Of a stretch of 64,000 nucleotides of DNA, positions 1 to 64,000 are shown in pieces. Source of the DNA: Pseudophaeobacter flagellatus (GTDB taxonomy: Bacteria; Pseudomonadota; Alphaproteobacteria; Rhodobacterales; Rhodobacteraceae); contig NZ_JAJQRG010000011.1 of NCBI RefSeq assembly GCF_021228235.1, forward strand, positions 62,001-126,000, in the 5' to 3' direction. The notes below the pieces were generated by a model. That model searched no databases, was not told the DNA's origin, and worked only from the letters and a program-made list of their open reading frames with translations. The translations under genes and the position numbers were made by a program. Position 1 is the first letter of the stretch. Each line of letters starts with the position of its first letter.

Positions 1-860
1 TCAGTGGGCGAATTGATTGCACCAGGCACCGCACCACCGCGCCCCGGTGCAACAGCCGCCTCTGTGTCATCAGCCGCCTCATCGTTCGCCTCTGTCGCCG
101 GGACGTCCCTGAGGTCGCCATAGTCGCGCAGCCGTTTGCTGATCTGGCGCAGCAGTTTAATCAGCGGGTCCAATTCCGGGCCCTGCCCCGGCGTCTGCGC
201 GTCAAACACCGCCGAAATCGCCCGGACGTCTTGCTCGGCCTGTTCGACAGCAACAAGACGTTCTGCAATTGCAGCACTGTCGCTGTCCTGGAAGGCCGCC
301 CCGATGGTGGCACGATCCGGGACTGTATCCATGCTGTCGGGTGCAGCCAGCAGCCCTTCGGCAATTTCAATATCGCGCAGGCTAAAGCGACCAAAGCCGC
401 GACTGTCGCTTAACGCGCAGCGCCGCAAAGAGCGAAATACGGGCGACGGCCCCCCCATCCCATCGGGCTGCCCGCACAGATCCTGCACCGCATTGATTCG
501 CATGATCGGGTCGCCGTCGTCTTCGTCCAGCTCTGGGTGACAGCTCGGCCAGAACTGTTCCAAGCAGCCACGGATAAAACTGATGCCCTGGGCAAAGCCA
601 ACCAGCCCATCGCGTTGCAGCACCGCATCTGTCAAGAATACCGCGGCCCGCAGATCATGGCTGCGCGCCAGAACATCCAGCGCCTTTTCTTCTACGGTTG
701 GATAATCCGGGTCGGTTGCGTCAACGCGCTCATCACCGACAACAGTCTCTTCACCAGGCTGCGCGGCAAGCGCCATCTCTGTGAAGGCCGGGTCGTATTC
801 AAGATTATCCCCGCTGGGGGCGTCTTCCCCTTTGGACTGTAAGAAAACAGCCAGATCCAT
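1..860 (-). CDS. tssA: Type VI secretion protein TssA (ImpA N-terminal domain), partial
   Basis: This reading frame starts at ATG 860 and stays open for 286 codons to the left edge, so the C-terminus lies outside the window. The N-terminus (MDLAVFLQSKGEDAPSGDNL) and the central WPSCHPELDEDDGDP..RINA segment match the ImpA_N domain of TssA family proteins. TssA forms a ring or cap on the T6SS baseplate and organises assembly of the contractile sheath. The visible part holds the ImpA_N domain (about residues 10-135) and an acidic, Ala-rich linker. The C-terminal oligomerisation domain cannot be seen. It diverges from the gene at 1039. The rest of a T6SS cluster is expected to the left. Family assignment is good; which TssA subclass is unknown. 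Confidence 0.82.
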   Translation of the reverse strand, partial: MDLAVFLQSKGEDAPSGDNLEYDPAFTEMALAAQPGEETVVGDERVDATDPDYPTVEEKALDVLARSHDLRAAVFLTDAVLQRDGLVGFAQGISFIRGCLEQFWPSCHPELDEDDGDPIMRINAVQDLCGQPDGMGGPSPVFRSLRRCALSDSRGFGRFSLRDIEIAEGLLAAPDSMDTVPDRATIGAAFQDSDSAAIAERLVAVEQAEQDVRAISAVFDAQTPGQGPELDPLIKLLRQISKRLRDYGDLRDVPATEANDEAADDTEAAVAPGRGGAVPGAINSPT

Positions 861-1038
861 ACAGTTGACCCCCCAAAAACCAGGTCAAGCGCGATCGGAA
901 AAAACCACATACCATATGGATATACAGAGATGCGGCAGCCTCCAGGCACGCCACTTACAAAACAATAACTTGACGTCGAGTGAGCCTTATCGCCATCTTA
1001 AAGTCAATTGTTTTTGCACCTTTTTGTGAGTGGTGGTG

Positions 1039-1890
1039 ATGTGTGCTGACCGTGTTACCGGTGACGAAATAAGGGCGATGGTGCGCGAGGGCACCAAGCG
1101 ACGGACCAGTTTTGGCTTCTGTCTGGATGACACCAAAGATGCCCTTTTGATGATCCAACCCGGCAACAAACCCGAAGCCCTGCGCGCGCCCCTGAAGAAG
1201 GCCGGTGGCAAGCCTCCCATGCTTTGGGGGACCTATGTTGTACAGGGCGATCAGATGGAAATGACCTGCGAACAGACTTCGGCAAAGGTGCTGTTGCAGC
1301 TCAAACGGTTCCTAAAGAGCAACCGCCCCAAGGTGAACGTGCTGTTCTTTGACGATGGCGGCAATATTCTGGACAGCCTAAAGCCGGAATCGGCCAGCGG
1401 GGCCACCACGCCCAGCTCGGCCGATAGCAGCGATATTGACGCCCCCGAAATTGATCCAAAGGCGGTGTTGCCGCTGAAACAGAGGATGAAACGACTACAG
1501 CCACGAATCGCCCTGGCCCCCGGCCCCCTGGAACTGAAGCTCAACCGTGCACTGGCAAAATCGGTGACCCTGATCAATGCCGGGCGGCTGCAAGAGGCCG
1601 AGGTGCTGATTCTTGTCAGTGAACGCGCCATCGCCGCCCTTGGCAAAGACCGCGAGGACGAAGAAACCACTCTCAAACGCGGTCAACGCGCCACAGATAC
1701 GCGCTCACTCGGGGAACAGGTCAAACGTGCCCAGAGCCTGCAGGCGGATGTGGCACGCGCCCCTGGCCCCGCCCGCGACCGGCTGACCCGCGCCATCCAC
1801 AAAGCCGCCAAACTGTTGAAACAACGCGACCTGGACGGTGCCCGGGATGCCATGGACAAGATCGAAAAAGCCCTGACCTCGCTGGTATAA
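1039..1890 (+). CDS. Uncharacterised T6SS-linked protein with two helical repeats
   Basis: I do not recognise this 283-residue protein. The start was taken at ATG 1039; three in-frame GTG codons precede it at 1030, 1033 and 1036. Residues 1-110 form a mixed alpha/beta domain ending in a strand-like NVLFFDDGGNIL. After a Ser/Ala/Asp-rich linker come two repeats of about 55 residues (roughly 145-200 and 222-280), each with a basic helix, an APGP turn, an LxRA helix and a closing helix with I.KAL or I.AL. No signal peptide or membrane segment is visible, so it is probably cytosolic. It diverges from tssA and precedes the exb-type operon in the same direction, so a secretion-associated role is possible. 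No function is assigned. Confidence 0.6.
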   Translation: MCADRVTGDEIRAMVREGTKRRTSFGFCLDDTKDALLMIQPGNKPEALRAPLKKAGGKPPMLWGTYVVQGDQMEMTCEQTSAKVLLQLKRFLKSNRPKVNVLFFDDGGNILDSLKPESASGATTPSSADSSDIDAPEIDPKAVLPLKQRMKRLQPRIALAPGPLELKLNRALAKSVTLINAGRLQEAEVLILVSERAIAALGKDREDEETTLKRGQRATDTRSLGEQVKRAQSLQADVARAPGPARDRLTRAIHKAAKLLKQRDLDGARDAMDKIEKALTSLV

Positions 1891-1955
1891 TTCGGCGTCG
1901 CCGTCATATCCCACCGCCCCTTGCAAACCCTGTTTCAAACCCACTGGAGACTGCG

Positions 1956-2414
1956 ATGCCCCTACCCTGCCCCTCTTCCCCCCTGATTGCCCGCGGTGCT
2001 GCGCTGGTACTGCTGGCCCTGCTGCCGATGCAGGCGCTTAGTGAAACCGCCACCTCTGCCGACGGGTCGTTGCTGGTCGAGCTGAACAAAATGGAAGAGA
2101 TCGAGGGCGGCGGCTGCCGCGCCTTTTTTCTGTTTCGCAACCAGACCGGCAAGAGCTTTGCGGGCTTTGAAATGTCGCTGGCCATTCTAGATGGGGTCGG
2201 CATCATCGACCGGCTGCTCTCAGTAGATGCGGCCCCTCTGCCAGTGCAGCGCACCACGTTAAAACTCTTTGAAATTCCTGAAACCGCCTGCAGCAATATT
2301 TCCGAGTTTTTGCTGCATGACATCACCTCTTGCCAGCCGCAGAACGAGGCGGAAATGGATTGCTTTCCACTGCTGGATCTAGCCTCTCGCAGCTCCGCCA
2401 AACTGGTGAAATAG
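1956..2414 (+). CDS. Small secreted protein of unknown function
   Basis: This 152-residue protein has a Sec-type signal peptide: hydrophobic residues about 12-28 with a probable cleavage after QALS. The mature part is predicted periplasmic. It contains four cysteines (in GGCRAF, TACSNI, TSCQP and MDCFP), enough for two disulfide bonds, and reads as a small beta-rich domain. The stop is 2 bases from the ATG of the ExbB-like gene, so the two are almost certainly co-transcribed, and it may be a periplasmic partner of that motor. I do not recognise the family. Confidence 0.6.
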   Translation: MPLPCPSSPLIARGAALVLLALLPMQALSETATSADGSLLVELNKMEEIEGGGCRAFFLFRNQTGKSFAGFEMSLAILDGVGIIDRLLSVDAAPLPVQRTTLKLFEIPETACSNISEFLLHDITSCQPQNEAEMDCFPLLDLASRSSAKLVK

Positions 2415-2416
2415 CC

Positions 2417-3034
2417 ATGAGTTTTCTGCTACAGATCCTCACAAATGGTGGACCGGTGATTGCCCTGCTGGCCGCAATCTCTTTGCTCTCGTTGACCGTG
2501 ATCGCGGTGAAGCTGGCGCAGCTCTGGCCGGTGACCTCTGGAACGACACAACGCACCGCCGCCATCGCCCGCTGGCAAAGCGGCGATAGGCCGGGCGCGC
2601 AAAGCGATATCGTCGCAGACCGGGCGCCGGCAGACCGGGTGCTGCGCTATGCAATGGAGGCCCTGCAAAACGGTCTGAAGGGGCCCATCCTGATTGCAGA
2701 ACTGGAACGCCGCGGCAACGAAGAGGTCCAGCGGATGAATGGGCTCATCCGCTTGCTAGAGCTGATCGCCATGGTCGCCCCCCTGCTCGGGTTGTTGGGA
2801 ACAGTGCTGGGCATGATCCAATCGTTCCAAGAGCTGGAGCTGGCGCAGGGGGCTGCCGATGCCTCGGTTCTGGCCGGCGGTATCTGGCAGGCGCTGCTGA
2901 CCACGGCCGCCGGGCTGGTTGTGGCCATCCCAGCGGCAATTGCCGCCGGTCTTTTTGCCGCGCGTATCGACCGGGCAGCGCAAATGATCGAAAGCGCAGT
3001 TGGACAGCTAATGTTGGCAGATCATGGCCAGTAA
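2417..3034 (+). CDS. MotA/TolQ/ExbB-type proton channel subunit
   Basis: This 205-residue protein has an N-terminal membrane helix (about residues 11-31), a cytoplasmic region, and two closely spaced C-terminal helices in the typical ExbB arrangement. MVAPLLGLLGTVLGMIQSF (about 113-131) is the family signature for the helix that contacts ExbD, and ALLTTAAGLVVAIPAAIA is the last helix. ExbB/TolQ pentamers surround an ExbD dimer and use the proton gradient to drive a TonB/TolA-like protein. The start at ATG 2417 follows the previous stop directly. Two ExbD-like genes and a TonB-like gene follow in overlapping order, so this is a complete energising operon rather than a stray paralogue. Confidence 0.85.
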   Translation: MSFLLQILTNGGPVIALLAAISLLSLTVIAVKLAQLWPVTSGTTQRTAAIARWQSGDRPGAQSDIVADRAPADRVLRYAMEALQNGLKGPILIAELERRGNEEVQRMNGLIRLLELIAMVAPLLGLLGTVLGMIQSFQELELAQGAADASVLAGGIWQALLTTAAGLVVAIPAAIAAGLFAARIDRAAQMIESAVGQLMLADHGQ

Positions 3035-3064
3035 CGCGCATTGCCCCCCCTTTCAGAGGCCGCC

Positions 3065-3475
3065 ATGCAGCTAGCTAGACGCCCGCGCCCCCAGGCCCTG
3101 ATCTCTCTGGTGCCGATGATCGATGTAATGTTGATTCTATTGGTATTTTTCATGGTGACCTCTAGCTATCTCAACTTGGATATGATCCCGGCGCTGCGCC
3201 CGGTAGATGAAGCGGTCAGTTCGGACGGTTCGGCGCAACGACGGCTTATGATCCGGCTGGATGCCACTGGTACGCCGCACCTGCGCACCCAGGCGCTGTC
3301 CAGCGAAACCCTGGATCACCTTTTGCGCCACAGCCTTGCCCTCGACCCAAAGACCCAACTGATGATCCTTCCCTCCGGCGCGGCACCAACCCAGGCGCTG
3401 ATTTCTCTGATGGATCTGGCGGCCAGCACCGGGGTGAAAAACATGCGGGTTCTGCAATTGGAAGCCCGGCCGTGA
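3065..3475 (+). CDS. ExbD/TolR-type subunit, first copy
   Basis: This 136-residue protein has the ExbD/TolR layout: a short basic N-terminus, one membrane helix (ISLVPMIDVMLILLVFFMVT, about residues 17-36) and a periplasmic domain. The Asp in PMIDVML is the expected proton-carrying residue. ATG 3065 was chosen over an upstream in-frame TTG because an AGAGG ribosome site precedes it. The stop overlaps the GTG start of the second ExbD-like gene, so translation is coupled. Having two different ExbD genes suggests a heterodimeric rotor axle or a division of labour, which is an inference. Confidence 0.83.
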   Translation: MQLARRPRPQALISLVPMIDVMLILLVFFMVTSSYLNLDMIPALRPVDEAVSSDGSAQRRLMIRLDATGTPHLRTQALSSETLDHLLRHSLALDPKTQLMILPSGAAPTQALISLMDLAASTGVKNMRVLQLEARP

Positions 3476-3891
3476 AACTGAAACAGAACCGCCGAACCGT
3501 CCCCACTGAGACCATCATCGCCCTGATTGACGTGGTGTTTTTCCTGCTGGTCTTTTTCATGCTGATCGGGCGTATGGACGCAACCGCCCCCTTTGAGGTC
3601 ACGCCGCCACAGGCGCAAACCGGTCGGGATATGCCGACGGGCGGCATCACTCTGGCAATCTCGCAAAGCGGCAGGCTAGCGCTGGATGGCGATGCTTTGC
3701 CCAAATCAGAGATTTCGCCTGCGCTGGCCAAAGCGCTGGCCAAAGACCCTGCATTACGTCTGCGTATCAATGCCCACCGTTCCGCAGATCTGCGGCATGT
3801 TCTGCCGCATGTCTCCCTGGCCGAAGCTCTGGGCTTCCTCGATGTAGTGCTTGTGGTCACACCAGAGACCAGCGCAGGGGTGGGAAAATGA
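3472..3891 (+). CDS. ExbD/TolR-type subunit, second copy
   Basis: This is a 139-residue protein with one membrane helix (TIIALIDVVFFLLVFFMLIG, about residues 13-32). The conserved Asp is in ALIDVVF and a periplasmic ExbD domain follows. The GTG start at 3472 overlaps the stop of the first copy by 4 bases, and its own stop overlaps the next ATG, giving a tightly coupled operon. It differs clearly from the first copy, so this is an old paralogue pair rather than a recent tandem duplication. Confidence 0.83.
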   Translation: MKLKQNRRTVPTETIIALIDVVFFLLVFFMLIGRMDATAPFEVTPPQAQTGRDMPTGGITLAISQSGRLALDGDALPKSEISPALAKALAKDPALRLRINAHRSADLRHVLPHVSLAEALGFLDVVLVVTPETSAGVGK

Positions 3892-5378
3892 CATCAAGGA
3901 TTGGCATATGGACGCTGGCCTTCGGGACGTCAATTTTAGCTCACCTTGCTGTTATTACGGTTCTTTTACCGCTTCTCAATCCGATGCCTGTGCCGCAGCA
4001 ACCTACCCCCGAAAGCGCCCTCACGCTTGCCTCTCAACAGATCGCGCGAAGTCGGGCGCAACCACGCACCCCCACTGCAGACCCCGGCAAACAATTGGCA
4101 ACCACAGGCGATAACCTCAGCGCCGGGGCCTTGCCCCAGACAAGGGCTAGGCCGACCAAAACAGCGACCCACGCAGAACAACAGGCGCCCATTTCAGCCG
4201 CAACACAGGCGACGACACTGATCGCAGATCTGCCGCCAAGCCGCCCGAGCGCTGCCAAACCGCTGCCCGTACAACAGGCCAGCCCACAACCAGCGCAGGC
4301 CCAGCCAGCCGCCATCGCTCAGCTGCGCCCAAATACCCTGGCCGCGCAGTTCGCCAGCGCGGAACCTGCGCGCAAAACCAACCTTGCCAACTTCGCGCCT
4401 GCCCTTGCTGCGACACAGGCCAATAGCCCGCCTGCCCCGATCTCGGCGCCCTCCGCGTTGCCTGCGGCACAAACGCTGCCCAGCCAGGCGGCACAGTCCC
4501 TGCCCGAGGCCAGGCCAGCCGCGCTCATGCTCTCGCAAAGCCCGCCACAGGCCACGCCGGTCACCGCCGCCCTGGCCTTTCAGGGGCAGGATATGGGCGC
4601 TGTCGATCCTGTTTCCCTGGCCGCATTTCAAAGCTTCACCAGACCGGGGGATCTGGCGGCACGATCCGCCAATCTGCGCGATGGACTGGAGGCCCTGCTT
4701 AGCGCGGTGCCCTGCGCCCGTTTACAGGTTGCGTTCAACCCCGAAACCGCAACCCTGGAGCTGCGCGGCCACTTGCCCGAAGCCGCGCTGCGTGCACCGG
4801 TTCTTGCCGCGCTACAGGCGCAGATGGGGCGTGATATCGCGCTCAAGGACAGCATGCGGTTGCTGCCGCGCCCGCAATGTGGCGCGCTCAGCGGCATTTC
4901 AGCTGTTGGCCTGCCGCAAAGCACCGACCAGATTACCAATCCATTGTTGCTGGGGACAGATGCACAGGCGCGGGTGCTGGCCTATTCAGGCGGCGAACAG
5001 TTGTTCTTTGAGCTGACCGCACCAGACTACCCAGCCTATATCTACGTGGATTATTTTGATGCTGCGGGTGATGTAATCCACCTCAGCCCCAATGGCGCTG
5101 CCCCGCTGCGGCTTGCCCCGGCAAAAAGCGCCCAGCGGGTGGGGGCCAGAACGCCGGAAGAGCCGGGCCTGCAAATCACAATTGGCCCACCCTACGGGCA
5201 GGAAATCGCCGTCGCCTTTGCGGCCTCTGCACCGCTATACCAAGCCCCACGCCCGATAAACGAACCCGCCGCGGCCTATCTGGACTTCCTACGCGAAAGA
5301 ATTGCCCTGGCACGAAAGCAAGCCACTGATTTCAAAGGGGAATGGGTCTATTTCTTGATTGAAACCACCCCCCGCTAG
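3888..5378 (+). CDS. TonB/TolA-like anchored periplasmic protein with DUF4384-type domain
   Basis: This 496-residue protein has one N-terminal membrane helix (about residues 9-31). A long Ala/Pro/Gln-rich, low-complexity periplasmic stretch follows (about 35-230), as in TonB or TolA stalks. Residues about 245-340 form a small cysteine-containing domain. Residues about 355-450 (VLAYSGGEQLFFEL, YIYVDYFDAAGDVIHLSPN) resemble DUF4384 domains, which are often paired with caspase-fold or T6SS proteins. No canonical TonB C-terminal domain is visible. It ends the exbB-exbD-exbD operon by overlap and is convergent with the caspase-like gene. I infer that it carries motor force or anchors an envelope partner. 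The partner is unknown. Confidence 0.6.
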   Translation: MTSRIGIWTLAFGTSILAHLAVITVLLPLLNPMPVPQQPTPESALTLASQQIARSRAQPRTPTADPGKQLATTGDNLSAGALPQTRARPTKTATHAEQQAPISAATQATTLIADLPPSRPSAAKPLPVQQASPQPAQAQPAAIAQLRPNTLAAQFASAEPARKTNLANFAPALAATQANSPPAPISAPSALPAAQTLPSQAAQSLPEARPAALMLSQSPPQATPVTAALAFQGQDMGAVDPVSLAAFQSFTRPGDLAARSANLRDGLEALLSAVPCARLQVAFNPETATLELRGHLPEAALRAPVLAALQAQMGRDIALKDSMRLLPRPQCGALSGISAVGLPQSTDQITNPLLLGTDAQARVLAYSGGEQLFFELTAPDYPAYIYVDYFDAAGDVIHLSPNGAAPLRLAPAKSAQRVGARTPEEPGLQITIGPPYGQEIAVAFAASAPLYQAPRPINEPAAAYLDFLRERIALARKQATDFKGEWVYFLIETTPR

Positions 5379-5449
5379 AACGCCGCATCCAGGCCGCCAA
5401 CCGCCAGAGGCCGGGGGCCACTACACAGGGTTGCGCAGACCTGCGGCCC

Positions 5450-7009
5450 CTATTGGCAGCCCCCCGCTGCCCAGGACTTAAGGCTTCGCTTCATCACCCC
5501 GCCAAAGGGGTGCTGCTTGTTCAAGGACCGCTGCATATTGAGGCTCAGATAGGTATTTGCCTGGGTGCAAAGACGGTCGCGCGTCCATTGATGGCAAGAG
5601 CTGCAGGTCTCTGTCTTCCAGTAGCTTTCCGGCAGCCCCTCGATCGGAGGAAACATTGGCGATTGCTTAACGATCTCTGCCAGGCTGAGGCCACTGACCT
5701 GCGCCAGATCCGAAACCAGCGGGCTGGCGAATGTCACCGGGCCCGCGTCGGCTTGTTTCGGCACGCTCGCAGTTGTTTCAGCACCTGCAACTGTCGCCGC
5801 GTCGGTCGGCTCTGCGCCGACGGGGTCCTGCGCCTGCCCGGCCTTTAGAGCGGAGATTTCGGTGCGGGCAATTTCCGCATAGGTTCCCTCAGGATAGCTT
5901 TGCAAATAGGCCTCATACCCAGTGAGAGAACCATCCTGCTGTGCAGCGGTAAACAGCGCGGTTTCGCCGATGTCAGGTTCCGCAGATGGCGGCACCGGCG
6001 CGGGTGATCCGCCGCGCAGTTCTTCATCCATCACCGCGCTGAGCAGGGCGCGGGCCTCGCTGGTAAAGGCCCCCTCGGGGTAGCCCCGCAAAAACAGCAT
6101 CAACTGCACCGGATCCCGCGTCGCTCGCACCGACTGCCAGAGCTGCAATTCCTCTGTTTCAGCCGGGCTGAGCACTGGGGCGGACGGGGCATCGACAAAG
6201 ACAAAATCACTGACCAGCGAAGAGGTATCCCAAGGCGTTTGCTGGCCGCCGCTATATTCAAGCACGGTACGCCGCACCGCCTTGAAAGCCTGTTCAATCG
6301 GTTGGCCCGGCACGGAAATTTCATGTGCCAAGGCCTGGGTAAACGGGCTATTGCCACGCTGCCCGTCCAGCGCCACGCTGCCCGGCGCGGTGGCATAGGC
6401 CAGAAATGTCCCGGTTGGGGCCTTCATTTCCGCCAGCCCGCTTTCATCGAGATCGGCCACATTTTCAAAGGGGTTATTGCGGCAGGCATCCAGGATCACC
6501 AGATTGGTGCGATTGCGCGCAGAGGCCATCTGCCGCAGCACCGATTGGGCTTCGACCGCCATCAAATCCAGATCAGCGGCATCCGCCAGTGCCACATCCA
6601 CTGGCAATAGATAGTTGTTGCCAAAGCTCTGCACCCCGTGACCGGCATAGTAAAACAGCCCCGTTGCGTCGCTGCCGGCGGCGCGCAGATCACGGCCAAA
6701 CTGGGCAATGGCGCGCTTCATCTCTACTTGGCGCAGATCGGTTGCCAGCGTCACCGTAAAACCTATATCTTTCAATGTATTGGCAATCAGGTTGGCATCA
6801 TTCACCGGGTTGTCCAGCGGCGCAACCTGCCCATACAAGGCATTGCCAACCACCAGAGCCAGACGCGGTTCCCTGTCGCTCTCTTGCGCCCAGGTCACGC
6901 CAGCCGAAAAAGCGAAAACCGCAAAAAGGGGAAACAGGCGTTTAAACAGGCCCTGCGGCCACAAGAAATTCACTGCACCAATACTCCGAACCCGTCCCCG
7001 CGGGGACAT
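5450..7009 (-). CDS. Caspase-fold (peptidase C14) secreted protein with C-terminal CxxCH motif
   Basis: This protein of up to 519 residues has a signal peptide (LFAVFAFSAGVTWAQ). The caspase/metacaspase domain spans about residues 48-275 and has the catalytic dyad His in YYAGHGVQ and Cys in ILDACRNNPF. A Pro/Ala-rich region with short helical repeats follows (about 285-405). The C-terminal segment contains CSSCHQW (469-473), a CxxCH motif, and two further Cys. ATG 7009 lies inside a parS-like palindrome, so a GTG at 6973, directly before the signal peptide, is an alternative start. It is convergent with the DUF4384 gene. Bacterial caspase-like proteins cleave after Arg/Lys or act in envelope stress and defence. 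The substrate here is unknown. Confidence 0.78.
   Translation of the reverse strand: MSPRGRVRSIGAVNFLWPQGLFKRLFPLFAVFAFSAGVTWAQESDREPRLALVVGNALYGQVAPLDNPVNDANLIANTLKDIGFTVTLATDLRQVEMKRAIAQFGRDLRAAGSDATGLFYYAGHGVQSFGNNYLLPVDVALADAADLDLMAVEAQSVLRQMASARNRTNLVILDACRNNPFENVADLDESGLAEMKAPTGTFLAYATAPGSVALDGQRGNSPFTQALAHEISVPGQPIEQAFKAVRRTVLEYSGGQQTPWDTSSLVSDFVFVDAPSAPVLSPAETEELQLWQSVRATRDPVQLMLFLRGYPEGAFTSEARALLSAVMDEELRGGSPAPVPPSAEPDIGETALFTAAQQDGSLTGYEAYLQSYPEGTYAEIARTEISALKAGQAQDPVGAEPTDAATVAGAETTASVPKQADAGPVTFASPLVSDLAQVSGLSLAEIVKQSPMFPPIEGLPESYWKTETCSSCHQWTRDRLCTQANTYLSLNMQRSLNKQHPFGGVMKRSLKSWAAGGCQ
6994..7007. promoter_or_regulatory. parS-like palindrome 1
   Basis: Perfect 14-base palindrome GTCCCCGCGGGGAC, one of five related sites between 6994 and 10943 around parAB. 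It ends 2 bases before the end of the caspase-like gene's upstream start codon. The partition-site role is inferred from repetition, symmetry and position near ParB. Confidence 0.65.
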
Positions 7010-7167
7010 TACACATTGGCGAGGTTTTTCCTCGCCGAATTACCGCAATCCTTGCATTATGCGTCAGTATCGCAGTTAATCAAAGAGGTTGCGCGCTGTG
7101 GGACCGTAATTTGCGCCGCGCGCGCCTTTACCACCCCCAATCGTCGGCCCTGCCCCTTTAGTCTTGT

Positions 7168-8220
7168 ATGAGTTTTATCATGGTACGCTTAAATCTTCGC
7201 CCGCTTCTCGCCCTTTTGTTATTGGCCGCCCAGCCTGCGCTGGCCCTGGATCCCTTTGAACACGGCTGGCAACTTGACCCCGAGGCCTCTGCCATTACCT
7301 TTTTATCGGTGAAAAAAGACACAATTGCAGAGACAAGCCAATTTGCCACCATTAGCGGCCAGATCACCGAAGGCGGTATTGCACAGCTGGTTGTGGCGCT
7401 GGATTCAGTTGATACCAAGATTGATTTACGCAATGTGCGAATGCGGTTTTTGTTCTTTGAAACCTTCACTCACCCCGAGGCGCGAGTGACAGCGGTGTTG
7501 GATCCGACCCAGCTGTTGGACCTGCCCCAGCGACACCGCAAGGTGATCGAGGTGCCCGTGACCCTGTCCCTGCATGGGGTGGAGATGGATCTGGCGGCAA
7601 AAGTTGCCGTCACCCTGCTGGACAATGACCGGGTCAATATTTCCACCCTGAACCCCGTCATCCTGCAACTGGCGGATTTCAATCTGATGGAGGGGCGTGA
7701 AAAACTGCAAGAGGCCGCGAATGTGACCATTACGCCGCTGGGAATTGTCAATCTGAACCTTACTTTTGATCGCCGCGCCGCAGGCACCCCAGTGCTGCCA
7801 ACCGCCGCTGCCAGTGGTGCCACCGCTGCGCTGGAGGCAACCGGAGATTTCAGCCGCGCCGCCTGCATCGGGCGTTTTGACATCCTGTCACGCAGCCGAA
7901 GTGTGAACTTTGCCCCCGGCACCTCGCGGCTGGATCAGCGCTCGACGCAGTTTCTTGACAGCCTGTTTGATATCGTCAGCCGCTGCCCTAACATGGTAAT
8001 CGAGGTTGGTGGCCATACCGACGACAAGGGCAGCGAGGCCGCAAACACAAGGCTGAGCCAGCGGCGCGCCGCCTCGGTTGTTAGCTACTTGGCGACCAAG
8101 GGCATTGCAACCGAACGGCTGAAGCCCGTGGGCTATGGCGAAGCCAGCCCGCTGGTTGCCAACTCCAACGCGCAGAACCGGGCAAAAAATCGGCGCATCG
8201 CGTTCAAGGTTTTGAACTGA
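7168..8220 (+). CDS. YceI-like / OmpA C-terminal domain envelope protein
   Basis: This 350-residue exported protein has a signal peptide ending near PALALD (residues about 1-26). Residues 30-205 resemble the YceI lipocalin-like fold, with WQLDPEASAITFLSVKKD, TVTLSLHG-type strands and a late NLNLTFDRR. A short linker leads to an OmpA-like peptidoglycan-binding domain (about 240-350) with GHTDDKGSEAANTRLSQRRA and NRAKNRRI, the contacts for diaminopimelate. It probably sits in the periplasm or outer membrane, tied to the cell wall. ATG 7168 is used, but ATG 7180 is equally possible because no clear ribosome site is seen. It lies between the caspase-like gene and the replication module, so it may belong to the envelope/T6SS set. 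Confidence 0.8.
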   Translation: MSFIMVRLNLRPLLALLLLAAQPALALDPFEHGWQLDPEASAITFLSVKKDTIAETSQFATISGQITEGGIAQLVVALDSVDTKIDLRNVRMRFLFFETFTHPEARVTAVLDPTQLLDLPQRHRKVIEVPVTLSLHGVEMDLAAKVAVTLLDNDRVNISTLNPVILQLADFNLMEGREKLQEAANVTITPLGIVNLNLTFDRRAAGTPVLPTAAASGATAALEATGDFSRAACIGRFDILSRSRSVNFAPGTSRLDQRSTQFLDSLFDIVSRCPNMVIEVGGHTDDKGSEAANTRLSQRRAASVVSYLATKGIATERLKPVGYGEASPLVANSNAQNRAKNRRIAFKVLN

Positions 8221-8255
8221 TACCAGCGCGCCTAGCCCGGCATAAATGACAATGC

Positions 8256-8287
8256 AAATGGGCTGTCCCCGTGGGGACAGCCCATTT
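8256..8287. promoter_or_regulatory. Long palindrome: parS-like core inside a possible bidirectional terminator
   Basis: The 15-base arms AAATGGGCTGTCCCC and GGGGACAGCCCATTT match perfectly around a 2-base GT centre. The inner GTCCCC-GT-GGGGAC (8265-8278) matches the other parS-like sites. The element lies between two convergent genes and its right arm runs into TTTTTG, so it could also end transcription, although a 2-base loop is tight. Confidence 0.6.
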
Positions 8288-8357
8288 TTGTTATCTCAGT
8301 GCTGATCCCAGCATATGATGTGCCGCCGGTCTCCCGCATCAAGGAAGGCGCGCTGCG

Positions 8358-9503
8358 CTATTCTAGCGGAGGGTCCCCATCCTCGAGGGCAGCAAAAAAT
8401 GCGGTAATTGCGCCTTCCAGCCGATAGCGATCAATCACCGAGAAGTCGCGCTCCATCGCCAATTCAATCCGTCCATCGCGGGCCTGACAGCGCACTGTCC
8501 CCGCAGGGACACTGCAGCGCAGCGTGGTCTTGGCAACACCGGTCTCTGTCGTGCGCTCCGGCGCGACACCCTGCCTGGCCGTTGGGCCGGAACCGGCCCC
8601 CGGTGATAAGAAAGCGCGCAGCATCGCCAGTTCTGCCTCTTCAGACCGGACATCGCTGGCTTGCAACTGCTGGATCAAACCGGGGGCCAAATCATCACCT
8701 TCAGCCAGTTTCTTTTTCAGATCCAATCCCAGCGCACGCGGAATTGCCTCTGCAAAACGCAGATGGGCGCCGATCATTTCAAGCAATTCGGCGAAATGGC
8801 GAATGTAGCTACGCTTTTGTCGGCCTGCCGAGCCATAGAGATGCGCCACCGCATCCTCGACCCCGTCGCAGTCTGTTTCCGGATCCTGCGCATAAGACAG
8901 CGCAAGCTGCGCCATTTCCGCAAAAGAGATGTCGCGGCGCACCAGGTTTTCATCCACCATGCGGCGATAGAGCCCCTGCAAATCTTCGCCCTTGGCAATC
9001 AAACCTGCCGGGATACTGGCGTATTCTGCGGCGCCGGTTTCCTCCAGCAGCGCGCGATAGGCCGACAGCCGTCGAAACCCCTGGATCAGCTGATAGCTGC
9101 CATCGGCGGCCTCTTCCACCCGGATCGGGTTGGACAAGCCAATGCTGCGAATGGAGGCTTTCAGCTCTTCTAGTTCCGGGTCGCGCGACACGGCCCGGTC
9201 GCGCACCAGCTTGCTGGTCGCAATCTGATCCAGCGGGATCCGGTCCACCACCAGGCCCAGTTTTTTAAGGCGGACGAATTCATGCGCCAGCCGGTCATTC
9301 TCGGCGCGGATATTCTGCTCGGTGATAGCGCGGGCTTTCAGAGCCTCGGCATTTTCGGAAATCGCCGTCGCCATGGGGCCGCGACGGGCTTCGGCAAGGC
9401 TCGCCCCGTCATCCTTGGTCGATGGGGCAGGGGAGGGAGCAGGCGCAGGATCACTGGTGGGTTCAGACGGGAAATTGATGTCAAAGACGCGACGCTTGCT
9501 CAT
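8358..9503 (-). CDS. parB: Plasmid partition protein ParB
   Basis: This 381-residue ParB-family protein has the N-terminal ParB/Srx (CTPase) region, with DPELEELKASIRSIGLSNPIRV and the GFRRLSAYR box (about residues 115-165). A central helix-turn-helix DNA-binding region follows (about 190-270), then a variable C-terminus for dimerisation. ParB loads on parS sites and is segregated by ParA. Its start overlaps the parA stop (ATGA at 9500-9503), so parA-parB form one operon. One parS-like palindrome lies inside the gene. The long Pro/Ala-rich N-terminal extension before residue 60 is typical of plasmid ParB/RepB proteins. Confidence 0.88.
   Translation of the reverse strand: MSKRRVFDINFPSEPTSDPAPAPSPAPSTKDDGASLAEARRGPMATAISENAEALKARAITEQNIRAENDRLAHEFVRLKKLGLVVDRIPLDQIATSKLVRDRAVSRDPELEELKASIRSIGLSNPIRVEEAADGSYQLIQGFRRLSAYRALLEETGAAEYASIPAGLIAKGEDLQGLYRRMVDENLVRRDISFAEMAQLALSYAQDPETDCDGVEDAVAHLYGSAGRQKRSYIRHFAELLEMIGAHLRFAEAIPRALGLDLKKKLAEGDDLAPGLIQQLQASDVRSEEAELAMLRAFLSPGAGSGPTARQGVAPERTTETGVAKTTLRCSVPAGTVRCQARDGRIELAMERDFSVIDRYRLEGAITAFFAALEDGDPPLE
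8497..8510. promoter_or_regulatory. parS-like palindrome 3 (inside parB)
   Basis: GTCCCCGCAGGGAC, with one symmetry mismatch relative to the perfect copies and the same arms as the site at 10928-10943. It lies inside the parB coding sequence. Confidence 0.55.
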
Positions 9504-10804
9504 GTTTTATCCTCCATCTGGTCCCAGGCTTCTACGGCATAGCCTTTGAACTCCTCATAGGCTTGATCAAAGGACGCCCGCGCCCGGCGCCATGTTTCAC
9601 GGGTCATATCGCGATAGTCAATTTCATAGATCGAACTGAGGAACCGACCTGATTGTTCTACCGCGCGGGTCATCTCGATCGGGTGATCCGCCATTCGCCC
9701 CTCAAAGACCTTCATAAAAGCATCCCGCATGGCGCGGTGTAGATCATTGCCGCTTTCATATCGGGTCAGCAAAAAGCGCACATCCAGAAAGGCCTTTGGC
9801 AGGGTGAATGTCCCCGCGGGGACAACCCCATTAAAGGCCGAAAGATCCTCCAGTGCCTCGGAAAGCTGGCCAATAAAAGAAGTGGTGGAGTCATACTCCC
9901 AATACCCGGGGCCTGAGGGGATATAGAGCATATCCGCCGCAAATACCGCATTCATCGACTGATAGCCAATCGCAGGCGGGCAATCAAAAATGATCAAGTC
10001 ATAGTCATCCGAAGAGACCTGATCCAGATAGCGAGAGACAGCAGCAAAGAAGGACCACTCAGGATTGAGATGGCGATACTGGGCGCTGGCGAATTCCACA
10101 AAGGCGGCATTGGCGCAGCTGGGCACCAGATCAATGGTGGGCCAACTGGTGGGCTTGATGAAATCATTGATCCGCAGATCCTGCAGCCCCATGCCGGTAA
10201 TCGCATCGGGCAGATGCCGTTCTGGCAAGGCCGCGCCTGTCTCGGCCCCACGCGCCGAGGCATTCATTCGCTCGGTCTCGCGCACCAGATCGCGCGCCAT
10301 GATCCCCCAGACCGTATAGTCCTCGGTCACATCGCTAAGCCCCATGGAGTGCGACAGCGTCGCCTGCGGGTCGAAATCAACGCAGAGCACCCGATACCCA
10401 TCCAGCGCCGCCGCATGAGCGAAGTGCAGCGCCACCGTGGATTTGCCTGCGCCGCCCTTGAAGTTGGAAATCGCCACCCTCAGCGCACGCTTGCCTTCGG
10501 GGCGCGGTGGCATCAGGGATTTGCGGTTGATCTTGATCCGGCGGCGCAACTCGTTGATCTCTTCCAGCGAATACCAGCGCTGACGGCCGTCTGCCTCTAC
10601 ATGACCCTGGGGCAGGGAAGGATCCGCCGCCAGCCTGCCACGCAGGGTGGATTGATTGACCTTAAAGATCAGCTCGGCCACCTCCCAGCTGGAGAACCGC
10701 CGCAGGGTCTTTTCCAGCTCGGGTGAAAAGGTCTGCTGTCGGATCCAGCTCTGCATCTTTAGGGATTGCGCTTGCAATCGGGCCAAGTCTTCGTGGGTTA
10801 ACAT
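9500..10804 (-). CDS. parA: Plasmid partition ATPase ParA
   Basis: This is a 434-residue ParA of the large plasmid type (Ia). An N-terminal MerR-like winged HTH region (about residues 30-90, with RWYSLEEINELRRRI) precedes the ATPase domain. The deviant Walker A is KGGAGKST at 116-123, DFDPQATLS lies near 145, and FDCPPAIGYQS is the Walker B region near 275. ParA binds DNA non-specifically with ATP and moves ParB-parS complexes. The HTH suggests autoregulation of the operon, as in other Ia systems. It is divergent from the replicase gene across a 648-base region that holds the presumed origin. A perfect parS-like palindrome lies within the gene. Confidence 0.92.
   Translation of the reverse strand: MLTHEDLARLQAQSLKMQSWIRQQTFSPELEKTLRRFSSWEVAELIFKVNQSTLRGRLAADPSLPQGHVEADGRQRWYSLEEINELRRRIKINRKSLMPPRPEGKRALRVAISNFKGGAGKSTVALHFAHAAALDGYRVLCVDFDPQATLSHSMGLSDVTEDYTVWGIMARDLVRETERMNASARGAETGAALPERHLPDAITGMGLQDLRINDFIKPTSWPTIDLVPSCANAAFVEFASAQYRHLNPEWSFFAAVSRYLDQVSSDDYDLIIFDCPPAIGYQSMNAVFAADMLYIPSGPGYWEYDSTTSFIGQLSEALEDLSAFNGVVPAGTFTLPKAFLDVRFLLTRYESGNDLHRAMRDAFMKVFEGRMADHPIEMTRAVEQSGRFLSSIYEIDYRDMTRETWRRARASFDQAYEEFKGYAVEAWDQMEDKT
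9809..9824. promoter_or_regulatory. parS-like palindrome 4 (inside parA)
   Basis: Perfect 16-base palindrome TGTCCCCGCGGGGACA within the parA coding sequence. It is the longest exact copy of the core among the five sites. Confidence 0.65.
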
Positions 10805-10927
10805 GACGGCTCCTTGCTCTTACTCTGCCATGCGTCCTTTTTGGGCGGGACGCTAATTTTTACTCAACTCCCATTTACGCCGGATTTGTAAAAAACGCAA
10901 AACCTATTATTCTATTGAGAAGCGTCC

Positions 10928-10943
10928 TGTCCCCGCAGGGACA
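10928..10943. promoter_or_regulatory. parS-like palindrome 5 (upstream of parA)
   Basis: TGTCCCCGCAGGGACA, with one central mismatch, 124 bases upstream of the parA start. ParB or ParA binding here could also repress the operon. Confidence 0.6.
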
Positions 10944-11090
10944 CAGAGGGTTTCCTGTGCCAAGACCCACTGTTGAACCCCCTTAAAAACAGGGCGTCAC
11001 GGGCCAGATCTCTGCCCGCATTGATTCGCCAGCCCCTTGCGAATCGGGCCACCTTTATCTGCTCTCTTTCTCGGAGGGCGGGATAGATAT

Positions 11091-11170
11091 AGGGGGACAC
11101 AACAAAAGGAACCACGACCGATTGGGGGACATTTTCAACGAAATAGGGGACAGCCAGAACGTCCCCCAAT
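11091..11170. repeat. Iteron-like GGGGACA repeats
   Basis: Three direct copies of G(G)GGGACA start at 11092, 11124 and 11146, and an inverted copy lies at 11161-11168. ATTGGGGGAC at 11121-11130 is exactly inverted as GTCCCCCAAT at 11161-11170. The unit equals one half of the parS-like palindrome. Binding by the replicase is plausible but untested. Confidence 0.55.
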
Positions 11171-11180
11171 ACCATTGATA

Positions 11181-11208
11181 CCAATTTTTTTATCAAAAAA
11201 GGGATTGG
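11181..11208. repeat. AT-rich imperfect inverted repeat
   Basis: CCAATTTTTT and AAAAAAGGGATTGG flank a short TATC centre. It is the most AT-rich stretch near the repeats and could be the duplex-unwinding element of the origin. Confidence 0.35.
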
Positions 11209-11452
11209 GTCAGGAGGGAATTGCACAGAGGCCTTGACAGAATCGTGGCTAAGGACGCAAATCGTGTATATTGAACAAATAGCGTTGAGTTACCTAGAAC
11301 AGGACCCAACGTAATCCGGGAACAACCCGCGGTGTGAGGCAGATATATCCTAAACCGGACGGGCAGGCGAAGCTCTTGTCTACACGGTTTGATCAGATTT
11401 GATCGGTCAGGGGTACACCTGGCCAGGAGTGGTTAGAAAGACGGGTGCCACA

Positions 11453-12136
11453 ATGCAGGCTCAAAAACCCGCCGGGCGAAATGCATCGGCTCTGAAGTAT
11501 GACATACTCACTGCACTGGGCGCCTTTGCCCTGGCGCAGCCCAAAGCGCCGCAGCGTCTTGTGTTGCGCATCATGACCCTGGTCACAGCGCGCTACAATT
11601 GGACCAGAAATGAGCTTGCTGTCGGACAACGCGAAATCGCCCGCCTCTGGAGCGTGGATGAACGGACAGTCAAACGCGAAATGGCCAAGCTGCGGGCGAT
11701 GGGCTGGCTGGTTGTCAAAAAGCAGGGCGTGCGCGGTCGGGTCAGTGAATATGGCCTGGATCTGGATCGCATCTATGAAGACACCCGTGGCAGCTGGGCC
11801 AGTGTTGGTCCCGATTTTGAACACCGCATGCGCGGCACAGAAGCGCCGCCATCAAACGTCGTGCCGCTGCGCACGAGCGAAATTGCCGCCGCACCGGATC
11901 TGAGCAAGGGCGATGAGTGGAGCCTGGTCAAGGCGGTTTTGCATCAGGAAGACCCAGCCATCTATACAGCCTGGATTGATGCGCTAGCGCGTAGCGATCG
12001 GGCAGGGGGGCGCTTAACCCTCACAGCGCCCAGCCGGTTTCATGCCACCTATGTTCTGTCGCATCTGAAACCCCGGTTACTCGCAGCCTGCAGGGATGTG
12101 GACGAACAAATTTCCGACATTGTTATCCTTAGCTAG
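11453..12136 (+). CDS. DnaA-like plasmid replication initiator
   Basis: This 227-residue protein has an N-terminal winged-helix domain (about residues 20-100; QREIARLWSVDERTVKREMA, then MGWLVVKKQGVRGR). Its C-terminal domain (about 150-225) resembles DnaA domain I: W-SLVKAVL, AIYTAWIDAL, LTLTAPSRFHATYVLSHLKPRL. This small two-part layout, beside parAB in opposite orientation, is the signature of the DnaA-like replicase type of Rhodobacterales plasmids; it lacks the AAA+ domain of chromosomal DnaA. ATG 11453 was chosen over an in-frame TTG at 11399 because the conserved region begins soon after. It probably binds the repeats upstream and recruits the host helicase. Confidence 0.85.
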   Translation: MQAQKPAGRNASALKYDILTALGAFALAQPKAPQRLVLRIMTLVTARYNWTRNELAVGQREIARLWSVDERTVKREMAKLRAMGWLVVKKQGVRGRVSEYGLDLDRIYEDTRGSWASVGPDFEHRMRGTEAPPSNVVPLRTSEIAAAPDLSKGDEWSLVKAVLHQEDPAIYTAWIDALARSDRAGGRLTLTAPSRFHATYVLSHLKPRLLAACRDVDEQISDIVILS

Positions 12137-12245
12137 CCTGCCGCCCGACGGTAGTTTCGTAAGAGAAGCTGGTCACCGGCGGGCAGCGTCTTTGGTCGGC
12201 ATTGGTGAGCCGGTGCAGTTTTGCACTTGCCTGTATCGACCGAAC

Positions 12246-12273
12246 CAGTAATTATGCAGTTGTATAATTACTG
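12246..12273. promoter_or_regulatory. Operator-like palindrome upstream of the arginine cluster
   Basis: Perfect arms CAGTAATTAT and ATAATTACTG are separated by 8 bases, about 95 bases before the aminotransferase start. The TAATTA core resembles sites of some RpiR-family regulators, and an rpiR gene closes this cluster. Confidence 0.55.
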
Positions 12274-12368
12274 TGTTTCACGAGATTCTTCGGACATTGA
12301 GGCAGCCGCCCCGCGGGTGACGTCCTCGTTCCTTTTCAGAGCCTTGTGCCGAAATAGGTGGAAAAGCC

Positions 12369-13577
12369 ATGAAAACCACGGATGTAACCGCGCGCCTGGC
12401 CTCTTTGGGCGGCGCAAAATGGGATCTTCACCTTGCCGCGCGTGACCGCGTTGCGGCGGGGGCCGATATTGTCGAGATGACCATTGGCGAACCCGATGTG
12501 CCGGTCCCCCAAGAGCTGATGCAGCAGGCGATTGCCTCTATGCAGGCGGGGCGTACCGGGTATTCAGACGGTCGAGGTGAAATCAATCTGCGGCGGGCTC
12601 TGGCTGCCCGCTACACCGCCACCCGTGGGCGGCAATTTGAACCAGACAACTTTCTGTGCTTCCCCGGCACCCAAACAGCCCTGTTCGCGGCCATGAGCGG
12701 AGTTGCCCAGCAGGGCGATGAGGTTCTGGTTGGCGATCCGATGTATGCCACCTATGAAGGTGTTGTGGCCGCCAGCGGTGCCGCGATGGTGCCGGTGCCG
12801 CTGACGCCGGAACACGGGTTTCGCATGCAGGCCGCCGATGTGGCGTCGCGCATCACTCCGCGCACTCGGGCGCTGCTGCTGACCAGCCCGCATAATCCTA
12901 CAGGTGCCATTCTGGACCGGGAAGAGCTGATCGCCCTGTGTGAACTGGCGAAAGAGAATGATTTCTGGATTATTTCCGATGAGGTCTATGAACAGCTGGT
13001 GTTTGAAGGGGCAAAGTTCACTTCACCGCTGTCGCTCCCAGACTATGCCGACCGGGTGATCGCGGTCTCGTCGATTTCCAAATCCCACGCCGCGCCCGGC
13101 TTTCGCAGTGGGTGGTGCGTGGGTTCCAAAGCCTTTTGCGATGCGCTGTTGCCCTATTCCGAGACCATGCTCTTTGGTAACCAGCCCTTTATCGCTGATA
13201 TGACAGAGCTTGCCCTGCAACGTGACTCCTCTGTGGCAGAGGGAATGCGGACACGGTTCAATCGCCGCGCCCAGATCCTGGCTGACCGGGTGCAGGCCGA
13301 AACCGCATTGCAGGTGCACCGCCCCGAGGCGGGCATGTTTGCCATGATCAATGTTGCGGCCACCGGGCTGAGCGGTGATGCCTATGCCTGGGATTTGCTG
13401 GACCAGGGTGTCGCGGTAATGCCGGGCTCTGCCTTTAGTGACAGCCTGACCTCTTGGGTGCGGGTGGCGCTGACTATTGAAGATACGGATTTTGAGCTGG
13501 CCCTGAACCGCATCATTTCTCATGCGCAGGCCAAGACGCAGGGCCAGACAGCATCAGCAACACAGGGGGTCGCATGA
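12369..13577 (+). CDS. PLP-dependent class I aminotransferase, probable arginine:pyruvate transaminase (AruH-like)
   Basis: This 402-residue fold-type I aminotransferase has TSPHNPTGAIL (about residues 174-184), the ISDEVYE segment, the PLP-binding Lys in SISKSHAAPGFRSGW and a C-terminal RVALT. The class transfers an amino group to a keto acid in the cytoplasm. The substrate is inferred from context: the stop overlaps the ATG of a probable 2-ketoarginine decarboxylase, and a dimethylargininase follows. In Pseudomonas the AruH-AruI pair converts arginine to 2-ketoarginine and then 4-guanidinobutyraldehyde. Another basic amino acid, such as a methylated arginine, is equally possible. A palindromic operator lies upstream. 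Confidence 0.75.
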   Translation: MKTTDVTARLASLGGAKWDLHLAARDRVAAGADIVEMTIGEPDVPVPQELMQQAIASMQAGRTGYSDGRGEINLRRALAARYTATRGRQFEPDNFLCFPGTQTALFAAMSGVAQQGDEVLVGDPMYATYEGVVAASGAAMVPVPLTPEHGFRMQAADVASRITPRTRALLLTSPHNPTGAILDREELIALCELAKENDFWIISDEVYEQLVFEGAKFTSPLSLPDYADRVIAVSSISKSHAAPGFRSGWCVGSKAFCDALLPYSETMLFGNQPFIADMTELALQRDSSVAEGMRTRFNRRAQILADRVQAETALQVHRPEAGMFAMINVAATGLSGDAYAWDLLDQGVAVMPGSAFSDSLTSWVRVALTIEDTDFELALNRIISHAQAKTQGQTASATQGVA

Positions 13578-15205
13578 CTGACGCGGCAAAAACCATTGGC
13601 GAGGCGCTGGTGGATGGGTTGAAAGCCCGCGATGTCTCTTGCGTCTTTGGTATCCCCGGCGTGCACACGGTTGAGCTCTATCGCGGATTGGCCGCATCGG
13701 GGCTGCGCCATGTTACACCGCGCCACGAACAGGGCGCGGGCTTCATGGCGGATGGCTATGCGCGGGTCAGCGGCAAACCTGGGGTGGCCTTTGTAATCAC
13801 CGGGCCGGGGCTGACCAATACCTTGACACCGATGGCACAGGCGCGGGCGGATTCGGTGCCGATGCTGGTGGTTTCTGGCGTCAATGCCCAGTCGAGCCTT
13901 GGTAAAGGAATGGGCCATCTGCATGAATTGCCAGATCAGCGGGCCCTGGCGCAGACGGTGGCTCTGACCTCGCAGCATGTCGCCACCGCAGCAGAACTGT
14001 CCCCGGCATTGGATGCGGCCTTTGCGCCGTTTTCAACGGGTCGGCCTGGTCCCACACATGTGCAAATCCCGCTGGATGTGGCAGGTGTTGCGGCGGATGC
14101 TCTGCTGCCGCCAGCGGTGGTGCGGCCCCAGGATATCGAGACCGAACAGCTGCAAGAGGCAGTGCATCTGTTGCAGGCGGCTAAGCAGCCGGTCATTCTG
14201 GTGGGGGGTGGGGCCAAACGCGCAGGCGCGGCACTGGTGGCCCTGGCCGAGCGCCTGGATGCACCGGTGGTACAAACCACAAATGGGCGGGGATTGATGT
14301 TTGCGCATCCCCTTGGCGTTCCAGCCAGCCCCAGCCTGCAATCCGTGCGCGCGTTACTCAAAAGCGCCGATGTGGTCTTGGCCCTGGGAACCGAGTTTGG
14401 CCCTACAGACTATGATATGTATGCCACCGGAGAGTGGCCCGAGATGCGGCAGCTGATCCGGGTGGATCGCTGTGCCGAGCAACTGGGACGCCATGCCAGC
14501 GCGCTGGCGATCGAGGCCGAGGCGGGTGCCTTTGCCGCTGCCCTGTTGCAGGGCCTGCCCCAGGCCTGTTCGGGCCGCGATGGCGCGGCGCGTGCGGCGG
14601 CAACACGCAGCGCCGCAGAACAGGAGATCGGCAGCGAATATCTTGCCCAGGTTGCGGTTCTTTCGGCGATGCGGGATGCGGTCCCAGGCTGTTTGATGGT
14701 GGGAGATTCCACCCAGCCGATCTATGCGGGCAATCTCTACTACGATCACGATCGCGCAGGTGGCTGGTTCAATGCGGCCACAGGCTACGGTGCGCTTGGC
14801 TATGGGATTCCCGCAGCGATTGGCGCCGCGATTGCCGCACCTGACACTCCTGTGATCTGCATTCTGGGCGATGGCGGCGCACAGTTCTCCTTGCCCGAGG
14901 TGATGACGGCGGTGGATGAAAATCTGCCCATCATCTTTGTGATCTGGAACAACCAGGGCTACCGCGAAATCGCCACCTCGATGGAGGCGGTGGGCGTTGA
15001 GGTATTGGGCTGCGATCCAACCCCGCCCGATTTTGCCGCCACGGCCCAGTCTTTTCGGATTGGGCATATTGCTGTCGGCACCGACCCAGCCGAGATTGCT
15101 GCGGCGGTTGCCAACTCGCTGGGCCAGGGGCCCAGCTTTGTCGAAATTACTGCGCCTGTCTTTGCGCCAGCTGAGGATGAAGTCTTTGACCAACCCAAGT
15201 TTTGA
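13574..15205 (+). CDS. aruI: Thiamine-diphosphate decarboxylase, probable 5-guanidino-2-oxopentanoate decarboxylase (AruI-like)
   Basis: This 543-residue protein has the three-domain layout of the acetolactate synthase/benzoylformate decarboxylase family. The N-terminal Pyr domain has FGIPGVHTVELYRGL and the ThDP-activating Glu in TPRHEQGAGFMADGYAR. The centre is a Rossmann domain. The C-terminal PP domain has ILGDGGAQFSLPEV and WNNQGYREI, the Mg-ThDP motif. The sequence closely follows proteins annotated as 2-ketoarginine decarboxylase and the length matches. It overlaps the aminotransferase by 4 bases and the dimethylargininase by about 29 bases, so the three form an operon. The expected product is 4-guanidinobutyraldehyde; no guanidinobutyraldehyde dehydrogenase or guanidinobutyrase is seen nearby. 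Confidence 0.75.
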   Translation: MTDAAKTIGEALVDGLKARDVSCVFGIPGVHTVELYRGLAASGLRHVTPRHEQGAGFMADGYARVSGKPGVAFVITGPGLTNTLTPMAQARADSVPMLVVSGVNAQSSLGKGMGHLHELPDQRALAQTVALTSQHVATAAELSPALDAAFAPFSTGRPGPTHVQIPLDVAGVAADALLPPAVVRPQDIETEQLQEAVHLLQAAKQPVILVGGGAKRAGAALVALAERLDAPVVQTTNGRGLMFAHPLGVPASPSLQSVRALLKSADVVLALGTEFGPTDYDMYATGEWPEMRQLIRVDRCAEQLGRHASALAIEAEAGAFAAALLQGLPQACSGRDGAARAAATRSAAEQEIGSEYLAQVAVLSAMRDAVPGCLMVGDSTQPIYAGNLYYDHDRAGGWFNAATGYGALGYGIPAAIGAAIAAPDTPVICILGDGGAQFSLPEVMTAVDENLPIIFVIWNNQGYREIATSMEAVGVEVLGCDPTPPDFAATAQSFRIGHIAVGTDPAEIAAAVANSLGQGPSFVEITAPVFAPAEDEVFDQPKF

Positions 15206-15968
15206 ATTTTCCCGTGCGATTACCCGCCGCCCCGCCGCCAGCATCACCGAAGGTCTGCGCGCGGCTGATATCGGCACCCCCAGCCTAGAGGGTATGTTGG
15301 CCGCCCATAAAACCTATGTTGCAGCGCTGAAAAGCACTGGTGCCGAGGTGATTGAGCTGGGCCCGCTAGAGGCCTTTCCTGACGCGGTCTTTGTTGAAGA
15401 CACAGCCCTGTGCCTGCCGCAGGGTGCGGTTCTGATGCGTCCGGGCGCGCCGTCACGCATGGGCGAAGTGGCTGAAATGGCACCAACTTTGCGGAGCTGC
15501 TACGCGGATGTCCGCGAAATCAAGGGGCCGGGCCATATCGAAGGCGGTGATATTCTGGTTACCGGGCGTGAAGTGCTGGTGGGGCGGTCGGATCGCACCG
15601 ATGCCGCTGGTGTCGCCGAACTGGCCGAAATCGTTGGCGAATGGGGGCACAGCCTGCGCGAGGTCTTTACCCCGCCCGGTGTGCTGCATTTCAAGACCGA
15701 TTGTTCCTTGATGGACGGCGAGACCATACTGTCCACCAAACGGCTGTCGGCTTCGGGCTGCTTTGAAGGCTATCGCATCCTGGATGTGGCTGAAGGCGAA
15801 GAAGCAGCGGCCAATGCAATCCGCTTCAACAATCTGGTGCTCTGCCCGGCGGGCTTTCCGCGCACGGCGGAAATGCTGGACAAGGCCGGATTTGAGGTAG
15901 TCCAGATTGACAACACAGACTGCGCCAAGCTGGATGGCGGCATGTCCTGCCTGTCACTGCGGTTCTGA
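15177..15968 (+). CDS. ddaH: Dimethylargininase (N(omega),N(omega)-dimethylarginine dimethylaminohydrolase)
   Basis: This 263-residue amidinotransferase-fold protein matches bacterial DDAH: ITRRPAASITEGL at the start, FPDAVFVEDTA (substrate-binding Glu/Asp), GHIEGGDIL, the catalytic His in VLHFKTDCS and the nucleophile Cys in the C-terminal GGMSCLSLRF. DDAH hydrolyses asymmetric methylarginines to citrulline and a methylamine. ATG 15177 is used; a TTG at 15186 has better ribosome-site spacing (GAGG at 15173) and could be the true start. With an arginine-type transaminase and decarboxylase it suggests use of methylated arginines released by protein turnover, for nitrogen or carbon. The stop directly abuts the stop of the convergent rpiR gene. 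Confidence 0.85.
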   Translation: MKSLTNPSFEFSRAITRRPAASITEGLRAADIGTPSLEGMLAAHKTYVAALKSTGAEVIELGPLEAFPDAVFVEDTALCLPQGAVLMRPGAPSRMGEVAEMAPTLRSCYADVREIKGPGHIEGGDILVTGREVLVGRSDRTDAAGVAELAEIVGEWGHSLREVFTPPGVLHFKTDCSLMDGETILSTKRLSASGCFEGYRILDVAEGEEAAANAIRFNNLVLCPAGFPRTAEMLDKAGFEVVQIDNTDCAKLDGGMSCLSLRF

Positions 15969-16880
15969 TTAGCTGCGGATCTGTGGCAGTTTCGGTGCGC
16001 TCCAATAGGCGCCGCTGTCCTGCCTGAGCGCCTCATAGGCCTCTATCCGGCGGCGCGCCTCGGTGCCGCCGGCTTCGATCAGATGGGTCAGAAGACAATC
16101 CAGCACCGCCATGGCACCCGCATAGGCACCGAATGGATGCAGTGAATTTGCCGCAACGCTAAGCACGTGATCGGGCGTGATACCCGGCGCGATGACCTCG
16201 CTGTCAGAAATCAACAGAATGCGCGCGCCCTGTTTCTGTGCCAGACGCAGGGCTTGTATGGTGCTGGCGGAATAGGGCGCAAAGGTCAGTGCGATCAGGC
16301 AATCCTCGGGTCCAAGCCCCATCAGATCATCCAGCGTGGTGCCGACATGGCGGGGGACCAGGTCAATCGAAGGCATCGCCATCCGCGCGATATAGTGGAA
16401 ATAATAGGCCAAGGCATAGCTGGCGCGGCTGGCCGTGACGTGGCAGCGCTTGGCCCCCAGTAAGGTTGCAACAATGGCCTCGCAGCGTTCTGGCGTCATC
16501 TGCCGCAGCGAGCGGCTGACCACGTTCAGTTCACTCTGCGCCGCGCGGGCTTGCAGGGCTGCGGTTGGACCGCCCTCGGCCATGCGGGTCAGCCATTCGG
16601 CGCCGAGCGTGGTTTCCCCGGTGGTGATCAGGGCATCACGAAAGGGGCGGCGCAGGGCCTCGAAACTGTCATAGCCCAGACGCTCGGCGAGACGTACAAA
16701 GCTATTGGCGCTGACCTGCGCCTTGCGGGCGGTATCGCGGACCGGATCCAGCGCAAAGGGACCGGGGTTGTCGATGATGTATTTTGCCGCCTGCGACAGC
16801 TTGGCGGGCATGTCGGCGATCTGCGCTTTCAGCGTTGCGATCAACCGGGCAGTTTGTTTGGGGTCAAGATGTGGATCCAT
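15969..16880 (-). CDS. RpiR/MurR-family transcriptional regulator
   Basis: This 303-residue protein has an N-terminal HTH_6 domain (about residues 15-90: LSQAAKYIIDNP, ARKAQVSANSFVRLAERLGYDSFEALR). A SIS phosphosugar-type effector domain follows (about 125-265: GAKRCHVTASRASYALAYYF, LIALTFAPYSASTIQAL, ILLISDSEVIAP). It is convergent with the dimethylargininase gene with no gap. RpiR-like regulators with SIS domains also occur beside amino-acid and guanidino-compound operons, so it may respond to a non-sugar ligand. It is the best candidate to bind the palindrome at 12246-12273. A similar site was not found at its own promoter. Confidence 0.85.
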   Translation of the reverse strand: MDPHLDPKQTARLIATLKAQIADMPAKLSQAAKYIIDNPGPFALDPVRDTARKAQVSANSFVRLAERLGYDSFEALRRPFRDALITTGETTLGAEWLTRMAEGGPTAALQARAAQSELNVVSRSLRQMTPERCEAIVATLLGAKRCHVTASRASYALAYYFHYIARMAMPSIDLVPRHVGTTLDDLMGLGPEDCLIALTFAPYSASTIQALRLAQKQGARILLISDSEVIAPGITPDHVLSVAANSLHPFGAYAGAMAVLDCLLTHLIEAGGTEARRRIEAYEALRQDSGAYWSAPKLPQIRS

Positions 16881-17003
16881 GCCCGGATAATATCATGCGT
16901 TCCGTCTGGGCAGAATTAAAAACATTCATTTTGAAGGGCGAAGTGCACTTTTGACCGACCCCGGCTACGGCCAGTGAGGGGCCGCAGCCGCGTGTACTTG
17001 CCG

Positions 17004-20000
17004 TTAGCCGTTAGCGGCTTGTCGGCTTTGATCGTCATGCTGCGTGATGCTGCCGTCCTCATCCACGGTGATGCGGGCCCCGGTTTCAATCTGGCCCAGC
17101 CCCTTGCAGGCGACCAGCATCAGGATGTGTTTTTCGCGGGCGACAATGGCCATGTGGCTCAGCCAGCCGCCAACCTCGCTCAGCACCGCGCCAGAGCGTT
17201 GCACATAGGGCAGCCAGGCTGGGTTGATCATGCGACAGACCAAGATATCGCCATCCTGAAACCCGTCAAAGCTGGCGGGGTCGGTGCTGGTTTCATCCGC
17301 CAGCCAAAAGGCGCGCCCCGTCACGCGGCCATTGCCGGCAACGCAGGTGCCGCCGAGGGCGCCGACCTCCTGCTCGATCTGCGCGCCGAGCGACAGCAAT
17401 TCACAATCCCGCAGGGTCAGCTGAACCTGTGTCGGTGCTGCGCGTTTGCGCATATCCTCATGGAGTTTTCTGTTCTGCGCCTGCAGATGCAGGGCCTCTG
17501 GTGTGGTCCAATTCCCCTGCTGGATCTCGTCCAGTGTCAGGTAGAAGATCAGATCTCCCAGTCCCGACATCTGCCCCAGCGCCTGGAACGCGCGGCGCAG
17601 CTCTGCCAGAATGCGTAGGGATTCATGCTTGGCCTGTTCCTTGAGATCCTGCAGGCGCAGCGCCAGCGAGATGCTCTCCTTGAGGTGGTTGGGTAACTCG
17701 GCGGGCAGGTGGGCGGATCTGGTGCCGGACGGCATCTGGTTTTCCAGCAGCGGCCAGAGCAGGGCAGGGGCCTCGCTGTAGCGCGGCGAACTGAGCTCGT
17801 AGTCGAACATGGCGCGGTGCCCCATCAGGGCCATGGCCTGATCGCGGGCTGCGACCCCGGTGCAAGAGGCCAGCAAGGCCGACGGCGCATGGGGCAGGTC
17901 TGCCTGCATCAGATGGGTGCGGAGCGCCGGATCACCCGCTGTGGCGGTGCTGGCTTCGCCCATGGTAAAACCGGCCAGGATGTTGATTTTCTCGGCCTCG
18001 ACATAGGCCTCGTCAACAAAGAGATTTTGTAGAACCTGCAGGCTTTGTACCAGTTTTTGCGGTGTAAGCGCGCTGTAATCCACCGCTTGCCATAGCTGCA
18101 GCCTATCGGCCAGATCGGACATCACCTTTGTACGAAAGTGGGCGATCTGCGGTTCTGCCTGACGCCGCAGCTGTTTTGCCTTGGTGGCACTTAGCTTGAG
18201 CGTCATCTGCTGCTTCAGCGCCGCATCGACATAGGTTTTGCCAAAGAGGTTGACCAGATGGCCATCGCCACCTTCGGGCAGACCATAGGGGACGCCCAGG
18301 TCGCGGCAGGCCAGATCGACGCTGCCACCGGGGGCCCAGAGGCGGGTCATCAGCGAAAAGGACAGTGGCGTCGGGCGCGGCAGGACTTCGGACATTTCGT
18401 CCTGTTCCAGGATCACCTGCTCCGGATCGGCACTGCCAAAGCGGTCCAGCAGATCGCGCCATTCGTCCAGGCGGATCTGTTCGACCTTTGGCCCCAGCGC
18501 CAGAGTGGTGATGTCGCGGCTTTGTACGATCTGGAATTGCCCATCGGTATAGGCCCATTCCACATCCTGTGGGCAGCCAAATATACGCTCGATTTCCTGC
18601 CCAAGCGCCAGCAGCGGTGCCAGATCCAGCGTGTCATCTTGATCTGGTACCGCGGCAAGACCAGTACAGCGGCCAAAGCGCAGTGAGACGGGCGTTACCC
18701 GCCCCGATACAAGATCGTCACCGCAGCCGCGCACCCATTCCACCATGGTCATGCCGGGGGCGGTGGGGTCCTGGGTGAACAGCACCCCGGCATAGTCGGC
18801 CTGAACCATCTGCTGTACCAAAATATTGGCCGCATTCTCGCCATTTGTCGCCTGGTCATAGCTGGCGGCACGGTCAGAGGAAAAGCTGGCAATCACCCGG
18901 TCCAGCGCGCGACGCATTGTCTGGGCGGTGACATCCAGTTCGGATTCATAGACGCCGGCAAAGCTCTGATCGGCGCCATCTTCGTTGCTGGCGCTGCTGC
19001 GCACGGCGCAGAGCTTTGTCCCGGCCAGATGCCAGATCTCTTCGGCAAATGCGTCCTTCTGACTGCGGTTCATCCGCTGGTAGGCGGCAATGGCCTCGTG
19101 GCGCAGTACAACGCCCCCCGGCACCGGCAGCCCGGCGTTTTTCAAGAGTGACAGGCGCAGTGCCTTGTTGCCAGCGGTTGCCAGTTCTTCGCTGTAGCCC
19201 AGGGGGACGACCCCGGCGGGCAGCCTGGCCAGGCGCGCCTGATGCGCCCCGCGCGCAATGCCGTGATGCAGGCGCTGATGCAGCCCGGTCACATAGGCGC
19301 GTTGCAGCAACAACAGGCTGAGGCTGAAGCACAGGTAGGCATTGGCGGCAGCACTGAGACCAAAGACCATGGCAAAGAGTACTGGCACGCCGATCAGCAG
19401 CCAAAGCTTGACCTGACGCGCGGTTTTGGCAACGGCCCAGACCAGATAAATCGCGGCCAGAGCGCAAAACATGAGCGGCAACAGCAGCAGCGGATCCGGC
19501 TGCCCCAGATCAGGGATCCAGAGCAGGCTGATCGGTACAAGGCTGCTGGCCTCCCCGGCGGCCGAAACCCCCAGCATCATCACAGGCAAGAACAGCAGCG
19601 CGCTGAGATTGCGCAGCGGCGTCAGGCCCTTTGTGGCATAAAAGGCCTGAATGGCGCGGGCCCGGCGCACAGGATCATCGGCCAGGTCGGCCTTTAGGCG
19701 CTCCAGCTCTTTGGCGCTGGCCTGTGTGGTGATCTGGTCACGCTCTGATTTCAGGGCAACGGGCAGGATCAGGATGCGGGTCAGCAGTGACAGGGCGAAC
19801 AGCCCCAGTAATAAATGGCTGCGCTCATGGCTCCAGATCAGCGCCTGCGCCAGCAGGGAAATCGTTTTTTGCCAATAGGTCGATTGCTGATCGGCCAGCC
19901 AGGCCTGCACATGCGGTTTGGGGGGGGGGGGGATGAAATATTCCCAGGGCAGGGTATAGCGCCCGCGATAATCTATCCCTTGCTGGCTCAGCTCGAGGCC

Positions 20001-21035
20001 AAGTACCTGCCCCATAAAACAGCTTCGCCGATCATAGCAGGCCGCCAGGGTTGGCTTGTCTTGTAGCTGCGCGATACTTTGGCGCAGCTCATCCGTGGTC
20101 AGGGCACGGATCGGGATGTTGATGGCGCCGGGCAGATGGCCGCTGGCGAAATCGCCGGGATAGCGGGTGTCGACGATCTGCAGATCGTCGGTCTCTAGCA
20201 ATGTGGTGAAATCCGCAGTGCTGAGCAGGGTATCCTTGTTGGGATAGTCCGGAATGGCGCGCAGATCGGCCAGGGTTTCAACTGCGGTATCGCTGAAGGG
20301 GCGGCCTTCGACGATCCATTTTTCGATGCCGCCGGCGATGAAACTGCAATCGATGCCCAGCTTGGCCAATTGGGCGCAGGTTTCAGAGCTGCGGTTACCA
20401 TTGTGGCAAAAGACGACTGCTTTTTGTCCGGGCTGTAGCGGGCGCGACTGGAGAAAATCCGGGAAGCGGATATGCGCGGCGCCGGGCAGGGTACCCATGG
20501 CGTTTTCGCCGCTTTCGCGGATGTCAAAAAAGGCAGTGTCGCCTGCCGCGAGCAGCGCTGCGGCCTCTTGGGTGGAAATGGCCAGCGGGTTGTCTGTTTG
20601 CTTGGAAAAGCTGGTCTCTTTAAGGGTATCATCCTTGATTTTGGTGCCGTCAAACTGCGCCGGGCGTACCAAGGTAGCCTGTAAACGCGCCAGATCGGCG
20701 TTTTTCCGCGCAGTATATTGCCAGTAGTTCGCTGCTCCAAACAGGGTCACCAGCGCTACCAGGGTCAGGATCAGCCGCGCCGGATAGCGGGCCGCCTGAC
20801 CTGTGTCTTTGGTTTTGAAACCCAGCTTGGTCGCAACCACAGCCCCAAGCCCGGACATCATGGCGAGCGCAACCGCAAAGACCTGCGACAGGGATGAAAC
20901 TGATCCAATGACCAGTTCTGGCGAGGGAATTGCCTGCACTTTATAGGGGAAGAGGACCAGAATGGCACAGAGTCCAAGTCCGAAGAATAAGCCGGATTTT
21001 GCCGATGAGGCCGGGATATAGCTGGGGAATTTCAC
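17004..21035 (-). CDS. Rhodanese-rhodanese-YidC-like-ATP-grasp-phosphohistidine fusion protein
   Basis: This 1343-residue multidomain membrane protein is built as follows. There are N-terminal membrane helices (about 15-32, 45-65, 87-104). Rhodanese 1 spans about 150-250 with active Cys210 in VFCHNGNRS, and rhodanese 2 about 265-365 with Cys333 in AACYDRRSC. The YidC/Oxa1-like region spans about 390-590: LLTRILILPVALKSERDQ with the groove-type Arg420, SLLWIPDLGQPDPLLLLPLMF, and later helices. A PPDK/PEP-synthase ATP-binding domain lies at about 610-850 (GNKALRLSLLKNAGLPVPGG, AVRSSASNEDGADQSFAGVYES), then a central helical part like rifampin phosphotransferase, and last a swivelling phosphohistidine domain with His1294 in GGWLSHMAIVAREK. 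The PEP/pyruvate TIM barrel is absent. The substrate is unknown. A C13 homopolymer encodes the Pro run between rhodanese 2 and the YidC part. Confidence 0.85.
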   Translation of the reverse strand: MKFPSYIPASSAKSGLFFGLGLCAILVLFPYKVQAIPSPELVIGSVSSLSQVFAVALAMMSGLGAVVATKLGFKTKDTGQAARYPARLILTLVALVTLFGAANYWQYTARKNADLARLQATLVRPAQFDGTKIKDDTLKETSFSKQTDNPLAISTQEAAALLAAGDTAFFDIRESGENAMGTLPGAAHIRFPDFLQSRPLQPGQKAVVFCHNGNRSSETCAQLAKLGIDCSFIAGGIEKWIVEGRPFSDTAVETLADLRAIPDYPNKDTLLSTADFTTLLETDDLQIVDTRYPGDFASGHLPGAINIPIRALTTDELRQSIAQLQDKPTLAACYDRRSCFMGQVLGLELSQQGIDYRGRYTLPWEYFIPPPPKPHVQAWLADQQSTYWQKTISLLAQALIWSHERSHLLLGLFALSLLTRILILPVALKSERDQITTQASAKELERLKADLADDPVRRARAIQAFYATKGLTPLRNLSALLFLPVMMLGVSAAGEASSLVPISLLWIPDLGQPDPLLLLPLMFCALAAIYLVWAVAKTARQVKLWLLIGVPVLFAMVFGLSAAANAYLCFSLSLLLLQRAYVTGLHQRLHHGIARGAHQARLARLPAGVVPLGYSEELATAGNKALRLSLLKNAGLPVPGGVVLRHEAIAAYQRMNRSQKDAFAEEIWHLAGTKLCAVRSSASNEDGADQSFAGVYESELDVTAQTMRRALDRVIASFSSDRAASYDQATNGENAANILVQQMVQADYAGVLFTQDPTAPGMTMVEWVRGCGDDLVSGRVTPVSLRFGRCTGLAAVPDQDDTLDLAPLLALGQEIERIFGCPQDVEWAYTDGQFQIVQSRDITTLALGPKVEQIRLDEWRDLLDRFGSADPEQVILEQDEMSEVLPRPTPLSFSLMTRLWAPGGSVDLACRDLGVPYGLPEGGDGHLVNLFGKTYVDAALKQQMTLKLSATKAKQLRRQAEPQIAHFRTKVMSDLADRLQLWQAVDYSALTPQKLVQSLQVLQNLFVDEAYVEAEKINILAGFTMGEASTATAGDPALRTHLMQADLPHAPSALLASCTGVAARDQAMALMGHRAMFDYELSSPRYSEAPALLWPLLENQMPSGTRSAHLPAELPNHLKESISLALRLQDLKEQAKHESLRILAELRRAFQALGQMSGLGDLIFYLTLDEIQQGNWTTPEALHLQAQNRKLHEDMRKRAAPTQVQLTLRDCELLSLGAQIEQEVGALGGTCVAGNGRVTGRAFWLADETSTDPASFDGFQDGDILVCRMINPAWLPYVQRSGAVLSEVGGWLSHMAIVAREKHILMLVACKGLGQIETGARITVDEDGSITQHDDQSRQAANG
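19920..19932. repeat. 13-base G homopolymer (C13 on the coding strand)
   Basis: Thirteen consecutive G on the + strand encode IPPPP (residues about 368-372) of the fusion protein on the - strand. A change of one base would shift the frame before the YidC and phosphotransferase domains. It may be a slippage (phase-variation) site, or a sequencing-sensitive spot; the current length keeps the frame open. Confidence 0.85.
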
Positions 21036-21252
21036 TGCACGTCCTGTCGCCTATTAAGGGAATATTTAGGATTGTAACGGTTTGGTAAAAATTATCTTAA
21101 GATTGTGAAGTATTGCTTGTTTGTCGTCTAGGGGCTGATTTTTCTCCAATTTTCTATATCAAGGACGTAAAAGTTAACCTTGCAGTCTGCATCGCAGGGT
21201 AGAGTATGGGTGACCAAATAGGATCTGGAATCACGAAGTCGGCCAGGAGGCA

Positions 21253-22173
21253 ATGGTGATGCGGCACGCAGACGAGTATAAACGCCCGGTCATCTTGCGC
21301 GTGTGGGGTGCCTGTCTTGGTATGCATTTGCGCGCTTGGGCGGTTATGTTTTTGTTGGTTGTAGGCCCTCTGGGGGCTGCGCCAACGGTGGCGCGTGCGG
21401 AGATTACCCTGACCTTTGGCACCTATGCCGCCGACAAGCCCACCGAAACGGTTCGCCAGTATCATCCGTTTTTGTCATTCTTGGCGGACCGCCTGACAGA
21501 GCGCCTGGGCAAAACAGTCACCATAAAGATGGTAATCGCCAAGGAATATGAGGAGGGCATTCGCCAACTGACTGCGGGGGAAGTGGATTTCGCTCGTTTT
21601 GGTCCGGCGTCCTATGTCATAGCCAAAGCGATAAACCCGCTGATCCAAATTGTGGCGATGGAATCGAAAGAGGGCCAAAAGCAGTTCAAGGGTGTTATCG
21701 TTGTTCATCGCGATAGCCCGATAGTCTCGCTGCAAGAACTCTCAGGTCAGAGCTTTGCCTTTGGGGATGAGCTGTCAACCATCGGTCGCTATCTGGCCCA
21801 GGCCCAGTTGTTGGAGGCAGGTATCAGCGGTACCGATTTGAAAACTTTCGATTACCTCGGCCGACATGATCTGGTTGGCGTCGCAGTGGGGGCTGGCAAG
21901 TATACCGCTGGGGCACTGAAAGAAAGCACCTTCAAAACCCTTGTGGCCAATGGGGTCGAAATCCGGATTCTGTCGTCGTTTGACAATGTCACCAAACCCT
22001 GGCTGGCCTCGGCTGATCTGGACCCTTCGACCTTGCAGGCCATGCGTGATGTCATGTTTGCGTCGCAGAACGAAGAAATCGTGCGCCGTATTTCCAAGAA
22101 CGGCTTTTTGGTAGGCGAAGATGCGGATTACGATTTGATCCGCGTTGCCATCGACCAAAGCCGCCGGTTCTAG
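21253..22173 (+). CDS. PhnD-like periplasmic phosphate/phosphonate-type binding protein
   Basis: This 306-residue exported protein has a hydrophobic signal segment (about residues 27-48). A type II periplasmic binding fold follows, with PhnD-family features: LTFGTYAADKPTETVRQYHPFLSFLADRL, DFARFGPASYVIA, GVIVVHRDSPI and LSGQSFAFGDELSTIGRYLAQ. No ABC permease or ATPase accompanies it. A hybrid histidine kinase starts 4 bases downstream instead. I infer that it is the ligand-sensing subunit of that kinase, as other periplasmic binding proteins are for TorS- or LuxQ-like kinases. ATG 21253 is used; ATG 21259 is also possible. It diverges from the rhodanese-YidC fusion gene. Confidence 0.82.
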   Translation: MVMRHADEYKRPVILRVWGACLGMHLRAWAVMFLLVVGPLGAAPTVARAEITLTFGTYAADKPTETVRQYHPFLSFLADRLTERLGKTVTIKMVIAKEYEEGIRQLTAGEVDFARFGPASYVIAKAINPLIQIVAMESKEGQKQFKGVIVVHRDSPIVSLQELSGQSFAFGDELSTIGRYLAQAQLLEAGISGTDLKTFDYLGRHDLVGVAVGAGKYTAGALKESTFKTLVANGVEIRILSSFDNVTKPWLASADLDPSTLQAMRDVMFASQNEEIVRRISKNGFLVGEDADYDLIRVAIDQSRRF

Positions 22174-22176
22174 ACC

Positions 22177-24495
22177 GTGAAGCGTAGAGCGATGAAACGC
22201 ACAGGTATCCTGTTTCAAATTATCCTTTCGCTGTCTCTGGCTGCTATTGTGGTGGCCTTGGCGGTTGGCAGCGTGGTGCGGCAATATGAAGGCGAACGCT
22301 TGCGCGAACAGCAGCTCAAGCAAGCGGGACTAACCGTTTCTCTGTTGAGCGGGCTGATGCTGGAATCCATCATTGTCGAGGATGTCCCGGTTCTTGAGAC
22401 CGGATTGCACGAGACCTTGGCACGCGCCAGGAACATCCTGTCGATCCAGATCCTGAATAGTGAGGGAACGTTGATCGCTTCTGCCAGTCGCGATCAAGAG
22501 GGGGTGAACGAGGATTTTGTCACCTATGACCAACCCGTCGAGATGGAAGGCGTTCAGTTTGGCACCATGATGGTGCAGTGGTCGGTGCAAGATGGTTTGG
22601 CCCTAGTTGAACAGAAAGTCCATTATACGATCAAGTGGACGATCCTGGCCATTGGTGTGTTGACTCTGCTGGTCTTGCTCTTGGTGACCCTACTGGCGTT
22701 GCAGCCGCTCAAGATTATTCACCAGCGCATGTCGGGAGCAATTTCCGGGACCCTGCGTCAGACCGATGTGCCCGCCACGGCTCTGCCCTGGTATGCCTCA
22801 CGGGAATTCTGGGCGCTCAATCATTCGGTAGAGGTGCTGGAAGATACCTTTGCGGAACGGGACGAGCGCGAGATTGTGCTTGAACAGGCCTGTGAAACGG
22901 CAGCGATTGCCAGTCAGGCGAAATCTGATTTTCTTGCCAATATGAGCCATGAAATCCGCACACCGATGAATGGTGTGATCGGCATGGCCGAATTGATGCT
23001 GGAAACAGATCTTGATGATGATCAACTGGTCTACGCGGACACCATTGCAAAATCTGGTTCGGCACTTCTGACTATCATCAATGATATTCTCAACTTTTCC
23101 AAGGTTGAGGCAGGCAAGATCGAGCTGGAGCACCGCCCCTTTAACCTGCTGACAAGCGTTGAAGATATCGTCACCCTGCTGGCGCCGAAGGCCAGCCTCA
23201 AGGGGGTCGAAATTGTTCTGCGTTATGATCCCGATCTGCCGGAACTCTATGAAGGTGACGTTGGGCGGCTGCGCCAAGTGATGACCAATGTTATTGGCAA
23301 TGCAGTGAAATTCACCTCGTCTGGCCATGTCTACATTGATGTGACTGGAACAACACTCGGCCGCCCTGGAGAACGCGAACTGTCCATTTCCGTAACGGAT
23401 ACCGGGATTGGCATCCCCAAAGATCGGGTGGATGCGGTGTTCAATGCCTTTGAGCAGGTGGATGGCGGTGCCACGCGCAATTTTGAAGGCACTGGACTGG
23501 GGTTGGCGATCTCGTCCCGTTTGCTGGCGCTAATGCGCGGGCGGATTTTGGTCCAGTCCGAGCTCGGTGTCGGCTCCGTCTTTACGATCCAGGTGCCGCT
23601 GCCACTTGGCGATGGTATTACTGGCCTTGCCGAGAGCCCTCTGCCTTTACAGGGCATGACCGGGATGGTCGTTGATGGGCTTGACGTCAGTTGCACGGTT
23701 CTTGCCGAACGGCTGCGCAGTTGGGGCGGCCAGGCTTTTGAGGCTGACAATACGCTGGAGGCATTGGAGGTCTTATCTGATCTGCAACTAGCTCAGAAAC
23801 AATTGGATTTCATCATTCTGGATGATCAGATGCCAGAGCTGGAAGGGCATAAGCTGGCGCAGCGCATTCGCGCCATTGCTGATTACCGGGAGGTGCCAAT
23901 TGTCATGCTGTCGTCCGTCGAACAAGCCGTGGCACGGAACGCGCGTGAAGGTGGGCAAAGCTGCCAATTCGTGTTGAAGCCGGTGCGCGTGGCACAGTTG
24001 AAACAGGTACTGTGCCGGGTGCTCCACCTGGAGGCCCCCGATGTAATACCTGCCGCACCACAATCCGTTGTGACCGCCCAGCAGCGCCGTATCAAGGTGC
24101 TGGTGGCCGAAGACAATCGGACCAATCGCCTGGTGGTAACCAAGATGCTCAAAGGGGCGGATTTTGATATCAGCCTAGCGGTAAATGGCGCCGAGGCTGT
24201 TGCGCTGTATGAAGAGCATCAGCCCGACATTGTGTTGATGGATATGATGATGCCTGTGATGGACGGCGTCGAAGCGACGATGAAAATCCGCGAGATGGAG
24301 GTCGCACAGCAGATCCCGCCTTGCCGTATCATCGCCTTGACCGCAAATGCGCTAGACTCTCACCGGGAAAAATGCCTGACCGCTGGGATGGATGATTTCC
24401 TGAGCAAGCCCCTGCGGAAAAATGCGCTGCTTGCTGCGATCAACAATTGGGTCGCCACGCCCACGGCGCAGGCCTCCTGTGCCGATGCGAGTTAG
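22177..24495 (+). CDS. Hybrid sensor histidine kinase with two receiver domains
   Basis: This 772-residue membrane kinase has transmembrane helices at about 13-33 and 153-175 enclosing a periplasmic sensor domain of about 120 residues. The HisKA domain has phospho-acceptor His258 in [17 protein letters not shown], and the HATPase domain has N-box [18 protein letters not shown] and [10 protein letters not shown]. There are two receiver domains, with Asp549 (ILDDQMPE) and Asp689 ([11 protein letters not shown]). No Hpt domain is present, so an unlinked Hpt protein or direct output is expected. It directly follows the PhnD-like gene, its presumed periplasmic input. No output regulator is adjacent. 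The stop lies 2 bases from the znuB stop, inside the palindrome TTAGGCCTAA. Confidence 0.9.
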
Positions 24496-24497
24496 GC

Positions 24498-25331
24498 CTA
24501 ATGCCGCCGCGCGCGTGACCCGGTCATCGGCAGTTGCTGCCGGATCATATCCCCCAGGCTGGTCAGCGCAAAAAAGCCCGCCGCCACGCAGACAATTGTC
24601 GGTCCGGTTGGTGTATCAAGCAGAAATGACAGTTGCAGCCCCGCCAGGGCCGAGAGCATGCCAATGACCGCTGCGGCAAAGGCCATGCGTTCAGGGGTGG
24701 CGGCAAAGGGGCGGGCAGCAGCGGCCGGGATCAGCAGCAGGGCTGAAATCAGCAAAACGCCAACCACCTTGATGGCGACGGCAACGACCAAAGCCAGCGC
24801 GATGGTCAGTACCAGCTGTTCACGCTTTGGGTTGAGACCGGCGGCATAGGCCAAATCAGGACTGAGCGTTGCGGTCAACAGCGCCGACCAGCGCGCCCAG
24901 AGCAGCAAGAGCACCAGCCCCGCCCCACCCCAGATCACCATAAGGTCGATGCGGCTGACCGCGAGAATATCGCCAAACAGATAAGCCATGAGATCAATGC
25001 GAATGCCCTGCAAGAACGAGACCGCAACCAGGCCAAAAGCCAGCGAGGAATGGGCCAGAACGCCCAAAAGGGTATCCATGGCAAAGCCCCGCCCGCTGAG
25101 GCTGGAAACGGCTGTCGCCATGAGCAACGAGACGATTAGCACCCCAGCAAAGACCGGCATTTGAAACCCCAGCGCCAAGGCGACCCCCAGGATAGAGGCA
25201 TGGGCCGTGGCATCGCCAAAATAGGCCATGCGCCGCCAGACGACAAAACAGCCCAGGGGGGCCGCCGCGACGGCGACTCCGGTTCCGGCCAGGGCGGCGC
25301 GCAGCAGAAAACTGTCAAAGAGGCTGATCAT
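24498..25331 (-). CDS. znuB: Zinc ABC transporter permease ZnuB
   Basis: This 277-residue integral membrane protein has about eight hydrophobic helices and is of the ABC-3 (manganese/zinc chelate) permease family: LRAALAGTGVAVAAAPLGCFVVWRRMAYFGDATAHASILG near the start, then KVVGVLLISALLLIPAAAARP. It forms the inner-membrane channel for Zn2+ delivered by ZnuA, powered by ZnuC. Its start overlaps the znuC stop by 4 bases, and it is the last gene of a zur-znuC-znuB unit. Specificity for zinc rather than manganese follows from the neighbouring Zur and the His-rich ZnuA. Confidence 0.92.
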   Translation of the reverse strand: MISLFDSFLLRAALAGTGVAVAAAPLGCFVVWRRMAYFGDATAHASILGVALALGFQMPVFAGVLIVSLLMATAVSSLSGRGFAMDTLLGVLAHSSLAFGLVAVSFLQGIRIDLMAYLFGDILAVSRIDLMVIWGGAGLVLLLLWARWSALLTATLSPDLAYAAGLNPKREQLVLTIALALVVAVAIKVVGVLLISALLLIPAAAARPFAATPERMAFAAAVIGMLSALAGLQLSFLLDTPTGPTIVCVAAGFFALTSLGDMIRQQLPMTGSRARRH

Positions 25332-26113
25332 GGGTGGGTCTCACTCGCGGGGGCGGGGCGGGTCTGGTTCGCGGTGTCTTGGCCATGGTCATGGCCGCAG
25401 CTGTGGTCGTGTCGGTGGTTGTGTTCATGCCGGTAGAGTGCCAGCGCGCCTTGGGTACCACTGCCAAAAAGGGCGCGGTATTCCGGTGCCGAGGCCACTT
25501 GTTCGGGTTCGCCCTCGCAGCAAATATGCCCGTTGAGGCAAATCACCCGGTCCGAGGCGGCCATCACCACATGCAATTCGTGGCTGACCATCAGAATAGC
25601 GCAGCCCAAGGTTTCGCGCAGGGTTTCGATCTGTTGGTAAAATCCGGCTGATCCCGGTTGATCCAGCCCCTGGGTGGCCTCATCAAGGATCAAAAGCTGT
25701 GGCGCGCAGAGCAGGGCACGGGCCAGCAGAACCCGCTGGAATTGGCCGCCCGATAGGTTGACCATCTGGCGGCTGGCCAGCTGCCCGGCACCGGCCTGCT
25801 CCAGGGCCGTGGCGGCCTGCTGGTCACTGACCCGCTGCGGCAGGCTGAGAAAGCGGCGCACCGTCATCGGCAGGGTCGGGTCGATATGCAGTTTTTGCGG
25901 CACATAGCCAATGCGCAGGCCGGGGCTGCGGTTGATCTGGCCCTGATCGGGGTGTTGCGCGCCGATAATACTGCGCAGTAGTGTCGATTTTCCCGAGCCG
26001 TTTGGCCCGACGATGGTCACGATTTCACCGGCAGAAATGGCAAAGCTCACATTGGATAGGACGGTATTGCCACCGAAGCGCACCGATAGGTTTTGCAGCG
26101 AAATCAGCGGCAT
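25328..26113 (-). CDS. znuC: Zinc ABC transporter ATPase ZnuC
   Basis: This 261-residue ABC ATPase has Walker A GPNGSGKST, the signature LSGGQFQRV, Walker B LLILDEATQGLD and the switch His in MVSHELH. The C-terminus is His-rich (YRHEHNHRHDHSCGHDHG), as in other zinc ABC ATPases, and may bind or buffer metal. ATG 26113 (MPLISLQNLSVRFGG) was taken as the start; a longer frame reaches 26254 but overlaps zur without homology. The start overlaps the end of zur by 10 bases, so expression is coupled to the regulator. Confidence 0.92.
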   Translation of the reverse strand: MPLISLQNLSVRFGGNTVLSNVSFAISAGEIVTIVGPNGSGKSTLLRSIIGAQHPDQGQINRSPGLRIGYVPQKLHIDPTLPMTVRRFLSLPQRVSDQQAATALEQAGAGQLASRQMVNLSGGQFQRVLLARALLCAPQLLILDEATQGLDQPGSAGFYQQIETLRETLGCAILMVSHELHVVMAASDRVICLNGHICCEGEPEQVASAPEYRALFGSGTQGALALYRHEHNHRHDHSCGHDHGQDTANQTRPAPASETHP

Positions 26114-26592
26114 TCTGGGGCGGTCTCTTGGCACTTGGGGCACAGGCCTTCGGCCTCGACCACGGTGCGTTCGATATGAAAACCGGCCTCTTTTGCAGCC
26201 TGGCCCAATTGGCCCTTGGTAGGAATGGTTTGGGCTTCGGCGACGGCTGTGCACAGGCGGCAGATCATAAAGACCGGGGCGTGGGTTTCGCCGGGATGGG
26301 TGCAGGCAATAAAGGCGTTCAAACGCTCGATCTTATGTGCAAAGCCATTCTTTACCAGAAAATCGAGCGCGCGATAGGCCACGGGCGGCTGCGATCCCAA
26401 CCCTTCTTCGCGCAGACGGTCAAGGATTTCATAGGCACCCAGGGCGCGGTGTTCCTGCAGCAAGATTTCCAGCACGCGTTTGCGCACCGGGGTAAACTGC
26501 AGCCCCTGTGCCCTGCACTGGGCATCAACGGTTGCAATGCAGCTGGCAATGCAGCTGCTGTGATCATGGGTTTCAAACCCGATGGTTTCCAT
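26104..26592 (-). CDS. zur: Zinc uptake regulator Zur (Fur family)
   Basis: This 162-residue Fur-family repressor has an N-terminal winged helix (about residues 25-90: LQFTPVRKRVLEILLQEHRALGAYEILDRL, PPVAYRALDFLVKNGFAHKIE). The dimerisation domain has metal ligands in ACTHPGETHAPVFMICRLC and a C-terminal CPKC, forming the structural Cys4 zinc site. With zinc it represses znu genes. It is the first gene of zur-znuC-znuB and divergent from znuA, with two matching Zur-box-like repeats between them, so it probably controls both directions including itself. Confidence 0.92.
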   Translation of the reverse strand: METIGFETHDHSSCIASCIATVDAQCRAQGLQFTPVRKRVLEILLQEHRALGAYEILDRLREEGLGSQPPVAYRALDFLVKNGFAHKIERLNAFIACTHPGETHAPVFMICRLCTAVAEAQTIPTKGQLGQAAKEAGFHIERTVVEAEGLCPKCQETAPECR

Positions 26593-26644
26593 GGTCGTGC
26601 TCTCCGGTGCGCTGGTCTGGCCAAGGTTGGCGAACTTGGCTCTT

Positions 26645-26663
26645 GATATGTTATGATATGACG
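26645..26663. promoter_or_regulatory. Candidate Zur box 1
   Basis: GATATGTTATGATATGACG, similar to alphaproteobacterial Zur operators with an ATGTTAT core. It repeats 32 bases later in the same orientation, about three helical turns away, in the zur/znuA divergent region. Confidence 0.6.
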
Positions 26664-26676
26664 TTTATCAAGTCGT

Positions 26677-26695
26677 GAGATGTTATAAAATCACA
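26677..26695. promoter_or_regulatory. Candidate Zur box 2
   Basis: GAGATGTTATAAAATCACA is the second copy of the repeat, ending 12 bases before the preferred znuA start. Bound Zur would block the znuA ribosome site or promoter. Confidence 0.6.
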
Positions 26696-26706
26696 TGAGA
26701 GAGTCG

Positions 26707-27747
26707 ATGATAAAACTCAGCCTGACCACAGCCGTTTCCGTCCTTGGGTTTGCCAGTGCAAGCTGGGCAGAGTCACCTCGGGTCGCAACGGATATTGCGC
26801 CAGTTCATGGCTTGGTGGCGCGCGTGATGCAGGACATCGCGATGCCTGATCTGGTGGTTCCTGCGGGTGCCTCGCCGCATAATCATTCCATGCGCCCATC
26901 CGAGGCCATGGCGCTGGCGCAGGCAGATCTGGTGTTCTGGATGGGTGCACCCCTGACGCCTTGGTTGCAGGGTGCCATCACGGAGCTGGCCGACCAGGCG
27001 CGGGTTGTCGAGCTGCTGGAGCATGAGGCCACGATGGTGCTGCCTTTCCGAGAAGGCGTTGGTTTTGAACCGCATAAACATGATCTCGCAGGTACGCAGG
27101 GTAACGATCATGGGCATGACCATGATGAGGACAGCCACGCCGATCATGGCGATCACGACCATGCTGAAGATCACGGGGACCATGGTCATGAAGGGGACCA
27201 TTCCGAGGACCAAGCAGACGTCGGCCACGCGGGCCACGATCATTCCGGCACCGACCCGCATGCCTGGCTCGCGCCTGAGAATGCGCAGGCCTGGCTTGGG
27301 GTGATCGCAGGTGAACTTTCTGCCTTGGACCCCGAAAATGCGGCAGCCTATGCAGCCAATGCCGCTGCGGGGCAGGCTGAGATTCAGGCGGTGGCAGATC
27401 AGATTTCGGCCAACCTAACCGGCGGGGAGTTTGTTGTCTTTCACGATGCCTATCAGTATTTTGAGCAGGGCTTTGACATCCAGGCGGTCGGGGCGATTGC
27501 GCTGAGCGATGCCTCGGATCCCAGCCCGGCGCGGATTGCCGAAATTCAGCAAGTGGTGAAAGACCATGGCGTCACCTGCGTCTTTTCCGAACCGCAGTTC
27601 AATCCGGATCTGGTGGCCACGGTGATGGAGGGCAGTGCCGCCAAAACCGTGGTGATTGATCCCTTGGGTGCAGGGCTGACCCCGGGTGCTGACTTCTACC
27701 CGGCGCTTTTGCAGAAACTTGGGGGTGCCATGGCAGCTTGCCAGTAA
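26707..27747 (+). CDS. znuA: Zinc ABC transporter substrate-binding protein ZnuA
   Basis: This 346-residue periplasmic protein of the cluster A-I family has signal peptide MIKLSLTTAVSVLGFASASWA. The first Zn-ligand His is in GASPHNHSMRPSEA, followed by a long His/Asp-rich loop (about residues 120-178) typical of zinc-specific ZnuA. A second His is in DPHAWLAPENAQ, a third in VVFHDAYQYFEQ, and the C-terminal acidic ligand is in DPLGAGLTPGADFY. ATG 26707 is preferred over 26695, because the earlier ATG overlaps the second Zur box and GAGAG sits before 26707. It is divergent from zur-znuCB. A strong terminator follows. Confidence 0.92.
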   Translation: MIKLSLTTAVSVLGFASASWAESPRVATDIAPVHGLVARVMQDIAMPDLVVPAGASPHNHSMRPSEAMALAQADLVFWMGAPLTPWLQGAITELADQARVVELLEHEATMVLPFREGVGFEPHKHDLAGTQGNDHGHDHDEDSHADHGDHDHAEDHGDHGHEGDHSEDQADVGHAGHDHSGTDPHAWLAPENAQAWLGVIAGELSALDPENAAAYAANAAAGQAEIQAVADQISANLTGGEFVVFHDAYQYFEQGFDIQAVGAIALSDASDPSPARIAEIQQVVKDHGVTCVFSEPQFNPDLVATVMEGSAAKTVVIDPLGAGLTPGADFYPALLQKLGGAMAACQ

Positions 27748-27774
27748 CCCTGGCATTTCTACGATGTGTCACGA

Positions 27775-27804
27775 AAAAGGGTCAGAGCCATCTCTGACCC
27801 TTTT
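27775..27804. terminator. Bidirectional intrinsic terminator
   Basis: A 13-base perfect stem, AAAAGGGTCAGAG and CTCTGACCCTTTT, with loop CCAT, sits between the convergent znuA and FAD oxidoreductase genes. The A/T ends provide a U-tract on either strand. Confidence 0.88.
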
Positions 27805-27810
27805 CCGCCT

Positions 27811-29106
27811 CTAGCCAATCCGGTCTTTGATCAGATGGGTCAGGGTGGCGCCGGTTTCGTAATAGGCGCCGCGCAGCCCGGCAAAGGGCAGGCGGTGGTC
27901 GGTGCAGGCGGGCAGGGGTAGGGCGGTTTCATCGCCGCTGATCAGGGCCTTGGCTATCTGTTGGCCAAACAATGTCCCCGGCCCGATGCCGCGTCCGGAA
28001 TAGCCAAAGCACACATAGCCATCCGTCAGCTTCTGGATCTTGGGCAGGTGTTCCGAGGTCATGGCAATGCGCCCGAACCACAGGTTTTCTAGGGGGGTGC
28101 CCGCCAGCGCTGGAAACAGTGCGGCCAGTTTGCGGATGAGCCAGCTGTGGTGGATTTTGCTGCCAAAATGGTCCAGCGCCCCCATGGCGCCAATCACCAG
28201 CCGCCCCTGTTGATCCATCCGCCAGGATGACATCACCAGGGCAGAATCCCAGCAGCCCTCTTGTCCGGGCAGAATCTGGTTGCGTATTGCGAGCGGCAGC
28301 GGCGTGGTGGCACCCTGGAAATAATTCACGTGTACGATGCTCGGTGCCTGGTAGCCGGCAATGGGCAGGGCATAGCCATTTGTCGCCATGAGCAGGTGTT
28401 TGGCGCGAATGCGCCCCTTGGGGGTGGTGACCTGCCAGTGGGCCTTGCCCCTGCTTAGCGCGGTGGCCGGGCTGTGGTCGTATAGCTGCGCGCCGACGTC
28501 TTGGGCCGCACGGGCCAGGCCACGTGCATAGGCCAGCGGCTGAATTGTGCCCGCGCGGGGATCAAACAGGGCGCCGTGCACCTGCTGCGAGCCGACACGC
28601 GCCTGGGTCTCGGTTTTGTCCAGCAGTTGAACCGGCGCGCCGATGGCCTGCAATTGTTCTGCTCGGCGCTGTAGGTCTGCCATTCCGCTGGCAGCGTGGG
28701 CGCAGTGCAGGGTACCGTTGCGGACAGGTTCACAGGCGATGCCGTGTCGTTCGATCAGGCCGTAGACAAGATCGGGGGCCACGGCCAGGGCCTGCGATAG
28801 CTGTGCCCCGGTTTTGGGGCCGAGGCGCGCGTTGATATCTTCCGGGGGCAGCCAGAGCCCGGCATTGGCCAATCCGACATTGCGTCCGGATCCGCCATGG
28901 CCAAATGTTTCCGCCTCGATCAGGCAGACCGAGGCCCCCATTTCGCGCGCCTTGAGCGCCGCCGAACATCCGGTATAGCCGCCGCCAATAATCACCAGGT
29001 CTGCGCTGACCTCCCCGGTCAGGACCGAGGAGGAAGGGTTTTCCTGGCAGGTATCTTGCCAGAGACTCGAGGCGGACTCAGATGTCAAATTTAATGCCCT
29101 GTGCAA
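27811..29106 (-). CDS. FAD-dependent amino-acid oxidoreductase (DAO family), possibly L-pipecolate oxidase
   Basis: This 431-residue protein of the DadA/PuuB/glycine oxidase family has an N-terminal FAD-binding ADLVIIGGGYTGCSAALKARE (about residues 35-55), then GHGGSGRNVGLANAG, and late GYSGRGIGPGTLFGQ, which closes the FAD site. Such enzymes oxidise secondary or primary amines in the cytoplasm or at the membrane. Its start overlaps the upstream aldehyde dehydrogenase by 29 bases. That dehydrogenase is of the antiquitin (ALDH7) type, and the pair matches the amaA-amaB arrangement of pipecolate/lysine breakdown in Pseudomonas putida. Gamma-glutamylputrescine oxidase (PuuB) is the main alternative. 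Confidence 0.7.
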   Translation of the reverse strand: MHRALNLTSESASSLWQDTCQENPSSSVLTGEVSADLVIIGGGYTGCSAALKAREMGASVCLIEAETFGHGGSGRNVGLANAGLWLPPEDINARLGPKTGAQLSQALAVAPDLVYGLIERHGIACEPVRNGTLHCAHAASGMADLQRRAEQLQAIGAPVQLLDKTETQARVGSQQVHGALFDPRAGTIQPLAYARGLARAAQDVGAQLYDHSPATALSRGKAHWQVTTPKGRIRAKHLLMATNGYALPIAGYQAPSIVHVNYFQGATTPLPLAIRNQILPGQEGCWDSALVMSSWRMDQQGRLVIGAMGALDHFGSKIHHSWLIRKLAALFPALAGTPLENLWFGRIAMTSEHLPKIQKLTDGYVCFGYSGRGIGPGTLFGQQIAKALISGDETALPLPACTDHRLPFAGLRGAYYETGATLTHLIKDRIG

Positions 29107-30580
29107 GCGGTAAATCCCGCGAGTAATTCACGGTATTGGTCTGGCGGCGCATATAGCCTTTCCAGGCGTCAGAGCCGCTTTCCCGGCCACCGCCAGTTTC
29201 TTTTTCGCCGCCAAAGGCACCACCGATTTCAGCGCCGGATGGGCCGATGTTGACATTGGCGATACCGCAATCCGATCCCGCTGCCGAGAGGAAAAACTCG
29301 CATTCGCGCAGATCGGTCGAAAAGATGCAGGAGCTGAGCCCCTGGGGCACGGCATTCTGCAGCGTGATAGCCTGATCGAGATCGTCGTATTTCACCACAT
29401 AGAGAATTGGCGCAAAGGTTTCCGTATGCATGATTGCGCTCTGCGCAGGCATCTCGACGATGGCCGGGTGGGCATAGGCGGCTGCCGGATAACTGTCGCC
29501 CAGGGCCTGACCGCCGCCATGTACCTTGCCGCCTTCGGTTTTGGCCTGGGCCAAGGCATCGTTCATCGTCGCGAGGGCCGCGCCGTCAATCAGCGGCCCA
29601 ACCAAAGAGCCTTCCGCCAGCGGGTCGCCAATCGGCAGGCCTTCATAGGCCTTGATCAGGCGCGGGATCAGCGCGTCATAGACATCGGCGTGCACGATCA
29701 GGCGGCGCAGGCTGGTGCAGCGCTGGCCTGCGGTGCCCACCGCCGAAAACACGATGGCGCGCAGGGCCATTTCCAGATCGGCAGAGGGGGCCACGATCAT
29801 CGCATTGTTCCCGCCCAGTTCCAGAATTGTACGGCCCAGACGCTGCGACATGTCGCTGGCGACGGATTTGCCCATGGGGACCGAGCCTGTGGCAGAAATG
29901 ATCGCCACATCCGGTGATGCGGTCAGGGCCTCGCCAAGGTCACGTTCGCCAATCAGGGTCTGGATCAGGCCTTTGGGTGCATCACCACCAAATTCTGCCG
30001 TCACCTGATCGCAGATCTTTTGCACCGCCAGCGCGGTGAGCGGGGTCTTTTCCGAGGGTTTCCAAATCACTGGATCACCGCAAACCAGCGCCAGCGCCGC
30101 ATTCCAGGCCCAGGGGGCAACCGGGAAGTTGAAGGCGGTGATCACGCCGCAGGTGCCCATCGGATGCCAGCTTTCGCGCATCGCGTGGCCGGGGCGTTCG
30201 GATGCGATGGTCAGACCATAGAGCTGACGCGACAGGCCCACCGCAAAATCGCAGATGTCGATCATCTCCTGCACTTCGCCCAGACCTTCCTGATAGATCT
30301 TGCCGCATTCCAGCGTCACCAGACGGCCCAAATTTTCCTTTTCCCGGCGCAGGGCCTCACCCAGCAGGCGCACCAGCTCGCCGCGCCTTGGGGCAGGGAT
30401 CATTCGCCAGGATTTGAACGCTGCTTTTGCATGTGCAATCTGGGCCTCGGCCTCGGCCAGGCTATGCGGTGTGAGCCGGGCAATCTCGCTGCCATCCACC
30501 GGGGTTGTGACGCTGAGGCTGCCGCCGGTCAGGCTGTCCGCGCTTAAACCAGCAGCGGCGAGGATCTGGGAATGTGGCAT
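29078..30580 (-). CDS. amaB: ALDH7 (antiquitin)-type aldehyde dehydrogenase, probable aminoadipate-semialdehyde / piperideine-6-carboxylate dehydrogenase
   Basis: This 500-residue NAD-dependent aldehyde dehydrogenase has NAD-site motifs GVITAFNFPVAPWAWNAALAL and WKPSEKTPLTALA, the general-base Glu in ILELGGNNAMIV and the catalytic Cys in GTAGQRCTSLRRL. The stretch EMIDICDFAVGLSRQLYGL..ERPGHAMRE is characteristic of ALDH7/antiquitin, which oxidises 2-aminoadipate 6-semialdehyde. The DAO-family oxidoreductase follows with overlapping frames and a LysR gene is divergent. Together they suggest that pipecolate or lysine is converted to 2-aminoadipate. Length and motifs are intact. Confidence 0.8.
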   Translation of the reverse strand: MPHSQILAAAGLSADSLTGGSLSVTTPVDGSEIARLTPHSLAEAEAQIAHAKAAFKSWRMIPAPRRGELVRLLGEALRREKENLGRLVTLECGKIYQEGLGEVQEMIDICDFAVGLSRQLYGLTIASERPGHAMRESWHPMGTCGVITAFNFPVAPWAWNAALALVCGDPVIWKPSEKTPLTALAVQKICDQVTAEFGGDAPKGLIQTLIGERDLGEALTASPDVAIISATGSVPMGKSVASDMSQRLGRTILELGGNNAMIVAPSADLEMALRAIVFSAVGTAGQRCTSLRRLIVHADVYDALIPRLIKAYEGLPIGDPLAEGSLVGPLIDGAALATMNDALAQAKTEGGKVHGGGQALGDSYPAAAYAHPAIVEMPAQSAIMHTETFAPILYVVKYDDLDQAITLQNAVPQGLSSCIFSTDLRECEFFLSAAGSDCGIANVNIGPSGAEIGGAFGGEKETGGGRESGSDAWKGYMRRQTNTVNYSRDLPLAQGIKFDI

Positions 30581-30724
30581 TGGGCTGTCCTTTCAAGGAA
30601 ATGTTGCACCCATGAGCATTCAGCGGGGTTTCGGGCTGGAGCCTTTGGGCGTTTTTTGATAAATCACACGGAGATCGCCAAATTGCACATGAAACTAAAT
30701 CCTAAAGGTATGAGGTCAAATCAT

Positions 30725-31621
30725 ATGATTGCGCCGCGCCGCTTTTTGCCGTCAATATCCTCTCTGCTGGCGCTGGAGGCGGTTGATCGGCTGGGTAGTG
30801 CTTCGGCGGCGGCAGAGGATCTGAACCTGACCCAAAGCGCGATCAGTCGCCAGCTCAAGCAGTTGGAACAGCAGATGGAGGTCGATCTGATCGACCGGGA
30901 TCAAATGCGGATGCAGCTAACGCCGGGTGGGGTGAATTATGCGCGCGAAGCCCGCGATATCTTGTCGCGACTGGCCCAGGCCTCGGTCAAGCTGCGGGCA
31001 AATCCAACGGGGGGCAGTCTGAACCTGTCGATCCTGGCCTCATTCGGGCTGCATTGGCTCGCGCCGCGGCTGAAGGATTTTGTCGGACAGCATCCGGGTA
31101 TTACCGTGAACTTGCAGACCCATAACCTGCCGTTCAGTTTTGACACCAGCACCGCGCAGGCGGCGATCCACTATGGCAGCCGTGATTGGCCGGGGGTGGC
31201 GTACATGCCCTTGATGCCCAAACATGTGCTGCCGGTCTGCGCCCCGGATCTGCTGACAGCACCGCTTGCGGCGGTGGCGGATCTGCTGGATTACCCTTTG
31301 TTGCATCTGGCGACCCACCCCGAAAGTTGGGAGCAATGGTTTGCCCAACATGATGTCGCGGCGCCGCGCTTGCAGGGGATGTTGTTTGACCAATCTTCGG
31401 CCATGACCCAGGCGGCAGTGCATGGGTTAGGCATTGCCTTGCTGCCGACTTTTCTGGCCGAGAGCGAAATCGGAGAAGGGAGGCTCTGTCTTGCCATTGA
31501 TGGCCCGGCGGTGACATCGGGAGAATATTATCTGGTCTGGCCTCGCGACCGGGTGGATGATGACCCGTTGGTTCAGTTCCGCAGCTGGCTGCAGGGCCAG
31601 ATCCCACCGCAGGAGGCTTGA
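30725..31621 (+). CDS. LysR-family transcriptional regulator
   Basis: This is a 298-residue LysR protein of the GcvA-like group. The HTH covers residues about 8-67 (SLLALEAVDRLGSASAAAEDLNLTQSAISRQLKQLE) and the effector domain has LNLSILASFGLHWLAPRLKDF. ATG 30725 was chosen because GAGG lies 9 bases upstream; longer in-frame starts back to 30572 would overlap the promoter of the divergent dehydrogenase. It is divergent from amaB and followed after 1 base by a second LysR, so it probably controls the oxidoreductase/dehydrogenase pair. Confidence 0.85.
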   Translation: MIAPRRFLPSISSLLALEAVDRLGSASAAAEDLNLTQSAISRQLKQLEQQMEVDLIDRDQMRMQLTPGGVNYAREARDILSRLAQASVKLRANPTGGSLNLSILASFGLHWLAPRLKDFVGQHPGITVNLQTHNLPFSFDTSTAQAAIHYGSRDWPGVAYMPLMPKHVLPVCAPDLLTAPLAAVADLLDYPLLHLATHPESWEQWFAQHDVAAPRLQGMLFDQSSAMTQAAVHGLGIALLPTFLAESEIGEGRLCLAIDGPAVTSGEYYLVWPRDRVDDDPLVQFRSWLQGQIPPQEA

Positions 31622-31622
31622 G

Positions 31623-32558
31623 ATGCGCTTACCCAGTCTTACCCATTTGCGCTGCTTTGACAGTGCCGCCCGCCATCAAAGTTTCACCGCCGCTGGCGAG
31701 GAAATCGGCCTGACGCAAAGCGCCATCAGCAAGAAGGTCAAAGAGCTGGAGGTCGATCTTGGCTTTGCCCTGTTTCAAAGGGTGGGGCGCGGGGTGGTCT
31801 TGACCCCAGCGGGGGCCGGTCTGGCGGCGGATCTGGCGCAGAACCTTGGCGCGCTGCGCAATACCGTGCAAAAGGCAGTGGCGGCGGGGGGCGGGCGCAG
31901 CGCGCTGCGGATTGCGGTCTTGCCGACCTTTGCAAATCGCTGGCTGATTCCCCGGTTGCCCGACTTTTTTGCCCGTCACCCCGAGATAGAGCTGAACCTG
32001 TCGACACGGTTGCAACCATTTGATTTTGCGCGTGACCCCTTTGACTTGGCGATCCACTATGGGCGCGACAATTGGCCTGGTGCCCGCATGGTGGCTCTCT
32101 TTGGTGAACAGATGGTGCCGGTTGCCGCGCCGCAGCTCTATGCCAGTCACGCATTGGATGATCGCGCCAGTTTGCCGCTGGTGCCGCTGGTGCATCTGGA
32201 CAGCCGTAGTGGAGCCTGGGGCGATTGGTTCCGCGAGGCCGGAGTGAACGGGCAGCCACGTCAGGATGGGCGTTATTTTGATCAGTATTCGATGGTCATT
32301 GGTGCTGCCGTGGCTGGGCTGGGGGCGGCGATTGTCCCCTTTGATATGATCGCCCAAGAGCTGGAGACCGGGACGCTGAAACAGCTGCCAGGCCCTGGCT
32401 TGCGCTCTAACAAGCGGTATTATCTGGTGCGCCCGCATGGTGGGGCTGCGGAGCCGGTGCAGCAATTCGAGGCCTGGATTACCCGGCAATTACGCCAGAA
32501 CCCGATCGGATCGTCAGGCGGACCCAGCGGTGCCCCAAAACCGGACCGGCCCAGATAA
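31623..32558 (+). CDS. LysR-family transcriptional regulator (GcvA-like)
   Basis: This 311-residue LysR protein has its HTH at residues about 5-62 (SLTHLRCFDSAARHQSFTAAGEEIGLTQSAISKKVKELE) and an effector-binding domain with LRIAVLPTFANRWLIPRLPDFFARHP. The start at ATG 31623 is 1 base after the previous stop, with AGGAGG just upstream, so it is co-translated with the first LysR. Two adjacent, clearly different LysR regulators are unusual. They may act on different halves of this catabolic region or as hetero-oligomers, which is speculative. Confidence 0.87.
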   Translation: MRLPSLTHLRCFDSAARHQSFTAAGEEIGLTQSAISKKVKELEVDLGFALFQRVGRGVVLTPAGAGLAADLAQNLGALRNTVQKAVAAGGGRSALRIAVLPTFANRWLIPRLPDFFARHPEIELNLSTRLQPFDFARDPFDLAIHYGRDNWPGARMVALFGEQMVPVAAPQLYASHALDDRASLPLVPLVHLDSRSGAWGDWFREAGVNGQPRQDGRYFDQYSMVIGAAVAGLGAAIVPFDMIAQELETGTLKQLPGPGLRSNKRYYLVRPHGGAAEPVQQFEAWITRQLRQNPIGSSGGPSGAPKPDRPR

Positions 32559-32692
32559 GCGGTGCCGTATCCAGTCGGTTTTGGAATGCACTGGGTCCGG
32601 TTTGGCGATTGGTTTTCCGGTCGATCCTGACCTAGGCTTGGCGCTGCTGCCTCCGGCATTGGGCTGGGGCTCTCTCGTGGTAGGACGCCATC

Positions 32693-33901
32693 ATGTCAGA
32701 TTTTCGCCGGGCCAGCCGTATTGATGCCATCGAAGTTTCAGAGATATTACAGATCGGTGCCCGCGCGGCAGCGCTGAAACGGCAGGGTCGGCCGGTAATT
32801 GTACTGGGCGCAGGTGAGCCGGATTTTGATACGCCCAATTGGATCAAGACGGCGGCCATGGATGCAATCCAAGCCGGTGACACCAAATACACCGCCCTCG
32901 GCGGAACCCCGGCCTTGAAACAGGCGATCCAAGCCAAGTTCCTGCGTGATCAGGGGCTAGAGTACGCGGCGGATGAAATCATAGTCTCTACCGGGGCGAA
33001 ACAGGTGCTGTACAATGCCTTCATGGCCAGTCTGGAACCTGGGGATGAGGTGATCGTACCGGCACCTTACTGGAGCTCTTATGTCGATATTATCGCGCTT
33101 TCTGGCGGTAGACCGGTGCTGGTGCCCTGCGGCGCAGAGACCGGGTTTCGCATGACGACGGCGCAGTTGCAGCAGGCGCTTAGCCCACGCACGCGCTGGG
33201 TTTTGTTCAACTCTCCCTCCAATCCGTCGGGCGCAGCCTATAGCGCGGCAGAGTATGCGCCGCTGCTGGAGCTATTGCTGCAGTACCCGGATGTCTGGGT
33301 CATGGCCGATGATATGTATGAACATCTGGCCTATGATGGGTTCGATTTTGCCACCCCCGCAGCGGTGGAGCCCAGGTTGAAAGGGCGCTGCCTGACCATC
33401 AATGGTGTGTCAAAAGCCTATGCGATGACGGGCTGGCGCATTGGCTATGCCGGCGGGCCCGCCGCTTTGATTTCGGCGATGGCGGTGATTCAGGGGCAGG
33501 CGACATCCTGTGCATCTTCGGTGTCGCAGGCGGCGGCCATGGCGGCGCTGAACGGCCCGCAAGAGATCCTGCAAGAGCGTCTTGCCAGCTTTCAGGCGCG
33601 GCGGGATCTGGTGGTTGATGGGCTGAACGCGATACCTGGACTCAGTTGCCCGCGACCGGAAGGCGCCTTTTATACCTTTGCCAGTTGCGCAGGCGTTCTG
33701 GGGCGGCGCACTCCGGCGGGAGATCTGTTGCAAAGTGACGCGGATTTTTGCGCCTATGTGCTGGATCACCACGATGTGGCCATGGTGCCTGGCCGCGCTT
33801 TTGGTCTGTCGCCCTATTTTCGGATTTCTTATGCCACCAGCGAGGCCGATCTGCGCCAAGCGCTGGCGCGTCTGGGGCGCGCGGTGGCGCAACTGACCTG
33901 A
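32693..33901 (+). CDS. Class I PLP-dependent aminotransferase (aspartate aminotransferase group)
   Basis: This 402-residue aminotransferase has VIVLGAGEPDFDTPNWI, KYTALGGTPALKQAI, the NSPSNPSGAAYS substrate/PLP region, and the PLP Lys in VSKAYAMTGWRIGYAGG. A late FRISYATS holds the carboxylate-binding Arg. The fold is that of aspartate/prephenate aminotransferases. The amino donor cannot be read from sequence. Its place next to the pipecolate/lysine-type pair suggests a step such as 2-aminoadipate transamination, but it could equally act on another amino acid. Its stop faces the acetyltransferase stop with a 2-base gap. Confidence 0.85.
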   Translation: MSDFRRASRIDAIEVSEILQIGARAAALKRQGRPVIVLGAGEPDFDTPNWIKTAAMDAIQAGDTKYTALGGTPALKQAIQAKFLRDQGLEYAADEIIVSTGAKQVLYNAFMASLEPGDEVIVPAPYWSSYVDIIALSGGRPVLVPCGAETGFRMTTAQLQQALSPRTRWVLFNSPSNPSGAAYSAAEYAPLLELLLQYPDVWVMADDMYEHLAYDGFDFATPAAVEPRLKGRCLTINGVSKAYAMTGWRIGYAGGPAALISAMAVIQGQATSCASSVSQAAAMAALNGPQEILQERLASFQARRDLVVDGLNAIPGLSCPRPEGAFYTFASCAGVLGRRTPAGDLLQSDADFCAYVLDHHDVAMVPGRAFGLSPYFRISYATSEADLRQALARLGRAVAQLT

Positions 33902-33903
33902 GG

Positions 33904-34389
33904 TTATAGCTGTTTTTGCATCAGGATCAGATCCAGCCACTGATCCCATTTACGCCCGACTTGTGGCATCAGCCCGGCGTGGCGAAAGCCGAGGGCGCTG
34001 TGAAAGGCGACGGCCTTGGGGTTGGCGCTGCTGATCCCGGCCACCAGCACATGCACGTCCTGCGCCCTTGCGCGTTCTTCCAGTTGCTGCATCAAAGCCC
34101 GCCCCAGCCCCCGGCCCTGAGCTGCGGGCAGTAGTTGGATCGAATGTTCCTGAGTGTGGCGATACCCTGGACCATTGCGAAAGGGGCCATAGGTGGCAAA
34201 GCCCATGACGCGCTCGTCGATTTGGGCCACCAGAAAGGGCGGCGGGTTGCTGCGCAGGCGACTGGCAATTTCTTCGGGGTGGCGTTCCTGGGTGGTGAAG
34301 GTAAACAACGTGTCGCGGATCAGGCGGTTGGCAATGTCGGCAATCTGCACCGCATCTTGGGGGCTTGCCTGGCGGATCTGGGTGGGCAT
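33904..34389 (-). CDS. GNAT N-acetyltransferase (phosphinothricin-acetyltransferase-like)
   Basis: This 161-residue GNAT protein has IRQASPQDAVQIADIANRLI at the start, acetyl-CoA motif A in SIQLLPAAQGRGLGRALMQQLEERA, and motif B in NPKAVAFHSALGFRHAGLMPQVGRKW, all as in the PAT/YncA group. These proteins acetylate small amines such as methionine sulfoximine, phosphinothricin or amino acids. It lies between the aminotransferase and the Cys/Met-type lyase, convergent with the first and divergent from the second. A detoxifying or amino-acid modifying role is likely. The natural substrate is unknown. Confidence 0.8.
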   Translation of the reverse strand: MPTQIRQASPQDAVQIADIANRLIRDTLFTFTTQERHPEEIASRLRSNPPPFLVAQIDERVMGFATYGPFRNGPGYRHTQEHSIQLLPAAQGRGLGRALMQQLEERARAQDVHVLVAGISSANPKAVAFHSALGFRHAGLMPQVGRKWDQWLDLILMQKQL

Positions 34390-34581
34390 TGGCGGGATCT
34401 ATCCTTTGTGCCTTTGCGGGTGTGCAATCTGGAGCATGGGTGATGTCAAAGCTCAAGCCTGATTGCGATGCAGGGGTTGTTTTCACTCTACGTCTTGGGC
34501 AGGTTTTGGCGGGAAAGCGATTGAACTTGGCTCGGGCACGCTTCAAAGATAGGCCAAAACAGACAGCGGAGTACCCGGACG

Positions 34582-35727
34582 ATGCAGCGCAATGATTTGA
34601 AGCCAGCCACAATTGCTGCCCATGCGGCGGGGGCCGTTGATCTGGCCAGCGGTGGCGTGGTGCCCCCCATTCAGCCCTCAACCACCTTTGTGCGCGACCG
34701 GGACTATCAACTGGTGAACGAGGATAATGTCTATCTACGCTCGCATAATGATGCGGTGCGGCTGGGCGAAGAGATCCTGTCCCGACTGGAGGGTGCCGAG
34801 GACACGCAGTTGTTTCCTTCGGGAATGGCGGCGATTGCCGCCGTGTTTCGCACCGTGCCAAATGGCGGCGCGGTGATCGTACAGTCGGGGATCTACTGGG
34901 GCACCACCAAATGGATCCGCGACTTTTGCAGCCGCCGCGACATTACCCTGCATGAGGTTGACGCCAGTGATACGGGTGCGCTGCAGGCGCTGTGCGCAGG
35001 GCTCAAGGCGCAGCTTGTGTTTGTTGAGACCCCGTCAAACCCCTGGCTGAAAACCGTTGATATCATCGCCGCCAAGGCCTGCGCCGAAAGCTGCGGCGCA
35101 TTCTTGGTTGTCGACAGTACGGCGGCGACGCCGCTGCTGACCCAGCCCCTGGCGCTGGGGGCTGACCTGGTGATGCATTCCGCCACCAAGGTGATCAACG
35201 GTCACTCTGATGTGTTGGGCGGCGTGCTGAGCACTCGTGTACGTACCCCGGTTTGGGAGGCGATCTGCATGGATCGTAACGAGGCCGGCGCAGTCATGGG
35301 CCCGTTTGAGGCCTGGCTTTTGGTGCGCAGCATGCGCACCCTGCCGCTGCGGGTGGAAAAGATGTGTGCCAATGCCATGGCCGTGGCGGAATTCCTGGCC
35401 GCCCACCCCGAGGTCGAAGAGGTGCTCTATCCTGGTCTGCCCAGTCACGAGGGTCATGACCTGGCGGGGCGGCAGATGCAGGGTGGCTATGGGTTCTTGA
35501 TGTCCTTCCTGGTCAAGGGTGGGCGCGCGGCGGCCCTGGCAGTGGCGGGGCGGCTGAACCTGTTTCACCGCGCCACATCGCTGGGCGGCGTCGAAAGCCT
35601 GGTCGAACATCGCCACACCATCGAGCCGCATACGGGCATTCCTGAAAACCTGTTGCGGATCTCAATCGGGATCGAGGATATCGATGATTTGATCGCGGAT
35701 CTGTCGCAGGCGCTGCAGGGCGGTTGA
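34582..35727 (+). CDS. Cys/Met metabolism PLP-dependent enzyme (cystathionine gamma-synthase/lyase family)
   Basis: This 381-residue fold-type I PLP enzyme has the PPIQPSTTFVRD start, LFPSGMAAIAAVF, VFVETPSNPWLKTVDI, the PLP Lys in MHSATKVINGHSDVLGG and the C-terminal LLRISIGIEDIDDLIADL. These are hallmarks of the cystathionine synthase/lyase and O-acyl-homoserine sulfhydrylase family. The usual Y.R..NPT element near residue 55 reads YLRSHNDAVRL, so substrate binding may differ from the main groups. The reaction cannot be fixed from sequence. It is the last gene of the amino-acid catabolism block and convergent with the transglycosylase gene. Confidence 0.8.
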   Translation: MQRNDLKPATIAAHAAGAVDLASGGVVPPIQPSTTFVRDRDYQLVNEDNVYLRSHNDAVRLGEEILSRLEGAEDTQLFPSGMAAIAAVFRTVPNGGAVIVQSGIYWGTTKWIRDFCSRRDITLHEVDASDTGALQALCAGLKAQLVFVETPSNPWLKTVDIIAAKACAESCGAFLVVDSTAATPLLTQPLALGADLVMHSATKVINGHSDVLGGVLSTRVRTPVWEAICMDRNEAGAVMGPFEAWLLVRSMRTLPLRVEKMCANAMAVAEFLAAHPEVEEVLYPGLPSHEGHDLAGRQMQGGYGFLMSFLVKGGRAAALAVAGRLNLFHRATSLGGVESLVEHRHTIEPHTGIPENLLRISIGIEDIDDLIADLSQALQGG

Positions 35728-35758
35728 CCACCCGCCAGTGCCAAGTGTTGCGGTGCGA

Positions 35759-37000
35759 TCAGTTAGACGCCAATGCTTTCATTGACCGATCCGGAAAGCA
35801 GCTGGGGGCGGTTCCAGTTGCTTCTTGCCAGCGCCCCAGAGAGCGGCGGGTTTTGAAGCCAACCAGCCCATCGGCACCGCCGACATCATGGCCGAGCGCC
35901 TCTAACCCCCGCTGCATTGCGGCCACGTCAGAGCGGTAAAGCCTATCCAGCCGATCCCAGCGGGCGGTGAAATCGCCCACCCCGTATTGGATGCGGTCCC
36001 CGACATGGCCGACAAACAGCGCGTAGAGATCGCTTTTGTTGTAGTCCTTCAGCACATAAAAGTTACGGGTGACCAGAAATGCCGGCCCATGCCGCCCGGC
36101 AGGCAGCATCAAGAAACCCTGCTCGGCGCGTTCCATCGCGGGAAATGCGCGTCCAGAGACCCTTTTGATGCCCAGTTTTTCCCAATCGGCGATGGTGCGC
36201 CCCTGATCCGGGCCTTCCAGCGCGCAGGACACCGCAGCGGGGAGGGTGACCTCGAACCCCCAGTCACGGCCGCTTTGCCAGCCGTGCTGCGCCAGGAAAT
36301 ACCCAATCGACATCAGCGTATCCGCCTCTGAGTGCCAGATATCGGCGCGTCCGTCACCGTTGCCATCCGCCGCATATTCCAGATAGTTGCGCGGCATGAA
36401 CTGCGGCTGGCCCAGGGCACCGGCCCAGCTGCTCTTCATGGTGCTGGGATCTACCTGTTTGCCCTGTGCAATTTGTAGCGCGGCGATCAGCTCAGCCCGG
36501 AAATAGGATGCGCGGGTGCTCATGAAGGCCTTGGTGCCCAGTACACGAAACACATTATGCGGGATCTGGGCCCGGCCATAGGCGCTCTCGCGGCCCCAGA
36601 TCGCCAGGACGATCCGGCCCGGGACCCCGGTTTTGGCCTCAACCTGGGCGAGGGTGGTGGCATGCATCCGTGCCATCTGCCGCCCCATGGTGCTGGCGCT
36701 TTGCACTGCGCCGGGGCTGAAATATTTGGCAGGGATGCCAAATTCGGCCTGGCGCTGCTGTTTTGGCCCCTCTGGGCGGGCACCGGGGGGCACCAGATCG
36801 GGAAGATCCCAGTTCAGGGCCACGTCGGAAAAGGCGCGCTTAAATGTCCGGCGTGAGACGCCCGCGGTCTTGGCCTCGGGCCAGATGTCTTGCTGCAACC
36901 AGGTTTGAAACTGGCGCTCTACCTTGGCGCGGTTTTGTGCTGTGGCCATCAAGGGCAGCAGACACAGGCACAGGGCAAAGAGAATAAGGCGGGTAAACAT
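35759..37000 (-). CDS. Lytic murein transglycosylase (MltB family) with peptidoglycan-binding domain
   Basis: This 413-residue exported protein has signal peptide MFTRLILFALCLCLLPLMATAQ. The SLT-2/MltB catalytic domain spans about residues 30-330, with the catalytic Glu in LAIWGRESAYGRAQ and motifs WAGALGQPQFMPRNYLEYAADGNGDGRADIW. A C-terminal PG_binding_1 repeat (about 345-410) follows. It cleaves glycan strands to 1,6-anhydro-muropeptides in the periplasm. ATG 37000, with GGAG 9 bases upstream, was chosen over 37081. It is divergent from a second enzyme of the same family with the same domain order, a paralogue pair. Confidence 0.88.
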   Translation of the reverse strand: MFTRLILFALCLCLLPLMATAQNRAKVERQFQTWLQQDIWPEAKTAGVSRRTFKRAFSDVALNWDLPDLVPPGARPEGPKQQRQAEFGIPAKYFSPGAVQSASTMGRQMARMHATTLAQVEAKTGVPGRIVLAIWGRESAYGRAQIPHNVFRVLGTKAFMSTRASYFRAELIAALQIAQGKQVDPSTMKSSWAGALGQPQFMPRNYLEYAADGNGDGRADIWHSEADTLMSIGYFLAQHGWQSGRDWGFEVTLPAAVSCALEGPDQGRTIADWEKLGIKRVSGRAFPAMERAEQGFLMLPAGRHGPAFLVTRNFYVLKDYNKSDLYALFVGHVGDRIQYGVGDFTARWDRLDRLYRSDVAAMQRGLEALGHDVGGADGLVGFKTRRSLGRWQEATGTAPSCFPDRSMKALASN

Positions 37001-37179
37001 CTGCGCGGGCTCCGGTGGGGTCATTGTCTTGGCTGGCAGGCTAGCGCAGCTGCGGTCTATTTGCACGGTGTCAGATTGCACCCTCGGCGAGGAGACGCCC
37101 AGAGGTTGGGGCGTGGCTTGCGATAGATTGCAAGTGGATCAAGATGCGCTAGGGTAAAGAAAAAATAGCGAGCAGAGAT

Positions 37180-38340
37180 ATGAGTTTTTCCAAGGATATA
37201 AGCCGACGCAGTTTTGGATTTGGCCTTGCCGCCTTTGGCTTAGTGGCCTGTAGCAATGTCACCCAGGCCAATCAGGGCGGTGCGCCTGGGGCCAAGGCGG
37301 GACTGCCGCCAGATCTGCGCCCGACACCCAATACGGGCTATGACGCCTGGGTTGCCAGCTTTCAAAAACGTGCCCGGGATCAGGGAATTCCAGAGGCCAC
37401 CCTGCGGGCCGGGTTTCGCGGTGCTGGCTATCTGCCCGGTGTGATCAAGCGCGACCGCAACCAGACCGAATTCAAGCGCACGCTGGAGGATTACCTGTCG
37501 ATCGCGGTGTCCGATGAACGGGTCTCCAAGGGGCGTGCCGCCTATCAGCGGCATCAAGCCACGCTTAAATCGTTAGAGGCAAAATACGGCGTCGATGCCT
37601 CGATCATCACCGCCATCTGGGGGCTTGAAAGCTTTTACGGCGAAAGGCGCGGCGATGTGCCGGTGATTTCAGCCACCTCGACGCTGGCCTATGATGGGCG
37701 GCGCGGTGCATTTTTTGAAAAGCAGTTGATCGCGGCGCTGAAGATTTTGCAAAATGGTGATATTTCGGCGGCGAAAATGACTGGCAGCTGGGCCGGAGCT
37801 ATGGGCCATACCCAGTTTATTCCGACGTCTTATCAGGCCTTTGCGGTTGATTTCACCGGGGATGGGCGGCGTGATATCTGGTCTGAAGACCCCACGGATG
37901 CGCTGGCCTCAACCGCGGCCTATCTGGCGCGCAACGGCTGGAGCCGCGGGCAAATCTGGGGGCGCGAGGTCACTGGTGCGGCGGCTGCGGGGGCGTTGCA
38001 ACCACAGCCCGGCGGGCCGAGCTTTGCGGTGACTGGCAATTTCCGCGCCATCAAGCGCTATAATAATTCGGATGCCTATGCCATCGGGGTAGGGCATCTG
38101 GCAGATCGGATTGCCGGTGGGCCACCGCTGCGCAGCAAGTTCCCGCCTGATGCCAACGGTTTGACTAAGGATGACCGGGTGGAGCTGCAAGAGCGCCTGA
38201 CCGCAAAGGGCTTTGACACCGACGGCGCTGATGGGGTGCTTGGCCCCAAAAGTCAGGCGGCAATCAGCGCCTACCAGGCCAGCATCGGTCAGCCGACCAC
38301 GGGTGTTCCCTCGCAGGATCTTTTGCGCGGCCTGAAATAG
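37180..38340 (+). CDS. Lytic murein transglycosylase (MltB family), Tat-type lipoprotein
   Basis: This 386-residue protein has a twin-arginine motif SRRSFGFG followed by a hydrophobic stretch and lipobox LVAC, so it is a probable Tat-exported lipoprotein. The MltB domain has the catalytic Glu in AIWGLESFYGE and the motif WAGAMGHTQFIPTSYQAFAVDFTGDGRRDIW. The C-terminal peptidoglycan-binding domain is LQERLTAKGFDTDGADGVLGPKSQAAI. It is divergent from the soluble-type paralogue at 35759-37000. The two may differ in location, one membrane-anchored and the other free in the periplasm. Confidence 0.88.
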   Translation: MSFSKDISRRSFGFGLAAFGLVACSNVTQANQGGAPGAKAGLPPDLRPTPNTGYDAWVASFQKRARDQGIPEATLRAGFRGAGYLPGVIKRDRNQTEFKRTLEDYLSIAVSDERVSKGRAAYQRHQATLKSLEAKYGVDASIITAIWGLESFYGERRGDVPVISATSTLAYDGRRGAFFEKQLIAALKILQNGDISAAKMTGSWAGAMGHTQFIPTSYQAFAVDFTGDGRRDIWSEDPTDALASTAAYLARNGWSRGQIWGREVTGAAAAGALQPQPGGPSFAVTGNFRAIKRYNNSDAYAIGVGHLADRIAGGPPLRSKFPPDANGLTKDDRVELQERLTAKGFDTDGADGVLGPKSQAAISAYQASIGQPTTGVPSQDLLRGLK

Positions 38341-38494
38341 CAGCATGGCCTTTGCGCCTTGGGGCTATGGGATCTGGGGCTGGCCTGAGCTAGTTTTGAC
38401 GCTGTCTAATAAATGGGATGGTCCAGGACGAAAGAGGAACCGACTGCCAGAAAGCCAGTGTTGATGGCAATCAGGTGGAGTTTATTCGCGATAC

Positions 38495-38520
38495 GGGTCA
38501 GGATCATTGGATCCTGACCC
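38495..38520. terminator. Stem-loop between convergent genes
   Basis: The arms GGGTCAGGATC and GATCCTGACCC (11 bases) enclose loop ATTG and are followed by TATTTTC. It lies between the transglycosylase stop (38340) and the dctM stop (38538), as expected for a shared terminator. Confidence 0.7.
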
Positions 38521-38537
38521 TATTTTCATTCAGTGCC

Positions 38538-40091
38538 TTAGAACATTACGCTGGGCAGATAGGTGGCGATCGCTGGCAAGAACCAGATCAGCGCCACGGC
38601 GATAATCTGGATCAGGATAAAGGGCATCACGCCGCCATAGATATGGCCAGTGGTGATTTCCTTTGGTGCAGCGCCGCGCAGGTAGAACAGGGAAAAGCCA
38701 AAGGGCGGCGTCAGGAAAGAGGTCTGCAGGTTGATGGCAATCAGTACCGACAGCCAGACCGGATCATGCCCCATGATCATCAGCGTGGGCATCACCAGCG
38801 GCAGCACAATCACCGAGATTTCGACGAAATCGAGGAAGAAGCCTAGCACAAAGATGAACAGCATCGAAAAGACCAGCGCTCCGAGGGCTCCGCCGGGCAT
38901 CGATGACAGCAACTCATGCACCCGATCTTCGCCGCCAAGCCCGATGAACACGAGCGAAAAGATCCCGGCCGCCAACATGGTGGCAAAAATCATCGAGGTC
39001 ATGGTGAGGGTGGAATTCAGCGCCGGTTGCAGTACCTTTTGCACAACCATGCTGCGTAGGGCGAGGGCAATGGCCACCAGCCCGGCCAGCGCCAGCGCCA
39101 TATAGGCGCCGCCAAGCAGATAGCTGCCAAGCCCCAGGTCGCTGCGTTGCAGCCGCACCGGAAAGATCCCGGCTCCAATGGCAAGCAAGACAAGGCTGAC
39201 GGTGCCAATCAGGATCAACCGACGATTCGCGCCATTCTTGACAGCAGCGATCAAGGCGGCACCTATACCGCCAACCGCAGCCGCCTCGGTTGGAGAGGCA
39301 ATACCGCTGAGAATAGCGCCCAGCACTGCGAGAATCAGCAGGATGGCAGGCAGGATCGCCTGCGCCACTTCGCTCAGGGGGGGGCGTGGCATATCGGCGG
39401 GGGCAGGGGGCATGTCTTGGGGCCGGAGCCAGCCGCGCGCCAGAACATAAAGGATATAAAGCCCGACCAGTGTCAGCCCCGGCAATAGCGCTGCGGCAAA
39501 GATCTGCCCGACGGAAATGGTCTCGATGGTGAATTTGCCCTGTTCGTACTGCGCCTGCTGATAGGCATTGGACACCACATCCGACAGGATGATCAGCAGG
39601 GTCGAAGGTGGAATGATCTGCCCCAGCGTGCCCGCCGAACAGACCAGTCCCGAGGCAACACGCGGATCATAGCCCGCCCGCAGCATGGTGGGCAGGGCGA
39701 TCATGCCCATGGCCACCACAGTGGCACCAACAATCCCGGTTGAAGCCGCCAGCAGCATGCCCACCAGGATTACCGAAATGCCAAGCCCGCCGCGCAGCTG
39801 CCCAAAAGAGCGCCCCATGGTATCCAGCATATCCTCGGCGATGCGGCTTTTTTCTAGAATGGCCCCCATCAGCACGAACAGCGGAATGGCAATCAGCACA
39901 TTGTTGGTAAGCAGTCCAAAGATCCGCTGAGACATTGCCCCCAGCAATCCAAGGTTCATTACCCCCATAGACCAGCCAACAAGGGCAAAAATGATCGCTG
40001 TTCCGGCAATCGAAAAGGCCACCGGAAAGCCCGACAGAATGGCCACCATCAGGGCGCCAAACATTAGCAGATCAAGATATTCAGCCATCAC
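38538..40091 (-). CDS. dctM: TRAP transporter large permease (DctM), first system
   Basis: This 517-residue integral membrane protein of the DctM/SiaM family has FSIAGTAIIFALVGW, LFVLMGAILEKSRIAEDML and LGQIIPPSTLLIILSD, the family's PPS element. It is longer than the usual 425-450 residues. The excess lies at about 285-360, where two extra hydrophobic helices (ILIGTVSLVLLAIGAGIFPV and SYLLGGAYMALALAGLVAIAL) are inserted. The large subunit carries the Na+-coupled substrate path. It overlaps dctQ by 11 bases and is the last gene of a dctP-dctQ-dctM operon. Confidence 0.9.
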   Translation of the reverse strand: MMAEYLDLLMFGALMVAILSGFPVAFSIAGTAIIFALVGWSMGVMNLGLLGAMSQRIFGLLTNNVLIAIPLFVLMGAILEKSRIAEDMLDTMGRSFGQLRGGLGISVILVGMLLAASTGIVGATVVAMGMIALPTMLRAGYDPRVASGLVCSAGTLGQIIPPSTLLIILSDVVSNAYQQAQYEQGKFTIETISVGQIFAAALLPGLTLVGLYILYVLARGWLRPQDMPPAPADMPRPPLSEVAQAILPAILLILAVLGAILSGIASPTEAAAVGGIGAALIAAVKNGANRRLILIGTVSLVLLAIGAGIFPVRLQRSDLGLGSYLLGGAYMALALAGLVAIALALRSMVVQKVLQPALNSTLTMTSMIFATMLAAGIFSLVFIGLGGEDRVHELLSSMPGGALGALVFSMLFIFVLGFFLDFVEISVIVLPLVMPTLMIMGHDPVWLSVLIAINLQTSFLTPPFGFSLFYLRGAAPKEITTGHIYGGVMPFILIQIIAVALIWFLPAIATYLPSVMF

Positions 40092-40584
40092 GGGTCTCAG
40101 TCTTCAAAAGGATGCGCAGCACGCAGGACAGGGATTGCAAGAGCACCAGAATGCAAAAGGCGGGGATCAGGCTTTTCAGCAGAAACACGGCCTTGATGCC
40201 ACCAACGGAAATCGGCCCTTCCAAGATTTTCCAGGAGTTGGAGACCGCAGGCCAGGACCAGTAGAGCAGCATCAGCATCGCCGGGGTCAGCAGGAACAGA
40301 TGGCCAAACAGATCAATGCGGTCTTTGCCGCGTTGGCCAAGTTTGTCGTAAAAGATATCCACCCGCACATGGCCATCCTGCAACAGGGTATAGCCCGCCC
40401 CCAGCATGAACAGGGTGGCATGCATATAGAGCACCGATTCCTGCGCTGCGATCGAGGAATAGCCAAAGACAAAGCGCGCAATCACAATCAGGAACTGCGC
40501 TATAAGCATTGCCAGCGCCAGCCAGCGCACAAGAGTGCCGGTGGTTCGGCTGATGCCATCCAACATTGAGATTAATCGCTGCAT
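40081..40584 (-). CDS. dctQ: TRAP transporter small permease (DctQ), first system
   Basis: This 167-residue protein with four hydrophobic helices matches the DctQ family: LVRWLALAMLIAQFLIVIARFVFGYSSIAAQESVLYMHATLFMLGAGYTLLQDGHVRVDIFYDKL. ATG 40584 was chosen over 40638 because the extra 18 residues are charged and unlike the family. It follows dctP after a terminator-like hairpin and overlaps dctM, so permease synthesis is probably lower than that of the binding protein. Confidence 0.88.
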   Translation of the reverse strand: MQRLISMLDGISRTTGTLVRWLALAMLIAQFLIVIARFVFGYSSIAAQESVLYMHATLFMLGAGYTLLQDGHVRVDIFYDKLGQRGKDRIDLFGHLFLLTPAMLMLLYWSWPAVSNSWKILEGPISVGGIKAVFLLKSLIPAFCILVLLQSLSCVLRILLKTETRDG

Positions 40585-40640
40585 CTCTGTCCCATCTTTT
40601 GCCCGGCTCCGGTTTGTCTTGACCCAGAAAGGCCGCATTG

Positions 40641-40671
40641 AAAAAATCCGGCGCGAGAGACCCGCGCCGGA
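40641..40671 (-). terminator. Intrinsic terminator/attenuator after dctP (first system)
   Basis: On the minus strand the arms TCCGGCGCG and CGCGCCGGA (9 bases) around a 7-base loop are followed by TTTTTT. It lies between dctP and dctQ of one operon, so readthrough is expected. Confidence 0.82.
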
Positions 40672-40696
40672 CAGCTAACAGTATGATTTCAGACTC

Positions 40697-41782
40697 TTAG
40701 TACCCTAGCGCCTTGGCGCGAGCGTTCATCTGGCCGTTGTCTGCATAGCTCATATAAGACCCAACAGACTCGCGGTAGGCAAGGAAGCTCTGGGTGATGC
40801 GGCGCACCAGCTCGTCGTCGTCCTCGGCCAGCTCTGCCATCACTTCGTCGGCGGCAGAGGCCATGGCGGCCAGCACATCATCGGGCAGTTTCCTGACCTT
40901 GACGCCTTCGTTTTCCACCATCTGCTTCAGCGCCTGGGCGTGTTTGGTGGTGTATTCGGTCCAGACCGGGTTGTAGAGGCTCTCGCAGGCAAAGCTGACC
41001 GCCTGCTGCAGGTCTTCGGGCAGTTCCGCGTATGCGGTTGCGTTGACACCGCATTCCTCGGCCGAGGATGGTTCGCCAACACCGGGCCAGTAGTAGTTCT
41101 TGGCCACCTGATAGAAGCCCATGGCGCTGTCGCTCCAGGGGCCGATGAATTCGCCGGCATCCAGCGCGCCGGTCTGTAGCGCCTGGAACATGTCGCGCGG
41201 CCCCATCGACTGCACGGCCATGCCGATCTTGGAGCACATCTCTGAGGCGAGACCGGTGGTGCGGAACTTCAACCCCTTCAGATCATCAAGAGAATTGATT
41301 TCATTGCGGAACCAGCCCTGCCACTGCGGGCCAGAGTTACCACAGAGGAATGGTTTCAGGTTAAAGCGGCCATAGATTTCATCATAAAGCGCCTGACCGC
41401 CGCCATGATAGAGCCAGCCAACCTGTTCATCCGCGCGCAGGCCAAAAGGCTGCGAGCCAAAGAGCAACATACCTTTGGATTTGGAACCCCAATAGGCGGG
41501 AACCGCATGGTACAGCTCGGCCGTGCCTTCGGAAACCGCGTCAAAGACGCCGCGTCCGGGTACCAGTTCGCCAGCGGCGTGCAGCTTAACCTCGATGCGG
41601 CCACTGGATAGGGTGGTGATCCGATCCGCCAGCATCTGCGCGGCCACGCCGGGTCCAGGCAGGTTTTTGGGCCAGGCGGTGACCATGTTCCATTGGCGCA
41701 CGCCCTGCGCAGTAGCGGGGGCCGCAAGGGAGCTTGCTGCGGCGCCTGCGGCACCGATCTTGATAAAGTCTCTGCGTTTCAT
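40697..41782 (-). CDS. dctP: TRAP transporter substrate-binding protein (DctP/TakP type), first system
   Basis: This 361-residue periplasmic protein has a Tat-type signal (MKRRDFIKIGAAGAAASSLAAPATAQ). Its sequence follows TakP of Rhodobacter sphaeroides: VTAWPKNLPGPG, HAAGELVPGRGVFDAVSEGTAELYHAVPAYW, WLYHGGGQALYDEIY, WFRNEINSLDDLKGLKFRT and GALDAGEFIGPWSD. TakP binds 2-oxo acids such as pyruvate and 2-oxobutyrate; that ligand class is likely here, but the exact acid is unknown. A strong hairpin separates it from dctQ. The next gene upstream is divergent, across a 370-base gap. Confidence 0.88.
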   Translation of the reverse strand: MKRRDFIKIGAAGAAASSLAAPATAQGVRQWNMVTAWPKNLPGPGVAAQMLADRITTLSSGRIEVKLHAAGELVPGRGVFDAVSEGTAELYHAVPAYWGSKSKGMLLFGSQPFGLRADEQVGWLYHGGGQALYDEIYGRFNLKPFLCGNSGPQWQGWFRNEINSLDDLKGLKFRTTGLASEMCSKIGMAVQSMGPRDMFQALQTGALDAGEFIGPWSDSAMGFYQVAKNYYWPGVGEPSSAEECGVNATAYAELPEDLQQAVSFACESLYNPVWTEYTTKHAQALKQMVENEGVKVRKLPDDVLAAMASAADEVMAELAEDDDELVRRITQSFLAYRESVGSYMSYADNGQMNARAKALGY

Positions 41783-42152
41783 GTCGATCTCTATCCCTGA
41801 AGATTTTTATTAAGCATACGCATGAAATTTTTAAGTCTGTACATAAAAAATGTCAATTCGCCTTTGATGCGGGCAAGCATTTTAGTGTCTGGCGCGATCA
41901 GATACCTAGGTGACAAGGTGGCGTGGCCGTTGATCTATTGGGCTGCGCAGGGGGTATCTGGCTATGATTAAATTTTCAGCGGCCTGGCATTAGGATGGTG
42001 GCGAGCCATGGAGTTGATTTCACTATGAGGCCGATAATTCCACATATTGAAATTTACAACTAAAGACACTATACCCGATATCAACCCATCCCTGCCCTGG
42101 TTGGGGTCAGAGGTCAGGCTATTAGACCATCCATATGAGAGAGGGACGCCCC
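41783..42152. other. Divergent intergenic region, AT-richer than surroundings
   Basis: These 370 bases separate dctP (minus) and the AMP-ligase gene (plus). No gene is supported. It contains ATAATTC (42034-42040) and GAAATTT (42049-42055) as a loose inverted pair that resembles the candidate IclR sites at 43684 and 46819. Promoters for both genes must lie here, but I cannot place them with confidence. Confidence 0.4.
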
Positions 42153-43679
42153 ATGCAGACCCGCATCCATCACGCCTTGAACGCCGCTGCGACCGCACAG
42201 CCAGATGCGCTTGCAACGGTTGATTTTGCAGACCGCGCCTATAGCTGGGCCGATCTGGAGGGTGCCAGTGCAGAGGCTAGGGCTGTGTTGCAGGGCTGCG
42301 GGGTCGGGCCGGGGGATCGGGTGGTCCTCGTCTTTGAAAACAGCCTGGAGGCCTGCGCCTTCCTTTTTGCCATCAGCCAACTCGATGCCATTGCGGTGCC
42401 GTTGAATGCGCGGCTCACCCATGCAGAGCTGGATCGGTTGATCACCCATAGCGACCCCAGCGTGGTGGTGTTTTGCCATGCCGCGTCTGACGCGGCCGTA
42501 ATCCATGGCAAGGCCTATTCTGCGCGGTCAGAGCGAGGGCGCTTTGGCGCGGTGGGCCTGTTTCTGCGGCGTGGCAACCGGCCGGAACCCTGTTTTGATG
42601 ACCCTGATGAACAGGTGGCGCTGCTTCTTTATACTTCGGGGACCACGGGGGCGCCCAAAGCGGCGATGCTGACGCATCAAAATCTAATTTCTGCGGCGGA
42701 TGCCACCGTGAAGGTGCGCGGCATGCAGTCCGGGGACATGACCTTTCTGGCGCTACCGCTCTCGCATATCTTTGGGCTGGTCACCTTTTTGTCGATTTGC
42801 GGGTCCATGGGAAAAATGCGGCTTGAAGCGAAGTTTTCGGTCGAACGGCTCTATGCTGCCCTGCAACGTGATGTGACGATGCTGCCAGCGGTGCCGCAGA
42901 TGCATGCGCTGCTGTTTCACTATGCCCGTGAGCAAAACAAAACCAGTTATGAGGGCGGATGCCTGCGCTTTGTTTCCTCTGGCGGGGCACCGCTGGATCC
43001 AGTCTGGAAACGCGAGGCAGAGGCCTTTTATGGCCTTCCGCTGCAAAACGGCTATGGGCTGACCGAAGGTGCCGCCGGGGTCTGTAGCACCCAGAATCGG
43101 TTAGGCGACCCGGACGTAAGCGTTGGCTACCCGATGCCGGGCAGTCGGCTGCAGCTGGATTTTGACGCCATAGGCGCTACCCCGGCCGAGGGCATCGGTG
43201 AAATTCTGGTGGCCGGGCCACAGGTCATGAAGGGCTATTTTCGCGACCCAGACCAAAGCGCCAGAGTTCTGACCAAAGACGGCTTTGTCCGGACTGGTGA
43301 TCTGGGGGTATTTGATGCGCAGCAGCGGCTGCATATCGTCGGCCGTTCAAAAGAGCTGATCTTTCGCTCTGGCTATAATGTCTACCCGGCCGAGGTCGAA
43401 GCGGCGCTGACCGACCACCCCGACGTCATCATGGCCGGGGTTGTGGGGCGGCCGGCAGCGGGCAACGAAGAGGTGCTCGCCTTTGTCAAAGTGGCGCCGA
43501 ACTGTCACCTGCGCGAGGAGGATTTGGCGGCCTTTGTTCACGATCGGCTTGCCCCCTATAAACGGCCGACCCGGATCATTTTGGCGCAGCAGTTGCCGGT
43601 GGCACCAACCGGGAAGATTCTCAAATCAAAGTTGATTTCTTCTTTCACGGACCGGCTCTTGCGGGAAGTCACTGGGTAA
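42153..43679 (+). CDS. Class I adenylate-forming enzyme (acyl-CoA synthetase-like)
   Basis: This 508-residue ANL-superfamily ligase has the AMP/ATP loop LLLYTSGTTGAPKAAMLTH (about residues 155-173), the aromatic/anchor motif LQNGYGLTEGAAGVCS, FVRTGDLGVFD with the Asp, the hinge GRSKELIFRSGYNVYPAEVEAAL, and the catalytic Lys in PTGKILKSKL. It activates a carboxylic acid with ATP, most often to a CoA thioester. ATG 42153 was chosen because GAGAGAGG precedes it; 42135 is possible. It sits before a TRAP transporter and an IclR regulator and may activate the imported acid. The chain length or aromatic nature of the substrate cannot be told. Confidence 0.85.
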   Translation: MQTRIHHALNAAATAQPDALATVDFADRAYSWADLEGASAEARAVLQGCGVGPGDRVVLVFENSLEACAFLFAISQLDAIAVPLNARLTHAELDRLITHSDPSVVVFCHAASDAAVIHGKAYSARSERGRFGAVGLFLRRGNRPEPCFDDPDEQVALLLYTSGTTGAPKAAMLTHQNLISAADATVKVRGMQSGDMTFLALPLSHIFGLVTFLSICGSMGKMRLEAKFSVERLYAALQRDVTMLPAVPQMHALLFHYAREQNKTSYEGGCLRFVSSGGAPLDPVWKREAEAFYGLPLQNGYGLTEGAAGVCSTQNRLGDPDVSVGYPMPGSRLQLDFDAIGATPAEGIGEILVAGPQVMKGYFRDPDQSARVLTKDGFVRTGDLGVFDAQQRLHIVGRSKELIFRSGYNVYPAEVEAALTDHPDVIMAGVVGRPAAGNEEVLAFVKVAPNCHLREEDLAAFVHDRLAPYKRPTRIILAQQLPVAPTGKILKSKLISSFTDRLLREVTG

Positions 43680-43683
43680 ATGT

Positions 43684-43704
43684 AAATTCTACTATGCAGA
43701 AGTA
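43684..43704. promoter_or_regulatory. Candidate IclR operator upstream of dctP (second system)
   Basis: AAATTC, 9 bases, then GAAGTA, between the ligase stop and dctP. It partly matches the better symmetric AAATTC-N9-GAATTT upstream of the iclR gene itself. Confidence 0.35.
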
Positions 43705-43757
43705 CGTTCTGTATGTTAGCTAGACTCAAATGTCGTCTCGGGGAGGAGAATTTGACA

Positions 43758-44822
43758 ATGCGTTTTGTGAAAACCACAATGGGGGCCGCAGCTGTTGCCC
43801 TGTCAATGGGCGGTGTTGCAGCAGCCCAGACCACCATTTTCTATGGCCATAGCGGCCCGGCGCGCGGCACCGTGCCTGCGGCGTTGAAATGGTTTGATGG
43901 CCGGATCGGCGAGCTGTCCGACGGCGATCTGAAGTTGGATGTGCAATGGGGCGGCGCTCTGTTCAAGGCTTCTGCCTCGGTGCAATCGATCGGTGATGGC
44001 GTTGCGGATGCGGGGTCGATCATTTCGGCCTATTTTCAAAAGGAAATGGCGGCTTATTCGCTGGCGGATCTGCCTCTGGGCGGCCCTAATCCCTGGGTTG
44101 GCCTGCGCGCCACCGACCACCTGATGCGCACGGTTCCAGAGATCACGGAAAACCTGGCGCGCCAAAATTTGGTCTATATCGGCACCTTCACCGCTTCGGA
44201 TGTGAATGTCGCCTGCAAGGGCGGAGAGATCTCGTCGATTGCAGATATTGCAGGCAAGAAAGTGCGCGGTGCCGGCGTCTATGGCAAGGTCTTTGGCGAA
44301 TTGGGCGCCACCATGGTCAACCTTAGCGTTTATGATGCTTATCAAGGGCTTGATACCGGGTTGATCGATTGTACCCAGGGATATTCCTACATCGTTCCGG
44401 CGCTGAAATGGCATGAGGTCATCGATAGCTATACGGTGTTGAATTGGGGCCAGATTGGCGGCTACGGCATGTTCATGAATAAGTATAGCTATGACGCGCT
44501 GAGCGATGAGCAAAAAGCGGTGATGACTCAGGCAGGCACCGAGCTGGCCGATAAGTTTGCCCAGATCGTCATTGGCGCCAATTCCAAGGCGCTGGCCGCG
44601 ATGCGGGCGGGCGAATATGACCGCCCCGTCAAGGTGATCGAGGTTTCTGCCGAAGAGCGTGCAACCCTGAACGCAGCCACCGAACCCTTTTTGCAGGACT
44701 GGAAAGACAACGCCGCCAGTGTTGGGCTGAACCCGGATCACATGATCGAGGTTTATACGCAGGCTGTGGCTGATTTCACCGCCGAGTTCGAGGCCGAGGG
44801 CTACCCTTGGGAGCGCAACTGA
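43758..44822 (+). CDS. dctP: TRAP transporter substrate-binding protein (DctP), second system
   Basis: This 354-residue exported protein has signal peptide MRFVKTTMGAAAVALSMGGVAAAQ. The DctP fold shows ARGTVPAALKWFDGRIGELSDGDLKLDVQWGGALFKASASVQSIGDGVADAG, GKKVRGAGVYGKVFGELGATMVNLSVYDAYQGLDTGLIDC, and a conserved late WGQIGGYGMFMNKYSYDAL. ATG 43758 has GGAGGAG upstream. It lies between the ligase and dctQM in the same direction; a GAAA-capped hairpin follows the stop. It belongs to a different DctP subgroup from the first system. The ligand is unknown, probably a carboxylate given the adjacent ligase. Confidence 0.88.
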   Translation: MRFVKTTMGAAAVALSMGGVAAAQTTIFYGHSGPARGTVPAALKWFDGRIGELSDGDLKLDVQWGGALFKASASVQSIGDGVADAGSIISAYFQKEMAAYSLADLPLGGPNPWVGLRATDHLMRTVPEITENLARQNLVYIGTFTASDVNVACKGGEISSIADIAGKKVRGAGVYGKVFGELGATMVNLSVYDAYQGLDTGLIDCTQGYSYIVPALKWHEVIDSYTVLNWGQIGGYGMFMNKYSYDALSDEQKAVMTQAGTELADKFAQIVIGANSKALAAMRAGEYDRPVKVIEVSAEERATLNAATEPFLQDWKDNAASVGLNPDHMIEVYTQAVADFTAEFEAEGYPWERN

Positions 44823-44845
44823 GCTGCACCCGAACCTGATGCACC

Positions 44846-44867
44846 GGGGCAGGAGAAATCCTGCCTC
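44846..44867 (+). terminator. Stem-loop after dctP (second system)
   Basis: A 9-base stem, GGGGCAGGA with TCCTGCCTC, is capped by a GAAA tetraloop. No U-tract follows, so it is more likely an mRNA-stabilising or attenuating element than a full terminator. Confidence 0.6.
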
Positions 44868-44905
44868 GATGTTTCAACTTTCAACATATTGCAAAGGTGG
44901 CAGAT

Positions 44906-45409
44906 ATGCTGGACCGGATAGAAAAACTCTGTATCGACGTGGCAACGGCAGCGATTATTCTATTGGCTCTGATGATCTTTGCCGATGTGATTGCCTTGAA
45001 CCTGTTTCACGCCTCGGTGCCGGATGCGGTGATCATCGTGCGTGAACTGATGGTGCTGGCTATCATTATGCCGCTGGCGGCTGCCACCACCCAGCGGGCG
45101 CATATCGCGGTTGAATTCTTGACCAATATGCTGCCGCCGCGCCTGGTGGATTGTTTTGTGGTCTTTGGTACTTTCTTCGGGGTCTTTGCCCTGACGCCGC
45201 TTATCTATGCGGGCGGGAAGGAGCTGATGCACCAGATCAATACTGGCAGCGCCTTTTATGGTGATCTCAACCTGCCGCAATGGCCAGGGCGGCTGGCCTT
45301 TGTGACCGGCATTGCGCTGTGTTGGCTGCGGCTGCTGATGATGGGCTGCAGCGATATTGTGACCCTCTGGCGTGGCGGCAGGTTGGCGTTGGACGCCGCA
45401 GGCGACTAA
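44906..45409 (+). CDS. dctQ: TRAP transporter small permease (DctQ), second system
   Basis: This 167-residue, four-helix membrane protein of the DctQ family has VATAAIILLALMIFADVIALNLF, IIVRELMVLAIIMPLAAATTQRAHIAVEFLTNMLPPRLVD and WPGRLAFVTGIALCWLRLL. ATG 44906 with AAGGTGG upstream is preferred; a GTG at 44897 is in frame. The dctM gene follows after 47 bases. It pairs with the large subunit as the membrane part of the second TRAP system. Confidence 0.87.
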   Translation: MLDRIEKLCIDVATAAIILLALMIFADVIALNLFHASVPDAVIIVRELMVLAIIMPLAAATTQRAHIAVEFLTNMLPPRLVDCFVVFGTFFGVFALTPLIYAGGKELMHQINTGSAFYGDLNLPQWPGRLAFVTGIALCWLRLLMMGCSDIVTLWRGGRLALDAAGD

Positions 45410-45456
45410 GCGACACACCCCTTCCGTAGACCTCTTTAATATCGGGAATAGATGTA

Positions 45457-46797
45457 ATGGATCCGGCAACGATTGGATTGGTGGCCTTTGGCCTGATGCT
45501 GGTGCTCTTGGCGATGCGGGTGCCGATTGCCTTTGCGCTGATTGGCGTGGCTACGATGGCGGCCTTTAGTATTTTTGCCTTCAGAACCGGAACCTTCATG
45601 CCCGAACGCGCCATCCGGGCAACTGCGTCCCTGGTGTTTTCGAACTCTTTCGATCTGGTGCATAGCTTTGATTTGTCGATGATTCCGCTGTTTGTGGCGC
45701 TTGGCAATATCGCCTATCGGGCAGGTATTACCACGGCGGTCTACAATTCGGCCAAGGTCTGGTTGGTGCGCCAGCGTGGCGGGCTGGCGGTGGCTTCGGT
45801 CATGGGCTGTGGCGGGTTTTCCGCCATCACCGGATCAAGCCTGGCCTGTGCCTCGACCATGGGTAAGATCTGCACGCCGGAAATGCTGCGCCTTGGCTAT
45901 GATCCGCGTCTGGCGACAGCAAGCGTGGCGGCGGGTGGCACATTGGGATCGTTGATCCCACCAAGCATCCTGTTCATCATCTATGCCATTTTCACAGAAA
46001 CATCCGTCAGCAAGCTGTTTCTGGCGGGGGTGCTGCCGGGGCTGTTGACACTGGCGGGCTTTGTGCTGGTGATCTGGGTCTGGATCCGGGTCAATCCCAA
46101 ACTTGTGCCCGAACGTGGTGCAGCGGCCAGCTTTGGCGAGAAAATGGCCGCCGCCCGCGAGGCATGGCCTGCGGCGCTGATCTTTGTGATCATCGTGGTG
46201 GGGATCTATGGCGGTTTTTTCACCGCTACGGCGGCGGCGGCGGTGAGTGTTGTGATCACCACCCTCATCGGCTTTGGCCAAAGACGCCTGACCCTGCAGG
46301 GCCTGTGGGAAGCGGTGCGCGAAACCTGTGTGCAGACCGCCGCGATCTTTGTGGTGGCTGCCGGGGCCAAGATCTTTGTTGCCGCCATTGCCCTGACCGG
46401 CATGGCACCGGCGCTGGTGCAGGCGGTGGCCGACGCGCAGCTGTCGCCCATGGTGCTGCTGCTGTGTATCTGTGCTGTCTATCTGATGCTGGGCATGTTC
46501 CTTGATCCCATTGGCATCATGGTTCTGACCCTGCCTTTGGTGGTGCCGCTGGTCGAATCCTACGGCATGAACCTGATCTGGTTTGGCGTTGTCGTGGTCA
46601 AGCTGCTGGAGATCGGCCTGATCACCCCGCCGGTGGGTCTGAATGTCTTTGTTCTGTCGAATGTGGTGGGTCGAGCGGCGCCGATTGGCACTGTTTTTGC
46701 CGGCATCTGGCGGTTTCTTTGCGTTGATGTGCTGGTTCTCGCACTCATTGTGGGCTTTCCGTCGATTTCGCTTGTCTTGTCGATGACAGCAAGATGA
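45457..46797 (+). CDS. dctM: TRAP transporter large permease (DctM), second system
   Basis: This 446-residue DctM-family protein of usual length has VAFGLMLVLLAMRVPIAFALIG, SMIPLFVALGNIAYRAG, GCGGFSAITGSSLACASTMGKI, LGSLIPPSILFIIYAIF, and the C-terminal GMFLDPIGIMVLTLPLVVPLVESYGMNLIWFGV. It completes dctP-dctQ-dctM. The order ligase, dctPQM, iclR suggests a small regulated unit for uptake and activation of one acid. Confidence 0.9.
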   Translation: MDPATIGLVAFGLMLVLLAMRVPIAFALIGVATMAAFSIFAFRTGTFMPERAIRATASLVFSNSFDLVHSFDLSMIPLFVALGNIAYRAGITTAVYNSAKVWLVRQRGGLAVASVMGCGGFSAITGSSLACASTMGKICTPEMLRLGYDPRLATASVAAGGTLGSLIPPSILFIIYAIFTETSVSKLFLAGVLPGLLTLAGFVLVIWVWIRVNPKLVPERGAAASFGEKMAAAREAWPAALIFVIIVVGIYGGFFTATAAAAVSVVITTLIGFGQRRLTLQGLWEAVRETCVQTAAIFVVAAGAKIFVAAIALTGMAPALVQAVADAQLSPMVLLLCICAVYLMLGMFLDPIGIMVLTLPLVVPLVESYGMNLIWFGVVVVKLLEIGLITPPVGLNVFVLSNVVGRAAPIGTVFAGIWRFLCVDVLVLALIVGFPSISLVLSMTAR

Positions 46798-46818
46798 ACG
46801 GGCTTTTTCATTGGCTCT

Positions 46819-46839
46819 AAATTCGATAAGTTGGAATTT
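46819..46839. promoter_or_regulatory. Candidate IclR operator upstream of iclR
   Basis: AAATTC, 9 bases, then GAATTT: a symmetric element 25 bases before the iclR start. The position fits autoregulation. Confidence 0.45.
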
Positions 46840-46864
46840 CTAACCATGGCTAGGACTTGAGGCA

Positions 46865-47659
46865 ATGTCAGAACTGAAAGACGATAAGCGGTTTGCCAAC
46901 ACCCTGGCGCGTGGTCTCAATGTGTTGCGGGCCTTTGGGCCCAATGACGATGGCCTTGGAAATCTTGAAATATCAGAACGCACGGGCCTGCCGCGTTCCA
47001 CTGTTTCGCGGCTGACCTTCACGCTCTGTGCGCTTGGGTATTTGACCCATGGACATCACCATGACAAATATCGGCTGGGGCCTGCGGCGTTGGCGCTTGG
47101 CAATATCGCGGGGGCTTCTTTTGGCTTTGTGGAAACTGCCGGGCCGATCATGCAGAGGCTGGCGGATGCCACCAAGACGCTGACCGGGGTGGCGATCCAG
47201 GATGATGGCAAGATGCTGATCGTCAAGACTTGGCGGCCGCGCAATTCAACCACCATCTGGCTAAATGTCGGCTACCGGATGCCGATCCTGGCCTCTTCTA
47301 CCGGGGCGGCCTTTCTGGGGGCTCTGGGGCGGAGTGAGCTGGCCAAGTTGACCCAATCCATGGCGCCACAGGATCAAGGCCAATACCAAGAAGCTTGGGC
47401 CGAGGCGCAGGCTGACTTACTTAGCGATGGCTATGCCTTTGTACGCGGAGAACAGCGTTTCAACCGCTCGATCAATGCCATAGCAGCGCCCTATCGTCCG
47501 TCAGAATTTGGCGAACCAGTCGCCTTTCTGAGCGGCGCGCGCACTGTCGATCTGACCGATGACCTGATAACCGAGAGCGTCGGGCCGGCGCTGGTGACTG
47601 CGGTGCAGGAGCTGTTGCATATCACCGGGCGCCGCTTTCCGATCCACTCTGAGGACTGA
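46865..47659 (+). CDS. IclR-family transcriptional regulator
   Basis: This 264-residue protein has an N-terminal winged HTH (about residues 10-70: TLARGLNVLRAFG, LGNLEISERTGLPRSTVSRLTFTLCALGYL). The IclR effector domain follows (about 85-255: GVAIQDDGKMLIVKTWRP, GYRMPILASSTGAAFLGAL, RGEQRFNRSINAIAAPYR). It lies downstream of dctM in the same direction, after 67 bases with its own operator-like repeat. It is the best candidate to control the ligase and the second TRAP operon in response to the imported compound. Confidence 0.88.
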   Translation: MSELKDDKRFANTLARGLNVLRAFGPNDDGLGNLEISERTGLPRSTVSRLTFTLCALGYLTHGHHHDKYRLGPAALALGNIAGASFGFVETAGPIMQRLADATKTLTGVAIQDDGKMLIVKTWRPRNSTTIWLNVGYRMPILASSTGAAFLGALGRSELAKLTQSMAPQDQGQYQEAWAEAQADLLSDGYAFVRGEQRFNRSINAIAAPYRPSEFGEPVAFLSGARTVDLTDDLITESVGPALVTAVQELLHITGRRFPIHSED

Positions 47660-47673
47660 CCCCGCGCGCCGTG

Positions 47674-47704
47674 CTCTCGCCCACTGGCACAGAGTGGGAG
47701 AGAG
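47674..47704. terminator. Stem-loop between convergent iclR and CBS genes
   Basis: An 11-pair stem (CTCTC plus CCCACT with AGTGGG plus GAGAG, one G-A mismatch) and a 7-base loop. There is no clear U-tract on the plus strand, so termination strength is uncertain. Confidence 0.5.
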
Positions 47705-47715
47705 AAAAGGAGCGC

Positions 47716-48237
47716 TTAGCCAACAATCATCTGTTTCAATTGCAACGCTTCGTACTCCAGCTCTTGCAGGCGGTAGTTCACCACATCGCCAACCGTTAGC
47801 ATACCGCAAATCTCGCCCCGCGACATCACCGGCATATGGCGAAACCGCCCTTCGGTCATGCGCCGCAGCACCGTCACAAGCGGATCCGCTGGGGCGCAGA
47901 TCTCCACCGATCGTGTCATATTGTCGGCCACCGTTTGCGGTAGGGTCTGGCCGGGAGTTTCCGCCAGTTTGCGCACGATGTCGCGCTCTGACAGGATGCC
48001 CTCAAGCCCGCCTTCGGTACTGGTGACCAAGAGGGCACCAATTTTGCGATCCCGCAGAATCTTGACGGCGGTACTGATCGTGTCTTTGGGAGAGATCGTG
48101 TAGACTGTGCTGCCCTTGCGCGCGATCAGTTTTTCAACTGTGGCCGTCTCTTGCGCGATATTGCTATCGACAGACTGGCTGTGACTGGCCTGTTTGGGCT
48201 GGTCGCCCACGTGGGGCGCCTGATATGAACTTGGCAT
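47716..48237 (-). CDS. Tandem CBS-domain protein
   Basis: This 173-residue protein is made mainly of two CBS domains (about residues 40-100 and 108-165): TVYTISPKDTISTAVKILRDRKIGALLVTS, GILSERDIVRKLAE, VEICAPADPLVTVLRRMTEGRFRHMPVMSRGEICGMLTVGDVV. Free-standing CBS pairs bind adenine nucleotides and regulate partner enzymes, redox proteins or transporters. The first 35 residues are polar and probably disordered. AAGGGAG lies upstream of the ATG at a suitable distance. No partner gene is obvious, though the nqr genes are close. Confidence 0.85.
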   Translation of the reverse strand: MPSSYQAPHVGDQPKQASHSQSVDSNIAQETATVEKLIARKGSTVYTISPKDTISTAVKILRDRKIGALLVTSTEGGLEGILSERDIVRKLAETPGQTLPQTVADNMTRSVEICAPADPLVTVLRRMTEGRFRHMPVMSRGEICGMLTVGDVVNYRLQELEYEALQLKQMIVG

Positions 48238-48334
48238 GTCGAAATGCTCCCTTTTGGTTGCGGTGCTTGGGTTGTCTCATGGTGCTGTGCCGTGCCATTC
48301 AGTCTAGACGACAAAACATCGATGGGGAAATACC

Positions 48335-48523
48335 TTGCTTGCCTCGCAGATCACTCTGACGCCTCTTGTTGCCACGGTTCTGATATTTCTGGCGGTGCTG
48401 GCGGGCAATCGCTATCGCCGGGTCTGGAAGGCAGAGGGGCCGCGCTGGCAGCTTTGGCTGTTTGGTCTGCTGGCGGCTGGGGCGCTGTTGTTGCTGGCCT
48501 TTGTGCCGATGCAGACGTCATGA
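48335..48523 (+). CDS. Small two-helix membrane protein of unknown function
   Basis: This is a 62-residue protein with a TTG start at 48335, with GGGG about 8 bases upstream. It has two hydrophobic helices, LTPLVATVLIFLAVLAGNRY and LWLFGLLAAGALLLLAFVPM, separated by a short basic loop (RRVWKAEGPRW). It has the composition of a real inner-membrane miniprotein, but I do not recognise it. It is divergent from the CBS gene and convergent with nqrM. Confidence 0.5.
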   Translation: MLASQITLTPLVATVLIFLAVLAGNRYRRVWKAEGPRWQLWLFGLLAAGALLLLAFVPMQTS

Positions 48524-48554
48524 CAACCTGCTGAAAGCCTTGGGCAGACACAGC

Positions 48555-48578
48555 AAAAAGGCGACCCAAGGGGCCGCC
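48555..48578 (-). terminator. Intrinsic terminator downstream of nqrM
   Basis: On the minus strand GGCGGCCCC, a 2-base loop and GGGTCGCC form an imperfect stem that runs into TTTTT. It is about 35 bases after the nqrM stop. Confidence 0.62.
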
Positions 48579-48612
48579 TGTCGTACATAGGCCTGGCAAT
48601 CATCTGGGCAGG

Positions 48613-48861
48613 TCAGGGATTGGCCTGCATCTCTGCTTCCATTTGTTCCACTATCTTCCGGGCGCGCTTACACTGTAATTTGTCACGCAGCGGGCTGTCA
48701 GGATCGATATCCTTGCTGCAGACAACGCATTTATCGGCGCCGGAAATGGCGTTCAGCCCGCCGCAGCTGCCCTTGATGGTCTTACCCATCAACAAAACAC
48801 CCAGCGACATGCCCAGCATGACAAGTGTCAAAAGCCCAAAGGTAAACAGGAAAGTGGTCAT
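48613..48861 (-). CDS. nqrM: Na+-NQR maturation factor NqrM
   Basis: This 82-residue protein has one N-terminal membrane helix (LFTFGLLTLVMLGMSLGVLLM) and the diagnostic cysteine set KGSCGGLNAI..DKCVVC plus a later C in LQCKRAR. NqrM (DUF539) is required for assembly of functional Na+-translocating NADH:quinone oxidoreductase and is thought to deliver iron for the Cys4 iron centre between NqrD and NqrE. It follows apbE by 14 bases, and the nqrA-F operon is divergent next to it. Confidence 0.92.
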   Translation of the reverse strand: MTTFLFTFGLLTLVMLGMSLGVLLMGKTIKGSCGGLNAISGADKCVVCSKDIDPDSPLRDKLQCKRARKIVEQMEAEMQANP

Positions 48862-48875
48862 GGGATCTGTGCCTT

Positions 48876-49901
48876 CTATTGCTCTGCCTGCAGCTTTGCA
48901 AACTGGGTGCTGACGGTTATTTCAAACCCTGTTTCACCGGAATCGGGCTGACGTGCAATGAACAAAACTGCGAGCCCCTCTGCCTCGGCGATGGGCAGCC
49001 CACGGTCCTGACCCAAGGCCAGCAGTGCGGTGGCCCAGCCATCTGCCATCATGGCAGAATCGGCCAGCACGGTGACAGAGGCGGTCCCATGGGTAATCGG
49101 GCGGCCGGTGACCGCGTCAATGATATGGGAATAGCGGATGCCATCCTGTTCAAAATAATTACGGTAATCGCCGGATGTCGCCATGCCAAGCCCGGAGACA
49201 TCGAGGATTTCTTCAATCGTCTGGGCTGCGGCATCAGGGCGTTCAATGCCGATGCGCCAGCTGGCACCATTCGGGTTCTGGCCTGCGGTGACCAGATCGC
49301 CGCCGATTTCAACCATATAGTCGCGCAGACCCGCCGCCTGCAGTGCGGCTGCAACTTGATCTACCCCATAGCCCTTGGCGATGGCGGCCAGATATACCGA
49401 AGTTTCAGGCAGGCTTTTGCGCAGGCTGTTGGGGGCCGCTGACAGGGACAGGATCTTGTCCTGACCAACCATCGCCAGCGCGGCCTGGATCGTTGCATCC
49501 GACGGCACCGGGCTGTTGGCGTTGCGCGCCCCAAAGCCCCAGATTTCGATCAGCGGGCCAAGGGTGACGTCAAACAGCTTTTCGCTTTTGCGGTGGATCT
49601 CGGTGGCGGCGCGCATCACCTTGGCCAGTTCCGGCGAGATTTCGATCGGGTCGGTCACAGCGGCGGCGTTGAAGCGTGAAATCTCTGATCTGGGGTCCCA
49701 ATTGGACATCTGCGCATTGACCTGATCCAGCGCCTGGGTGATCGCATCCTGCACCACATCGGGTGAAAGCGCGGCGGTCTTGTCGACTGCGATGATGTTA
49801 TAGGTTGTGCCCATTGTTTCACCGCTGAAGGTCAGGGTGACCGGATCTGACTTGCAGGCGGCAAGCAGAACCATCAGAGCAACAAGAAAGAGCCGAGCCA
49901 T
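48876..49901 (-). CDS. apbE: FAD:protein FMN transferase ApbE
   Basis: This 341-residue lipoprotein has the signal LVALMVLLAAC and the ApbE domain motifs FSGETMGTTYNIIAVD, NWDPRSEISRFN, DVTLGPLIEIWGFG, IAKGYGVDQVAAAL, MVEIGGDLVTAG and YSHIIDAVTGRPI (Mg/FAD site). ApbE attaches FMN covalently to the Thr of [S/T]GAT motifs; both NqrB (SGATAL) and NqrC (SGATLTS) in this window contain such a site. It is transcribed away from nqrA and precedes nqrM, forming a two-gene maturation unit. Confidence 0.93.
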   Translation of the reverse strand: MARLFLVALMVLLAACKSDPVTLTFSGETMGTTYNIIAVDKTAALSPDVVQDAITQALDQVNAQMSNWDPRSEISRFNAAAVTDPIEISPELAKVMRAATEIHRKSEKLFDVTLGPLIEIWGFGARNANSPVPSDATIQAALAMVGQDKILSLSAAPNSLRKSLPETSVYLAAIAKGYGVDQVAAALQAAGLRDYMVEIGGDLVTAGQNPNGASWRIGIERPDAAAQTIEEILDVSGLGMATSGDYRNYFEQDGIRYSHIIDAVTGRPITHGTASVTVLADSAMMADGWATALLALGQDRGLPIAEAEGLAVLFIARQPDSGETGFEITVSTQFAKLQAEQ

Positions 49902-50097
49902 TTGTTCACCTACCCTTGAAACGCCCTCCTATTGTACGCTATTCGCGGCTCTGTCAATCAAGCCTCGGTGGGCCTGATCTGACACTTTTGCATTTTTCCA
50001 GTGGGAACTTGGTCCAGATCAGACTATTTGCAGGCCGAATCCGAACAACGGCCACGATGTGTTGGTTCTGACCGATAGCAGAGAAGAAGAGATAGAG

Positions 50098-51435
50098 TTG
50101 CGGCATTACAAGCTACAAAAAGGACTCGAACTCCCGGTTGAAGGCGCGCCTTCGCAGGAGGTTCACGTGGGTCCGGCAGTCAGGACCGTTGCCCTTCTGG
50201 GCAGCGATTACCTGGGTCTGAAACCCCGTCTCGCGGTGCAAGAAGGCGATGTGGTCGCCGCTGGCACTCCGATCTTTGCCCATAAAGACACCCCTGAGGT
50301 GCAGGTGGTTTCGCCAGTGGCGGGCCGTGTGAAAGCGATCAACCGGGGTGCCCGACGGGTGCTGATCAGCGTTGAAATCGAAGTGGACGCGGCGGCGGCC
50401 GATCCGGTTGATTTCTCGGCGGTGGGCGATGTCACCACCCCTGAAGGTCTGGCAGAGCGGCTCTGTGCGGCGGGCCTGTGGACGTCGTTCCGCAGTCGCC
50501 CCTATTCCAAGGTGCCCAGCCACGATAGTCGCCCGGCCGCGATCTATGTCACCGCGATGGAATCCGAGCCGTTGGCGCCAGATGCGGCGGTTGTCATCAA
50601 TGATGCGGCAGAGGATTTTGTTACCGGCCTGCGCGCGATCAGCACCCTGACCGAGGGCAAGACTTACCTGTGTCAATCGGCTGAGACCTCGGTCCCCAGC
50701 GTCGACGAGGTTGAGGTTGCCGCTTTTGAAGGCCCGCATCCGGCCGGTCTGGCTGGCACCCATATGCATTTCATCGAACCGCCCACCGCCACCAAGACGG
50801 TCTGGAGCATTGGCTATCAGGATGTGATTGCCATTGGTCGACTGCTGAGCACGGGCACCATTAATGCCGAACGCGTCGTGGCGCTGTCAGGTCCGCTGCT
50901 GCGCAATCCGCGTCTGCTGCGCACCATCGCTGGCGCCTCTATGGAAGAGCTGCTGGCCGACGAGCTGGAAAATACGGTCGCTGCCCGAATGATTTCCGGT
51001 TCTATCCTGTCGGGACGCGCTGGTACCGGGGTTGATGGCTATCTGGGGCGCTATGCGCGGCAGATCACCGTGATCGAAGAAGACAATAAACAGATCCCAT
51101 TGGGCTGGATCCGCCCGATGGCGAGCAAATATGCGGTGCAGCCGGTGCTTGGCTCGTTGTTTTCCAAGAAGCTCTATGCGCTGACATCGAACCTAAATGG
51201 CGGGCGCCGGGCTATGGTGCCCACTGGCACCTTTGAACGGTTGATGCCGCAGGACTACTTGCCAACACAGTTGCTGCGCGCGTTGTTGGTGATGGATACC
51301 GACCAGGCCCAGGCGCTGGGTGCGCTGGAGTTGGACGAAGAAGATCTCGGGCTGGTCGGCTTTGCCTGCCCGGCAAAATACGAATACGGACTGGCGCTGC
51401 GCGACAGTCTGACGAAGATCGAAAAGGAGGGATAG
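50098..51435 (+). CDS. nqrA: Na+-translocating NADH:quinone oxidoreductase subunit A
   Basis: This 445-residue cytoplasmic-side subunit of Na+-NQR begins RHYKLQKGLELPVEGAPSQEV and continues with SPVAGRVKAINRGARRVLISVEIE, LWTSFRSRPYSKVPSHDSRPAAIYVTAMESEPLAPD and GAPF/SGPLLRNP-type elements. TTG 50098 was selected as the start because GAAGAAGAG precedes it and known NqrA proteins start close to KKGLDLP. A longer frame from GTG 50059 is not supported. NqrA contributes to quinone binding. It heads the nqrABCDEF operon with short gaps or overlaps throughout. Confidence 0.93.
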   Translation: MRHYKLQKGLELPVEGAPSQEVHVGPAVRTVALLGSDYLGLKPRLAVQEGDVVAAGTPIFAHKDTPEVQVVSPVAGRVKAINRGARRVLISVEIEVDAAAADPVDFSAVGDVTTPEGLAERLCAAGLWTSFRSRPYSKVPSHDSRPAAIYVTAMESEPLAPDAAVVINDAAEDFVTGLRAISTLTEGKTYLCQSAETSVPSVDEVEVAAFEGPHPAGLAGTHMHFIEPPTATKTVWSIGYQDVIAIGRLLSTGTINAERVVALSGPLLRNPRLLRTIAGASMEELLADELENTVAARMISGSILSGRAGTGVDGYLGRYARQITVIEEDNKQIPLGWIRPMASKYAVQPVLGSLFSKKLYALTSNLNGGRRAMVPTGTFERLMPQDYLPTQLLRALLVMDTDQAQALGALELDEEDLGLVGFACPAKYEYGLALRDSLTKIEKEG

Positions 51436-51439
51436 TCTC

Positions 51440-52639
51440 TTGGGTCTCCGTAACTTTTTTGACCGCATTGAGCCGAACTTTACTAAGGGCGGCAAATGGG
51501 AAAAGCTCTTCCCCATCTACGAGATGGTCGAGAGCTTTCTCTACACACCAAAGACGGTCACCACCGCAGCGCCCCACGCGCGGTCTTATATCGATATGAA
51601 GCGGATCATGACCTATGTGGTCATCGCAACGATCCCTTGTATCCTCTTTGGTCTTTATAACACCGGCTTGCAGGTCAATACCGCGCTTGGTGCCTACGAG
51701 GCCACGGGCTGGCGCGTTGCCGTGCTGGAATTCTTTGGCATTGGCTTTGATCCCAGCAATCCGCTGGTCAATATGGCGCATGGGCTGCTGTATTTCCTGC
51801 CGATCTATATCACCACGCTGGTCGTGGGCGGCATTTGGGAAGTGATCTTTGCCACCGTGCGCGGGCATGAGGTCAACGAAGGCTTCCTGGTGACGTCGAT
51901 GCTTTATGCCCTGATCGTGCCGGCCAGCATTCCGCTGTGGCAGGTGGCGCTTGGCATTTCCTTTGGCGTGGTGATCGGCAAAGAAGTCTTTGGCGGCACT
52001 GGCAAGAACTTCCTCAACCCGGCGTTGACCGGGCGGGCCTTCCTGTATTTTGCCTATCCCGCCTATATGTCCGGCGATAGCATCTGGACGCCGGTTGACG
52101 GGTTTTCTGGCGCAACTGCGCTGTCGGTTTCCGCCTCGTCCGGCTTTGACCAGCTGGCGGCCAATGGGGTGGAATGGATGGATGCCTTCATCGGCACCAT
52201 TCAAGGCTCCTTTGGCGAGACCTCGACCCTGGCCTGTATGATTGGTTTGGCCTTCCTGCTGATCACCAAGATTGCCAACTGGCGTCTGATCATTGGCTGC
52301 ATGGCGGGCATGGTGGGTTTCTCGCTGCTGCTCAACACCATTGGGTCCGACAGCAATCCAATGTTTGCAATGCCCTGGTACTGGCATCTGGTCACCGGTG
52401 GGTTTGCCTTTGGCATGGTCTTTATGGTCACCGAGCCGGTTTCGGCCAGCCATACCAATATGGGGCGCTATATCTATGGCGCGCTGATTGGCTTCATGGT
52501 GGTGATGATCCGGGTGATCAACCCGGCCTTCCCCGAAGGCATGATGCTCGCCATTCTGTTCGGCAACGTCTTTGCGCCGCTGATCGACCATTTTGTCGTG
52601 CAGGCCAATATCAAACGGAGAGCGAAGCGTTATGTCTGA
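51440..52639 (+). CDS. nqrB: Na+-translocating NADH:quinone oxidoreductase subunit B
   Basis: This 399-residue membrane subunit has ten or so hydrophobic helices. The covalent FMN site is Thr226 in DGFSGATALSVSA. GKEVFGGTGKNFLNPALTGRAFLYFAYP and the late VSASHTNMGRYIYG are family landmarks. NqrB carries FMN and riboflavin and forms much of the Na+ path. The TTG start at 51440 follows AAGGAGGG. The stop overlaps the nqrC start by 8 bases. Confidence 0.94.
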   Translation: MGLRNFFDRIEPNFTKGGKWEKLFPIYEMVESFLYTPKTVTTAAPHARSYIDMKRIMTYVVIATIPCILFGLYNTGLQVNTALGAYEATGWRVAVLEFFGIGFDPSNPLVNMAHGLLYFLPIYITTLVVGGIWEVIFATVRGHEVNEGFLVTSMLYALIVPASIPLWQVALGISFGVVIGKEVFGGTGKNFLNPALTGRAFLYFAYPAYMSGDSIWTPVDGFSGATALSVSASSGFDQLAANGVEWMDAFIGTIQGSFGETSTLACMIGLAFLLITKIANWRLIIGCMAGMVGFSLLLNTIGSDSNPMFAMPWYWHLVTGGFAFGMVFMVTEPVSASHTNMGRYIYGALIGFMVVMIRVINPAFPEGMMLAILFGNVFAPLIDHFVVQANIKRRAKRYV

Positions 52640-53438
52640 GCAAACCAACAAAGGTGTCATCCGCCGCTTTCTGGAGGCCTCGCCTGATTCAACCGGCAAA
52701 ACCCTGTTTGTCGCTGTGGTGCTCTGCCTCTGTGCCTCGATGATCGTTTCGGCGGCGGCAGTGGCGCTGCGCCCAACGCAGGAAGCCAACAAGCTGAAAG
52801 ACAAGCAGATCAATATTCTGCAGGTCGCAGGCCTGTATGAGCCCGGCGTCAATGTGACTGAGGCCTTTGGCGCCTCGTTTGAGCCGCGGGTGCTGGAGCT
52901 GGCAACCGGGCGATTTACTGATCAGTTTGATGTGGCCGAATTCGACGACCGTGCTGCGGCGGATGATCCGGCTACCTCGATCAAACTGGACTATGACCCG
53001 GCCTCGATTGGGCGGCAGTCAAAATACATGACCGTCTATCTGCTGAAAGATGCGGCTGGCGCGGTCGACAAGGTGATCCTGCCGCTGCATGGCTATGGTC
53101 TGTGGTCGACGCTTTATGGCTTTATCGCCGTGGAAGAAAACGGCAATGACATCTTTGGTCTGCAATTCTACAGCCATGCTGAAACCCCCGGCCTGGGAGC
53201 CGAGGTCGACAACCCGCGCTGGAAAGCGCAGTGGAAGGGCAAGCGCCTGAGGGATAACAGCGGTGAGCTGCAAATCACCGTCGCCAAGACAGCGCCAGCG
53301 GCTGGCAAGGAATTCCATGTGGATGCCCTGTCGGGTGCCACGCTGACCTCAGCTGGTGTTGATAATCTGGTACGCTTCTGGATGGGCGAAACCGGCTACG
53401 CCCCCTTCCTTGCCAATCTCAAAGCAGGAGATATCTGA
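52632..53438 (+). CDS. nqrC: Na+-translocating NADH:quinone oxidoreductase subunit C
   Basis: This 268-residue subunit has one N-terminal helix (about residues 23-46) and a periplasmic domain carrying covalent FMN on Thr237 in [33 protein letters not shown] is another family landmark. ATG 52632 overlaps the end of nqrB, and its own stop overlaps the ATG of nqrD by 1 base. It relays electrons from NqrF and the iron centre towards NqrB. Confidence 0.94.
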
Positions 53439-54091
53439 TGGCCCAGACACGTAGGGAAATGCTGCTCGATCCGCTGGTCGACAACAACCCGATTACCCTG
53501 CAGGTGCTTGGCATCTGTTCTGCCCTGGCGGTGACCTCTTCGCTGAAAGTGGCGCTGGTGATGACCATCGCGGTGACGCTGGTGACGGCGTTTTCATCGA
53601 TGTTCATTTCAGTGCTGCGTAACCAGATCCCCAGTTCGATCCGCATCATTGTGCAGATGGTGATCATTGCATCCTTGGTGATCCTGGTGGATCAGGTGCT
53701 CAAGGCCTATGCCTTTGAGATCTCCAAAACCCTGTCGGTTTTTGTGGGTCTGATCATTACCAACTGTATCGTCATGGGCCGCGCCGAAGCCTTTGCCATG
53801 AAGAACCCGCCGGTGGCCTCTTTCATTGACGGGATTGGCAATGGGCTGGGCTATGGCTTTATCCTGATGCTGGTTGGTTTTTTCCGCGAGCTGTTTGGCG
53901 CGGGCTCGCTGTTTGGGGTTACCATTCTGGAAACCGTGAACAACGGTGGCTGGTATGTGCCAAACGGGTTGCTGCTGCTGCCGCCCTCTGCCTTCTTCGT
54001 TATCGGTCTTTTGATCTGGGCCTTCCGCACCTGGAAACCCGAACAGGTGGAAGAGCGTGAACATAAAATTCAAGTCGTAGAGGCCCACTGA
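53438..54091 (+). CDS. nqrD: Na+-translocating NADH:quinone oxidoreductase subunit D
   Basis: This 217-residue protein of the NqrDE/RnfAE family has six helices. The iron-centre Cys lie in [19 protein letters not shown] and [20 protein letters not shown]. With NqrE, the inverted-topology paralogue encoded next, it holds the membrane-embedded iron site. The basic C-terminal tail is cytoplasmic. The stop overlaps the nqrE start by one base. Confidence 0.94.
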
Positions 54092-54699
54092 TGGAAGCGC
54101 TCCTCTCCCTCGCGGTCAAGGCGATCTTTGTTGAGAACCTGGCCCTCTCCTTCTTTCTTGGCATGTGTACCTTCATCGCCGTTTCCAAAAAGATTTCCAC
54201 CGCCATCGGTTTGGGTATCTCGGTGATGATCGTGCAGGCGATCACCGTGCCGGCCAACAACCTGATCCTGACCTACCTGCTGGCGCCCGGCGCCCTGGGC
54301 TGGGCCGGATTTCCGGATGTGGATCTGACCTTTCTGGGGCTGATTTCCTATATTGGCGTCATCGCGGCGCTGGTGCAGATCCTTGAGATGGTTTTGGATA
54401 AATACTTCCCGCCGCTTTACAACGCGCTGGGGATCTTTCTGCCGTTGATCACCGTGAACTGCGCCATTCTGGGGGGCTCTCTCTTTATGGTGGAACGCGA
54501 CTATGGTTTTGCCGAGGCAGCGACCTATGGCCTGTCTTCCGGCTTTGGCTGGGCCCTGGCCATCACCGCCATGGCAGGCGTGCGCGAAAAGCTGAAATAT
54601 TCTGACATTCCTGATGGATTGCAGGGGCTTGGCATTACCTTCATCACCGCTGGACTGATGGCTATGGCCTTCATGTCCTTCAGCGGCGTGAAACTGTAA
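54091..54699 (+). CDS. nqrE: Na+-translocating NADH:quinone oxidoreductase subunit E
   Basis: This 202-residue, six-helix membrane protein is paralogous to NqrD, with conserved Cys in [22 protein letters not shown] and [19 protein letters not shown]. Length and motifs are normal for the family. It lies between nqrD and nqrF in the operon, with a 14-base gap before nqrF. Confidence 0.94.
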
Positions 54700-54713
54700 G
54701 AGGGGCTGGAAAT

Positions 54714-55934
54714 ATGGCGACCTTTGGACTTGGCATTGTCCTTTTCACCCTGATCGTTCTGGCGCTTGTCAGCATTATCATTGCGGCCCGTTCCAAGCTG
54801 GTGTCGACCGGTAATGTGAACATCACCATCAACGGCGAAAAAACCATTTCCGTGCCTGCGGGTGGTAAACTGCTGCAGACTCTGGCTGCGGAAAAGCTGT
54901 TTGTGCCTTCGGCCTGTGGCGGTGGCGGCACCTGTGCCCAGTGCCGGGTGCGGGTGCATTCCGGTGGCGGCTCGATCCTGCCTACCGAAGAGGGCCATAT
55001 CACCAAGCGCGAAGCCGGCTGCGGCGACCGTCTGTCCTGTCAGGTAGCGGTCAAGCAGGACATGGAAGTTGAAGTGCCCGAAGAGGTGTTTGGCGTCAAA
55101 AAGTGGGAATGCACTGTGCGTTCCAACGAAAACGTCGCCACCTTCATCAAGGCGCTGGTCTTGGATCTGCCCGAAGGCGAAAACGTCGATTTCCGCGCTG
55201 GCGGCTATATCCAGATCGAGGCCCCGGCCCATGCGTTGAAATACACCGATTTCGACATCGAAGAAGAGTATCGCGGCGATTGGGACCGCTTCAATGTCTG
55301 GCAGTATGAATCCGTGGTGTCAGAGCCGGTTGAACGCGCCTATTCCATGGCCAACTATCCGGAAGAAAAGGGCATGATCATGCTCAATGTGCGGGTTGCG
55401 TCGCCACCACCTGGTTCAGAAGGTATCCCTGCCGGTCAGATGTCGAGCTACATCTTTAACCTGAAGCCCGGCGACAAGGTGACCATCTCGGGTCCCTTTG
55501 GCGAATTCTTCGCGCGCGATACCAAAAAAGAAATGATCTTTGTGGGCGGCGGGGCCGGTATGGCACCAATGCGCAGCCATATCTTTGATCAGCTGAAGCG
55601 GTTGAATACGGATCGCAAGATTAGCTTCTGGTATGGCGCACGTTCCAAGCGTGAGATGTTCTTTGTAGAGGATTTTGACGGCCTGGCCGCTGAAAACCCT
55701 AACTTCGAATGGCACGTGGCGCTGTCGGATGCGATGCCCGAGGATGAGTGGACCGGCTATACCGGCTTTATCCATAATATCCTGTTCGAGGAATATCTGA
55801 AGAATCACCCGGCACCGGAAGACTGTGAATACTACATGTGTGGTCCGCCCATCATGAATCAATCGGTGATCAACATGCTCCTTGATCTTGGCGTTGACCG
55901 CGAAGACATCATGCTGGACGATTTTGGCGGTTAA
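54714..55934 (+). CDS. nqrF: Na+-translocating NADH:quinone oxidoreductase subunit F
   Basis: This 406-residue NADH-oxidising subunit has an N-terminal helix (about residues 5-24) and a [2Fe-2S] ferredoxin domain with Cys68, Cys74 and Cys77 in [10 protein letters not shown] plus Cys109. An FAD domain with [11 protein letters not shown] (about 205-215) and an NADH domain with [19 protein letters not shown] and [12 protein letters not shown] follow. The C-terminal DDFGG is typical. It is the electron entry point of the complex and the last gene of the operon, followed by a strong terminator. Confidence 0.95.
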
Positions 55935-55970
55935 TCCCGCAGATTTGCCCCAGATTTGATAGCGCAAGTT

Positions 55971-56005
55971 CAAAACGGTCCCCCGGTTTTCGGGGGGCCG
56001 TTTTG
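55971..56005 (+). terminator. Intrinsic terminator of the nqr operon
   Basis: A 15-pair stem (CAAAACGGTCCCCCG with CGGGGGGCCGTTTTG, one G-T pair) with loop GTTTT. A/T-rich ends make it usable from both strands, so it may also serve the convergent lacI-type gene. Confidence 0.85.
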
Positions 56006-56071
56006 CGTTGAACAGGGCCGAAACCGCGGGTTCCTAACAGGGCAGGGGCCGCCGATGCCGCAGGCCTAGTC

Positions 56072-57103
56072 TTATGGATCTGGCGTTGCGGGTGGCTGGG
56101 TAGCAATCAGCCCAAGGTCGATTTCGGGGCGCAATTCTTGCTTGATTGGGGCCAGTGGCGCGCCGCTGGCCACCGCCTGCAGTATCATCCGCACGGCGGC
56201 TTCGCCGATTTCGTGGCGCGGGGTGCGGGTGGTGCCGATCCGGCCCGGCACGCCGGAAATAAAATCAAGCCCGTTGCAGCCGACCAACCCGACCTGATCC
56301 GGGATAGCAATCTGTAAGTCATTGAAATGATGATAGCCACCAGCGGCCAGATCATCGTTGGAGTAATATATGCAATCCAGATCCGGGTGATCCTGCCACA
56401 GCGCCCGGGTCAGGTGTCGACCGGTTTCAATCGAGGAAAACCCAGGGTCCTGGCGCTGCGCCACCAGCCTGACATCGGCCTGCTGCAACCCCGCGAGGAA
56501 GCCATCAAAACGCTTTTGGGCGCGGTTGTCCTGACCAAGCCCACAGCCGATATACCCAATGCGTTTTCTGCCGCTTTGCACCAGGGCCTGCGCCATGTCA
56601 AAGCCGACCTGATGATGTGAAAACCCAACGCAGCCGCCAATGGGGTCGCCGTCGGTATCCATAATCTGCACCACAGGAATGTGGGCTTCGCGCAGCAGTT
56701 TTGCGGTGTCAGCTGGAAATTCCAGGCCGGTGACAATCAGCCCGGTGGGTCGCCAGGACAGCATGTTGCGCACCACCTCGTATTCTCGTTCCGGGTCGTA
56801 TTCGGTGATGCCGCAAACGGGCTGCAATCCGGTCCCATAGAGCGTCTCGGTGATCCCGTTCAGTACATGTGAAAAGACGATGTTTTCAAGGTTGGGCAGC
56901 ACCACGCCGATCAGATCGGTGGCTTTCCCGGCAAGAGAGGAGGCAAGGTGATTCCCGACATAGCCGATTTCGCGCGCGGCCTTTTGCACCCGCATGATAC
57001 TGCGCTGCGACACGTCCTTGTCCCCTCGCAGAGCGCGGGAGGCAGTCATCTTGCTGACCCCTGCCGCCAAGGCAACGTCCTGCAGGGTCTTTCGCTTATG
57101 CAT
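56072..57103 (-). CDS. LacI-family transcriptional regulator
   Basis: This 343-residue repressor has an N-terminal HTH (TLQDVALAAGVSKMTASRALRGDKDVSQRS, residues about 4-32), hinge NHLASSLAGKATDLIGVVLPN, and a periplasmic-binding-like effector domain ending near IDLGLIATQP. It resembles the GntR/IdnR group that senses sugar acids. It is divergent from a TRAP transporter whose operon ends in a sugar-acid dehydratase, so it probably senses the imported sugar acid and represses that operon. A LacI-type palindrome lies between the two genes. Confidence 0.9.
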   Translation of the reverse strand: MHKRKTLQDVALAAGVSKMTASRALRGDKDVSQRSIMRVQKAAREIGYVGNHLASSLAGKATDLIGVVLPNLENIVFSHVLNGITETLYGTGLQPVCGITEYDPEREYEVVRNMLSWRPTGLIVTGLEFPADTAKLLREAHIPVVQIMDTDGDPIGGCVGFSHHQVGFDMAQALVQSGRKRIGYIGCGLGQDNRAQKRFDGFLAGLQQADVRLVAQRQDPGFSSIETGRHLTRALWQDHPDLDCIYYSNDDLAAGGYHHFNDLQIAIPDQVGLVGCNGLDFISGVPGRIGTTRTPRHEIGEAAVRMILQAVASGAPLAPIKQELRPEIDLGLIATQPPATPDP

Positions 57104-57408
57104 TATTTCAACCTGTTGTTGACCAAAGGAAATGTCGCGCGGCCCCCGATTTTGGCCAACTTAGTCGAGGCGGCGTCCAATAGCAAAGCGTTGAAACGCG
57201 TTGACCTGTGGATGGAAATCCGTGCATGGTGTCAAAACCGGTATCGGTACCAGTTGGGAGGCTGGAGAGATCGGTGCACCATTTTGGTGGAATATATTGC
57301 CGCCGCAAAGCCCGCAGGGGTGCAGCCATAGGGGGCGGTTGGGATGCGGGGCCTAGCCCTCGCACATAGGAGGGGCCGGGCGAAACCGGTCTGTAAGGGA
57401 GAACAACA
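57104..57408. other. Divergent regulatory region between lacI-type gene and dctP
   Basis: These 305 bases hold no supported gene. There is an imperfect LacI-type palindrome at 57236-57255, AACGCGTT at 57195-57202, and TCAAC-N5-GTTGA at 57108-57122 just upstream of the regulator start. GGGAG before 57409 is the dctP ribosome site. Confidence 0.5.
57236..57255. promoter_or_regulatory. Candidate LacI-family operator
   Basis: AACCGGTATCGGTACCAGTT: 8 of 10 base pairs are symmetric about a central CG, the hallmark of LacI/GalR operators. It lies between the divergent regulator and dctP. Confidence 0.5.
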
Positions 57409-58446
57409 ATGACCAAGAATTTTGTAAAATTTCCACGGGCCACAGCCCTGAGCCTTGCCGCCATGGCGGCGCTGGCCTCGCCACTGGCTGCGCAAGAGCA
57501 TCAGTGGACATTCCAGACCTCTGCCCAGGCGGGCGACAATTTCTTTGCGATCGAGGAAGAATGGGCCGAGCGGGTGAAGACCATGTCGAGCGGACGAGTG
57601 GAAATCACTATCGTGCCAGTTGGCTCTGTGGTGGCGCATGGCGAAACCCTGGATGCGGTTGGGGCCGGGATCCTGCAGGGTCATATGACCGATCCGTCCT
57701 ATTTTTCCGGCAAGGATCCGGCTTTTGCCATGCTGGGCAATCTGGTTGGTGCCTGGTCTGATCCGCAGCAGATGTTCAACTACATGAACTACGGCGGCGG
57801 GATGGAGCTTTATAACGAGCTGGTCAATCCCTATGGGCTGCAGATCCTTGGTGCTTCGGCCACCGGGGTAGAGGCGTTCTTGTCGACCCGTCCGCTCAAC
57901 ACTGTGGACGATCTGAAGGGGCTGAAAATGCGCGCCCCCGAAGGCATGGTGCAAGAGGTCTTCGCTGCCGCCGGGGCCGCCCCGGTGAACCTGCCGGGAT
58001 CAGAGGTCTATACCTCACTGGAAAAAGGCGTGATTGACGCGGCCGACTATACCGTGTTTTCCACCAACCATGCGCAGGGCATGCATGAATTTGCCAACTA
58101 CCCTATCTATCCAGGGTTTCATTCGATGCCGGTGGTGGATGTGTCGATGAACAAGGAAATCTACGATAACCTGCCCGCCGATCTGAAGGAAATTCTGGCG
58201 GTTTCCGTTCGTGACTTTGCCCAGGATATGGTGGCGCGGCTGGATATGGCTAATGCGGTGGCCGTCGCCGAAGCCATGGCCGATCCAAAGGTCACGGTGA
58301 TCAACTGGTCCGACGAAGAGCGCGCCAAATTCCGCGGCATCGCCCAGACGCAGTGGGCGCAATGGGCCGATCGTTCAGAAATGGCTGGCAAGGCCTATGA
58401 AAGCGTCTCTGCCTATCTGATCTCGGCTGGCCTTTTGGCCCAATAG
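57409..58446 (+). CDS. dctP: TRAP transporter substrate-binding protein (DctP), third system
   Basis: This 345-residue exported protein has a signal peptide ending in LASPLAAQ (about residues 1-29). The DctP fold shows WAERVKTMSSGRVEITIVPVGSVVAHGETLDAVGAGILQGHM, LNTVDDLKGLKMRAPEGMVQEVF, TSLEKGVIDAADYTVFS and FHSMPVVDVSMNKEIYDNL. The start has GGGAG upstream. A sugar-acid ligand is inferred from the dehydratase at the end of the operon and the divergent LacI regulator. A terminator-like hairpin follows the stop. Confidence 0.88.
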   Translation: MTKNFVKFPRATALSLAAMAALASPLAAQEHQWTFQTSAQAGDNFFAIEEEWAERVKTMSSGRVEITIVPVGSVVAHGETLDAVGAGILQGHMTDPSYFSGKDPAFAMLGNLVGAWSDPQQMFNYMNYGGGMELYNELVNPYGLQILGASATGVEAFLSTRPLNTVDDLKGLKMRAPEGMVQEVFAAAGAAPVNLPGSEVYTSLEKGVIDAADYTVFSTNHAQGMHEFANYPIYPGFHSMPVVDVSMNKEIYDNLPADLKEILAVSVRDFAQDMVARLDMANAVAVAEAMADPKVTVINWSDEERAKFRGIAQTQWAQWADRSEMAGKAYESVSAYLISAGLLAQ

Positions 58447-58467
58447 CACAGATCTCAAACAGAAGAG

Positions 58468-58491
58468 GAGGGGCTTTGCGGCCCCTCTTTT
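58468..58491 (+). terminator. Terminator/attenuator after dctP (third system)
   Basis: The arms GAGGGGC and GCCCCTC around a 6-base loop are followed by TTTT, between dctP and the fused permease gene of the same operon. Partial termination would favour binding-protein expression. Confidence 0.75.
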
Positions 58492-58515
58492 ATCCGGGGC
58501 GGGAAAGAGTTGCGC

Positions 58516-60525
58516 ATGGCACAGGACACAACAGTGAATTTTGCGGCAGAGGCCGAAGCGCAGATTGAAGCGCTGAAACAGGCACATGAGGCCGATAGTG
58601 GCGATGCGCAGACCAAGCTGGATCGCGGGATCCTGTCGCTGGGCGGTGGCGTTGCCTTTCTGTTTGCGATTTCAACATTAGTTTCGATTTACGAAATCGT
58701 AATGCGCTATTTCTTTAACGCACCCACCATCTGGGCCCATGAAACGGTGATCGCGCTGGTGGCGGTCTGCTATCTGTTCGGCGGCGTGCAGTGTCTGGCG
58801 TCAGACAAACATATCCGCATCGGGCTGATCTATTTTGACAGCCAGGGCGGTACCCGTCGTCTGCTGGATCTGGTCAATGCGCTGCTGACCCTGTGTTTTG
58901 CCGTCGCCATTGCCTATGCCGCCTATAGCATGGTGGAAAAATCCTGGTGGACCCCGCAGGGGGATCTGCGGTTAGAACGGTCGGGTTCGGCCTGGAACCC
59001 GGTGACCCCGGCGCTGGTCAAGATGGCGCTGTTTCTGGCAGCGGTGGTGCTGACGCTGCAATCTCTCGGCCATATCTGGGTGGCAATCAAAGGCACTGGG
59101 TATCGCCAATCAAGCCAGGAGCCGCCCAGCAAAGCCGCCATGATTGGGATTGCGCTGGTCTTTGCCATTCTTCTGGCGGTCTGCGCAGTGCTGTTCACCC
59201 AGGGGCGCAGTCTGGGCATCGAGATAAGCTCTTGGATGCTGGTGGGCAGCATCATGGTGATGATCCTGACAGGCATTCCGCTGGCCTTTGTGACCGGGTT
59301 GATTGCTATTCTGTTTACCCTGGCCTGGTTTGGCCCCATGGGTGTGCCGCTGGTGTCCAGCCGGATCTATTCCTTTGTGAATGAATATGTGCTGGTGGCA
59401 ATTCCGATGTTTGTGCTGATGGCATCCCTGCTGGATAGATCCGGCATGGCGCGCGATCTTTATGACGCGATGCGTATCGTGGCCGGGCGATTACGGGGAG
59501 GGGTGGCCATCCAGACACTGGTTGCGGCAGTGTTTCTGGCGGCGATTTCCGGCATTATTGGCGGTGAAATTGTGCTTTTGGGGCTGATTGCCTTGCCGCA
59601 GATGCTGCGGCTTGGTTACAATCGGGCGCTGGCTATTGGCACGGTCTGTGCTGGCGGGTCATTGGGAACGATGATCCCGCCTTCAATCGTGCTGATCGTC
59701 TATGGGCTGACATCCGGCGTTTCCATTGGCGATCTGTTTCTGGCCACGGTCCTGCCAGGGTTGATGCTGGCCAGCTTTTATATCCTCTATATCTATGTGC
59801 GCTGCACCATTTCGCCGGATATGGCCCCCGCGCCGTCGGCTGAAGAACAAGATATTCCCATGGCGGAAAAACTGGCGAAGCTGAAAGGCGTGGTACTACC
59901 TTTTGGGGTGGCGGTGCTGGTGCTGGGCTCGATCTATGGCGGTATTGCCTCGGTCACCGAGGCCGCGGCGATGGGCGTCATGGGCGTGTTCCTGTCGGCG
60001 GCGATCCGGCGCGAAGTCACCTGGGCGCTGATCCGCGACAGTCTGCAGCAAACGCTGGAAACCTGTGGCATGATCATCTGGATTGGTGTTGGCGCCGCCG
60101 CCCTGGTTGGTGTTTACAATCTGATGGGCGGCAACCGTTTCATCGAAAGTGCAATCCTGGCCAGCGATGCGTCGCCTGCGGTGGTTGTACTGATCATGAT
60201 GGCGATCCTGTTGGTGCTGGGCCTGTTCATGGACTGGATCGGCATTGCGCTGCTGACCATGCCGATCTTTGTACCGATCATTATCAAACTGGGCATGGAT
60301 CCGGTCTGGTTCGGCATTCTTTTTGCGATGAACATGCAGGTCAGCTACCTGTCGCCCCCCTTTGGCCCGGCGGCCTTTTATCTAAAATCGGTCGCGCCCA
60401 AGGATATGAGCCTGGCGGAAATTTTCCGCGCGCTCTTGCCCTTTATTGCCATTCAAATCGTCGCGCTGGCGATTGTCTTCATGGTGCCTGATGTGGCGCT
60501 TTGGTTGCCCAACTGGCTAGACTGA
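58516..60525 (+). CDS. TRAP transporter fused small-large permease (DctQM), third system
   Basis: This 669-residue fusion has a DctQ part at about residues 35-195 (IYEIVMRYFFNAPTIWAHETVIALVAVCYLFGGVQCLASDKHIRIGLIYF) and a DctM part at about 230-669 (MILTGIPLAFVTGLIAILF, IPMFVLMASLLDRSGMARDLYDAM, LGTMIPPSIVLIVYGLTSG, LGLFMDWIGIALLTMPIFVPII). A cytoplasmic N-terminal extension of about 30 charged residues precedes the first helix. Fused DctQM proteins are common in sialic-acid and sugar-acid TRAP systems. ATG 58516 was chosen over TTG 58510 because GGGAAAGAG has correct spacing only to the ATG. Confidence 0.9.
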   Translation: MAQDTTVNFAAEAEAQIEALKQAHEADSGDAQTKLDRGILSLGGGVAFLFAISTLVSIYEIVMRYFFNAPTIWAHETVIALVAVCYLFGGVQCLASDKHIRIGLIYFDSQGGTRRLLDLVNALLTLCFAVAIAYAAYSMVEKSWWTPQGDLRLERSGSAWNPVTPALVKMALFLAAVVLTLQSLGHIWVAIKGTGYRQSSQEPPSKAAMIGIALVFAILLAVCAVLFTQGRSLGIEISSWMLVGSIMVMILTGIPLAFVTGLIAILFTLAWFGPMGVPLVSSRIYSFVNEYVLVAIPMFVLMASLLDRSGMARDLYDAMRIVAGRLRGGVAIQTLVAAVFLAAISGIIGGEIVLLGLIALPQMLRLGYNRALAIGTVCAGGSLGTMIPPSIVLIVYGLTSGVSIGDLFLATVLPGLMLASFYILYIYVRCTISPDMAPAPSAEEQDIPMAEKLAKLKGVVLPFGVAVLVLGSIYGGIASVTEAAAMGVMGVFLSAAIRREVTWALIRDSLQQTLETCGMIIWIGVGAAALVGVYNLMGGNRFIESAILASDASPAVVVLIMMAILLVLGLFMDWIGIALLTMPIFVPIIIKLGMDPVWFGILFAMNMQVSYLSPPFGPAAFYLKSVAPKDMSLAEIFRALLPFIAIQIVALAIVFMVPDVALWLPNWLD

Positions 60526-60578
60526 TCGCCCAAGCGGCATCTTCTGTTCTGTTGTGACTATTCAAGTGAAAGATCCCG

Positions 60579-62375
60579 ATGACCAAATTCAATCCAAAAA
60601 ACCTGCGATCGCGTCAGTGGTTTGACAATCCGGATGATCCGGAAATGACTGCGCTATATCTGGAGCGCTACATCAACTACGGGCTAACCTGGGAGGAACT
60701 GCGCGAGGATAAGCCCATCGTTGGCATCGCCCAGACCGGTAGTGATCTGAGCCCCTGTAACCGCCACCATCTGGAGCTGACCAAGCGGGTGCGGGACGGG
60801 ATTATTGCCGCCGGGGGCACCCCGCTGGAAATCCCGGTGCACCCCATTCAGGAAACCGGCAAACGGCCAACGGCCAACCTGGATCGCAACCTCACATATC
60901 TGGGGTTGGTTGAGGCTCTGCATGGCTATCCCATTGATGCGGTGGTGTTGAACATTGGCTGCGACAAGACCACGCCTGCGCTGTTGATGGCGGCTGCCAC
61001 GGTGGATATTCCGGCAATTGCGCTTTCTGTGGGGCCAATGCTTAACGGTTGGCTGGACGGCAAACGCACCGGGTCTGGCACCATCATCTGGAAGGCGCGC
61101 CAGATGCTGGCGGCGGGCGAAATCGACGAAGCGAAGTTTCTGGAAATGGCCGCCTCGTCGGTGCCTTCGGTGGGCTATTGCAACACCATGGGCACCGCCA
61201 GCACGATGAATTCCCTGGCCGAGGTTCTGGGGATGCAGCTACCAGGATCGGCGGCCATCCCGGCGCCGCTGCGGGAACGGGGACAGATGTCCTATCGCAC
61301 TGGCCAGCGGATTGTTGAGATGGTGCATGAAGATCTGAAACCATCCGATATCATGACGCGCGGCGCCTTTGAAAATGCAATTGCCATGTGTTCGGCGCTG
61401 GGGGGGTCAACCAATGCACCAATCCATCTGAATGCCATTGCTCGCCATTTGGGGCTGGAATTGAACAACGCCGATTGGGAGGCCATCGGCCATGATGTTC
61501 CCCTGCTGACCAATCTGCAGCCCGCTGGCGACTATTTGGCCGAGGATTTCCACCGCGCAGGTGGCGTGCCTGCGGTGGCGGGTGAAATGCTACGGGCTGG
61601 TTTGATCCCCGCGCCGGATGTCAGGGGCTGTCTGGGGCGCAGTTTTGCGGAAAACTACGCAGATTACCGCAGTGGTGAACCAGATGTGATCCGCTCAATT
61701 GAAACGCAGCTGAAACCTGCCTCGGGCTTTTTGAGCCTGTCGGGCAATTTATTCGACAGCGCCATCATGAAAACCTCGGTGGTGTCCGAGGGGTTTCGCC
61801 GCGCCTATCTATCCAATCCCGATGACCCTGATGCCTTTGAAGGCAGCGCGCTGGTCTTTGACGGACCAGAGGATTTTCACGCCCGTATCGATGATCCGGC
61901 ACTGCAGGCCGACCAGAATTCTATTCTGGTGATGCGCGGCACCGGGCCGCTTGGCTATCCCGGCGGCGCCGAAGTGGTCAATATGCGGCCTCCCGCCTAT
62001 TTGCTGAAACAGGGGATCAAAGAGCTCCCCTGCATTGGCGATGGCCGCCAATCGGGGACGTCGGGCTCTCCCTCTATCCTGAACGCCGCGCCAGAAGCCG
62101 CGGCGGGTGGTGGGCTGGCCATTCTGCAGTCAGGGGACAAGATTCGCGTTGATTTGGGTAAACGCCGGGTCATGGTGGATCTTTCCGAAGAGGAGATAAC
62201 GAAAAGATACCAAGCGCTTGCCGATGCTGGTGGCTATCCTGTACCGCCGTCGCAGACACCCTGGCAGCAGATCTTTCGGGACTACGTGACCCAGTTTGAT
62301 GAAGGGATGATCCTGCGCGGCGCCGCTGATTTCCGCGCCATCGCCCGCAAACATCTGCCGCGCAACAATCACTAG
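60579..62375 (+). CDS. IlvD/Edd-family sugar-acid dehydratase (arabinonate/xylonate dehydratase type)
   Basis: This 598-residue dehydratase has [2Fe-2S] cysteines in the pentonate-dehydratase pattern: Cys60 (LSPCNRHH), Cys128 ([17 protein letters not shown]) and Cys201 ([11 protein letters not shown]). [20 protein letters not shown] and the late [15 protein letters not shown] (catalytic Ser) are also present. Such enzymes turn aldonic acids (L-arabinonate, D-xylonate, D-galactonate) into 2-keto-3-deoxy acids. It follows the TRAP transporter genes after 53 bases, in line with import and dehydration of one sugar acid under LacI control. The exact substrate is not readable. Confidence 0.88.
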
Positions 62376-62392
62376 GGCGCTTTGGGTCTGAC

Positions 62393-62827
62393 CTAGCTTT
62401 GGTCTTGGTCCTGCCCCAGGGCTTTGCTCGCAAGCTGCATGAAGGTGGCGCGCTCTGCGGTGCTGAGCGCGCCGAGCATGTCGTCTTTTTGGGCGTTGAC
62501 CAGGGGCAGAACCTGATCATAAAGCGCCTGTCCCTGACCTGTCAGCCGTACATCCCGCGCCCGGCGATCGCGGGTGCTGACGCTGCGCGCGACATAGCCC
62601 TTGTGTTCAAGCCGATCGATCACGCCGCCAATGGTGGCGCGGTCATAGGCGATTTTTGCTGCGACCCCAGCCTGATCGATGCCAGGGTTTGAGGCAATGG
62701 TATCCAGGGCGGCAAATTGCACCGGGGTGAGGTCAAACCCAGCCGCCTGCATGTGGTTTACAAATATATGGGTCGAAGATTGATTCAGCCGACGGATCAA
62801 ATGCCCCGCCATTTTCTGCACATTCAT
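62393..62827 (-). CDS. MarR-family transcriptional regulator
   Basis: This 144-residue MarR protein has HLIRRLNQSSTHIFVNHMQAAGFDLTPVQFAALDTIASNPGIDQAGVAAKIAYDRATIGGVIDRLEHKGYVARSVSTRDRRARDVRLTGQGQAL, with the winged-helix recognition helix near YDRATIGGVI and the DxRxR wing. It is convergent with the dehydratase and divergent from the arsenic operon. Its upstream region has AGTTTC (62887-62892) and GAAACT (62913-62918) in inverted order, a possible own operator. The ligand is unknown; phenolic acids are common for this family. Confidence 0.88.
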   Translation of the reverse strand: MNVQKMAGHLIRRLNQSSTHIFVNHMQAAGFDLTPVQFAALDTIASNPGIDQAGVAAKIAYDRATIGGVIDRLEHKGYVARSVSTRDRRARDVRLTGQGQALYDQVLPLVNAQKDDMLGALSTAERATFMQLASKALGQDQDQS

Positions 62828-62963
62828 CGCCTTCCTCCTGCTGCGGCCTGCCGGGGCCTGTGTACTGCAACTTTCCCCCTGGTGGTAGTTTCCGATCGAT
62901 TGTTTTTCGCATGAAACTGCGGGGGTAGACTGGGGCAGTTTTATCAGTTTCCCGGTTGCGTTT

Positions 62964-62992
62964 GAAATATATTTCGATAAAACGTGAAATAT
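62964..62992. promoter_or_regulatory. Candidate ArsR operator overlapping the start codon
   Basis: A perfect 12-base palindrome GAAATATATTTC (62964-62975) and a further GAAATAT half-site at 62986-62992 that pairs with ATATTTC across 10 bases. The last half-site covers the ATG of the ArsR-ArsC gene, giving tight autorepression. Confidence 0.6.
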
Positions 62993-63905
62993 GGAAGAAT
63001 CAATATCCCTCCGCCTGTCGATCCTGGGACACCCGCAGCGCCTTGCGGTGTTTCGCCTGTTGATGCGCCGCTATCCAGATCGCGTCGCTGCGGGCGAAAT
63101 TGCTGCCGCGCTTGAGATCAAGCCCAGCACTCTGTCTTCATATCTTTCGGCACTGACCCTGGCTGATCTGGTCACCAAAACACGTGAAGGCACATGGCAA
63201 CGCTACCAGATCAATATGACCGCCACGCGACAGACGCTTGATGCGCTCTATCTTGATTGCTGTCGCGGGCGCCCGGATCTTTGCGGCCCGACTGCGGGTC
63301 CTGACCTTAAAATTGACGTGAAAAGCGATGTGGAACCTGACATGGAACCTGACCTGAATTCTGCCCCGAAGTCTTTCGTGGCTGCTGATACATCCCAGCA
63401 CCGGCCATATAATGTTCTGTTCCTGTGTACTGGCAATTCGGCGCGCTCAATTTTCGCCGAGGCCATTTTGACCAACCTCGCCCCCGGCCGGTTCCGGACC
63501 TTTTCTGCCGGGGTCACACCGCATACAGCGGTGAACCCGGTCGCGGCTGAAATGCTGAAAAGCAAAGGTCTGTGGCGCGAAGATCTGCACCCCAAATTGA
63601 TACAAGAGATTATAGACAGCGGCGCGCCAAAGTTCGATTTTGTTTTCACCGTCTGTGATCAGGCGGCAAACGAGGAATGCCCCGCCTGGGAGGGCCAGCC
63701 GATCAGCGCCCATTGGGGGATGCCGGATCCGGTCAAGGCCACTGGAAGTGACGCGCAAAAGAGCCTCGCTTTTCAACAGGCCTATGGGGTGCTGCATCGC
63801 AGATTGCGGGCCTTTGCGGCCCTGCCTTTGCAACAACTTGATCTGATTTCTTTGCAGCACGCTGTTGATGGCATTGCTCAAGACAATGATGAGGATAAAC
63901 CATGA
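62991..63905 (+). CDS. ArsR regulator fused to thioredoxin-type arsenate reductase
   Basis: This 304-residue fusion has an ArsR winged HTH at residues about 5-85 (LGHPQRLAVFRLLMRRYPDRVAAGEIAAALEIKPSTLSSYLSALTLADLVTKTREGTWQRYQI). A linker follows (105-135, including repeated Asp/Glu-Pro units such as DVEPDMEPDLN), then a low-molecular-weight phosphatase/ArsC domain (about 138-280) with the P-loop FLCTGNSARS and the Asp-Pro loop near WGMPDPVKATG. The CC cluster at about 90 may help sense arsenite. No ribosome site is seen and an operator covers the ATG, so the mRNA may be leaderless. A GAPDH gene overlaps its stop, as in arsJ-type organoarsenical efflux operons. Confidence 0.87.
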   Translation: MEESISLRLSILGHPQRLAVFRLLMRRYPDRVAAGEIAAALEIKPSTLSSYLSALTLADLVTKTREGTWQRYQINMTATRQTLDALYLDCCRGRPDLCGPTAGPDLKIDVKSDVEPDMEPDLNSAPKSFVAADTSQHRPYNVLFLCTGNSARSIFAEAILTNLAPGRFRTFSAGVTPHTAVNPVAAEMLKSKGLWREDLHPKLIQEIIDSGAPKFDFVFTVCDQAANEECPAWEGQPISAHWGMPDPVKATGSDAQKSLAFQQAYGVLHRRLRAFAALPLQQLDLISLQHAVDGIAQDNDEDKP

Positions 63906-64000
63906 CTACCTACGCATTAAATGGCCTTGGCCGCATGGGCAAACTGGCACTGAAACCCCTGTTGGAAAGCGGGGCTGACATTGCCTGGATCAACGATGCA
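63902..64000 (+). CDS. Glyceraldehyde-3-phosphate dehydrogenase of arsenic operon, partial (5' end)
   Basis: ATG 63902 overlaps the preceding stop (ATGA) and the frame runs to the window edge for 33 codons: MTTYALNGLGRMGKLALKPL, then LESGADIAWINDA. This is the NAD-binding N-terminus of GAPDH (NGLGRMGK corresponds to the usual NGFGRIGR). In ars operons such an enzyme makes 1-arseno-3-phosphoglycerate, which ArsJ exports. The arsJ gene would be expected just past the window. Confidence 0.75.
   Translation, partial: MTTYALNGLGRMGKLALKPLLESGADIAWINDA

Follow-up and report, generated by a model that had tools for sequence, protein, structure and literature searches.

Dikinases of the rifampin phosphotransferase (RPH) type are presented, in the available text of PMC4844700, as a large and mostly unexplored group of small-molecule kinases. 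Their phosphohistidine domain carries the motif T/SxxGGxxxH (PMC12167813). A second described arrangement, the AioX-AioS sensor, places the gene for a PhnD-like binding protein next to a sensor kinase gene (PMC5908839, in the part of its text available). The window analyzed here, a 64-kb stretch of Pseudophaeobacter flagellatus DNA, holds relatives of both at one locus, where a dikinase is joined within a single protein to a YidC-like membrane core and two rhodaneses. No description of this YidC/rhodanese/dikinase combination was found in searches of open-access papers, which agrees with an earlier reading of the sequence alone that knew of no characterized protein of this kind.

Domain organization of the fusion

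The fusion is encoded by an open frame of 1343 residues (17004..21035, minus strand) with a GTG start codon. The source genome contains one full-length copy without internal stops, along with two short matches to the fusion inside another dikinase gene. In the domain search that the sequence-only reading had proposed, Pfam recognizes PPDK_N (1.9e-31), Rhodanese in two stretches (3.8e-21), PEP-utilizers (3.6e-15) and 60KD_IMP, the YidC family (6.6e-11), each above its own curated cut-off, and finds no PEP-utilizers_C barrel at E<=1. A search of the fusion against a defence-system library gave no match. C210, C333, R420 and H1294 are invariant in alignments of 14 rows and of 13 fusions, and in the latter the catalytic residues are unchanged at identities down to 39%. 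The intact frame, its domains, its two cysteines, helix arginine and histidine, its missing PEP/pyruvate barrel and its divergence from a PhnD-like gene and a hybrid kinase gene had all been anticipated in the sequence-only reading, and all are borne out by the frame, Pfam and the alignments (Table 1).

Table 1. Features of the fusion gene and its divergent neighbors, in window coordinates
Feature	Position	Strand	Basis
Fusion residues 1-110	20706..21035	-	signal-peptide-like start, AIPSPEL motif, two more hydrophobic segments; hydropathy
Rhodanese domain 1, residues 150-250	20286..20588	-	Pfam best stretch 155-241
Rhodanese domain 2, residues 265-375	19911..20243	-	second Pfam rhodanese stretch
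YidC/Oxa1-like membrane core, residues 395-600	19236..19853	-	PF02096
ATP-grasp domain, residues 616-850	18486..19190	-	PPDK_N
Acceptor-type domain, residues 870-1140	17616..18428	-	hhalign to dikinases of RPH layout
Swivelling phospho-His domain, residues 1230-1330	17046..17348	-	PEP-utilizers
Intergenic region between divergent fusion and PhnD-like gene	21036..21252	.	alignment of relatives
PhnD-like periplasmic binding protein	21253..22173	+	PF12974 1.3e-43
Hybrid sensor kinase HisKA-HATPase-REC-REC	22177..24495	+	Pfam

The dikinase half

The C-terminal half has the ATP-grasp domain, acceptor-type domain and C-terminal His domain of an RPH-type small-molecule dikinase, and is probably an enzyme that phosphorylates a small molecule, judging from its sequence. 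In the ATP-grasp domain, K624, R679, E826, Q838 and R840 are invariant; from work on RPH and PPDK, we take these residues to be catalytic. The acceptor-type domain contains the motifs QDEMSEVLPRPTPLS and GHRxxxDYExxxPRYxE. In the His domain the motif reads S1286-EVGGWLS-H1294, with the GG and the His present in 13 of 13 fusions and the first Ser in 11, the two divergent proteins having Cys and Ala. Comparison of the fusion dikinase with six dikinases of RPH layout by hhalign gave a probability of 100 and an E-value of 2.7e-41 over columns 14-730 (673 columns). Two of these six were checked and are collinear with the RedH, PigC, RPH and PRK06241 models, and the profile of RPH-layout dikinases matches RPH structures. 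The resemblance to rifampin phosphotransferase that had been noticed in the last two parts of the protein therefore stands, although it is larger than first stated and takes in the acceptor-like stretch between them. Taken alone and compared directly with an RPH structure, the acceptor stretch is not significant (i-Evalue 40).

The fusion is not classed as a rifamycin-inactivating phosphotransferase proper, for which it scores 135.4 bits against an NCBIfam equivalog cut-off of 999, and without the barrel (Pfam, E<=1) it is not a PEP synthase or PPDK. The best NCBIfam models for the fusion are nevertheless named PEP synthase, and the PEP synthase structure 8a8e scores about as well as RPH structures in the profile search and comes top in a single-sequence search. 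Given such scores, it is the order of the domains and the absence of the barrel that assign the fusion to the RPH type.

The N-terminal region and rhodaneses

Near the N-terminus, the AIPSPEL motif (A35-L41) is invariant in all 14 rows of the fusion alignment. The loop of rhodanese 1 is C210-HNGN-R215-S, a CX4R loop in a fold with the catalytic Cys, and C220 and C230 are likewise invariant; a profile of this part matches GlpE, YgaP and a chain named sulfide dehydrogenase, which we take to be Sud. Rhodanese 2 has C333 in an atypical loop, C333-YDRRS-C339, whose two cysteines are invariant in 15 rows. An AF2 model of the N-terminal half, poor for residues 1-144 and, at a pTM of 0.40, uninformative on domain arrangement, matches solved YidC and rhodanese folds, the rhodanese matches not being assigned to either domain. 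Alpha/beta elements are present over rhodanese 2 in this model, and tandem rhodanese structures can be superposed on it one domain at a time but not as a whole (rmsd 14-17). Topology was read from Kyte-Doolittle hydropathy, which together with the positive charges is compatible with rhodaneses that would be periplasmic and a dikinase that would be cytoplasmic.

Distribution, constraint and split relatives

The combination of rhodanese, YidC and dikinase is genuine and conserved among Roseobacteraceae. A search for the same architecture across genomes, likewise proposed in the sequence-only reading, recovered full-length homologues in other Roseobacteraceae genomes and plasmids, including records marked complete. 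All ten confirmed named related loci encode a near-full-length fusion, it is carried by 8 of 12 listed genomes of the genus, among them the source genome, and at least 80% of the fusion is held by 81 of the 192 plasmid records with a match. One homologue (PGA1_RS19240) lies on the 262-kb plasmid of Phaeobacter inhibens DSM 17395. The available text of PMC5421792 places antibiotic genes on the Phaeobacter 262-kb plasmid, and the available parts of PMC5421792 and PMC5653290 name other genes of this plasmid. A functional link between the fusion and this antibiotic was considered and not adopted. A profile of the N-terminal part found none in 288 genomes of the class besides the source (E<=1e-25), and the dikinase profile found one fusion and one ordinary-layout dikinase in a class sample of 376 (E<=1e-35). 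In a phylum sample of 398, the full profile (E<=1e-30) had five matches, namely the source genome, two more fusions from its family and two genomes with a split version.

No part of the fusion is free of constraint. In each of nine regions, amino-acid-changing differences per site (pN) stay lower than silent differences (pS) in all six sequence pairs compared; between the window and three relatives, pN is 0.07-0.31 and pS 0.47-0.72 (with a 16-residue linker left out).

In the two split genomes, which belong to another class that we would guess to be Zetaproteobacteria, a YidC-like gene and a dikinase gene are separate and share 1-4 bases, the figure varying with the start codon chosen. These relatives keep the YidC-like core with a basic residue in its first core helix, and they have ALPTPDAL, a motif related to AIPSPEL. 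They contain no detectable rhodanese, so sulfur is not universal to the module, and the YidC-dikinase pair may be its older core. A PhnD-like match is also absent at E<=1e-5 from the two genomes (93% and 85% complete); by this comparison, neither the sulfur part nor the sensor part appears essential to the module. Viewed by eye, the genes around the split pair, flagellar ones among them, give no functional hint, and the split YidC-like protein has no match among plasmids (E<=1e-3). In the tree, a program warning marks the split and RPH-like rows as long branches, whose joins are possibly false.

The split arrangement bears on whether the fusion could be an artefact of assembly or gene prediction joining separate genes, a prospect that the sequence-only reading had itself raised. 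Separate genes do exist in two distant genomes, but the Roseobacter fusion is no assembly join: it recurs at full length in independent genomes and in plasmid records labelled complete, which leaves an artefact with a negligible probability.

The YidC-like core

The core comprises R420 in its first helix, a predicted cytoplasmic hairpin and about five hydrophobic helices. Its profile matches YidC structures at E=1e-16, and Foldseek aligns the model of the N-terminal half with Bacillus halodurans YidC at a TMt of 0.67-0.70. Fold and basic residue place it in the YidC/Oxa1 family, yet its score against the NCBIfam insertase-domain model yidC_oxa1_cterm (38.6 bits) falls below the cut-off of 84.3, so that it is not classed as a YidC insertase proper. 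A canonical YidC is encoded elsewhere in the source genome. This low score and the canonical YidC, together with the separate dikinase of the split relatives, would suit a tethered enzyme in which the YidC fold has lost its insertase role and serves as an anchor near a lipid-soluble substrate, with rhodanese and dikinase acting independently and no coupling between them. Such an uncoupled enzyme seems rather unlikely, given that the YidC region is under constraint, that even the split relatives retain core and basic residue, and that the split genes overlap in both genomes.

Alternatively, the core may be a specialised insertase that inserts or folds a small membrane client, with the rhodaneses guarding the client's cysteines and the dikinase adjusting or marking the process. 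This proposal is in keeping with the YidC fold and its conserved basic residue, and with the predicted placing of the added domains on the same sides as YidC's own extra parts. However, no conserved small membrane protein was recognized beside the fusion in the neighborhoods viewed, a non-systematic survey, and the dikinase replaces the C-terminal tail of canonical YidC; we know of no insertase that uses a dikinase. We regard a specialised insertase as very unlikely.

The PhnD-like protein and hybrid kinase

The PhnD-like gene and the hybrid kinase belong to the system of the fusion. All 9 fusion carriers in a sample of 295 genomes have the PhnD-like gene, against 1 of the 286 remaining genomes (Fisher p=2.4e-16, shared ancestry being ignored). 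All 10 named loci have the hybrid kinase next to the fusion, as do rearranged loci. In one rearranged genome (G298, locus L059) the PhnD-kinase pair is still linked with the fusion in another gene order, with which the contig ends of a second genome (G147) are compatible; in a further genome (G046) the pair opens a different contig and does not adjoin the fusion, and in one (G116) it is present without the fusion. Between the divergent genes, an AGGAGG stretch 5' of the PhnD-like gene is common to all six close relatives aligned.

Solved relatives of the PhnD-like protein include PtxB (phosphite) and ArrX and AioX (arsenic oxyanions). Its sole Cys, at position 21, belongs to the leader, so that the arsenic-ligating pocket Cys of the AioX type is missing, and Phe occupies the position of PtxB's Tyr. 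Pfam recognizes two receiver stretches in the kinase but, at E<=1, neither an Hpt nor a DNA-binding domain. In P. inhibens the annotation shows no separate response regulator next to the kinase; the annotated neighbors there are the fusion, the PhnD-like gene (PGA1_RS19235) and zinc-uptake genes, and the window has the same gene order.

The tight co-occurrence with a kinase of this build could mean that the fusion serves mainly the pathway of the PhnD-like protein and hybrid kinase, as an output or as a phosphodonor, and that His1294 exchanges phosphate with a receiver domain. The fusion nevertheless has an acceptor-type domain of its own, and its split relatives have no PhnD-like match, which makes this signalling role highly improbable.

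Zinc uptake was also considered as a function, zur/znu genes lying beside 10 of 10 named loci. It was rejected because no zur/znu match occurs in the 19 kb around two other loci (L056 and L059), at which the PhnD-like gene and kinase remain.

A model for the system

The reading that we favor, tentatively and with some doubt, is a three-gene membrane system of Roseobacter in which a membrane-tethered small-molecule dikinase of RPH layout has a sulfur-handling periplasmic side and an oxyanion-type sensor. In the cytoplasm, the ATP-grasp domain would use ATP to phosphorylate H1294; the His domain would then swivel and deliver the phosphate to a small molecule held by the acceptor domain. Through its YidC-fold core with R420, the protein would connect the dikinase to the two periplasmic rhodaneses, where C210 and perhaps C333/C339 may bear sulfane sulfur or act in its detection. 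The PhnD-like protein and hybrid kinase, arranged like AioX-AioS, would respond to an oxyanion and, presumably, control how active the system is or how strongly it is expressed. The domains, the invariant catalytic residues, the folds of the N-terminal half, the constraint and the co-occurrence come directly from sequence or model; topology, catalysis, sulfur handling and oxyanion sensing are inferred, as is any coupling of periplasmic sulfur or redox state to cytoplasmic phosphorylation.

A bolder version makes the YidC-fold core a conduit or transducer and not an insertase, by which sulfur chemistry on the periplasmic rhodaneses would be tied to what the cytoplasmic His domain does, the ATP-driven phosphorylation of a small molecule, much as in group translocation. 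An oxyanion sensor would govern this machine, and the YidC-dikinase pair would be its older part; we regard this version as quite unlikely.

If the favored reading of a tethered dikinase with sulfur and sensor parts is true, the fusion is a membrane-built branch of the RPH-type dikinases, and its YidC-fold core sits in a context that the open-access papers searched do not describe. P. inhibens DSM 17395 is genetically tractable, and its homologue opens the acceptor, the sensor ligand and the role of the YidC fold to direct testing.

Comparison with known systems

Like RPH, HpeHI, CreHI, phenylphosphate synthase and PigC/RedH, the dikinase half has the order ATP-grasp, acceptor-type and C-terminal His domain, and it shares the T/SxxGGxxxH motif of the RPH-type dikinases; it differs from them in being joined to a YidC-like core and rhodaneses and in its diverged acceptor region. 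With PEP synthase and PPDK it has in common the ATP-grasp and His domain families and many of its best-named matches, but it lacks the PEP/pyruvate barrel and its His domain is C-terminal. The membrane core resembles the YidC/Oxa1 insertases in fold and in having a basic residue in the first core helix, which is Lys in the source genome's own YidC. Unlike them, the fusion has rhodaneses at the place of the YidC periplasmic domain, and its core runs on into the dikinase. Rhodanese 1 is like GlpE, YgaP and Sud in its CX4R loop and profile match, whereas the tandem arrangement, the atypical second loop and the five invariant cysteines (C210, C220, C230, C333 and C339) set the fusion apart. Finally, as in AioX-AioS, ArrX and PtxB, a PhnD-like binding protein gene lies next to a sensor kinase gene; in contrast to AioX-AioS, the kinase here is a hybrid with no separate response-regulator gene annotated alongside.

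Architecture and context of the fusion gene

The sequence-only reading had proposed that one reading frame joins two rhodaneses, a YidC-like region and an ATP-binding plus phosphohistidine domain without a PEP/pyruvate barrel. A Pfam domain search bore this out, matching two rhodanese stretches, YidC-type 60KD_IMP, PPDK_N and PEP-utilizers, all above cut-off, and giving no barrel match at E ≤ 1. The top NCBIfam matches are PEP synthase-named models (PRK06241 series, 3.8e-49), RedH (8.8e-45) and rifampin phosphotransferase (RPH, 2.3e-39), with scores well under the model cut-offs among the matches listed. Homologues are mostly named "PEP/pyruvate-binding domain-containing protein" by NCBI. The genome has a single full-length copy, and another of its dikinase genes gives two short matches. 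As the reading had also supposed, no published characterised protein with this architecture was found in open-access papers; searching them by domain combination, family names and the Phaeobacter gene gave no description of the fusion.

Features of the fusion gene and its surroundings in the window
Feature	Coordinates	Strand	Remarks
Caspase-domain protein	5450-7009	-	Peptidase_C14, 3.5e-40
ParA-like, ParB-like (by eye) and DnaA_N-like genes	8358-12136		DnaA_N-like: 23.6 bits, cut-off 24.6
Aminotransferase, TPP enzyme, arginine-deiminase-family gene	12369-15968	+	
Fusion	17004-21035	-	1343 residues encoded
zur/znuABC-type zinc uptake genes	24498-27747		

Because it contains ParA-like, ParB-like and DnaA_N-like genes, the window probably belongs to a plasmid or chromid. 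Elsewhere in it, the C-terminal part of the caspase-domain protein contains CSSCH, by eye a CxxCH haem-type motif. Some or all of the aminotransferase, TPP enzyme and arginine-deiminase-family genes lie close to the fusion in several relatives, and the TPP enzyme counterpart in P. inhibens is annotated as 5-guanidino-2-oxopentanoate decarboxylase. Matches of zur/znuABC type adjoin the fusion locus in 10 of 10 named relatives.

The membrane half

Hydropathy suggests a signal peptide at the N-terminus, two further segments and a soluble part, with the YidC-like helices beginning at residue 405. If these are oriented as is usual for YidC, the rhodaneses would be periplasmic and the dikinase cytoplasmic, a topology with which the positive charges agree. 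An AF2 model of residues 1-602, built from 11 sequences (mean pLDDT 67.1, pTM 0.40), is mostly of low confidence over residues 1-144 and mostly at 70-90 in the rhodanese and YidC stretches. By Foldseek against the PDB, this predicted structure matches solved YidC (E. coli, 5.2e-7; B. halodurans, TMt 0.67-0.70) and single rhodaneses such as YgaP (TMt 0.72-0.76). Tandem rhodaneses are also retrieved, at an rmsd of 14-17, so the relative placement of the two rhodanese domains is unsupported. The YidC profile of the fusion matches solved YidC at 1e-16 and the canonical YidC of the same genome with 97% probability. The canonical gene is located elsewhere (G000:C5, 210 bits), and its product has Lys where the fusion has R420. 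Cys210 and Cys333, singled out from the sequence, are both invariant across 15 N-terminal rows, as are C220, C230 and C339.

The dikinase half

Profile comparison aligns the fusion dikinase over 673 columns (positions 14-730, probability 100) with six dikinases of other Rhodobacteraceae that share its layout, here labelled RPH-like; the two of these checked against NCBIfam match PRK06241, RedH, PigC and RPH models, several over most of their length. The RPH-like profile scores best with RPH structures (3.2e-69, versus 6.8e-56 for PEP synthase 8a8e). The earlier likeness to RPH thus holds in domain order, missing barrel and these bridging profiles, on which its placing in the RPH type depends, but the direct preference of the fusion for RPH over PEP synthase is weak: its own profile gives 8.7e-55 with 5fbs/5hv2 and 9.5e-54 with 8a8e, and the single sequence favours 8a8e (5.2e-26 versus 9e-23). 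The entries 5fbs and 5hv1-3, labelled PEP synthase in the structure file, are presumably RPH. In the profile comparison, the conserved QDEMSEVLPRPTPLS lies where the acceptor region starts, and GHRxxxDYExxxPRYxE lies later in it; compared directly with an RPH structure, the acceptor part keeps this order at an i-Evalue of 40, alone not significant.

The swivel motif is given as T/SxxGGxxxH (PMC12167813) and reads S1286EVGGWLSH1294 in the fusion. GG and the His are kept in 13 of 13 fusions, and the first Ser is replaced by Cys or Ala in two. Separately, at locus L077 (1619-4932) an RPH-like dikinase gene lies directly 3' of a UbiA-family prenyltransferase gene, and similar dikinases occur at other Rhodobacteraceae loci; the L077 substrate might, as a guess, be a prenyl compound.

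Distribution and conservation

Searching genomes for the same architecture showed that full-length fusions recur in other Roseobacter-group genomes and plasmid records. A genome contig scan (24 stretches with a pattern match) confirmed near-full-length fusions at 10 loci from Phaeobacter, Pseudophaeobacter, Tritonibacter, Epibacterium and two uncultured relatives; 8 of 12 listed genomes of the genus have one, own genome counted. In a family sample of 295 genomes, one per genus, 25 matched at E ≤ 1e-30: nine, the own genome among them, through a full-length fusion (1291-2504 bits), the other 16 in the dikinase part only (118-142 bits). In one of the nine, G220, the second codon of the matched stretch is TAA; this stop lies upstream of the start region of the gene itself, which is therefore intact. 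Of 192 plasmid records with a match, 81 have at least 80% of the query; the N-terminal part is present to at least 80% in 82 of 91, all Roseobacter-group (Phaeobacter 59, Leisingera 17, Tritonibacter 3, Parasedimentitalea 2, Ruegeria 1).

Each of nine fusion regions has a lower pN than pS in all six sequence pairs (pN 0.07-0.31 and pS 0.47-0.72 for the window fusion against three relatives, a 16-residue linker left out). Mean identity among 13 diverse fusions is highest in the rhodaneses (0.70 and 0.66), followed by ATP-grasp and His domains (both 0.57), YidC (0.53), the acceptor-type region (0.49) and the first 110 residues (0.42).

The sensor pair

The PhnD-like sensor and hybrid kinase noticed beside the fusion adjoin it at 10 of 10 named loci. 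The PhnD-like profile (E ≤ 1e-40) is found in 10 of the 295 family genomes, namely the nine fusion genomes and G116 (Fisher p=2.4e-16 for co-occurrence, a value that ignores shared ancestry). G116 carries the pair at L073 (G116:C28, 742-3938) with no adjoining fusion and, at E ≤ 1e-30, without a fusion match anywhere in its genome. In G298, the adjacent genes are convergent rather than divergent. One contig of G147 ends in the fusion and kinase tail and another in the PhnD-like gene and kinase front, which fits this convergent order. In G046, other genes flank the fusion, and a PhnD fragment and the kinase start a different contig; by eye, TAXI-type TRAP transporter-like genes (L058, G046:C96, 1272-5011) adjoin the divergent fusion in place of the sensor pair.

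The PhnD-like protein is closest to PtxB (8.3e-25), with ArrX and AioX also matched. All 16 aligned PhnD-like proteins keep the pocket-type motifs STxG and LGRHD unchanged, and they have Phe at the position of a PtxB Tyr. AioX acts together with the sensor kinase AioS (PMC5908839). AioX-like arsenite binding is unlikely, since the sole Cys of the window protein, residue 21, lies in the leader.

Split relatives and possible function

In a different class of the phylum, two of 78 genomes searched have the YidC-like and dikinase parts as separate genes, overlapping by 1-4 bases (start-codon dependent) in both. The YidC-like gene, of 633-639 codons, precedes the dikinase gene. Its product has about 340 periplasmic residues and ends in a YidC-like region; its start, ALPTPDALISV, is of the same type as AIPSPELVIGS of the fusion. 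The PF02096 cut-off of 35 bits is passed by one protein (37.4) and missed by the second (24.1), and no rhodanese is detectable in the periplasmic part (hhalign probability 3.8). In G436, the dikinase is in two pieces, broken by contig ends. At E ≤ 1e-5, no PhnD-like protein is matched in either genome (93% and 85% complete). The fused dikinases group with the split ones (support 91/94), separate from eight RPH-like proteins, in a tree whose split and RPH-like rows the program flagged as long branches and which leaves the order of fused and split states undecided. The combination of YidC-like protein and dikinase may predate the fuller system of the Roseobacter line, which has rhodaneses and an oxyanion-type sensor as well.

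The fusion most likely uses ATP to phosphorylate a small molecule at the membrane, a process in which we infer a part for the sulfur side. RPH itself turns rifampin and ATP into phospho-rifampin, AMP and Pi, and its homologues are described as a large unexplored group (PMC4844700).
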